A stretch of DNA of 22,581 nucleotides. Origin: a virus. The first letter of the stretch is position 1. Every line of letters begins with the position of its first letter. The stretch is taken from positions 1-22,581 of IMG/VR virus record IMGVR_UViG_3300043775_000510; one strand, given 5' to 3'. Position numbers and translations under genes: made by a program. Positions 1 to 22,581 of the stretch are shown here, piece by piece. The notes under the pieces were generated by a model. It had not been told where the DNA came from. It made no database searches and saw only the letters and a program-made list of their open reading frames with translations.

Positions 1-277
1 GGTAAATCGTAAAAAGTAAATCATCCCCAGTATTATCAGAGTATCGTCTAAACTCTCCAGAAATATCCCATCCAGAATCGTCTCCAACAGATGTGGTGTC
101 ATAATCTAAAGGATTTTCAAGATCATCTTCAACATAAATTCTAAAAGAAGCACTATCTCCAATTACACAAGTCCAGTTAACAAGTGGGGGTATATTTCCA
201 ACATTGTATGTTGAAGGAGCAGGAGCAACGGGCTGAGTCTCCATTGCAGTTTCATTGGGGTTTCTATATACGGCCAT
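1..277 (-). CDS. Ig-like (BppU-N-like) tail protein, 3' end outside window
   Basis: The minus-strand frame opens with ATG at 277 and is still open at base 1, so the C-terminus is missing; 92 residues are visible. It begins MAVYRNPNETAMETQPVAPA, a Pro/Ala linker, then a beta-rich stretch with W-x-C-V-I-G-D-S-A-S-F-R-I-Y-V-E-D-D. The G/R-D-(S/T)-A-(S/T)-(F/L)-x-(I/V) followed by an acidic D-D-x-x-x-P pattern also occurs in the proteins at 11465 and 10263 here and resembles the N-terminal Ig-like domain of phage baseplate/tail proteins (BppU_N type). Function is therefore probably virion structural; this is inferred from pattern and position only. A TGGTATAAT element ends 6 nt before the ATG, so the gene may be transcribed leaderless. 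Confidence 0.75.
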   Translation of the reverse strand, partial: MAVYRNPNETAMETQPVAPAPSTYNVGNIPPLVNWTCVIGDSASFRIYVEDDLENPLDYDTTSVGDDSGWDISGEFRRYSDNTGDDLLFTIY

Positions 278-283
278 TGTTAA

Positions 284-292
284 ATTATACCA
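284..292 (-). promoter_or_regulatory. Extended -10 element before the left-edge gene
   Basis: Minus-strand TGGTATAAT lies directly after the TAA of the upstream gene, and 6 nt (TTAACA) separate the TATAAT from the ATG at 277. A transcript started here would begin at or next to the ATG. No good -35 is visible, as expected of a TGn extended -10. Confidence 0.5.
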
Positions 293-820
293 TTAAGCAA
301 GTCCATTTTTCAATGCCCCCCAAGTTCCGTTGCCACCAACTGAGCCAACAATAATCACACCAGTTGAAGCATTTACTTTTGCAACTACTGCAACTGCTCC
401 TGATCCACCAGTAGGAATTGAGTTTGTAAGACCTCCACCATTTGCAACATAAAGAATGTTTCCAGCGGTATATGAAGAAGTATCAACATTTTCAAACACT
501 CCAGATACAATAATAACGCCATCTGTAGCAGTTGAAATTGCTGCTTGTGTTATTCCTATCATTGGAAAAGTTGTTAAATCATCTGAATCGCATTTTGCAA
601 TTAATGGTTTTGTTGAATACCCTGAAATATAGACAGGAGTTCCTTTTGCAATTGTTGCACCTGTTGTATTTCTAACTTCAAGTGAAATAAAAGGAAGACC
701 TACGTTTGAAATAACATCTTCTATACGCTCTGCTAATGACTGAATATCCTCATGGACATTTACAGGGTCAGTTAAAACGGGATAAGGAAGATCATAAGTT
801 GTAGTTGCGCCAGTAGCCAT
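293..820 (-). CDS. Putative tail-fibre/virion structural protein
   Basis: This 175-residue protein starts MATGATTTYDLPYPVLTDPV, with a short helical N-terminal part (about 20-38, NVHEDIQSLAERIEDVI) and then a beta-rich, Gly/Thr/Val-rich body (45-175). No catalytic motif is visible. The N-terminal attachment helix followed by repeated GxVxVVAKV/GVIIVG-type strands is common in phage tail-fibre and virion decoration proteins. Its end, G-T-W-G-A-L-K, resembles the DGTWGAF near the end of the protein at 9700. It sits in the minus-strand tail gene block, immediately upstream of the left-edge gene. Start chosen at the ATG at 820; there is no clear ribosome binding site, but a TGGTATAAT sits 10 nt upstream. 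Confidence 0.75.
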   Translation of the reverse strand: MATGATTTYDLPYPVLTDPVNVHEDIQSLAERIEDVISNVGLPFISLEVRNTTGATIAKGTPVYISGYSTKPLIAKCDSDDLTTFPMIGITQAAISTATDGVIIVSGVFENVDTSSYTAGNILYVANGGGLTNSIPTGGSGAVAVVAKVNASTGVIIVGSVGGNGTWGALKNGLA

Positions 821-830
821 AGTACTTATT

Positions 831-839
831 ATTATACCA
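831..839 (-). promoter_or_regulatory. Extended -10 element before the gene at 820
   Basis: Minus-strand TGGTATAAT ends 10 nt before the ATG at 820, in the intergenic region shared with the divergent lysozyme-like gene. It matches the extended -10 consensus TGnTATAAT exactly. A transcript would have only a few leader bases and no ribosome binding site. Confidence 0.5.
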
Positions 840-885
840 CTTCACCTAATAAAAATTAAAAAGTTATAGAAATGTTACCTAAAGT

Positions 886-915
886 TTGACTTTGAGACCA
901 AATTCATGTTATAAT
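886..915 (+). promoter_or_regulatory. Sigma-70-type promoter of the lysozyme-like gene
   Basis: TTGACT (886-891), 18 nt spacer, TATAAT (910-915) with an extended TGT just before it. Start of transcription expected near 921-922, which puts the hairpin at 922-941 at the very 5' end of the mRNA. Confidence 0.75.
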
Positions 916-921
916 TAATAC

Positions 922-945
922 ATGCTACTAACAAGTAGCATTTTT
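922..945 (+). promoter_or_regulatory. 5' leader hairpin followed by a short T run
   Basis: ATGCTAC (922-928) and GTAGCAT (935-941) form a perfect 7-bp stem with loop TAACAA, followed by a run of T (to 945). It begins at the predicted transcription start and precedes the ribosome binding site AGGAGG (953-958). It could stabilise the 5' end of the mRNA or act as a weak attenuator. Confidence 0.55.
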
Positions 946-966
946 AGTCTCTAGGAGGTTTTTATT

Positions 967-1512
967 ATGAGAAGAGATAAAAAGGCTTGGATTGGAATCC
1001 TAGCATTGGTAGGGGTTGTTGCACCATTTAGCAATTTTGCCAATGCATCAACTACGGAAAACAACTTACTAATTAAACAGGCTGAAAACCCTGCTGCCAC
1101 CCACAAGGTGGCTTTTGTTGTTTCTAAAGCAAAAATGTTAGAACGTTATGAAAACAAAACAAATCTTACAGATATTGAATTAAAGAAGTTGCTTTCTTTG
1201 GTGGGATTTAAAGGCAACGACTTGGTGGTGGCGTGGGCTATTGCCAAGAAAGAATCTAATGGTCGTCCCTTAGCATTTAACGGAAACCATAAGACTGGGG
1301 ACTCCTCATATGGAATGTTCCAAATTAACATGATTGATACACTGGGTCCAGATAGACGAGATAAGTTTGATCTTGACTCTAACGCTGAATTATTCAATCC
1401 CGTCAAAAATGCTGAGATTGCATACTACATGTCTAGGGGTGGAGAAGATTGGTCTTCTTGGAAGGGCATAACACCTAAAACTAGAATGTGGATGAATAAA
1501 TTTCCTAAATAG
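967..1512 (+). CDS. Secreted lysozyme/lytic-transglycosylase-like protein
   Basis: The 181-residue product has a typical Sec signal peptide: basic MRRDKKAW, a hydrophobic core (residues 8-20) and an ANA-S cleavage site near residue 27. The catalytic domain (about 70-181) has the SLT/lysozyme-like signature: A-I-A-K-K-E-S-N-G with the likely catalytic Glu96, then SYGMFQINM (114-122), N-P-V-K-N-A-E-I-A-Y-Y-M (144-155) and D-W-S-S-W. These motifs fit enzymes that cleave the glycan strand of peptidoglycan, so it may act in host lysis or wall penetration. A signal sequence would let it leave the cytoplasm without a holin. It stands alone on the plus strand between minus-strand tail genes, with its own promoter, a good AGGAGG site and a terminator. 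Whether it is a muramidase or a transglycosylase cannot be decided by eye. Confidence 0.85.
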   Translation: MRRDKKAWIGILALVGVVAPFSNFANASTTENNLLIKQAENPAATHKVAFVVSKAKMLERYENKTNLTDIELKKLLSLVGFKGNDLVVAWAIAKKESNGRPLAFNGNHKTGDSSYGMFQINMIDTLGPDRRDKFDLDSNAELFNPVKNAEIAYYMSRGGEDWSSWKGITPKTRMWMNKFPK

Positions 1513-1528
1513 TTTTATATAAAGATTT

Positions 1529-1561
1529 ACCCCCTTGGATCTTGTCCTTGGGGGTATTTTT
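1529..1561 (+). terminator. Rho-independent terminator after the lysozyme-like gene
   Basis: ACCCCC (1529-1534) pairs with GGGGGT (1550-1555); an inner GGA/TCC pair closes the loop, and a T-rich tail (ATTTTTA) follows. It lies between the convergent genes ending at 1512 (+) and 1576 (-). Confidence 0.75.
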
Positions 1562-1575
1562 ATATAAGAACAATT

Positions 1576-2316
1576 TTATCTAAATATTTTTTTATGCCAA
1601 AAACTTTTTTTATAAGAATCTTCAAAATGTGTAGTATTAACTGTTGAATCTTTATATTTTTCTTTATAATCTTCATCAGACATGTAAACTTCTGAAATAA
1701 ATTCATCTCTTTTAAATGGTATTACTTGAACCATTGGGGTTCCAGTTTTAAAAACCCCTTCAAAACCTTTTTCGTTCATCTGAAAAGGAAAGTTTACTGG
1801 ATGCTCAAAAGTGTCAGTATCTACTATTCCAGGCATAATTGTAAATGGAAGACCTCTATGCATTGGTGTAGTAAATAAACAAGAATATCCTGGAGGTGTT
1901 TTAATTATCCAAGGATTAATAAATTTTGGCAATCCTTTTAAATGAACTCCAGAGTGCGGGTATCCTTCAACCTGTTCTATATTATGTGACTCAATTGGAC
2001 ATTCTGCAGTCCATGCAAAATGTGTTTTATAATCTTCATCGCCTGGATTTTCTCTTGATTGAAACACGGTTACATCGCTTGGTATTTTTAGTATATATCC
2101 AGCAGTTAAAGTATCAAAAACTGGCATGCATTTTTTAATAGTAGAGTTAGTTTGTCTAGTTGAAACTCCATTTTTTTTAATATAACTACCTTCAACTACT
2201 TTGTTTTTTACAAAAATAGGAGCATCTTTATACCATTCAGGCATAAAGTTAATAGAAGGTTCTGGAGGTGGAGTCTCCAATATAAGACTATTTATAAACT
2301 GTATAACGTTTGTAAT
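1576..2316 (-). CDS. DUF6065-like protein, unusual start codon
   Basis: From the first accepted start (TTG at 2280) it has 234 residues. Homology to the copy at 12159 continues upstream, through I-L-E-T-P-P-P-E-P-S-I-N-F-M-P-E-W-Y, so translation probably begins earlier. The frame is open back to a TAA at 2329-2331 and holds no ATG or GTG; ATT at 2316 follows a GGGGG purine tract at 5 nt, and CTG at 2328 is another option. Conserved family features: C-M-P-V-F-D-T-L-T-A-G-Y, P-S-D-V-T-V-F, I-I-K-T-P-P-G-Y-S-C-L-F, L-P-F-T-I-M-P-G-I-V-D-T-D and G-T-P-M-V-Q-V-I-P-F-K-R. These match the general layout of DUF6065, a family of unknown function with a probable beta-barrel fold. It is the last gene of the minus-strand run. 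The exact start is unsure; the coding call is firm. Confidence 0.75.
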   Translation of the reverse strand: MTNVIQFINSLILETPPPEPSINFMPEWYKDAPIFVKNKVVEGSYIKKNGVSTRQTNSTIKKCMPVFDTLTAGYILKIPSDVTVFQSRENPGDEDYKTHFAWTAECPIESHNIEQVEGYPHSGVHLKGLPKFINPWIIKTPPGYSCLFTTPMHRGLPFTIMPGIVDTDTFEHPVNFPFQMNEKGFEGVFKTGTPMVQVIPFKRDEFISEVYMSDEDYKEKYKDSTVNTTHFEDSYKKSFWHKKIFR

Positions 2317-2354
2317 TTTTGCCCCCAGTTAATTATTATTATTTTTAAAAAATA

Positions 2355-2651
2355 TTAGTCTTCAGTAGGAGTTGTATCTACAACAATTGGTGCATCTGGT
2401 AATGCAGCGTCAACAACTGCTCCAGGGGTCTCTTCTACTGTAAACCTTGTAAAAGTATTTAACTCTTCGTTATATAGATATCCAGATGTTATAAACTCTG
2501 ACTGACTAATTTCTGTTACATCAACCACCTTGGGCTGACTTAAAAAAATAGCAGCAAGTCGGTCATCTGTATTTAATACATCCGCAACTACTCCATCAAT
2601 TATAAAGGCTATTCTTGCTGGTACTAACTCTTCTATAGTTTCTGTTGTCAT
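2355..2651 (-). CDS. Small tail-module protein of unknown function
   Basis: The 98-residue product starts MTTETIEELVPARIAFIIDG. The core A-R-I-A-F-I-I-D-G-V-V-A-D-V-L-N-T-D-D-R-L-A-A-I-F-L is a compact alpha/beta unit seen in small proteins of phage tail regions; the C-terminus is acidic and Pro/Val-rich. No catalytic residues are recognised. The ATG directly follows the TAA of the gene at 2652-2894, and the ribosome binding site (AAGGAG) lies within the end of that gene, so translation is probably coupled. A virion or assembly role is inferred from position only. Confidence 0.75.
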   Translation of the reverse strand: MTTETIEELVPARIAFIIDGVVADVLNTDDRLAAIFLSQPKVVDVTEISQSEFITSGYLYNEELNTFTRFTVEETPGAVVDAALPDAPIVVDTTPTED

Positions 2652-2894
2652 TTATTCCATCTCCTTAGTATAAGACACTCTTACTGCCTCCCACTTTCCA
2701 AGTGGGCATTTTGCATTTGGTAATGATGTTTTTAGTTTCATTACACATCCACATTCCTTGCATTGTCCTGTTATTTTGATAAATCTTGGACATTCATTAC
2801 AGATAGAAAGTCTTTCTTCCTGTATTTTTTCTGTAACCTTTCCAATATTTTTATTGAAAAGATCCCATGGCCTTGCAGGTCTATCATTTTCCAT
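2652..2894 (-). CDS. Six-cysteine zinc-ribbon-like protein, paralogue 1
   Basis: This 80-residue protein carries the pattern P-W-D-L-F near its start, then R-L-x-I-C-x-x-C (Cys32, Cys35), C-x-x-C-G-C (Cys45, Cys48, Cys50) and A-x-C-P-x-G-K-W (Cys63). The spacing suggests a bound metal, probably zinc. Two more copies with the same pattern are at 7644 and 13337. It differs from them in a 13-residue tail after the GKW. Start is the ATG at 2894 with AGGGG upstream and an extended -10 (TGGTATAAT) 14 nt upstream. The function is unknown; a role in virion assembly or protein binding is only a guess. Confidence 0.8.
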   Translation of the reverse strand: MENDRPARPWDLFNKNIGKVTEKIQEERLSICNECPRFIKITGQCKECGCVMKLKTSLPNAKCPLGKWEAVRVSYTKEME

Positions 2895-2908
2895 TTTTAC
2901 CCCTAATA

Positions 2909-2917
2909 ATTATACCA
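2909..2917 (-). promoter_or_regulatory. Extended -10 element overlapping the preceding stop codon
   Basis: Minus-strand TGGTATAAT; its TAA is the stop codon of the gene ending at 2910. The ATG of the next gene (2894) follows 14 nt downstream after an AGGGG site. Confidence 0.45.
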
Positions 2918-4388
2918 CTGTTACATTTATGTTGTTAACATAAGACCCTTGAAGATGATCAGCAGAAGTTTTAAATACTCCAACCCTGCTTCCCTTTGTT
3001 CCTGCTCCTGCATCATAAGTACCAGTGACTATTGCTGAGCCACCCTTGTTTACTGCGCTATATCCAGTATAAGTAATAACATTTCCTGAAGTGCTTACTG
3101 CAATTGAACGAACTGGGTTAATACTTGATGCAAACTGGTTATTAACAACAACAGTACTTGGATTTTTAATTCTTAGTTGAGATGTATAGTTAGTTACATA
3201 GTTTGTGTTTGTAACGTTTGAAACATTTGTATTAGTTGTATAGTTATATCCACCGCCATTAAAGGCGCAATCAATAAAGTACCCATAACGATTAGGATTG
3301 CAGATATTACCAAGACCAGTTCTTACTGGTGTTGGTACACCACAAGTGGCTCTAGTGGTAGCATAATTTGGAGAATAATCATCGTAGCATCCAGCGTTTA
3401 CGTTAAATGGACCAAAAGATCCAGTAGCGTTTGAGCCTGTTGAACAACTATTTCCGCTTGTTCCTGAAAATCCTGGCCCGTTACATGTTGTTGTTGATCC
3501 TACTACTGTTGTTGTTGTATAGTTTGGATATATACCCCAATAAGATGCTGAGTCTGTGACCCAAATTGCTAAACCAACACCTCCTTGATCTGAATACATA
3601 TCTACCTGGGCATTGCTAATTGCTGAAGTAGAAAGAGCAACAGTTGCCATTGAGTCTGCAGCATTTGCTGAATAAGCCATATTTGAGTCTACGCTAAATG
3701 TTCCCCTATCAACTGTCCAAGTTGACAATCCATCAGAAGATGTTCCAAGAACACCGTTAGCCCTATCAAATGTATCTACTAGTGTTGCTAAAAATGTTGT
3801 TACTGATGAGGATGCAGAAGATGCTGAAGATACGCCATTTGCGTTAGTAGCAGTTACTGTAAATGTATATGCCGTTTTTTGTGCAAGACCTGATACAGAA
3901 ATTGGACTTGAACCAGTACCAGTAATGCTGGAAGGGGATGAAGTTGCAGTATAAGCCGAAACTGCTTTTCCTCCAGTTGCTCCTGCTGTATATGCAACGG
4001 TTACTACTCCTACTGCAGTTGCGTTTACTGCTCCAATGGTTGGAGCCTGTGGCACTGTTGTGGCTGTTACTGATGAGGATGCACTTGATGCTTCTCCCGT
4101 ACCAGCAGCGTTAGTTCCTGTTACTGTAAATGTATAGGCTGTATTTGACTGAAGTCCAGCGACTACTATTGGTGAAGAAGAGCCTGTACCTGTATACCCT
4201 CCAGGTGAGGAAGTTACTGTGTAAGAGGTTGCTGGGGCACCAGATGCTGCTGGTGTAAATGCTACAGATGCTGCTCCATTGTTATATGCCCGTGATGTTC
4301 CGACATCTGTTGCTGAAACAATAGTTGGTGGGTTTGGTTGCAAGAACCCCTTAGTGTTCTGTGAACCTGTGACTCCGATAATTGGCAT
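2910..4388 (-). CDS. Large tail adhesin with two Fn3-like domains
   Basis: A 492-residue protein with two fibronectin type III-like domains at about 20-110 and 112-197, each ending in the typical A-Y-T-F-T-V-T-(G/A)-T-N-A-x-G pattern and a Ser/Ala-rich linker. A third region (about 198-492) starts D-T-F-D-R-A-N-G and looks like a lectin/LamG-like beta-sandwich; it is interrupted by a long Cys-, Asn- and Tyr-rich insert (about 300-400, seven Cys). Fn3 and lectin-like modules are common in phage tail proteins and are thought to help adsorb to the host surface. Start at 4388 has a strong AGAGGAGAAATTA leader. The first gene downstream of the modification cassette; it is a likely substrate candidate for it, which is inference. 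Confidence 0.85.
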   Translation of the reverse strand: MPIIGVTGSQNTKGFLQPNPPTIVSATDVGTSRAYNNGAASVAFTPAASGAPATSYTVTSSPGGYTGTGSSSPIVVAGLQSNTAYTFTVTGTNAAGTGEASSASSSVTATTVPQAPTIGAVNATAVGVVTVAYTAGATGGKAVSAYTATSSPSSITGTGSSPISVSGLAQKTAYTFTVTATNANGVSSASSASSSVTTFLATLVDTFDRANGVLGTSSDGLSTWTVDRGTFSVDSNMAYSANAADSMATVALSTSAISNAQVDMYSDQGGVGLAIWVTDSASYWGIYPNYTTTTVVGSTTTCNGPGFSGTSGNSCSTGSNATGSFGPFNVNAGCYDDYSPNYATTRATCGVPTPVRTGLGNICNPNRYGYFIDCAFNGGGYNYTTNTNVSNVTNTNYVTNYTSQLRIKNPSTVVVNNQFASSINPVRSIAVSTSGNVITYTGYSAVNKGGSAIVTGTYDAGAGTKGSRVGVFKTSADHLQGSYVNNINVTVV

Positions 4389-4412
4389 TAATTTCTCCTC
4401 TTAGACATTGAT

Positions 4413-4421
4413 ATTATATCA
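4413..4421 (-). promoter_or_regulatory. Extended -10 element before the Fn3 adhesin gene
   Basis: Minus-strand TGATATAAT, 24 nt before the ATG at 4388 and upstream of a good AGGAG site. It lies in an 89-nt gap, one of the wider gaps in the tail block. Confidence 0.5.
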
Positions 4422-4477
4422 TGTTTTATATAACTTAATAAGCCTATCCTGTTTGACATTTAACTCAAATAATAAAA

Positions 4478-5179
4478 TTAAAGAGTTTCCCAGAGATGCT
4501 TTTCTAATTGATACCGTTCTTCAAAATTAGGAACATTCCTATAGTCGCAGCACTTACATACTGGTCGCCCATCGGAATAATCTGGGGTTGACCAGTATCC
4601 CATCTTTGCTCTAAATTTAAAATCTGCTTCATGTCCATGTCTATTAAACCCATCGGTTGAGCCTTCTACAAAAAACCAGTGATCAGGTTCTGCAAATTGC
4701 ATAAATAGCAGGTGCACAAACTTATCCTCATCTTCTGTAGGAAACTCTGGTCTCCAGTGCATACTGTCATTCCCACAAAACACAATACAGTCATTTGGCT
4801 GCTCATCATAAAAAACATCATCTACTGCTAATTGCCAGTCAACATTCTTGTCAATACAAATATCTAGTGAATACTGACAGGCTGATTGATCATAGTGTTT
4901 CCATAGTTGTGGTTTGATACCGTTTTGCTTTTGGTATCTGCCAGTGTGAAATCCTGCTCTAAGAAGGGTATCAGAGCCAAATGCCTTCTTTGCTATTTCT
5001 AGAATTTCTGCTTCTGTTTCAAGGTCAAAGCGTACTTCCTCTAACCATCTACCTGCAACGGTGTGATAAAAATGTGGTCCATCAGGTCCTAGATTCATTT
5101 CTAGTATTTGCTTCTTTATCTTCTCAAATAGTTCTGCTGGAAGGAAGTTCTTAATTGATCTTGTGTCTACAGTTTTCAT
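4478..5179 (-). CDS. 2OG-Fe(II) dioxygenase-like protein with Cys-rich tail
   Basis: Starting at ATG 5179, which overlaps the stop of the upstream gene as ATGA, it has 233 residues. A longer frame back to 5245 exists but has no support. The Fe(II)-binding facial triad is visible as H95-Y-D97 (W-K-H-Y-D-Q-S) and H141 (M-H-W-R-P). The distal block H-L-L-F-M-Q-F-A-E-P-D-H-W-F-F is shared with the gene at 5176, so the two are paralogues. The C-terminal part (185-233), absent from the paralogue, contains C-K-C-C-D. These enzymes use 2-oxoglutarate and O2 to hydroxylate a substrate, often a protein side chain. It ends the modification cassette. The target is unknown. Confidence 0.8.
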   Translation of the reverse strand: MKTVDTRSIKNFLPAELFEKIKKQILEMNLGPDGPHFYHTVAGRWLEEVRFDLETEAEILEIAKKAFGSDTLLRAGFHTGRYQKQNGIKPQLWKHYDQSACQYSLDICIDKNVDWQLAVDDVFYDEQPNDCIVFCGNDSMHWRPEFPTEDEDKFVHLLFMQFAEPDHWFFVEGSTDGFNRHGHEADFKFRAKMGYWSTPDYSDGRPVCKCCDYRNVPNFEERYQLEKHLWETL

Positions 5180-5727
5180 TCTTGCTCCATTCTTTTTGTT
5201 TTTAAAATTTCTTGAATATGTTCTGGCCCTTTTGTAAACCACCAATGATCTGGTTCAACATAATGGAAAAATACTACTCCAATCTTACCAGTATTATTAT
5301 AAAGGGTTTCTCTCCAATGTTCATACTCTTCACCCATGAACATGATTGCTTCATTTGGCATTGCTGTATATGCTTTGCCATCTACATATAGGGCCCAAGG
5401 ATCTCCTTGATAAAGAACTAAGTCAAGGGTATATGTGCAAGCATTTGCATCTTTGTGCTTGTGAAGACTAATAGTTTCATCAGAATACTCTGCAAATAAT
5501 GAATATGATGGAAGCATAGTCTGACTTCCAAAGTATTCTCTTGCTATTGGCAACAGTATTTCACTAAACTCTTTTAATATTGGCTCCGATTGATCTCCCG
5601 CTAATTTTCTACCAAACTCGTCAGTTCCCACAGATTTTAATCCTTCGTGATTTTTAAAATGCATACGAAGTCTATCAAAGTCTCTTGGGTTTAAAACATT
5701 TTTAATTAATCCAACTTCTTTATTCAC
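5176..5727 (-). CDS. 2OG-Fe(II) dioxygenase-like protein
   Basis: A 183-residue protein starting at GTG 5727, preceded at 4 nt by AGGAGG; this GTG overlaps the end of the methyltransferase gene (stop at 5720). The HxD motif is H91-K-D93 (L-H-K-H-K-D-A-N), followed by beta strands C-T-Y-T-L-D-L-V-L and the distal His137 (E-H-W-R). The end F-F-H-Y-V-E-P-D-H-W-W-F matches the downstream paralogue. The fold expected is the double-stranded beta helix of 2OG-Fe(II) oxygenases. The usual Arg or Lys that binds 2-oxoglutarate is probably Lys148 but this is uncertain. Its gene overlaps both neighbours, so co-translation is likely. Substrate unknown. Confidence 0.8.
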   Translation of the reverse strand: MNKEVGLIKNVLNPRDFDRLRMHFKNHEGLKSVGTDEFGRKLAGDQSEPILKEFSEILLPIAREYFGSQTMLPSYSLFAEYSDETISLHKHKDANACTYTLDLVLYQGDPWALYVDGKAYTAMPNEAIMFMGEEYEHWRETLYNNTGKIGVVFFHYVEPDHWWFTKGPEHIQEILKTKRMEQE

Positions 5728-6310
5728 TTATCCTCCTAACAATAACTAGATAACTATCATTATATTCTGTTTTATGAGTATCTGTTAAGTCTATATATTC
5801 TACAGCATATTTATTTATTTGTGATTCTAATTTTGACTTCCATTTTTCTACGTCTAAGTCTTTAATATCTTCTATAATATATACCCCTTCATAATTTAGC
5901 CATTGGGATACTTCTAAAAATGTGCTATATGTTAATTCAAAGTTATGTGAAGCATCATCAATTATTAAATCATAAAATATTTCATTAGTCTTATATCTAA
6001 AGTCTTTAAATGTATCAATATTGTTTTGATCGGCATAATAAGAAAATACGTCATCTTCATTAATCAAGAAATCAAGATTGTTGTCTACAAAAAATAATTT
6101 AGCATTTGGATATAAAACTTTCCATGCATTTTTTGAAAATCCTAGGCCAATGCCTATTTCAAATATATTTTTAACAGAATATCTATCTTTAAACAGTTTT
6201 GAGTATGCTTCGTGGTATCCATGATCTCTTGCTTTATCAGTTCCACATAGGTTAAAATAGTATTCAAACATGTTAGATTGAAGAATGTGCCTATCTAATG
6301 TCTTATTCAT
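5720..6310 (-). CDS. SAM-dependent methyltransferase, MycE-like sugar O-methyltransferase
   Basis: The 196-residue product starts at ATG 6310, whose reading frame overlaps the last codons of the glycosyltransferase; a longer frame to 6418 runs antisense-free through that gene and is not needed. Motifs: C-G-T-D-K (22-26), G-Y-H-E-A-Y-S-K-L-F (31-40), the SAM-binding loop F-E-I-G-I-G-L-G-F-S (50-59), D-L-I-I-D-D-A-S-H (114-122) and G-V-Y-I-I-E-D-I (142-149). This order (GTDK, xExGxGxG, IDDASH, YIIED) is that of the metal-dependent MycE/macrocin O-methyltransferase-like family, which methylates sugar hydroxyls. Sitting next to a glycosyltransferase, it may cap a sugar with a methyl group. The acceptor is unknown. 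Confidence 0.8.
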   Translation of the reverse strand: MNKTLDRHILQSNMFEYYFNLCGTDKARDHGYHEAYSKLFKDRYSVKNIFEIGIGLGFSKNAWKVLYPNAKLFFVDNNLDFLINEDDVFSYYADQNNIDTFKDFRYKTNEIFYDLIIDDASHNFELTYSTFLEVSQWLNYEGVYIIEDIKDLDVEKWKSKLESQINKYAVEYIDLTDTHKTEYNDSYLVIVRRISE

Positions 6311-7088
6311 AGTACCTGGCCATATTAGAACTAAAGTAGTGGTGTATAAAAATTTTACTTTTATCTTGTTTGTCAAAATTAAGGCCAAGAGATATATCAT
6401 CTTCATCAAAATATTCATGCTGTATATTTAAGTCTTTAATAACAGAAAATGCAGAATACTGAGATATAGTCCAAAATAAAATATGATCATTAGAATTATT
6501 TAATTCATTATATATAACATTTGTAAAATGTGAAATTTTGTCCACAAGCATCGTCATAAAAAAATCAATGTGTGGTCCAAGTGCATTTTTTGAAACTATT
6601 ATTTGTCCATCATTTATTGCTGGCATTATATTTAAACTTAAGGTTAAATCGTTTACAACTTTATCATCTAATTCTTTTTTTAAATAAAATATATCTTTGT
6701 TATATTTATTAAATAATTCTTCTGGACTTTTATAAAATATAGTATCAGTATCTAAATATAGAATTTGATCTAAATTAAATCTTTTTAATGACTCTATCAT
6801 ATTGTGCCATCTGTGATGCAAATGCCTATTCCATGGGTATTCTGGAATTTTATCTGTCCATCTAACTAGTACATCCTCATTGTTAAACCGAACTAAACTT
6901 ATATTATTATCATTAAAAAAACTTTCTTTTGATAAATCAAATTTTGAAGAATAAAAAAATATTATATCTATATTAGAAAATTTTCTAATGCTTAATATTG
7001 ATTTTAGTATTTGTTTATAGTTATGATGTTGAGAATAATCATCGTCAAAATATAAAGAGTATACTATAGCCCTTTTTAAGCCATCCAT
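6303..7088 (-). CDS. Glycosyltransferase with DxD motif (GT-A fold, GT8-like)
   Basis: This 261-residue protein begins with a beta-alpha unit (A-I-V-Y-S-L-Y-F-D-D-D-Y), and has the hallmark D-Q-I-L-Y-L-D-T-D-T-I-F-Y at 107-119, with the metal- and nucleotide-sugar-binding D113-T-D115. Further on, A-I-N-D-G-Q-I-I-V-S and a C-terminal I-F-I-H-H-Y-F are like those in GT8-type and related nucleotide-diphospho-sugar transferases. It should transfer a sugar from a nucleotide-sugar to an acceptor in the cytoplasm. Its ATG overlaps the end of the hydroxylase gene by 13 nt, and its end overlaps the methyltransferase start. It is very AT-rich, more so than the tail genes. Whether the acceptor is hydroxylated protein, DNA or host glycan cannot be seen. 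Confidence 0.8.
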   Translation of the reverse strand: MDGLKRAIVYSLYFDDDYSQHHNYKQILKSILSIRKFSNIDIIFFYSSKFDLSKESFFNDNNISLVRFNNEDVLVRWTDKIPEYPWNRHLHHRWHNMIESLKRFNLDQILYLDTDTIFYKSPEELFNKYNKDIFYLKKELDDKVVNDLTLSLNIMPAINDGQIIVSKNALGPHIDFFMTMLVDKISHFTNVIYNELNNSNDHILFWTISQYSAFSVIKDLNIQHEYFDEDDISLGLNFDKQDKSKIFIHHYFSSNMARYYE

Positions 7089-7642
7089 TGAACCACCACA
7101 TACCTTAATCCATTTGTTACTGGATGAACTTCGTGATTATATATAAAATTTGATGGGAATATAAGAAGGTCATTTTTATTTGCTTTAAATCTAAGGCCAT
7201 GTCTTTTAAACTCAACATCTCCGCCTTCATATTCATCGTTTAGATAGTATGTTAAAGATATTCTTCTTGTAAAAAATGGATGATCGTCTATATGGTCATG
7301 AAACTTTTGCTCTTTGCCATATCTAAGCAATTGTGGATTTTCAAACTTTTCTATAGTTGCAGCATAATGACTTGTATACTGATCTAAACACACTTTCATT
7401 TTTTTGTGAAACTCTTTTGCAAAATCAGCAAGGATTCCAGATTCATTACTTTCATGATGAGGAAGCATGATAATATCAGTATCTCTGGCCTTTGTATTTG
7501 TTCCAGATTTATTTTCATTTTGATCAACAAGAACTTCTGCAGGTCTCCAAAAAATTCCTGCTTCTTCTATTTTTTTTATATATTCTATTGATTCAAGAAA
7601 TACATTTTCAAATACTACGACTCCTGGGGCTAATTCTTTCAT
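7076..7642 (-). CDS. Prolyl-4-hydroxylase-like 2OG-Fe(II) dioxygenase
   Basis: A 188-residue protein with all expected residues of the P4H-type 2OG-Fe(II) dioxygenases: L-L-R-Y-G-K-E-Q-K-F-H-D-H-I-D (HxD = His117, Asp119), L-T-Y-Y-L-N-D-E-Y-E-G-G-D-V-E-F (130-145), then F-P-S-N-F-I-Y-N-H-E-V-H-P-V-T-N-G-L-R-Y with the distal His170 and the 2-oxoglutarate-binding Arg180. P4H-like enzymes hydroxylate proline in proteins; a proline-rich repeat protein (8367) and a collagen-like protein (10642) are nearby. The gene starts 1 nt after the stop of the six-cysteine gene and overlaps the glycosyltransferase. The family match is strong; the substrate is inferred. Confidence 0.88.
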   Translation of the reverse strand: MKELAPGVVVFENVFLESIEYIKKIEEAGIFWRPAEVLVDQNENKSGTNTKARDTDIIMLPHHESNESGILADFAKEFHKKMKVCLDQYTSHYAATIEKFENPQLLRYGKEQKFHDHIDDHPFFTRRISLTYYLNDEYEGGDVEFKRHGLRFKANKNDLLIFPSNFIYNHEVHPVTNGLRYVVVQWMA

Positions 7643-7643
7643 A

Positions 7644-7871
7644 TTACCACTTTCCTATTGGACACACTGCTAGTTCTAGTTTAGTTTTTGCTGCCATAAA
7701 ACATCCACATTTTTTGCATGTTTTTGTTGCTTTTATCAGTTCTGGACACGCCTTGCAAATTTCATATCTAGCATCAGAGATTGACTCATCCTCTACAAGT
7801 TTGCTATGATCTAATAAATGCCATGGTCTTGTTTCACCAAGGTTTTTTTTCCATTCTTCCCATTTTGACAT
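7644..7871 (-). CDS. Six-cysteine zinc-ribbon-like protein, paralogue 2
   Basis: 75 residues from the ATG at 7871 (AGGGG 8 nt upstream); a GTG at 7880 in frame is a weaker choice. It has the family pattern: R-P-W-H-L-L, I-C-K-A-C, C-K-K-C-G-C-F-M-A-A-K and A-V-C-P-I-G-K-W at the very end. The closest copy is at 13337, which shares C-G-C-F-M-A-A-K; the copy at 2652 is more distant. It heads the modification cassette and is separated by 1 nt from the hydroxylase gene, so it may be part of the same function, for example as an adaptor. That role is a guess; metal binding is likely. Confidence 0.8.
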   Translation of the reverse strand: MSKWEEWKKNLGETRPWHLLDHSKLVEDESISDARYEICKACPELIKATKTCKKCGCFMAAKTKLELAVCPIGKW

Positions 7872-7889
7872 TTTCCCCACCCCTTTTGT

Positions 7890-8318
7890 TTATGCTCTAT
7901 TAATAATATTTTGTCCATCCCAGATATCGCCTATTCTAGCAGTTTGGCCTTCTGGAACTTGAATTATAGTTGTTTCATCAGAAAAAATTGCATTATATTG
8001 ATCATTCATTACGGTGCCAATGCTAGTTAAAAATGCACCAACAATTATATTATTACAAAGATATCCAAAAGTATTAATTGATGACCAATCGTTATCTAGC
8101 GGAACAAGAGATGTACTACCACCAGTAAATTCTGTACCATCAAAAGTTGCACCACTTGATGCTGACCACTTGTAAGGGGTCAAAACCATTCCAGTAATTG
8201 GAAGGCCACTTTCTACTGCAGCAACCAGTCTATCTTGTTTTTCTTGATTTGCTGGATATGCAAGAAAATTAAAAACATCCCAAGTTTCTTCACTATTTTT
8301 TACTACACAAGCGTACAT
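7890..8318 (-). CDS. Putative tail structural protein
   Basis: 142 residues, starting MYACVVKNSEETWDVFNFLA, with a strong site (AAAAGGAG) before the ATG. The middle is beta-rich with Gly/Ser/Thr; it ends A-R-I-G-D-I-W-D-G-Q-N-I-I-N, an ending type frequent in phage tail-fibre and fibre-associated proteins (V-G-D-x-W-x-G-x-x-F/I). No catalytic motif is seen. It lies between the proline-repeat gene and the modification cassette, on the same strand, which supports a virion role. The function is not known. Confidence 0.75.
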   Translation of the reverse strand: MYACVVKNSEETWDVFNFLAYPANQEKQDRLVAAVESGLPITGMVLTPYKWSASSGATFDGTEFTGGSTSLVPLDNDWSSINTFGYLCNNIIVGAFLTSIGTVMNDQYNAIFSDETTIIQVPEGQTARIGDIWDGQNIINRA

Positions 8319-8366
8319 TATTTCTCCTTTTAATATCTAAGTTTAGCATATCTCTCAACACAACTA

Positions 8367-8960
8367 TTAAATTGGACATGGATTCGCACATGAAGAGTCT
8401 ACGACTTCTCCAATACAGTTAGTTCCACATGTTTGGCCTGGTGGTGTAACAGGTGGAGTAACAGGTGGAGTAACAGGTGGGGTAACTGGAGGAGTTACAG
8501 GTGGGGTAACTGGAGGAGTTACAGGTGGGGTAACTGGAGGAGTTACAGGTGGGGTAACTGGAGCAGGAGTAACTGGAGGATTAACTGGAGGATTAACTGG
8601 AGGATTAACTGGAGGACTAACTGGTGGAGTTACAGGTGGAGGAGGTGGTGCAACTGGTGTAAAAGAATTGCTTGCTGCAGAGTTGAGTGAATCTTGAACG
8701 GTATTATTTAATTTAACAACAGCAGTATAAGAAACACCATTTGTTAATCCAGTTACCGATATTGGACTAGAAGAACTTGTTCCAGTAACCGATCCTGGAG
8801 TTGTTGTTGCGGTATAAGTTAAAGATGTATTTGGTTTACCAGTGTAGTCTGGGGAAGTAAAGGCAATTGAAGCACTTGCATTTCCTGCTGTTGCGCTTCC
8901 AATTGTAGGTGTTCCTGGTTGACGACCAGCAGATGACTGCGATCCACTGTTGACTGGCAT
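8367..8960 (-). CDS. Fn3-like protein with long Pro-Pro-Val-X repeat stalk
   Basis: 197 residues: a short Ser/Gly-rich N-terminus, one Fn3-like domain (about 13-100, with T-P-T-I-G-S-A-T-A-G-N-A-S-A-S-I-A-F and G-L-T-N-G-V-S-Y), then about sixteen PPVT/PPVN/PPVS units (about 105-175), then a small C-terminal domain with four cysteines (C-G-T-N-C, C-A-N-P-C). The repeat should form an extended polyproline II rod that holds the Cys-rich tip away from the Fn3 base. Its start lies 1 nt after the stop of the gene at 8962. PPV repeats resemble substrates of prolyl hydroxylases in plants and algae, and a P4H-like gene lies two genes downstream. A tail or surface fibre role is likely. Confidence 0.85.
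   Translation of the reverse strand: MPVNSGSQSSAGRQPGTPTIGSATAGNASASIAFTSPDYTGKPNTSLTYTATTTPGSVTGTSSSSPISVTGLTNGVSYTAVVKLNNTVQDSLNSAASNSFTPVAPPPPPVTPPVSPPVNPPVNPPVNPPVTPAPVTPPVTPPVTPPVTPPVTPPVTPPVTPPVTPPVTPPVTPPGQTCGTNCIGEVVDSSCANPCPI
8440..8640 (-). repeat. Coding tandem repeat of 12/24 bp units (PPVX repeat)
   Basis: 12-bp units encode PPVT/PPVN. Three identical 24-bp units occupy 8476-8499, 8500-8523 and 8524-8547, with a partial fourth; a second array of 12-bp units with the core GGAGGATTAACT lies at 8575-8622. Exact identity at silent positions indicates recent slippage or unequal recombination rather than old duplication. Confidence 0.9.
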
Positions 8961-8961
8961 A

Positions 8962-9681
8962 TTAAGCCACCAAGTCGCCTAGTGCTACCCAAGTGTTTGT
9001 TGCTCGTTTAATAAGTACACAAGATGACCACTGTGCACGAAGTTTTAATCCTGGAGTTGCATTAACTGTTACAGTTCCAGAAACTGGAGTAATTGTGGTT
9101 TGGCCTGTACCAGTTTGAATAACAGTAATTTGTGTACCTACTGGAAATGCTACAGAAGCATTTGTAGGAACTGTTAAGGTGTTTGCAGATGCAGATCCAA
9201 CCTCTACGACTTTTCCATCATCTGCTAAAACTAAAGTATATGATGCAACTTGTGCATTTGTATCAATGTGATAGACAGCATTTCCAGTTACCGCTAAAGA
9301 TGATAAAGTTCCAACAGAAGTTATTCCTGATGTAGCAATCCACTCTAAACCAGTTGCAGTTGCGCTATTAGCACTTAATATTTTTCCATTGGTTCCAACA
9401 CTTAAAATTAACGGAGTATCATTTGCAGATGCACTAATTAAATCTCCTTTTGCGGCTACAAAAGAAGTTGCTATTGATCCAGCGGCAGAAGTAATTTGAT
9501 CTTGTAAACTATTTAAAGTATAGGCAACTGATGGATTTACAAGGCTTGCTGGGTTTGTATTTGCTGTGTTGTATGCTGCAGATCCATAGTGGTAGAGTCT
9601 AAATGCCTCTTGAATGTCAGCATTGTCTGCATACCCAGGTATTTGTGTGGGATAAATTGCGCCAATAGATTCAGATGCCAT
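8962..9681 (-). CDS. Tail-fibre-like protein
   Basis: 239 residues. The N-terminus, M-A-S-E-S-I-G-A-I-Y-P-T-Q-I-P-G-Y-A-D-N-A-D-I-Q-E-A-F-R, is a typical attachment segment; residues 75-115 hold A-A-K-G-D-L-I-S-A-S-A-N-D-T-P and L-E-W, a unit found in many phage tail fibres and receptor-binding proteins. The C-terminal part (140-239) is beta-rich (Y-T-L-V-L-A-D-D-G-K-V-V-E-V-G, then Q-I-T-V-I-Q-T-G-T-G-Q-T-T-I). These elements point to a structural virion protein. The ribosome binding site is AAGGTGA at 7 nt. A TGATATAAT element lies 17 nt upstream and overlaps the previous stop. Exact position in the particle unknown. Confidence 0.85.
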   Translation of the reverse strand: MASESIGAIYPTQIPGYADNADIQEAFRLYHYGSAAYNTANTNPASLVNPSVAYTLNSLQDQITSAAGSIATSFVAAKGDLISASANDTPLILSVGTNGKILSANSATATGLEWIATSGITSVGTLSSLAVTGNAVYHIDTNAQVASYTLVLADDGKVVEVGSASANTLTVPTNASVAFPVGTQITVIQTGTGQTTITPVSGTVTVNATPGLKLRAQWSSCVLIKRATNTWVALGDLVA

Positions 9682-9698
9682 GTCATTTCACCTTATTC

Positions 9699-9707
9699 AT
9701 TATATCA
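9699..9707 (-). promoter_or_regulatory. Extended -10 element overlapping the preceding stop codon
   Basis: Minus-strand TGATATAAT, whose TAA is the stop of the gene ending at 9700. It lies 17 nt upstream of the ATG at 9681. Confidence 0.45.
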
Positions 9708-10263
9708 CAACCGAAATAAATAGATGGACTAAAACCTCTGCATCAAAGGCTCCCCATGTGCCGTCATACTCTGAGGCTTGAAGGTTTATTACTAGGTTTG
9801 TTGAAGAAATTGTTACTGATGCAAGACTAGAGGCCAAAGGGTTTGAATTAACAATAGAATATTGAACACTGAAATTGTCTGCATCCAAACCAGTAACTGC
9901 TGTTATATCTGTTATTGGCACAACGATTGTTCCGCTTCCAGAATCTGCACTTGTTCCCGATGCAAAAGTTACAGTATGATTTTTTGAATAAATTGAGGGA
10001 CTAATCTTTAAAACCTCTACCCAAGTATCTCCACCAGGTTCTGAAACATATTGATATAAGTATCCATAGTCTGATCCAGGAGCAGAGTTAATATATAGGT
10101 CGTTTAATATTTTGGTTGATAGGCTAACTGAGTTTGGATTTCCAATACCGACAAAAACCTTGCTACCACGAGTTCCAGTTGGACCAATGTCAACTAATAG
10201 TTCAATTACTTCTGGTCCAGATAAAACAGTTAAGTCATCATTAGATAATACTACGTCTGTCAT
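9700..10263 (-). CDS. Tail-associated protein with short collagen-like motif
   Basis: 187 residues, beginning M-T-D-V-V-L-S-N-D-D-L-T-V-L. Residues 26-35 hold G-P-T-G-T-R-G-S-K, a short Gly-X-Y stretch followed by V-F-V-G-I-G-N-P, a layout seen in phage fibre proteins where a collagen-like linker leads into a beta domain. The rest is beta-rich with no catalytic motif. The ATG overlaps the stop of the gene at 10263 as TAATG, and a GGAG lies 7 nt upstream, so translation is coupled. A virion structural role is likely from context. Confidence 0.78.
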   Translation of the reverse strand: MTDVVLSNDDLTVLSGPEVIELLVDIGPTGTRGSKVFVGIGNPNSVSLSTKILNDLYINSAPGSDYGYLYQYVSEPGGDTWVEVLKISPSIYSKNHTVTFASGTSADSGSGTIVVPITDITAVTGLDADNFSVQYSIVNSNPLASSLASVTISSTNLVINLQASEYDGTWGAFDAEVLVHLFISVVI

Positions 10264-10616
10264 TAAACCGCTCCAGTTACGTCATCTGTTACTGTAATAG
10301 ATCCTGTCAAAAGTGTAAAAATAGTACCTGATCCATTATCAATCTGAACGTCATACACATATGTTGTTCCAGCAACAAGTTCTCTGCCTTGTGCTCCTGT
10401 AATTGTACAGGTAACAATGTCTGTTGTTGTATTTACCGTTGCAGTTGCATTTATTTGAGTTCCAGTACTACCACGTCTATTGGCTATTGTAAAATCTGCG
10501 TTGCCAGCATAATCATCAAGGGAAAATGTTGTTCCATTTGCATTTTTTGGACGGATGATAAATTGATACGTGTCACCACGATAGTAACTAAAATTATATG
10601 TGCCTGGAAATGCCAT
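10263..10616 (-). CDS. BppU-N-like Ig-fold tail protein
   Basis: 117 residues from the ATG at 10616, which has an excellent AGGAGG site and starts M-A-F-P-G-T-Y-N-F. A longer frame to 10832 overlaps the collagen gene and is rejected. The N-terminal half reads Y-Y-R-G-D-T-Y-Q-F-I-I-R-P-K-N-A-N-G-T-T-F-S-L, the R-G-D-T-x-x-x-x-(I/V) pattern of small Ig-like baseplate/tail domains (BppU_N type). The same pattern is in the genes at 11465 and 1. Probably a small structural component that docks fibres; inferred. Confidence 0.82.
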   Translation of the reverse strand: MAFPGTYNFSYYRGDTYQFIIRPKNANGTTFSLDDYAGNADFTIANRRGSTGTQINATATVNTTTDIVTCTITGAQGRELVAGTTYVYDVQIDNGSGTIFTLLTGSITVTDDVTGAV

Positions 10617-10632
10617 TATTCCTCCTAAGTTT

Positions 10633-10641
10633 ATTATACCA
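10633..10641 (-). promoter_or_regulatory. Extended -10 element before the gene at 10616
   Basis: Minus-strand TGGTATAAT directly after the TAA at 10642 and 16 nt before the ATG at 10616. The strong AGGAGG lies between them. Confidence 0.5.
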
Positions 10642-11370
10642 TTAACAGACTGAGATATAGATACCTTTAAGCCAAATGCTGCTTTCTGAATCTGTTCTTG
10701 CTTGTGGTCTTGCACCATAACCTTTAATTCTTTGATCATCCATATAGATTGTTTGAAAAAATGACATGTCGTAAGAATACTGGTACTTAAGGTTTGCCAC
10801 ATAAGAGGTAGGAGAATTTGAATATTTTTCATTAAATGTTCTAAGCCATAACTCTGTATAGTTTGATTCAGTGGTTATTGTAAAATCATACCTTATATCA
10901 ACTTTAGCCCCTAGTTTTAAACCTTTAAAATTAAACATATTTATATCTGACAGCCAAAGTTCGTTGCTATTTTTCATAATGTAGTCTTGATTTGAAGACT
11001 CAAGGTTTGGATAAAAATTAATAGATACCCACCCATCATCTCCTCTTTGTGGTCCTAAAAGAGTAGTTTTATTTGATCCATTTTGATAATATGCCCATCC
11101 AGGGTATTGTCCTGAAGGTGAATCATAGCCTTCTCCGCCTCTACCAGGCTCTCCACGCTCTCCTTGTGGTCCAGGCTTACCTTGATCTCCTTTTGGCCCT
11201 GGTGGGCCTGCATCACCCTTATCTCCCTTGGGACCAGTTAATCCAGGTTCTCCTTGAATACCAGGAACTGCAATATATTGTTTTTCTAATTCTTGTGGGC
11301 TTGAAGATTTAACAGCATCTAAATAATTTTTTTTCTTTAAAGGTTGAGGCGGTTCCATGTTTTGTGCCAT
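10642..11370 (-). CDS. Collagen-like tail protein
   Basis: 242 residues. A charged N-terminus (1-36) is followed by 14 uninterrupted Gly-X-Y triplets (37-78), many with Pro in X or Y (G-E-P, G-P-P, G-K-P, G-P-K), and charged K/D/E/R residues that favour triple-helix formation. The C-terminal domain (about 85-242) is Tyr/Ser/Asn-rich and beta-rich, with no enzyme motif; it may be a trimeric tip. Phage collagen-like proteins form trimeric fibres. Pro in the Y position is the classic substrate of prolyl-4-hydroxylase, an enzyme type encoded at 7076. The start is the ATG at 11370; only a weak AGGTTG lies upstream, and the short gene at 11379 ends just before it. Confidence 0.87.
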
Positions 11371-11378
11371 AGGACAAC

Positions 11379-11468
11379 CTATTGTTTTGACTGTGTTCTG
11401 TAAACCTTTGTTCCAATTTTAATTACTGGAGGAATATTTACTTGAGCGGGAGTTACTTTAACTATCAT
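11379..11468 (-). CDS. 29-aa peptide between two tail genes
   Basis: A short frame, [20 protein letters not shown] followed by K-V-Y-R-T-Q-S-K-Q, starts with an ATG that overlaps the stop (TGA) of the upstream gene as ATGA, and ends 8 nt before the collagen-like gene. The overlap, compact spacing and a sensible beta-strand-like composition argue that it is translated. It may be a small structural linker or a translation relay. Function unknown. Confidence 0.55.
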
Positions 11469-11881
11469 AACGTACCGCTTACATCTCCAAGAACACAAAT
11501 TGTTCCAATTACTGGAGTCCATTTAGTAACTTCATCTCCGCCACCGCCAGATACCCCGTCTCCAGGAAGTGTAGCCTGAAGGTCAAATCTTAACTCTGAA
11601 ACAACTGGCTTGTATTTTCCAAGTCCCCAGTTTTTTGTAATGTTTGCTTTTGCAATAATATAAATAACACCGTCTTCATAAGACTCTACCGTTAATAGAT
11701 CAAGAGCATCTGATACTGGATCATATGAGGTTGCTATAAAGGTCCAAGCGGTAGTCTCGTATGGGGTAGTTTCATCATCTTCAAAAAACTCTACCTTAAG
11801 AGTTGCCGTATCTCCACGAACAACGTTCCATTGGATGTTGGCTGGTGTTGCACCAAGTTTTTCGGTTGTAGGAGTACACAT
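11465..11881 (-). CDS. BppU-N-like Ig-fold tail protein
   Basis: 138 residues with W-N-V-V-R-G-D-T-A-T-L-K-V-E-F-F-E-D-D-E near residue 19-38, followed by T-P-Y-E-T-T-A-W-T-F: the pattern of small Ig-like tail/baseplate domains (BppU_N type). Middle and C-terminal parts are beta-rich. It is the first gene of the leftward tail block after the 11,882-12,158 divergent region. A TGGTATAAT ends 8 nt before the ATG and no ribosome binding site is visible, so a nearly leaderless mRNA is likely. Its end overlaps the 29-aa gene by ATGA. Confidence 0.82.
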   Translation of the reverse strand: MCTPTTEKLGATPANIQWNVVRGDTATLKVEFFEDDETTPYETTAWTFIATSYDPVSDALDLLTVESYEDGVIYIIAKANITKNWGLGKYKPVVSELRFDLQATLPGDGVSGGGGDEVTKWTPVIGTICVLGDVSGTL

Positions 11882-11889
11882 AATATTAG

Positions 11890-11898
11890 ATTATACCA
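11890..11898 (-). promoter_or_regulatory. Extended -10 element at the head of the tail block
   Basis: Minus-strand TGGTATAAT, 8 nt from the ATG at 11881. Being at the upstream end of the leftward run, this is a candidate main late promoter. No clear -35 seen. Confidence 0.55.
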
Positions 11899-11910
11899 TA
11901 ATTCGTAACT

Positions 11911-11954
11911 GGACACTCTAAGCGCAGTGGGGTGGGGGTAGAACTTAGAGTGCC
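11911..11954. repeat. Inverted repeat with G-rich loop
   Basis: CACTCTAAG (11914-11922) and CTTAGAGTG (11944-11952) are perfect 9-bp arms; GG and CC outside them extend the stem past a bulged A. The loop contains GGGGTGGGGG. It sits in the divergent intergenic region and shares the CTCTAAG/CTTAGAG core with the palindrome at 14626. Confidence 0.75.
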
Positions 11955-11998
11955 AGCCCTCACATTATAACATTAATTTATACCAGTACACATAAAAG

Positions 11999-12015
11999 TA
12001 TAACAAAATGTTATA
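11999..12015. promoter_or_regulatory. Operator-like palindrome TATAAC-N5-GTTATA
   Basis: TATAAC and GTTATA flank AAAAT. A 16-nt exact inverted copy (TATAACAAAATGTTAT) lies at 22009-22024. It overlaps a possible -10 (12014-12019). This suggests a binding site for a phage or host regulator. Confidence 0.5.
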
Positions 12016-12158
12016 TAATAGATTGTTATAAAAAGTTATAATTAGCCAGGGTATAAAAGTTGAAAACTAAAAACTTTTGGTGTATACTTAAATATATATA
12101 AGAAAAGAATATACTATAGTTAAGTTTTTTAAAGATATTTTATATATAGGAGAAACTA

Positions 12159-12890
12159 TTGAAATTAAACAATAAGATAAAATTTTATCCAATAAACTCT
12201 GAAGTAGCAGAACTTATTGAATCTCCAACTCCTTCTTCTAAGTATAATATACCAGACTGGTTTAGAAAATTACCTAAGTATACTAATGGTGAATCTAAAT
12301 TTATTTATAATCATGAACCAAATTTAACAGTAAAATCTTGTCTTCCAGTAGTAGATGCCTTTACATCTGGATATACTATAAATCTTCATTGCGACATTCA
12401 AGTAACACAAAAAGATGGAAGAACGATTTTTCAATGGGCATATGAACAATATGGTGTGCCAGGACCAGTTAGACCTAGAGACACCATCGTGTCGTCGCAA
12501 AAGTGCGGGTGGAACAATATTGAAGGATATGAAGACCTTAATTTTGACTGGGTACCATCATGGTCAATAAAAACTCCAAAAGGATACAGTTCTATGTTTA
12601 CCCATCCAATAAATAGAGTAGATTTACCATTTTATACTTTAGGTGGAGTGCTTGATACAGATGGCTGGGGTGATGCAGGAAATCATCCATTTTTATTAAA
12701 AAAAGGATGGGAAGGCATAATAGAAAAGGGTACTCCAATAATTCAGGTAATACCATTTAGGAGAGAAAACTGGTTGTCTGATGTAGATAAGAGCATGACT
12801 AAAGAATATGACAAGCAGATAGGTAGAAGAGATAGTTATCTAAAAGATTATTATAAAAAATTTATATGGTCTAGCAAAAGTTATAAGTAA
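12159..12890 (+). CDS. DUF6065-like protein, paralogue
   Basis: 243 residues starting at TTG 12159, 6 nt after AGGAG. Family blocks: I-E-S-P-T-P-S-S-K-Y-N-I-P-D-W-F, S-C-L-P-V-V-D-A-F-T-S-G-Y, W-S-I-K-T-P-K-G-Y-S-S-M-F-T-H-P-I-N-R, L-P-F-Y-T-L-G-G-V-L-D-T-D, and G-T-P-I-I-Q-V-I-P-F-R-R. The same blocks occur in the copies at 1576 and 13536. The fold is probably an all-beta barrel; the role is unknown. It lies convergent to 12891, its stop directly abutting that gene's stop. It is the plus-strand gene served by the divergent region at 11882. Confidence 0.82.
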   Translation: MKLNNKIKFYPINSEVAELIESPTPSSKYNIPDWFRKLPKYTNGESKFIYNHEPNLTVKSCLPVVDAFTSGYTINLHCDIQVTQKDGRTIFQWAYEQYGVPGPVRPRDTIVSSQKCGWNNIEGYEDLNFDWVPSWSIKTPKGYSSMFTHPINRVDLPFYTLGGVLDTDGWGDAGNHPFLLKKGWEGIIEKGTPIIQVIPFRRENWLSDVDKSMTKEYDKQIGRRDSYLKDYYKKFIWSSKSYK

Positions 12891-13178
12891 TTATTTAGAA
12901 TTCTTAGAAACATACTCTAAAAGAATATCGTACATATGATCAAGTTTATCACTAGTTGCTTTTCTTTTATCTCTAGCATTTTCTTGTTCAAGTTTAATAT
13001 ATTTAATTTCATCACGCATTGAGGTTCCGCCGTTTGTCTTAGTTTCTTTCCTGATATCTTCTACGGCTTCGGCGATAGGTCTAACTTGAACTTTTATATA
13101 CCAGCGAATTGAACTAACTATTATCGCTCCGATTGATAGCAAAGAAAGAATAAATTGAGCCCAATCGGTTGTTGTCAT
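12891..13178 (-). CDS. Single-TM coiled-coil protein, holin-like candidate
   Basis: 95 residues from the ATG at 13178 (MTTTDWAQFILSLLSIGAII); a longer frame to 13301 has no support. One hydrophobic segment (about 6-28) is followed by a basic/aromatic boundary and a charged helical region (30-95: V-E-D-I-R-K-E-T-K-T-N-G-G-T-S-M-R-D-E-I) that looks like a coiled coil. Small proteins of this layout lie near lysis genes in actinophages and some are annotated as holins or DUF2746-type proteins. The lysozyme gene here is far away, so the lysis role is uncertain. A TATAAT on the minus strand lies 9 nt before the start. Confidence 0.72.
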   Translation of the reverse strand: MTTTDWAQFILSLLSIGAIIVSSIRWYIKVQVRPIAEAVEDIRKETKTNGGTSMRDEIKYIKLEQENARDKRKATSDKLDHMYDILLEYVSKNSK

Positions 13179-13186
13179 AATAACAC

Positions 13187-13192
13187 TATTAT
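13187..13192 (-). promoter_or_regulatory. TATAAT -10 element before the gene at 13178
   Basis: TATAAT on the minus strand ends 9 nt before the ATG at 13178. No ribosome binding site lies between, so the leader would be very short. No convincing -35. Confidence 0.4.
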
Positions 13193-13211
13193 ACATTATT
13201 TTTATTTTAAA

Positions 13212-13239
13212 TTTCGGCGGGATACAAGTTAAGCCGAAA
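13212..13239. repeat. Hairpin in the divergent region
   Basis: TTTCGGC (13212-13218) and GCCGAAA (13233-13239) form a perfect 7-bp stem with a 14-nt loop, between the divergent genes at 13178 and 13337. No T run follows, so it is not a clear terminator. Confidence 0.5.
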
Positions 13240-13324
13240 ATAGAGTATACAAACCTCCCCCTGACAACATATGAGTAACATACTCTAACATTGTCAAACA
13301 CTGGATTAATATATCCACATAGGC

Positions 13325-13336
13325 TATAATTGATCT
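13325..13336 (+). promoter_or_regulatory. -10 element spaced for leaderless transcription
   Basis: TATAAT (13325-13330) is followed by 6 nt and then the ATG at 13337, so transcription should start at the ATG. No ribosome binding site is present. The -35 region is weak. Confidence 0.6.
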
Positions 13337-13534
13337 ATGAGCGATGATGTAAAACCTTGGGATCTGTTTAATGGATCTCCTAGAAGCAGTGAAGAAATAG
13401 CAGCAACAAGATTAGAAATATGCAAAAGTTGTGAGTTTTTTAGACCCAGGACACAAACATGCCAAAAGTGTGGATGTTTTATGGCTGCTAAGTCTATGTT
13501 ACAAAATGCTAAGTGTCCTGTTGGAAAATGGTAG
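13337..13534 (+). CDS. Six-cysteine zinc-ribbon-like protein, paralogue 3
   Basis: 65 residues with the family pattern K-P-W-D-L-F (6-11), R-L-E-I-C-K-S-C, C-Q-K-C-G-C-F-M-A-A-K and A-K-C-P-V-G-K-W ending the protein. It is the shortest of three copies (others at 2652 and 7644). The start at 13337 is supported by the leaderless -10 and by alignment of the P-W-D-L-F block. It runs into the convergent gene at 13536 with only 1 nt between stops. A metal-binding role is probable; biological role unknown. Confidence 0.82.
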   Translation: MSDDVKPWDLFNGSPRSSEEIAATRLEICKSCEFFRPRTQTCQKCGCFMAAKSMLQNAKCPVGKW

Positions 13535-13535
13535 T

Positions 13536-14321
13536 TTAAGGTAATTGATGGTCTGGGAATTTGTTTTTATATATATCCATTCCACGCATATATAGTCGAT
13601 CAGGCTTATATTTATTATCTAATTTTACTTCTAGGTTAGTAAGAAGTCTTAAGTCACCATGATCATCATTTGCTTTATTTTCCTCTTCAACTTCTTCTTC
13701 AGTAAATATATCTGCAGCATCTTTTAATGTAAATCCATCTGCAAAATACCTAGGAATGGGAAGAATTCCAGCAATTGGCATTCCTTTTTTTAGAGTTGTA
13801 GTTATACCAGGAATCTGTAATTTTAAATTAAAAGTAAAAGGTCCTCTTATGTTATCTGTTTCAACAGCACCGCTCATAACTGTAATATTTGGAAGTACGT
13901 AGTTTGGCGGATTTATAGTCATTAGATTTACTCCAGGAGGAGTTCTTAAAAAAAATGGAGTTGCTATTGTTACTATACCGCTACCAAATAGGCTTGTTAC
14001 TTTAAAAAATTTATCATCATTGCTTTTTATAGTCAATGCGTCTTGACTTTCTCTTCCATCCCAACTTACTTCAAGGTCAAATGGTAAAGTAAGCATAAAA
14101 CCATACTGATTTGCTATTGATAGTGGAAGACATCTATAAAAATGATTTGTAAACCAAGATCTTTTCTTAGGTGGTTTCTGCAGAAGTTGAGATACTTCTT
14201 CAAAAGAAAGCATTGGTTTAAAGGGTGTTATTCTGTTGACGCTATCATCTACAACAGCAATAGTTTTATCTAAAAATATAGCGATAGTATTATCTGGTAC
14301 GTTGCTACCTTGGTTTATCAT
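13536..14321 (-). CDS. DUF6065-like protein, divergent paralogue
   Basis: 261 residues. It is the closest of the three to my memory of DUF6065: R-C-L-P-L-S-I-A-N-Q-Y-G-F-M-L, L-E-V-S-W-D-G, F-G-S-G-I-V-T-I-A-T-P-F-F-L-R-T-P-P-G, and S-G-A-V-E-T-D-N-I-R-G-P-F-T-F-N. The C-terminus has an acidic patch (E-E-E-V-E-E-E-N) and a helical end. Start ATG 14321 lies 5 nt after GGGGG. It follows the Cys-rich 45-aa gene by 27 nt on the same strand. Biochemical function unknown. Confidence 0.78.
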   Translation of the reverse strand: MINQGSNVPDNTIAIFLDKTIAVVDDSVNRITPFKPMLSFEEVSQLLQKPPKKRSWFTNHFYRCLPLSIANQYGFMLTLPFDLEVSWDGRESQDALTIKSNDDKFFKVTSLFGSGIVTIATPFFLRTPPGVNLMTINPPNYVLPNITVMSGAVETDNIRGPFTFNLKLQIPGITTTLKKGMPIAGILPIPRYFADGFTLKDAADIFTEEEVEEENKANDDHGDLRLLTNLEVKLDNKYKPDRLYMRGMDIYKNKFPDHQLP

Positions 14322-14348
14322 TTGGTCCCCCGCAAATATAACAAATTG

Positions 14349-14486
14349 TTACTCTGGTTTATGGTCTGATTCAGACTTGCAAGAACATCCATTGCAGCAT
14401 GTTTCTGAAAAAACCTTTATAGCCAGAGAAGATGATTCGCTCTCAAATAGAGGTTTATCGTTATCTAGGTTGTTTAGTATGGCCAT
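14349..14486 (-). CDS. 45-aa peptide with CCxxCxC motif
   Basis: A short frame, MAILNNLDNDKPLFESESSS, then L-A-I-K-V-F-S-E-T-C-C-N-G-C-S-C-K and a charged end. Four cysteines within seven residues suggest a metal site. It starts with an ATG 6 nt after a TACAAT with an extended TGA, the leaderless spacing. The next gene (14321) follows 27 nt after its stop. Function unknown. Confidence 0.6.
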   Translation of the reverse strand: MAILNNLDNDKPLFESESSSLAIKVFSETCCNGCSCKSESDHKPE

Positions 14487-14492
14487 GTAATT

Positions 14493-14501
14493 ATTGTATC
14501 A
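14493..14501 (-). promoter_or_regulatory. Extended -10 element with leaderless spacing
   Basis: Minus-strand TGATACAAT; 6 nt (AATTAC) separate TACAAT from the ATG at 14486. Predicts a leaderless mRNA for the 45-aa peptide and the DUF6065-like gene. Confidence 0.6.
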
Positions 14502-14510
14502 TATCCCGTC

Positions 14511-14564
14511 AAAATCTGAAAAATTTTATAAATTGGGTTTTCCTAAAATCTGAATATTTTGTAT
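14511..14564. repeat. Two direct repeats with the core AAAATCTGAA
   Basis: AAAATCTGAA starts at 14511 and again at 14545, each followed by an A/T-rich stretch ending in a run of T. Spacing is 34 bp, about three helical turns. The repeats lie just upstream of the promoter at 14493 and could be an operator pair. Confidence 0.5.
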
Positions 14565-14589
14565 AGGTGTATGATACATATATCTGTAC

Positions 14590-14617
14590 AAAAAATGTGC
14601 TTTAATTAGTGAGCACA
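14590..14617 (-). terminator. Rho-independent terminator of the minus-strand pair
   Basis: On the minus strand TGTGCT (14617-14612) and AGCACA (14601-14596) form a 6-bp stem with a 10-nt loop, followed by TTTTTT (14595-14590). It ends the transcript of the genes at 14746 and 14651. Confidence 0.75.
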
Positions 14618-14625
14618 CTAGTACC

Positions 14626-14641
14626 CTCTAAGATCTTAGAG
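14626..14641. repeat. Perfect 16-bp palindrome
   Basis: CTCTAAGATCTTAGAG is a perfect palindrome flanked by GTAC on both sides (14621-14624, 14644-14647). It lies between the stop at 14651 and the terminator. The half CTCTAAG also forms the inverted repeat at 11911. Confidence 0.7.
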
Positions 14642-14650
14642 TCGTACGCC

Positions 14651-14749
14651 CTAATCTTTCCAACAACTAGGGCAGGTGATGACATCATCACTAGCAAAGT
14701 TATCGCTTGACATTTTTGTATCGCACAAGCGACATAGTAGTGTAATCAT
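14651..14749 (-). CDS. 32-aa zinc-ribbon peptide
   Basis: The frame M-I-T-L-L-C-R-L-C-D-T-K-M-S-S-D-N-F-A-S then D-D-V-I-T-C-P-S-C-W-K-D has two C-x-x-C pairs (6/9 and 26/29), the classic layout for one zinc ion. Its ATG overlaps the TGA of the gene at 14746 as ATGA, so translation is coupled. Similar mini zinc-ribbons occur throughout the right half (15536, 16620, 17788, 17964, 22429). Function unknown. Confidence 0.68.
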   Translation of the reverse strand: MITLLCRLCDTKMSSDNFASDDVITCPSCWKD

Positions 14750-14922
14750 TTGATTTGACCTCTCTTGCGTAGGATAGCCTCAACCTGCGCTAATTGTTCT
14801 GGTGTAGAGGTGCGATAGGCTTGCACACTCTCTCTAATCCATGGGGATTTAGCCATAGCCTTTTCATGGGCTTCATGGCGAGCAATAGTCTGCTCTGCTA
14901 GTATTCTGTTTAGTGTATTCAT
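14746..14922 (-). CDS. 58-aa small helical protein
   Basis: 58 residues from ATG 14922 (MNTLNRILAEQTIARHEAHE), 8 nt after a GAAAGG site; a GTG at 14931 in frame is less likely. The whole protein looks alpha-helical and charged, with no known motif. It is the only minus-strand early unit (with the 32-aa peptide) and is driven by a strong promoter that faces away from the gene at 15256. Unknown function. Confidence 0.7.
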   Translation of the reverse strand: MNTLNRILAEQTIARHEAHEKAMAKSPWIRESVQAYRTSTPEQLAQVEAILRKRGQIK

Positions 14923-14954
14923 CTTGAACACCTTTCTTTATTTTGTATACTGCA

Positions 14955-14983
14955 AGTATAGCAAAGAAATGTCAAAAAGTCAA
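14955..14983 (-). promoter_or_regulatory. Promoter of the minus-strand early pair
   Basis: On the minus strand TTGACT (14983-14978), 17 nt spacer, TATACT (14960-14955) with an extended TGC. The perfect CRP-type site at 15005 has its centre 57.5 bp upstream of the end of the -10. Confidence 0.75.
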
Positions 14984-15004
14984 GTCCTGACACGGCGTGT
15001 CGCA

Positions 15005-15020
15005 TGTGATGTCCGTCACA
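15005..15020. promoter_or_regulatory. CRP/GlxR-type operator 1 (perfect)
   Basis: TGTGA-TGTCCG-TCACA. Lies between divergent promoters. Its exact reverse complement is the operator at 22560. Confidence 0.75.
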
Positions 15021-15128
15021 TTGTCCAAGCGCCACATTTTCTGAGCGCCTGTCAAATCGACACACCGATAACCCTGCTATTGTTACGTAATCGTTATAAT
15101 TCCCCTGAATAATGTGACCTACCTCTCA

Positions 15129-15144
15129 TGTGATACACCTCACA
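15129..15144. promoter_or_regulatory. CRP/GlxR-type operator 2 (perfect)
   Basis: TGTGA-TACACC-TCACA, centre 63.5 bp upstream of the end of the -10 at 15195. ATGTCC follows directly. Confidence 0.75.
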
Positions 15145-15178
15145 ATGTCCAAATTAGTACTATTTGTCCCCTCCAATT

Positions 15179-15200
15179 TGTCAGACCCCCCTGCTATACT
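15179..15200 (+). promoter_or_regulatory. Early promoter with TGTCAG spacer element
   Basis: TGTCAG begins at 15179, and TATACT lies at 15195-15200 with an extended TGC. The TGTCA is exactly 11 nt from the -10, as in five other promoters of this region. The -35 (TCCAAT region) is weak, so activation by the operator at 15129 is plausible. Confidence 0.7.
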
Positions 15201-15219
15201 TACAGTATAAAGAAACACA

Positions 15220-15238
15220 AGCGGTAAAGAAATCCGCT
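15220..15238 (+). promoter_or_regulatory. Leader hairpin
   Basis: AGCGG (15220-15224) and CCGCT (15234-15238) form a 5-bp stem in the 5' leader just before the ribosome binding site AAAGGTGG. Confidence 0.45.
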
Positions 15239-15255
15239 AAAGAAAGGTGGTCACT

Positions 15256-15429
15256 ATGACTACACTAACAAAAACACATGAGCATAACCCTATGCTTTCC
15301 GCTATCTCTGAGGTAGGAGATGAGCAATTCACTTTCTGCCAAGATTGCGAACAAAACATTGAGCGGTACTACTATGATAGTGACCCTGAGCAATTTCCTA
15401 CATGGACAGATTGGTATGTGACTAAGTAA
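15256..15429 (+). CDS. 57-aa protein with CxxC motif
   Basis: 57 residues starting MTTLTKTHEHNPMLSAISEV; the start is ATG 15256 behind AAAGGTGG, not the in-frame GTG at 15247. It contains F-C-Q-D-C-E-Q-N (residues 28-33 region), a C-x-x-C pair, followed by an acidic/aromatic end. It is the first gene of an operon in which each next start overlaps or touches the previous stop. Function unknown. Confidence 0.72.
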   Translation: MTTLTKTHEHNPMLSAISEVGDEQFTFCQDCEQNIERYYYDSDPEQFPTWTDWYVTK

Positions 15430-15539
15430 TGGACTTAACAGACTATAAACAATTCGTAGAGAATAAAAGAGCAATGCAACGCATTGAGGCTTTTACAATT
15501 ATCTCTAATGCTACAAAAGAAAGTGAGAATACTAAATGA
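15429..15539 (+). CDS. 36-aa helical peptide
   Basis: MDLTDYKQFVENKRAMQRIE followed by A-F-T-I-I-S-N-A-T-K-E-S-E-N-T-K. Starts in a TAATG overlap with the previous stop and ends in an ATGA overlap with the next gene. Too short for the usual length cut-offs. Likely translated because of the double overlap; function unknown. Confidence 0.6.
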   Translation: MDLTDYKQFVENKRAMQRIEAFTIISNATKESENTK

Positions 15540-15703
15540 GTATTTGGACTAAACTCGCTACTGTTAGCGACTATCCTAAAGGCATGATGAACCTATGCCA
15601 ATGCGGTCAGGTTATCCTAGCCCCCGACACTATACACGACATGTGCATACCTAGCGGTACATGCATGCATGATGTATGTATCTCTACTAGAAAGGTTATC
15701 TAA
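15536..15703 (+). CDS. 55-aa Cys-rich protein
   Basis: MSIWTKLATVSDYPKGMMNL then C-Q-C-G-Q-V-I-L-A-P, with five cysteines in all (21, 23, 37, 43, 48). The CxC and spaced cysteines suggest a metal site. It overlaps its neighbours by ATGA (start) and TAATG (end). Unknown function. Confidence 0.65.
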   Translation: MSIWTKLATVSDYPKGMMNLCQCGQVILAPDTIHDMCIPSGTCMHDVCISTRKVI

Positions 15704-15867
15704 TGAGTACCTATGTACCAATTAAATCCGTATGTGGTGCGGTAACTACCACAATCGACCAGTATGACTATGACCTTAACCCTCATGGTGTTATCTGTTG
15801 CGATAACTGCCAATCTATCGTGCTATGCCGTAAGGCATGGGACTACCTATACAAGGAGGTTAAATAA
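15703..15867 (+). CDS. 54-aa protein with C-C-x-x-C motif
   Basis: MSTYVPIKSVCGAVTTTIDQ, then a Tyr/Asp-rich stretch and V-I-C-C-D-N-C-Q-S-I-V-L-C-R. Zinc-ribbon-like. Starts in a TAATG overlap; the AAGGAGG near its end is the ribosome binding site of the next gene. Unknown function. Confidence 0.65.
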   Translation: MSTYVPIKSVCGAVTTTIDQYDYDLNPHGVICCDNCQSIVLCRKAWDYLYKEVK

Positions 15868-16008
15868 ATGACAGTATTTAATTTTGATTTATCCGTTACT
15901 GTTGAGGCAGAGGATTTTGAGTCTGCACTATCATGGTTAAAGGTCATGCCACTAGAGCGACATGATTTCATTGTTGTTGATTATACAGAATTGGAGATTG
16001 CAGAATGA
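15868..16008 (+). CDS. 46-aa acidic protein
   Basis: MTVFNFDLSVTVEAEDFESA, then a short helix and I-V-V-D-Y-T-E-L. The strand-helix-strand layout with V-x-A-x-(D/N)-x-E-x-A resembles the C-terminal domain of the protein at 20173 (T-I-N-A-R-N-E-E-E-A). The start has AAGGAGG 8 nt upstream and directly abuts the previous stop. Function unknown. Confidence 0.65.
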   Translation: MTVFNFDLSVTVEAEDFESALSWLKVMPLERHDFIVVDYTELEIAE

Positions 16009-16094
16009 AAACACTTCAAGAAAAGTTAGATGATGTAGCCCTAGTACTAGAGCCAGTACTATGGGAATTGTTAGATGAGATTGAGGAGAAATAA
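16005..16094 (+). CDS. 29-aa acidic peptide
   Basis: MKTLQEKLDDVALVLEPVLW then E-L-L-D-E-I-E-E-K, an amphipathic acidic helix. Starts in an ATGA overlap. A GGAG near its end serves the next short frame. Function unknown. Confidence 0.55.
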   Translation: MKTLQEKLDDVALVLEPVLWELLDEIEEK

Positions 16095-16095
16095 A

Positions 16096-16149
16096 TTGTT
16101 AGTTATTCTAATTGCTATGATTGTGTTTGGTTTTCTTTATTCGCTTTAA
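16096..16149 (+). CDS. 17-aa hydrophobic membrane peptide
   Basis: TTG start 7 nt after GGAG; the product M-L-V-I-L-I-A-M-I-V-F-G-F-L-Y-S-L is entirely hydrophobic and could span a membrane once. It closes the operon. Short, so uncertain, but two other operons here also end with a single-TM peptide (17198, 19083). Confidence 0.4.
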   Translation: MLVILIAMIVFGFLYSL

Positions 16150-16187
16150 TTAAATCGATCCCCTTGCAAAAAACCAGGCGCCCAGAG

Positions 16188-16210
16188 TTATCCACAGGGG
16201 GTGTGTATAA
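16188..16210. promoter_or_regulatory. Two inverted DnaA-box matches
   Basis: TTATCCACA (16188-16196, plus) and TTATACACA (16210-16202, minus) both match the consensus TTATNCACA. They point towards each other with GGGGG between. A third match, TTATCCACA, is at 17416. They may mark a replication origin or DnaA control. Confidence 0.6.
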
Positions 16211-16214
16211 CTAA

Positions 16215-16230
16215 TGTGTTTAAGGTCACA
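16215..16230. promoter_or_regulatory. CRP/GlxR-type operator (one mismatch)
   Basis: TGTGT-TTAAGG-TCACA, centre 68.5 bp upstream of the end of the -10 at 16286. The same distance is found for the operator at 16325 and its promoter (67.5). Confidence 0.55.
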
Positions 16231-16262
16231 CAATTATTCTTCCTGGTTTACGGCGTGTCGTC

Positions 16263-16291
16263 TTGACTTTTTGAGGTTTCTCTGATAGTAT
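16263..16291 (+). promoter_or_regulatory. Upstream promoter of the 16434 operon
   Basis: TTGACT (16263-16268), 17 nt, TAGTAT (16286-16291) with an extended TGA. In tandem with the promoter at 16372. Confidence 0.6.
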
Positions 16292-16324
16292 TCTCTTATA
16301 CAATTAAATAAGTAGCAGAATCGG

Positions 16325-16340
16325 TGTGATGAGTATCACA
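16325..16340. promoter_or_regulatory. CRP/GlxR-type operator 3 (perfect)
   Basis: TGTGA-TGAGTA-TCACA, centre 67.5 bp upstream of the end of the -10 at 16395. Followed by two ATGTCC repeats (16348, 16357 area). Confidence 0.75.
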
Positions 16341-16371
16341 TCAAGAATGTCCATAATGTCCGAATTTGGAT

Positions 16372-16400
16372 TTGATAATGTCAGCCGAAAATGTTATACT
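16372..16400 (+). promoter_or_regulatory. Early promoter with TGTCAG spacer element
   Basis: TTGATA (16372-16377), 17 nt, TATACT (16395-16400). TGTCAG at 16379-16384, TGTCA ending 11 nt before the -10. The leader contains ACAAACGAAAGGA, shared with the operon at 17564. Confidence 0.8.
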
Positions 16401-16433
16401 TGACTATACAAACAAACGAAAGGAAGTCACTAA

Positions 16434-16619
16434 ATGACTTACACTGTAACACTAGAAACCTTTTCAGGTTCTACAAAAAAAATCAACCTTGCCTCTAAGG
16501 GTGCGGTTGCTCAATTTATTTCAACTTATCCAACTCAACTCCCTGTTGGTGTATCTGTAAAAATTGCCTGCGATGCACTCGGTGTTCGTGGAACACTACG
16601 AGGAAAGCGTGGCCTATAA
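16434..16619 (+). CDS. 61-aa small protein
   Basis: MTYTVTLETFSGSTKKINLA then a helix and a basic end (V-R-G-T-L-R-G-K-R-G-L). Strand-rich N-terminus and a basic C-terminus could bind nucleic acid, but no family is recognised. Start has a GAAAGGAAG site about 9 nt upstream. First gene of an operon of five. Function unknown. Confidence 0.75.
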   Translation: MTYTVTLETFSGSTKKINLASKGAVAQFISTYPTQLPVGVSVKIACDALGVRGTLRGKRGL

Positions 16620-16775
16620 ATGATAAATAGCGTACTCTCTATTCCTTGCGAGGAATGTCACTCAACAGGTTTAATCTTTTTTGGCGATAATGATAATTTC
16701 GATGTAGAAACTTGCGTATGCGATTTCGGCATGGAACAAGACTTAAACTTATTTAACACACCCGAATCAAACTAA
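16620..16775 (+). CDS. 51-aa zinc-ribbon-like protein
   Basis: MINSVLSIPCEECHSTGLIF, then F-G-D-N-D-N-F-D-V-E-T-C-V-C-D-F-G. The C-x-x-C-H...C-x-C spacing suggests a zinc site. Its start directly follows the previous stop (TAA then ATG). Unknown function. Confidence 0.65.
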   Translation: MINSVLSIPCEECHSTGLIFFGDNDNFDVETCVCDFGMEQDLNLFNTPESN

Positions 16776-16794
16776 AGAATAGGAAATAAACACA

Positions 16795-17001
16795 ATGGTA
16801 AAAATCCCACACTCACTTCACTTCATCACAGAGGTAGACGAAACTCATCCAGTAGGAATGCAATTGCTTAGACTAGAGGAGTCAATGCGTGTAATCATGC
16901 TTGAGTCAATGCTAAAAGAATTACTTGCACCACGCATTCAGCCTGCACTAGATGAAATAAATGCAGGCGGGTCCTATGCAATTCTAAAGGTGGCCGAATA
17001 A
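16795..17001 (+). CDS. 68-aa helical protein
   Basis: MVKIPHSLHFITEVDETHPV, then a long helix (L-L-R-L-E-E-S-M-R-V-I-M-L-E-S-M-L-K-E-L-L) and a C-terminal part. AGGAAAT before the ATG. Ends with a stop that overlaps the next ATG. No known family. Confidence 0.72.
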   Translation: MVKIPHSLHFITEVDETHPVGMQLLRLEESMRVIMLESMLKELLAPRIQPALDEINAGGSYAILKVAE

Positions 17002-17201
17002 TGATGACCCGTAAAGACTATGTAAAGGTTGCAGAAATTCTTAGCAATTACTTTGCTACATCTGTTTTTGATGAACAAGGAGAAATTTTATTTGCTGATT
17101 TGGTAGATGAATTTTCTCTAATGTTTGAAAGTGATAACGAAAGATTTGACGCAAATAGATTTGCTATTGCTTGCTATAAGGAATTGGAGATGAGCAAATG
17201 A
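17001..17201 (+). CDS. 66-aa small protein
   Basis: Begins MMTRKDYVKVAEILSNYFAT; a second ATG at 17004 is equally possible. The sequence A-E-I-L...F-D-E-Q-G-E-I-L-F-A-D-L-V-D-E-F...F-D-A-N-R-F-A-I-A-C-Y is acidic and helical; similar short proteins occur in actinophage early regions. Overlaps the next gene by ATGA. Function unknown. Confidence 0.75.
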   Translation: MMTRKDYVKVAEILSNYFATSVFDEQGEILFADLVDEFSLMFESDNERFDANRFAIACYKELEMSK

Positions 17202-17347
17202 TTCTAGATACTGGAACACTTATTGCAATTTTAATTGCTCTTGGTGGATCTCTTTCAATGATGCTTGTATTTTGGAAACAAAATGCTGAACAACTAAAAG
17301 AAATTCGCAGGCTGCAAATTGCTTTGCGAGATGAACGCAAGAAATAA
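17198..17347 (+). CDS. 49-aa single-TM protein
   Basis: MILDTGTLIAILIALGGSLS then M-M-L-V-F-W-K-Q-N-A-E-Q-L-K-E-I-R-R-L: a transmembrane segment (about 7-26) followed by a charged helix. The ATG overlaps the previous stop (ATGA). A hairpin of the CCTGAGYA family follows 8 nt after the stop. It ends the operon and is likely a membrane protein of unknown role. Confidence 0.7.
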   Translation: MILDTGTLIAILIALGGSLSMMLVFWKQNAEQLKEIRRLQIALRDERKK

Positions 17348-17355
17348 AATAAAAT

Positions 17356-17379
17356 CCTGAGCATGATTTAAACTGCTCA
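17356..17379 (+). terminator. CCTGAGYA-family 3' hairpin, copy 1
   Basis: CCTGAGCA, 10 nt, TGCTCA; the TGAGCA/TGCTCA stem is 6 bp. No T run follows. Function (termination without U tract, RNA end protection or processing) is not known. Confidence 0.6.
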
Positions 17380-17385
17380 AATCTC

Positions 17386-17391
17386 GGCGCC
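17386..17391. repeat. GGCGCC element at operon boundary
   Basis: Second of five GGCGCC copies (16177, 17386, 18871, 20681, 21985), all between operons. Followed after 5 nt by CGGGTGTGTC, shared exactly with the copy at 18871. Confidence 0.55.
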
Positions 17392-17415
17392 CCGTTCGGG
17401 TGTGTCCTCCACAGG

Positions 17416-17424
17416 TTATCCACA
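17416..17424 (+). promoter_or_regulatory. DnaA-box match
   Basis: TTATCCACA, followed by GGGG as at 16188. Confidence 0.5.
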
Positions 17425-17435
17425 GGGGTTTAAGA

Positions 17436-17451
17436 TGTGAGATTAATCACA
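17436..17451. promoter_or_regulatory. CRP/GlxR-type operator 4 (perfect)
   Basis: TGTGA-GATTAA-TCACA, centre 77.5 bp upstream of the end of the -10 at 17516. A half-site TGTGA-GATTTA follows at 17470. Confidence 0.75.
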
Positions 17452-17492
17452 CCCAAATAGTATCCACATTGTGAGATTTACCCTCTACGATT

Positions 17493-17521
17493 TGATAAAT
17501 GTCAGCCCCGCATGATAGGAT
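17493..17521 (+). promoter_or_regulatory. Early promoter with TGTCAG spacer element
   Basis: TTGATA region (about 17492-17497), TAGGAT (17516-17521) with an extended TGA; TGTCAG from 17500, with TGTCA 11 nt from the -10. Confidence 0.7.
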
Positions 17522-17563
17522 TACAGAGTAATAAAGTAATTAAACAAACGAAAGGCAGACACC

Positions 17564-17788
17564 ATGTCAGCACTAACTTATACAATAGATAACCTACTAG
17601 TAGGAAAATACTACCGCTCTCGAAATCGCAAGATTGAAGGAATTATACAAGATGCAGAAAGTCATGATGCATGGTATGGCTCAGACTTTCAAGCCTATCG
17701 TGTTCGTGTTAGACCTCAACACGGAGACAACCTTAAGTCATGGGGTAAAGATTTTTATGCGATTGTCGCAGTAAAGGTTAGTGCATAA
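17564..17788 (+). CDS. 74-aa SH3/KOW-like small protein
   Basis: MSALTYTIDNLLVGKYYRSR, then R-K-I-E-G-I-I-Q-D and Y-R-V-R-V-R-P-Q-H-G-D-N-L-K-S-W. The alternating strands with V-G-x-x-Y, (I/V)-x-G-(I/V)-I and R-V-(R/K) match the layout of the protein at 19261, so both may be small barrel (SH3-like) proteins. First gene of an operon; site AAAGGCAG upstream of the ATG. Function unknown. Confidence 0.72.
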   Translation: MSALTYTIDNLLVGKYYRSRNRKIEGIIQDAESHDAWYGSDFQAYRVRVRPQHGDNLKSWGKDFYAIVAVKVSA

Positions 17789-17964
17789 TGATAATTGAAA
17801 CAACGCAACACTATGAAATTAGTGACACTATCCACTACTGTTGTGATGAAATGCAATTTACTTATTTTTGCAATGCTTGTGATGAGAAAATGGATTGTTA
17901 CTTTTGTGGATTTGACTATTCACAGGCACACGATTGCCGACCTACACAAGGAAGTAGAGGATAA
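17788..17964 (+). CDS. 58-aa Cys-rich zinc-ribbon protein
   Basis: MIIETTQHYEISDTIHYCCD then F-C-N-A-C-D-E-K-M-D-C-Y-F-C-G-F-D and H-D-C-R-P: eight cysteines, with C-x-x-C pairs at 28/31 and 37/40. Its ATG overlaps the previous stop (TAATG), which decides this frame over a competing frame at 17795. Probably binds zinc. Unknown function. Confidence 0.7.
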   Translation: MIIETTQHYEISDTIHYCCDEMQFTYFCNACDEKMDCYFCGFDYSQAHDCRPTQGSRG

Positions 17965-18104
17965 TGAAAGATACATGTATTAGATGTAATGAAAACGCAG
18001 TATCTATTACTGAATTATATTGCTTAAATTGCTACCTTGCGAATAACGCAGAAGCAGACTATACTGAGATTGATTTACTTTGGAAAACTAAGGAGAACGC
18101 ATAA
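17964..18104 (+). CDS. 46-aa zinc-ribbon protein
   Basis: MKDTCIRCNENAVSITELYC then L-N-C-Y-L-A: two C-x-x-C pairs (5/8 and 20/23), a minimal zinc ribbon, and an acidic tail. Start and stop both overlap the neighbours (TAATG). Unknown function. Confidence 0.7.
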   Translation: MKDTCIRCNENAVSITELYCLNCYLANNAEADYTEIDLLWKTKENA

Positions 18105-18325
18105 TGAATAACGAATACCTATACGCAGTAACAGTAGCCTATGACGGAGAAACCCCTCATTGGACAGGACGATACTCTGATGCACTAAGTGCAGTTAATG
18201 AGTTTAATAAGCATGTCGATTGGGGATTTGCTAATGAGTATGCAACAGTTAATCTATCTGAGCCAAGTGGAAAGATGCACACCAGCACTTTCTATCGTGA
18301 AGGACGAAAGGTCGTAAGTAAATAA
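18104..18325 (+). CDS. 73-aa small protein
   Basis: MNNEYLYAVTVAYDGETPHW, then R-Y-S-D-A-L-S-A-V-N-E-F-N-K and a basic C-terminus. The strand-helix-strand pattern is compatible with a compact alpha/beta protein. Start and stop overlap the neighbours as TAATG. No family recognised. Confidence 0.74.
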   Translation: MNNEYLYAVTVAYDGETPHWTGRYSDALSAVNEFNKHVDWGFANEYATVNLSEPSGKMHTSTFYREGRKVVSK

Positions 18326-18597
18326 TGGGAAGCGTAACCGCACTAGGTATTCAAGATACCGTACTTGATTTAGAAACACAATTAGCCTATCACTTACAGG
18401 GTAATCACTATCCTCCCGTGCCACTATCTATGGTGCAACCTTGCATAGATGCTATTGACGCATACTATGATGAGGACTATGAGCGATTTATTGCTATGCC
18501 TGAAGGCGTATTCTACAAGGGCATGAGCCATGCACCAGCAAGTGCAATAATTGAACAACATCACCTATCTTTTTGGCTACCAGAGGAGGACTACTAA
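18325..18597 (+). CDS. 90-aa small protein
   Basis: MGSVTALGIQDTVLDLETQL, then H-Y-P-P-V-P-L-S-M-V-Q-P-C-I-D-A-I-D-A-Y and an acidic C-terminus (W-L-P-E-E-D-Y). Mostly helical. The H-Y-P-P-V-P block is followed by a helix, reminiscent of small phage proteins with unknown roles. Starts in a TAATG overlap; the AGAGGAGG near its end serves the next gene. Confidence 0.76.
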   Translation: MGSVTALGIQDTVLDLETQLAYHLQGNHYPPVPLSMVQPCIDAIDAYYDEDYERFIAMPEGVFYKGMSHAPASAIIEQHHLSFWLPEEDY

Positions 18598-18840
18598 ATG
18601 CATGCTACAATAACAAACATGGAATTAAAATTTGCTGATAACCTTAAACCAGATCAACTGATGCCTGAAGATTTAATTATGGTTGAAGATGAGGTTGTTG
18701 AAGTACTTGCAATTGCATCTGATGAAACTGGTAGTGTTTATGCCGTTGCTTATAAAGATGAGTTTGGTGAAAAAAACATTGCACAATTCCAGCATGATGA
18801 GTTTGTCTCTCTCTATGTGTATGTAGATAGCGACACATAA
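18598..18840 (+). CDS. 80-aa acidic protein
   Basis: MHATITNMELKFADNLKPDQ, then a beta-rich part (L-I-M-V-E-D-E-V-V-E-V-L-A-I-A-S-D-E-T-G) that resembles a small barrel. Start directly abuts the previous stop behind AGAGGAGG. It is the last gene of the operon; a palindromic hairpin follows 2 nt after its stop. Function unknown. Confidence 0.75.
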   Translation: MHATITNMELKFADNLKPDQLMPEDLIMVEDEVVEVLAIASDETGSVYAVAYKDEFGEKNIAQFQHDEFVSLYVYVDSDT

Positions 18841-18842
18841 AG

Positions 18843-18868
18843 TTTTTATGCACTTCCCCGCATAAAAA
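18843..18868 (+). terminator. Perfect 9-bp hairpin after the operon
   Basis: TTTTTATGC (18843-18851) and GCATAAAAA (18860-18868) with loop ACTTCCCC. It occupies the place of the CCTGAGYA hairpin in this operon. Being symmetric, it could act in either direction, but no T run follows on the plus strand. Confidence 0.5.
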
Positions 18869-18870
18869 TA

Positions 18871-18876
18871 GGCGCC
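18871..18876. repeat. GGCGCC element at operon boundary
   Basis: Third GGCGCC copy; followed after 5 nt by CGGGTGTGTC, as at 17386. Confidence 0.5.
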
Positions 18877-18894
18877 GTGGTCGGGTGTGTCGTT

Positions 18895-18923
18895 TTGACA
18901 TTTTTACCACTTTATGCTAAGAT
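18895..18923 (+). promoter_or_regulatory. Promoter with leaderless start
   Basis: TTGACA (18895-18900), 17 nt, TAAGAT (18918-18923) with an extended TGC. Six nt later comes the ATG at 18930, so transcription should begin at the start codon. Confidence 0.8.
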
Positions 18924-18929
18924 TAAGTT

Positions 18930-19079
18930 ATGAAGAAAACCCCCGAGGAATTACGCAGGCTTATGGAATTACGCCGTAGCAATGCAGCCTCTGCTGTGCC
19001 ATCAAAGAAAAACTATTCTAGGAAAGATAAATGTCAGTCCCTTATGCTAGAATTAAAGAAAGAAAGCGAGGCCACATAA
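18930..19079 (+). CDS. 49-aa basic helical peptide
   Basis: MKKTPEELRRLMELRRSNAA then S-A-V-P-S-K-K-N-Y-S-R-K-D-K-C-Q-S-L-M-L-E-L-K-K. Strongly basic, helical; may bind nucleic acid. The ATG lies 6 nt after a good -10, indicating a leaderless mRNA. A promoter dedicated to this single short gene implies it matters. Function unknown. Confidence 0.7.
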   Translation: MKKTPEELRRLMELRRSNAASAVPSKKNYSRKDKCQSLMLELKKESEAT

Positions 19080-19082
19080 ATA

Positions 19083-19139
19083 ATGGAAAAATGGATGTGG
19101 ATAGCCCTATGGTTACTAATCTTATTTCTGAATGCATGA
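19083..19139 (+). CDS. 18-aa Trp-rich membrane peptide
   Basis: M-E-K-W-M-W-I-A-L-W-L-L-I-L-F-L-N-A, one hydrophobic segment with three Trp. It closes the short operon behind 18930, directly before the CRP-type operator at 19140. Very short, so uncertain. Two other operons end with similar peptides (16096, 17198). Confidence 0.4.
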   Translation: MEKWMWIALWLLILFLNA

Positions 19140-19155
19140 TGTGAGATTTATCACA
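19140..19155. promoter_or_regulatory. CRP/GlxR-type operator 5 (perfect)
   Basis: TGTGA-GATTTA-TCACA, starting 1 nt after the stop at 19139. Centre 78.5 bp upstream of the end of the -10 at 19221. Confidence 0.75.
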
Positions 19156-19196
19156 CCAAAAGCCGTCTCAAATAGTGAGAAATACAACGAATGGAG

Positions 19197-19226
19197 TTGA
19201 AAAATGTCAGTAGGAAATGTTATACT
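19197..19226 (+). promoter_or_regulatory. Early promoter with TGTCAG spacer element
   Basis: TTGAAA region (about 19197-19202), TATACT (19221-19226) with an extended TGT; TGTCAG at 19205-19210, TGTCA 11 nt from the -10. Overlaps a spurious ATG at 19204. Confidence 0.75.
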
Positions 19227-19260
19227 TAATACATACAACAAACTAAAAAGGAGAAACACA

Positions 19261-19425
19261 ATGTCAGTAGCAACCGCAACATACAAGGTAGGCGACACTT
19301 ACACAACACAGAAGTCAAAGGTAACAGGAGTTATTGAGGAAATCACAACTCTTGCAAATGGTAATGTTCGTGTTAAGTTAAATGTAGAGGGAAATACTCG
19401 CTACACAACTTGGACAGCGAAGTAA
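19261..19425 (+). CDS. 54-aa SH3/KOW-like small protein
   Basis: MSVATATYKVGDTYTTQKSK then V-T-G-V-I-E-E-I and N-V-R-V-K-L-N-V-E-G-N-T-R-Y-T-T-W. Start is ATG 19261 behind AAAAAGGAG; an in-frame ATG at 19204 overlaps the promoter. Strand-rich, likely a small barrel, and laid out like the protein at 17564. It forms a single-gene unit with its own operator, promoter and CCTGAGYA hairpin. Function unknown. Confidence 0.74.
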   Translation: MSVATATYKVGDTYTTQKSKVTGVIEEITTLANGNVRVKLNVEGNTRYTTWTAK

Positions 19426-19439
19426 TCTAATTACTTATT

Positions 19440-19464
19440 CCTGAGCAAGAAGTAAAACTGCTCA
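19440..19464 (+). terminator. CCTGAGYA-family 3' hairpin, copy 2
   Basis: CCTGAGCA, 11-nt loop, TGCTCA, 14 nt after the stop at 19425. No T run. Confidence 0.6.
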
Positions 19465-19506
19465 AACACCCCCACTAATAATCCACCAAAGAAAAGAGAT
19501 AAACAG

Positions 19507-19929
19507 ATGGCAAGAGGAAAAGCAATTTCAGTTAAAATACCTACTGCAAGAGTAATCACGGCACTAGAACAATCACTTAATAAGTTAGAACTTGATTGGA
19601 CATCACAAGAAGCAAACGAGGCTAAGTATGAAAAGGCTCGTAAAGCATGGCAGAAAGAAGTTATTGACTATGCCGTAGCAAACATCAAGAAAGCAGAAAA
19701 CTTCCGCACTAACTATCGTCATTGGTCAAACAATCTTAACATTGACTTTGATTTGACAGTTAGCGAAAAAGAAATGCCTAAAGAGCCTGAGAAGGACTTT
19801 GTTACACTACACCAACACTCTTACAATGAGCAGAAAGAGGAAATCTCTAACGCAATCCGTATTCTCAAAATGACAGATGAGGAAGTAGTTAATACCAGCA
19901 CTTACAATGCGGTAGCCCGTTATCTATAA
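19507..19929 (+). CDS. 140-aa helical protein, unknown function
   Basis: MARGKAISVKIPTARVITAL, followed by a long helical, charged body with Y-E-K-A-R-K-A-W-Q-K-E-V, then N-L-N-I-D-F-D-L-T-V, E-P-E-K-D-F and a C-terminal R-I-L-K-M-T-D-E-E-V-V-N-T-S-T-Y-N. The last block looks well conserved in composition and may be a binding surface. No known family. The site AAAAGAG lies before the ATG. It may be transcribed from the 19221 promoter by read-through. A CCTGAGYA hairpin follows 15 nt after the stop. Confidence 0.8.
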   Translation: MARGKAISVKIPTARVITALEQSLNKLELDWTSQEANEAKYEKARKAWQKEVIDYAVANIKKAENFRTNYRHWSNNLNIDFDLTVSEKEMPKEPEKDFVTLHQHSYNEQKEEISNAIRILKMTDEEVVNTSTYNAVARYL

Positions 19930-19944
19930 TTAGATAATAAACGA

Positions 19945-19969
19945 CCTGAGTATGTCGCTAAACTGCTCA
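19945..19969 (+). terminator. CCTGAGYA-family 3' hairpin, copy 3
   Basis: CCTGAGTA, 11-nt loop, TGCTCA. The T at position 5 of the stem pairs with G, so the stem is kept by a G-U pair. Confidence 0.55.
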
Positions 19970-20082
19970 CCTTATACCCTGTGCTCCGTAGGTTCCCTGG
20001 GTGTATGGTTTCGCCAGGCTGATTAGGGCGATAACAGAAATACTATAGAGCCAGATCGCACCATCTGTAAGAAGTGTAACTA

Positions 20083-20107
20083 CCTGAGTAAGTATCAAAA
20101 CTGCTCC
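20083..20107 (+). terminator. CCTGAGYA-family hairpin, copy 4
   Basis: CCTGAGTA, 11-nt loop, TGCTCC; 5 bp kept with one G-U. Not directly behind a coding gene. Confidence 0.5.
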
Positions 20108-20120
20108 CCGCAAGGGTATT

Positions 20121-20142
20121 TGTCAGTGGTACCTAGTACAAT
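20121..20142 (+). promoter_or_regulatory. Early promoter with TGTCAG spacer element
   Basis: TGTCAG from 20121, then TACAAT at 20137-20142, TGTCA 11 nt from the -10. The -35 is weak. No CRP-type site was found upstream. Confidence 0.6.
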
Positions 20143-20172
20143 TAAATTAACCAACTACAGGAAGAGGCCCCC

Positions 20173-20580
20173 ATGGACCAAAACGTAATAGCAACAGAAG
20201 ACTTTCTTAAGTCTCAGATTACAGAAAAAGAACAACGCATTATAGAATTAGAATCACACATTCAAAAAGTTACTACAAGAGACTACAGTACTCGTGCAGA
20301 GTTAGTAGCAATGCGTGACGGTATGCAAGAGTGGACACTAGAAGCATTAGAAAATGAATCTATTGATGAAAGTACTGCAAAAGAAATTGCTGAAATCTGC
20401 AACTTTGATTTAACAAAAGAATTCGAAGTTGAAGTTACAGTCTTGTATTCGATGACAATCAATGCACGTAATGAAGAAGAAGCACAAAACGCAGTGCACG
20501 ATATTGATTTTGATACTGTTCAATACAGTGATGAAAATATTTCATGGCTGAATGCTAGTATTGACAGAATAGATATTTAG
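20173..20580 (+). CDS. 135-aa coiled-coil/alpha-beta protein
   Basis: MDQNVIATEDFLKSQITEKE then a charged coiled coil (about 10-45, Q-R-I-I-E-L-E-S-H-I-Q-K-V). The C-terminal half, F-E-V-E-V-T-V-L-Y-S-M-T-I-N-A-R-N-E-E-E-A, forms a strand-helix pattern related to the small protein at 15868. The ribosome binding site is GGAAGAGG. No enzyme motif. Own promoter and terminator. Function unknown. Confidence 0.8.
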   Translation: MDQNVIATEDFLKSQITEKEQRIIELESHIQKVTTRDYSTRAELVAMRDGMQEWTLEALENESIDESTAKEIAEICNFDLTKEFEVEVTVLYSMTINARNEEEAQNAVHDIDFDTVQYSDENISWLNASIDRIDI

Positions 20581-20595
20581 TAGGGGGCTACTAAT

Positions 20596-20612
20596 AGACA
20601 TATCGGATGTCT
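20596..20612 (+). repeat. Hairpin AGACAT/ATGTCT
   Basis: AGACAT (20596-20601) and ATGTCT (20607-20612) with loop ATCGG; follows the gene at 20173 and precedes the terminator. Confidence 0.45.
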
Positions 20613-20629
20613 TTAAACTAGGTAAGGGC

Positions 20630-20662
20630 CCTAAGCATGGCCATGTAAACTGCTTATTTTTT
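20630..20662 (+). terminator. Terminator; A-U variant of the CCTGAGYA hairpin
   Basis: CCTAAGCA, 13-nt loop, TGCTTA, then TTTTTT (20657-20662). Compared with the family, the second stem pair has changed from G-C to A-U on both sides, a compensatory change. The T run makes this copy a canonical terminator. Confidence 0.7.
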
Positions 20663-20680
20663 ATTTGCTTTAAAAATTTC

Positions 20681-20686
20681 GGCGCC
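20681..20686. repeat. GGCGCC element at operon boundary
   Basis: Fourth GGCGCC copy, preceded by TTC as at 21985. A GCGACACGCCGTGT element follows (20708-20721); its reverse complement shares GACACGG-type sequence with 14989. Confidence 0.5.
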
Positions 20687-20718
20687 CCGCCGATCTGCGT
20701 TTGTCAAGCGACACGCCG

Positions 20719-20734
20719 TGTGATTTACGACACA
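20719..20734. promoter_or_regulatory. CRP/GlxR-type operator 6 (one mismatch)
   Basis: TGTGA-TTTACG-ACACA, centre 78.5 bp upstream of the end of the -10 at 20800. Followed by AAATGTCCGAATT, as after the 16325 site. Confidence 0.6.
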
Positions 20735-20776
20735 GTTAAGAAATGTCCGAATTGCCCTATGTTTAACTATCCCGAT

Positions 20777-20805
20777 TTGCATTTGTCAGTCTATCCTGCT
20801 ACACT
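20777..20805 (+). promoter_or_regulatory. Early promoter with TGTCAG spacer element
   Basis: TTGCAT, 17 nt, TACACT (20800-20805) with an extended TGC; TGTCAG from 20784, TGTCA 11 nt from the -10. Confidence 0.7.
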
Positions 20806-20836
20806 TAGATTAACTACAAAAGAAAGAAGAAAACTC

Positions 20837-21853
20837 ATGGCACATGAACTAGAAACACAAAATGGCGTAGCATCATTTGCATCATTTCGTGAACCTGCTT
20901 GGCATGGATTGGGTACCGTATTTACAGAAGAAAAAACTACAAAAGAAATGTTAGATTTGGCTAACCTTTCTAATTGGAATGTTCGTCTGGAAGATTTGGA
21001 AACTCCATCACATTTAACAAGTGACAAAAATTATCAGTATGTATTGCGTACTAACCCAACAGATACAACACAGACAGACATTCTTGGTGTTGTTGGTGAG
21101 CGATACCATGTAATGCAGAATGAAGATTTATTCTCATTCGGTGATAACATTCTAGACGGCGGAGGTCGTTGGGAAACCGCTGGCTCAATCAAGGGTGGTC
21201 GTGTCGTATTCGGTGCATTAGCATTAGAGCGTGAAACTATCCTAGACCCTAATGGTGTTGCAGATAAGGTAAAGACTTATTTACTTATCAACACATCACA
21301 TGACGGTTCTATTGCAATTCAAGCAAGCATCACACCTGTTCGTGTTGTGTGTGCTAATACTCTTAATCTTGCTCTTGGTTCAATCAAGAAAAAGAATGGC
21401 GTAAAGCAATCATTCAAGATTCGTCACACACAGACCGCAAGCGGTAAGGTTGCCGTTGCTCGTGAGACTCTTGGCCTTGCTCATAAGTACATGGACTCAT
21501 TCGATGTTATGGCTAATGCTATGATTCAGAAAGAAGTTTCTGCTGCACAATTCAATGACATCATTCTTGCTGCATACCCTAAGCCAGAAAAAGATTCTAA
21601 GGGTGCTTTCAAGAAATGGGAAAACAAGGTAGATGTTATCAACGACATTTATACAGGCGAGTTTAATGGAATGATTGCTGGTAATGCTTGGGGTGCGTTC
21701 AATGCACTAACTGAGCGACTAGACTGGTACCGTTCTGCTCGTGGTGGTTCTAACGAATCTATCCTTGCATCAGCATCGGGATTTGACCCTGCTATTAACG
21801 CAGAAAAAAATCGTTTGCTAAAAGTTGTGCAGAATGTAATGTCTCTCGCATAA
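20837..21853 (+). CDS. DUF932 phage/plasmid-like protein
   Basis: 338 residues from ATG 20837 (MAHELETQNGVASFASFREP); the frame upstream to 20720 overlaps the promoter and is rejected. The N-terminal block P-A-W-H-G-L-G-T-V-F, then Y-H-V-M-Q-N-E-D-L-F, G-G-R-W-E-T-A-G-S-I-K-G-G-R-V-V-F and R-V-V-C-A-N-T-L-N-L-A-L are typical of DUF932 (TIGR03299-type phage/plasmid-like protein). The family is often found in phages and plasmids of actinobacteria and others; its biochemical role is not established. It is the largest gene of the right half, with its own operator and promoter. A CCTGAGYA hairpin follows 9 nt after the stop, then tRNA-Asp. Confidence 0.92.
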   Translation: MAHELETQNGVASFASFREPAWHGLGTVFTEEKTTKEMLDLANLSNWNVRLEDLETPSHLTSDKNYQYVLRTNPTDTTQTDILGVVGERYHVMQNEDLFSFGDNILDGGGRWETAGSIKGGRVVFGALALERETILDPNGVADKVKTYLLINTSHDGSIAIQASITPVRVVCANTLNLALGSIKKKNGVKQSFKIRHTQTASGKVAVARETLGLAHKYMDSFDVMANAMIQKEVSAAQFNDIILAAYPKPEKDSKGAFKKWENKVDVINDIYTGEFNGMIAGNAWGAFNALTERLDWYRSARGGSNESILASASGFDPAINAEKNRLLKVVQNVMSLA

Positions 21854-21862
21854 TAATAATTT

Positions 21863-21887
21863 CCTGAGCAAGAATAAAAACTGCTCA
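21863..21887 (+). terminator. CCTGAGYA-family 3' hairpin, copy 5
   Basis: CCTGAGCA, 11-nt A-rich loop, TGCTCA; lies between the DUF932 gene and tRNA-Asp, 6 nt before the tRNA. Confidence 0.6.
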
Positions 21888-21893
21888 CCATTT

Positions 21894-21967
21894 GGTTCCG
21901 TAGCATAGTTGGTTAATGCGCTACCCTGTCACGGTAGAGATCGTGGGTTCAAGTCCCATCGGAGCCG
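21894..21967 (+). tRNA. tRNA-Asp (anticodon GTC)
   Basis: Acceptor stem GGTTCCG/CGGAGCC (one G-U), D arm GCAT/ATGC, anticodon arm CTACC/GGTAG with loop CTGTCAC giving GTC for Asp, T arm GTGGG/CCCAT with loop TTCAAGT, discriminator G. CCA is not encoded (GCAA follows). All four stems fit by hand. Confidence 0.92.
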
Positions 21968-21984
21968 CAAGTAATAAAAAATTC

Positions 21985-21990
21985 GGCGCC
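21985..21990. repeat. GGCGCC element at operon boundary
   Basis: Fifth GGCGCC copy, preceded by TTC and followed at once by the operator at 21994. Confidence 0.5.
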
Positions 21991-21993
21991 TGG

Positions 21994-22009
21994 TGTGATT
22001 TAGATCACA
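21994..22009. promoter_or_regulatory. CRP/GlxR-type operator 7 (perfect)
   Basis: TGTGA-TTTAGA-TCACA. Its end overlaps by 1 nt the palindrome at 22009. Centre 101.5 bp upstream of the end of the -10 at 22098. Confidence 0.7.
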
Positions 22010-22024
22010 TAACATTTTGTTATA
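22009..22024. promoter_or_regulatory. Operator-like palindrome, second copy
   Basis: Exact reverse complement of the 16 nt at 11999-12014. Arms ATAAC/GTTAT flank ATTTT. Confidence 0.55.
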
Positions 22025-22041
22025 AAGTAAATTACGATACA

Positions 22042-22093
22042 TGACATTTTTTCCCAAACCTTATTAAGAACGACTTGACATTTCTCCCAAACC
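22042..22093. repeat. Direct repeat around the promoter
   Basis: TGACATTTTTTCCCAAACC (22042-22060) and TGACATTTCTCCCAAACC (22076-22093) are nearly identical. The second contains the -35 and spacer of the promoter at 22075; the first could be a second or decayed promoter, or both could be operator half-sites. Confidence 0.6.
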
Positions 22094-22103
22094 ATGCGAC
22101 AAT
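22075..22103 (+). promoter_or_regulatory. Promoter with leaderless start
   Basis: TTGACA (22075-22080), 17 nt, GACAAT (22098-22103) with an extended TGC; 6 nt later the ATG at 22110. Same TTGACATTTnTnCC and ATGC pattern as at 18895. Confidence 0.75.
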
Positions 22104-22109
22104 TAATAC

Positions 22110-22271
22110 ATGACCCAAACAATGAGAACGATTGATGAACTAGTCAATGAGATGTACATGGACAACGAAGCACATCTCGAATACATGGAAAACATGAACG
22201 GTGGGGATTGTGATTGTAATATCCACACTACCTTGAATACAATAGTCAAATACTGGTGGGATGAGGAATAA
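22110..22271 (+). CDS. 53-aa acidic protein with CxC
   Basis: MTQTMRTIDELVNEMYMDNE then A-H-L-E-Y-M-E-N-M-N-G-G-D-C-D-C-N-I-H-T-T and K-Y-W-W-D-E-E. Acidic, with a C-x-C and nearby His. Leaderless start predicted from the -10 at 22098. First of a run of overlapping genes. Function unknown. Confidence 0.68.
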   Translation: MTQTMRTIDELVNEMYMDNEAHLEYMENMNGGDCDCNIHTTLNTIVKYWWDEE

Positions 22272-22429
22272 TGTTAGGCTATGAGAGAGATGATTTAGAC
22301 AATATGGTTCTTGCTATTGATTCTGCTTTAACTACCGTGAATCCTGACGATGACCCATGGTTACACAGAAACCTAACACAAGCCTCAGACTTCCTGTCAG
22401 GCCTATGGGCAGAAGGGTACTTTGACTAA
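22271..22429 (+). CDS. 52-aa acidic protein
   Basis: MLGYERDDLDNMVLAIDSAL, then T-T-V-N-P-D-D-D-P-W-L-H-R and a helical end. Starts and ends in TAATG overlaps. The V-N-P-D-D-D-P-W-L-H block resembles a helix-cap in small host-interacting proteins but no family is recognised. Confidence 0.66.
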   Translation: MLGYERDDLDNMVLAIDSALTTVNPDDDPWLHRNLTQASDFLSGLWAEGYFD

Positions 22430-22581
22430 TGTGGACTAAGTATGAGTATCTTTGTACTACTTGTGATGCTTTAATTGAAGTTACCGCCAATGTTCCACAA
22501 GCCTTAGATCCTGACTGCATCTGTGGCCAGGGGAATGTTATTAGAATAAACAAATACCCTGTGACGGACATCACATCAAAC
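22429..22581 (+). CDS. Zinc-ribbon protein, 3' end outside window
   Basis: 51 residues visible, starting MWTKYEYLCTTCDALIEVTA, then D-P-D-C-I-C-G-Q-G-N-V-I: C-x-x-C and C-x-C-G pairs as in FmdB-like zinc ribbons. Starts in a TAATG overlap. The frame is open at the window end. A perfect CRP-type operator (22560-22575) lies inside its visible 3' part. Confidence 0.65.
   Translation, partial: MWTKYEYLCTTCDALIEVTANVPQALDPDCICGQGNVIRINKYPVTDITSN
22560..22575. promoter_or_regulatory. CRP/GlxR-type operator 8 (perfect)
   Basis: TGTGA-CGGACA-TCACA, exact reverse complement of the operator at 15005. Probably serves a unit beyond the window. Confidence 0.65.

Follow-up and report, generated by a model that had tools for sequence, protein, structure and literature searches.

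Decoration of prolines with hydroxyl groups and then sugars is familiar from plants, animals and amoebae; for bacteriophages, the literature found held no description of it. In plant extensins and AGPs, repeated proline motifs are hydroxylated first and sugars are added afterwards, by glycosyltransferases of families GT77 and GT95. The phage locus described here resembles this system in its repeated-proline substrate and in the proposed order of hydroxylation before sugars, while the plant system differs in using the secretory pathway and other glycosyltransferase families. In the Skp1 pathway of Dictyostelium and other protists (PhyA, Gnt1, PgtA, AgtA/Gat1), a cytoplasmic prolyl 4-hydroxylase (P4H) acts first and the hydroxyproline is then glycosylated (PMC3515798). 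Relatives of the phage cassette carry a GT60 gene, in one case fused to the P4H gene, and the modelled glycosyltransferase of the cassette resembles the Skp1 alpha-galactosyltransferase. The Skp1 pathway differs in that it modifies one proline on a globular regulator rather than a repeat, serves oxygen sensing rather than virion decoration, and includes no sugar O-methyltransferase among the steps given in PMC3515798.

Virus-encoded enzymes offer further comparisons. Mimivirus L230 and human LH3 likewise combine a 2OG hydroxylase with a glycosyltransferase, the two being fused and acting one after the other, but they act on lysine in collagen, use another glycosyltransferase family, belong to eukaryotic hosts and have no link to a PPVx array. 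PBCV-1 encodes a P4H, vCPH (Eriksson et al., 1999; doi 10.1074/jbc.274.32.22131; structure 5c5t). One oxygenase model from the phage cassette (OG3) matches 5c5t_B with Z 13.8, and the profile of its P4H-like protein matches 5c5t at 5.5e-6. Besides collagen-like peptides, the PBCV-1 enzyme reportedly also accepts peptides with proline-rich repeats. It is a single enzyme from a virus of a eukaryotic alga, and we know of no DUF6171 gene, tandem 2OG enzymes or linked variable glycosyltransferase slot accompanying it. Cyanophage 2OG-Fe(II) oxygenases (phrog_61, phrog_2954) belong to the same sequence families as the cassette enzymes and sometimes lie beside tail-fibre genes, as in Sf-FS3, but they are scattered, often several per genome, and have no PPxx array partner in the records inspected. 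In aquatic phages such oxygenases are common auxiliary genes whose function has been stated to be uninvestigated (PMC9602691), and the function of viral P4H has been termed "cryptic" (PMC9301287). The present locus points to a concrete, testable candidate substrate for phage 2OG-Fe(II) oxygenases.

The window, meaning the whole stretch of viral DNA analysed (22,581 nt), carries a cassette of six overlapping genes on the minus strand at 4478-7880. On balance, this region is probably a modification cassette for a virion-associated proline-repeat protein, directing proline hydroxylation and the addition of lineage-specific sugars; the chemistry, sites and purpose are what we infer. The relevant features are as follows.

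10642 to 11370, minus strand: collagen-like fibre protein (PF01391, 4.8e-7)
8367 to 8960, minus strand: proline-repeat protein of 197 aa, the probable substrate (TRF array)
7890 to 8318, minus strand: linker gene (tblastn matches in some relatives)
7644 to 7880, minus strand: small six-Cys DUF6171 protein, first cassette gene (PF19668, 2e-6; phrog_13558, 8e-17)
7076 to 7642, minus strand: P4H-like 2OG-Fe(II) oxygenase (PF13640, 1.7e-16)
6303 to 7088, minus strand: GT8-like (GT-A) glycosyltransferase in the variable slot (AlphaFold fold match; DxD at 113-115)
5720 to 6310, minus strand: MycE-like SAM methyltransferase of 196 aa (phrog_21658, 1.7e-10; 3ssm, E=0.005)
5176 to 5727, minus strand: OG2, divergent 2OG-Fe(II) oxygenase (phrog_2954, 1.8e-13; HxD...H aligned with OG3)
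4478 to 5179, minus strand: OG3, divergent 2OG-Fe(II) oxygenase, last core gene (phrog_2954, 4.5e-11; AlphaFold DSBH fold)

The initial annotation had placed the cassette and ordered its genes correctly, and two start codons were revised. For the methyltransferase, the ATG at 6310, which overlaps the glycosyltransferase stop, is more likely than the longest-ORF start at 6418; for OG3, the ATG at 5179 is more likely than the TTG at 5245. With these starts, adjacent cassette genes abut or overlap by 4-13 bp, a spacing that, judged from the sequence, looks like that of a translationally coupled operon. Assignment to a tail module follows from fibre-like neighbouring genes that match phrog_8780 (minor tail) and phrog_366 (tail fibre). 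The enzyme classes proposed at the outset, namely a P4H-like enzyme, a glycosyltransferase, a MycE-like methyltransferase and two further 2OG oxygenases, are upheld by family and fold matches.

The P4H-like protein scores 61.4 bits against PF13640 (cutoff 27). An alignment of 12 relatives shows H117, D119 and H170 to be invariant and R180 nearly so, which corresponds to the HxD...H triad plus the basic 2OG ligand. The best PDB matches of its profile are prolyl 4-hydroxylases (3e-9), while the single window sequence finds Mimivirus L230 best (6ax6, E=0.005). Peptidyl-proline C4 hydroxylation is its putative activity, for which linkage to proline arrays provides indirect support. An arginine 2OG ligand and PKHD-type matches alone cannot separate prolyl from lysyl or other hydroxylases. 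The pairing of a 2OG oxygenase with a glycosyltransferase is also known from phage DNA modification, and the P4H-like protein has a weak Tet_JBP match (E=0.006), so that TET/JBP-like hydroxylation of a base followed by its glycosylation was considered as well. That match, the only such indication, is far below cutoff and is set against the profile match to prolyl hydroxylases; moreover, the window revealed no base methyltransferase, and the neighbours of the cassette are fibre rather than replication genes, making DNA hypermodification extremely improbable.

OG2 and OG3 have no significant Pfam match, and the HxD motif and distal histidine are invariant across their joint alignment. Structure prediction, suggested in the initial annotation as a check, showed OG3 (pLDDT 84) to have a DSBH fold resembling that of prolyl hydroxylases, with Z of about 14 to PHDs/P4Hs and PBCV-1 vCPH; a Pseudomonas P4H with EF-Tu is also among its structural neighbours. 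Both proteins belong to the 2OG oxygenase superfamily, OG3 by its model and OG2 by sequence. The ferrochelatase label of phrog_2954, doubtful for OG2, was rejected on the OG3 model, which has the oxygenase fold and not that of a chelatase. Four contigs (L012, L015, L027 and L097) have the proline array and no P4H homologue in the contig sequence covered, L027 having only OG3; therefore, OG2 or OG3 may carry out hydroxylation there. In a distant phage (L142), OG3 and P4H are fused in one gene.

The proposed substrate consists of an fn3-like N-terminus, a PPV(T/N/S) array (tandem repeats at 8438-8641 by TRF) and a short Cys-rich C-terminus. Related loci with over 1 kb of upstream sequence were scored for a Pro-rich ORF (at least 12 Pro per 40 aa, same strand, no more than 3 kb upstream of the cassette). 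Such an ORF was present in 33 of 34 loci, at a median distance of 450 bp. In the set that omits finds of the array scan, it was present in all 29 enzyme-found loci, compared with none of 78 control windows in those loci, in keeping with the link between PPVX protein and cassette that had been suggested. A relative with the cassette and no Pro-rich protein, the case held at the outset to speak against that link, did not occur among these 29. Because most of the loci share ancestry, 29 of 29 does not represent 29 independent events and spans about five or six lineages. A scan in the reverse direction, starting from PPVx DNA, showed that 7 of 40 array loci carry cassette genes, one of them L142, compared with 2 of 80 others (p=0.006). 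The repeat unit varies by lineage (PPVx, PPPIIAT, PIIAT, PPFF/PPYF, PVPV and a looser PAPV), and proline is the sole residue common to all types. In several arrays, proline is encoded by a mixture of codons and numerous DNA units are distinct (for example, 20 of 22 in L008 and 11 of 12 in L187), a pattern that fits selection on the protein.

The enzymes might instead act mainly on other fibres (collagen-like, fn3 or glycine-rich), with the Pro-rich protein a rigid spacer co-inherited in a late operon. The module also contains collagen-like genes, collagen hydroxylases are among the closest solved relatives, and in Sf-FS3 the P4H-type genes adjoin an S74 tail-fibre gene with no PPxx array. A search of 20 related contigs with PF01391 was positive in 12, not specifically adjacent to the cassette, and no collagen was seen in the searched parts of the other 8, among which L029 spans 43 kb and L038 54 kb. 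The array gene, in contrast, is the constant neighbour, and its proline persists while repeat units diverge. This alternative is unlikely, and the original suggestion that collagen is a substrate of the cassette did not gain from the survey: collagen is disfavoured as the defining substrate, the protein at 10642-11370 being a possible second one.

Comparison of about 50 viral contigs identified DUF6171 and the 2OG oxygenases as the conserved core. The glycosyltransferase and methyltransferase are accessory, which narrows the initial annotation: the methyltransferase was found only in close relatives of the window and the window-type glycosyltransferase in two lineages. Elsewhere, the slot between P4H and OG3 holds GT61, GT60, O-FucT-like, nucleotide-sugar or radical-SAM genes, or is empty. 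The window glycosyltransferase has no match in Pfam, PHROG, NCBIfam or PDB sequences, and its profile gave only chance matches in the PDB. Its AlphaFold model, built from three sequences and of moderate confidence (pLDDT 71), has a GT-A/GT8-like fold (LARGE1, Z 16.3; glycogenin, Z 14.7; LgtC, Z 13.8; Skp1 alpha-galactosyltransferase 6mw5, Z 13.2), and the DTD of its L-D113-T-D115-T motif is invariant in three homologues; it is probably a GT8-like GT-A enzyme, as modelled. The methyltransferase aligns with MycE (3ssm, phmmer) at DDxSH and ED motifs (D118, D119, H122, E147 and D148 in the 196-aa form); it is shorter (196-232 aa versus a 419-residue chain), and only chain residues 202-325 align.

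Of the 34 loci, 23 have a glycosyltransferase-type gene close to the cassette, and in about one third none was seen nearby. By gene content, a prolyl-hydroxylase-like oxygenase, a Pro-rich acceptor and a glycosyltransferase occur together in the window and 22 further loci of the 34; three of these have OG2/OG3 and lack a P4H homologue. In L038, a single 498-aa ORF fuses GT60 (PF11397, 2.9e-31, 109.7 bits) to P4H (PF13640, 6.6e-19), and separate GT60 genes occur in the cassettes of L097, L181, L219 and L262 (PF11397 at 93 bits in L097 and 121.5 in L181; cutoff 21). The window itself has no GT60, and the GT60 domain has no match among PDB sequences; this family includes the Skp1 hydroxyproline GlcNAc-transferase.

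These findings bear on whether the array protein is hydroxylated only, which would stiffen or stabilise a polyproline-II rod, with the glycosyltransferase and methyltransferase serving an unrelated target. Such a case would be a restricted version of the preferred reading given below, keeping its first step and dropping the other two. The core stands without a recognised nearby glycosyltransferase in L014, L028, L029 and L033, as this would predict; against it are the GT60-P4H fusion and the repeated recruitment of different glycosyltransferase families at the same slot, and we regard it as distinctly unlikely. Gene swapping in the slot also suits an exchangeable auxiliary island at a tail hotspot, whose 2OG enzymes would target proteins or metabolism of the host (for example, by hydroxylating EF-Tu prolines or drawing down 2OG) and whose sugar genes would act on host surface glycans. 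Cyanophage 2OG genes have been proposed to serve host nitrogen metabolism (PMC3037559) and host reprogramming (PMC9602691), and the EF-Tu-associated neighbour of OG3 points the same way. However, divergent lineages retain the core order DUF6171-P4H-OG2-OG3 and its link to a proline array, neither of which a hotspot needs, and the enzymes are encoded inside a structural module; an island of this kind is quite improbable.

Under the preferred reading, modification of the proline-repeat protein, the P4H-like enzyme, OG2 and/or OG3 would hydroxylate its prolines with O2, Fe(II) and 2-oxoglutarate, a well-supported step that probably takes place on the freshly synthesised polyproline-II chain while it is still unfolded. 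A cytosolic glycosyltransferase (GT8-like in the window; GT60, GT61 or O-FucT-like in relatives) may then place a sugar on hydroxyproline, an optional step with moderate support, and in the window clade the MycE-like enzyme may methylate a sugar hydroxyl. Of the sequence hydroxylate, glycosylate, methylate put forward originally, the first two steps are backed by the GT60-P4H fusion, while the full order is specific to the window clade because some relatives are without P4H, glycosyltransferase or methyltransferase. A hydroxylase core kept while sugar genes are swapped among close relatives is what one would expect if diversifying selection acted on a surface decoration; speculatively, the decoration might shield against proteases or polysaccharides, affect adsorption or evade recognition. 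It is plausible, and proposed tentatively, that this amounts to bacteriophage hydroxyproline O-glycosylation, in which a phage hydroxylates its own polyproline-repeat virion protein and decorates it with sugars that are exchangeable and in some cases O-methylated; tail surfaces would then differ glycan by glycan between close relatives. If so, it would be the first case, in the literature found, of a phage producing peptidyl hydroxyproline and glycosides of it, hydroxyproline-linked sugars would join the known phage virion modifications, and compact bacterial-virus enzymes may become available for hydroxyproline-rich or glycosylated repeat proteins. The literature covered, most subscription papers lying outside it, held only brief mentions of phage prolyl hydroxylation.

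Among 50,697 phage records, the glycosyltransferase had no match, OG3 had 2 and OG2 26 weak matches, P4H had 246 (below 60% identity) and DUF6171 86. Inspection of S-CBS2, Sf-FS3, S-T4, S-SRM01, Moby, RHph_TM30 and X1 revealed no PPxx array together with the cassette; an apparent array in Sf-FS3 is antisense to an annotated minus-strand gene and was rejected. Since the P4H-type genes of Sf-FS3, a cultured cyanophage, occur without such an array, phage P4H-type enzymes have further substrates besides proline arrays. A P4H alignment scan of genome contigs for cellular relatives gave only five remote matches. The GT60 scan also drew a separate large phage group (L221-L261), omitted from the statistics, many members of which have an acidic PTPEP-type gene downstream.

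DUF6171 lies at the 5' side of the cassette in nearly all relatives. Its six-Cys product is a probable zinc-ribbon and might, at a guess, contribute to hydroxylation as a zinc adaptor or as a specificity factor. The linker gene sits between the array gene and the cassette, and tblastn detected homologues at 40-55% in L024, L064, L155, L179, L180, L182, L185 and L186.

The six cassette genes lie on the minus strand, from 7880 down to 4478, each overlapping or abutting its neighbour, and gene calls and matches confirmed the gene set and order described in the initial annotation. Immediately upstream in transcription order is the gene for a protein with an fn3-like N-terminus, a proline-repeat array and a short Cys-rich end. 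The INPHARED phage collection contained no near relatives of the window, a virus record of 22,581 bp.

Features of the cassette region
10642-11370, collagen-like protein, beyond the array gene, with fibre-like genes
8367-8960, 197-aa array protein; PPV(T/N/S) array at 8438-8641
7644-7880, minus, DUF6171, first cassette gene
7076-7642, minus, P4H-like 2OG-Fe(II) oxygenase
6303-7088, minus, glycosyltransferase (GT)
5720 to probably 6310, minus, methyltransferase (MT)
5176-5727, minus, OG2, divergent 2OG-Fe(II) oxygenase
4478-5179, minus, OG3, divergent 2OG-Fe(II) oxygenase

A proline-rich ORF (12 Pro in 40 residues, same strand) was found within 3 kb upstream of the cassette, at a median of 450 bp, in 33 of the 34 loci where over 1 kb of upstream sequence was available; the sole exception, L118, is a distant P4H-like match and not the cassette. 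Excluding five loci fetched by array pattern (L064, L097, L118, L142, L155) gave 29/29, versus 0/78 for control 3-kb windows elsewhere in the same loci; the loci share kinship, so these counts overstate independence and represent about five or six lineages. Because of this distribution, the proposal of the initial annotation withstood a search for relatives carrying the cassette without a proline-rich protein, of which there was no case. The repeat is PPVT/PPVV in most loci, PPPIIAT in L179-L182, PIIAT in L178 and L183, PPFF/PPYF in L187, PVPV in L024 and a looser PAPV type in L038. The L018 array consists of Pro, Val and one Ile only, and that of L187 of Pro, Phe and Tyr only. Because the repeats differ, proline is the only residue common to all and the codons are mixed, these sequences suggest that proline is the important residue, consistent with prolyl hydroxylation; proline kept for the purely structural need of a polyproline rod would look alike. 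The 12.7-kb L187 contig carries seven P4H-like genes, with the repeat gene directly upstream of the first.

The window P4H matches PF13640 (1.7e-16), and an alignment of 12 relatives, in which H117, D119 and H170 are kept and R180 nearly always, matches solved prolyl 4-hydroxylases (3e-9). When the window P4H is searched alone, lysyl hydroxylases and PiuC are also among its best matches of solved structure, so sequence does not settle its residue specificity. OG2 and OG3 are mutually related, both contain HxD...H, and neither has a significant Pfam match; the predicted OG3 model (pLDDT 84) folds as a 2OG oxygenase and closely resembles HIF-type prolyl hydroxylases, the PBCV-1 enzyme vCPH and algal P4H, at Z scores of roughly 13-14. 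Their shared family, phrog_2954, carries the name "ferrochelatase" in PHROGs and many cyanophage records, a label that is doubtful and probably wrong because the OG3 model, with its HxD...H, shows a 2OG-Fe(II) oxygenase fold.

Among about 50 contigs retrieved from IMG/VR with OG3, GT and P4H, the genes for DUF6171, P4H, OG2 and OG3 recur in this order, with a variable slot between or after them. Because the core recurs while slot content changes, hydroxylation appears to be the conserved element of the system and glycosylation its variable part.

Content of the variable slot
GT8-like and MT: window clade
GT8-like alone: L030-L032
GT61, with or without radical SAM/SPASM: L008, L009, L012, L013, L015, L021-L023, L026, L027
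UDP-glucose dehydrogenase and fucosyltransferase-like gene: L010
O-FucT-like gene (PF10250 7.8e-4, below its cutoff): L178, L183
GT60: L097, L181
Epimerase: L019
Nothing recognised: L014, L028, L029

Where GT61 is accompanied by a radical SAM/SPASM protein, within or following the slot (L008, L009, L012, L015, L021-L023), a further peptide or sugar modification is possible. The window GT matched no sequence family; its model (pLDDT 71) is GT-A/GT8-like, resembling LARGE1 (Z 16.3), glycogenin, LgtC and the Skp1 alpha-galactosyltransferase (6mw5, Z 13.2), and a DTD motif is invariant in it and its homologues. The MT matches MycE (3ssm, E=0.005) across the SAM domain, with DDxSH and ED motifs, and lacks the remainder of MycE; it was found only in the window's clade, as would be methylation by it.

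A PPVx DNA scan found cassette genes in 7/40 array loci (five or more units) versus 2/80 loci lacking such arrays (Fisher p=0.006), some of the seven being the same phage. It yielded L142, a distant phage with an array, DUF6171 and an OG3-P4H fusion. GT60-based scanning yielded L219 (PPVT array, DUF6171, GT60) and L262 (DUF6171, GT60, OG3-P4H fusion).

Gene fusions
L142:575-1945, minus, OG3-P4H, one 456-aa frame
L262:1166-2485, OG3-P4H, distant phage
L038:7394-8890, GT60 (2.9e-31) and P4H (6.6e-19), one 498-aa protein

GT60 is the family of the Skp1 hydroxyproline GlcNAc-transferase Gnt1, and no other single observation hints as strongly as the L038 fusion at coupled hydroxylation and glycosylation in these cassettes. 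Further 2OG genes surround the fusion gene. GT60 also occurs in a large separate phage group (L223 and relatives L221-L261), with a divergent OG3 upstream in some; many of them have an acidic PTPEP-type proline-rich gene lying a few kb downstream.

A P4H homologue was absent from four array-bearing contigs (L012, L015, L027, L097), which retain OG2-type or OG3 enzymes and GTs; thus, either these enzymes also hydroxylate proline or the link to the array is looser. Collagen-like genes occur in 12/20 contigs, so the collagen-like protein is a possible second substrate. In the cultured cyanophage Sf-FS3 (L195), P4H-type genes adjoin a tail-fibre gene; another cluster (7932-15544) contains, in one row, DUF6171, P4H, 2OG, epimerase, methyltransferase, GT, sugar O-methyltransferase and UDP-glucose dehydrogenase genes; no PPxx array was found in this phage.

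The proposed sequence of hydroxylation, glycosylation and methylation is partly supported: the conserved hydroxylase core with its proline array favours the first part, glycosylation varies, and the MT is confined to the window's clade. Overall, we lean slightly towards this explanation, in which the cassette would most likely hydroxylate prolines of the neighbouring repeat protein. Subsequent glycosylation in many lineages is plausible but somewhat less probable than not, and O-methylation of the added sugar in the window's clade is more tentative still.

Hydroxyproline glycosylation is known from plants and from Skp1. Among viruses, prolyl hydroxylation has been described for PBCV-1 (Eriksson et al., 1999) and collagen hydroxylation plus glycosylation for mimivirus (PMC8968730). 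In the Skp1 pathway, PhyA hydroxylates Skp1 and Gnt1 then acts on the hydroxylated form (PMC3515798). Published accounts describe phage 2OG genes as functionally uninvestigated or relate them to host nitrogen metabolism (PMC3037559, PMC9602691), and one considers the use of a viral P4H cryptic while hinting at tail-fibre collagen (PMC9301287). Because our literature search turned up no phage cassette linked to a proline-repeat protein, we rate the setting and genetic architecture as new and the chemistry as already known.

The window encodes three six-Cys DUF6171 proteins (2652-2894, 7644-7880, 13337-13534) adjoining fibre, 2OG or DUF6065 genes; DUF6171 proteins are also present in cultured phages where no neighbouring gene is annotated as 2OG. 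Three DUF6065/phrog_7084 proteins are present (1576-2280, 12159-12890, 13536-14321), the first having relatives in tailed viruses of haloarchaea and in a small number of cyanophages.
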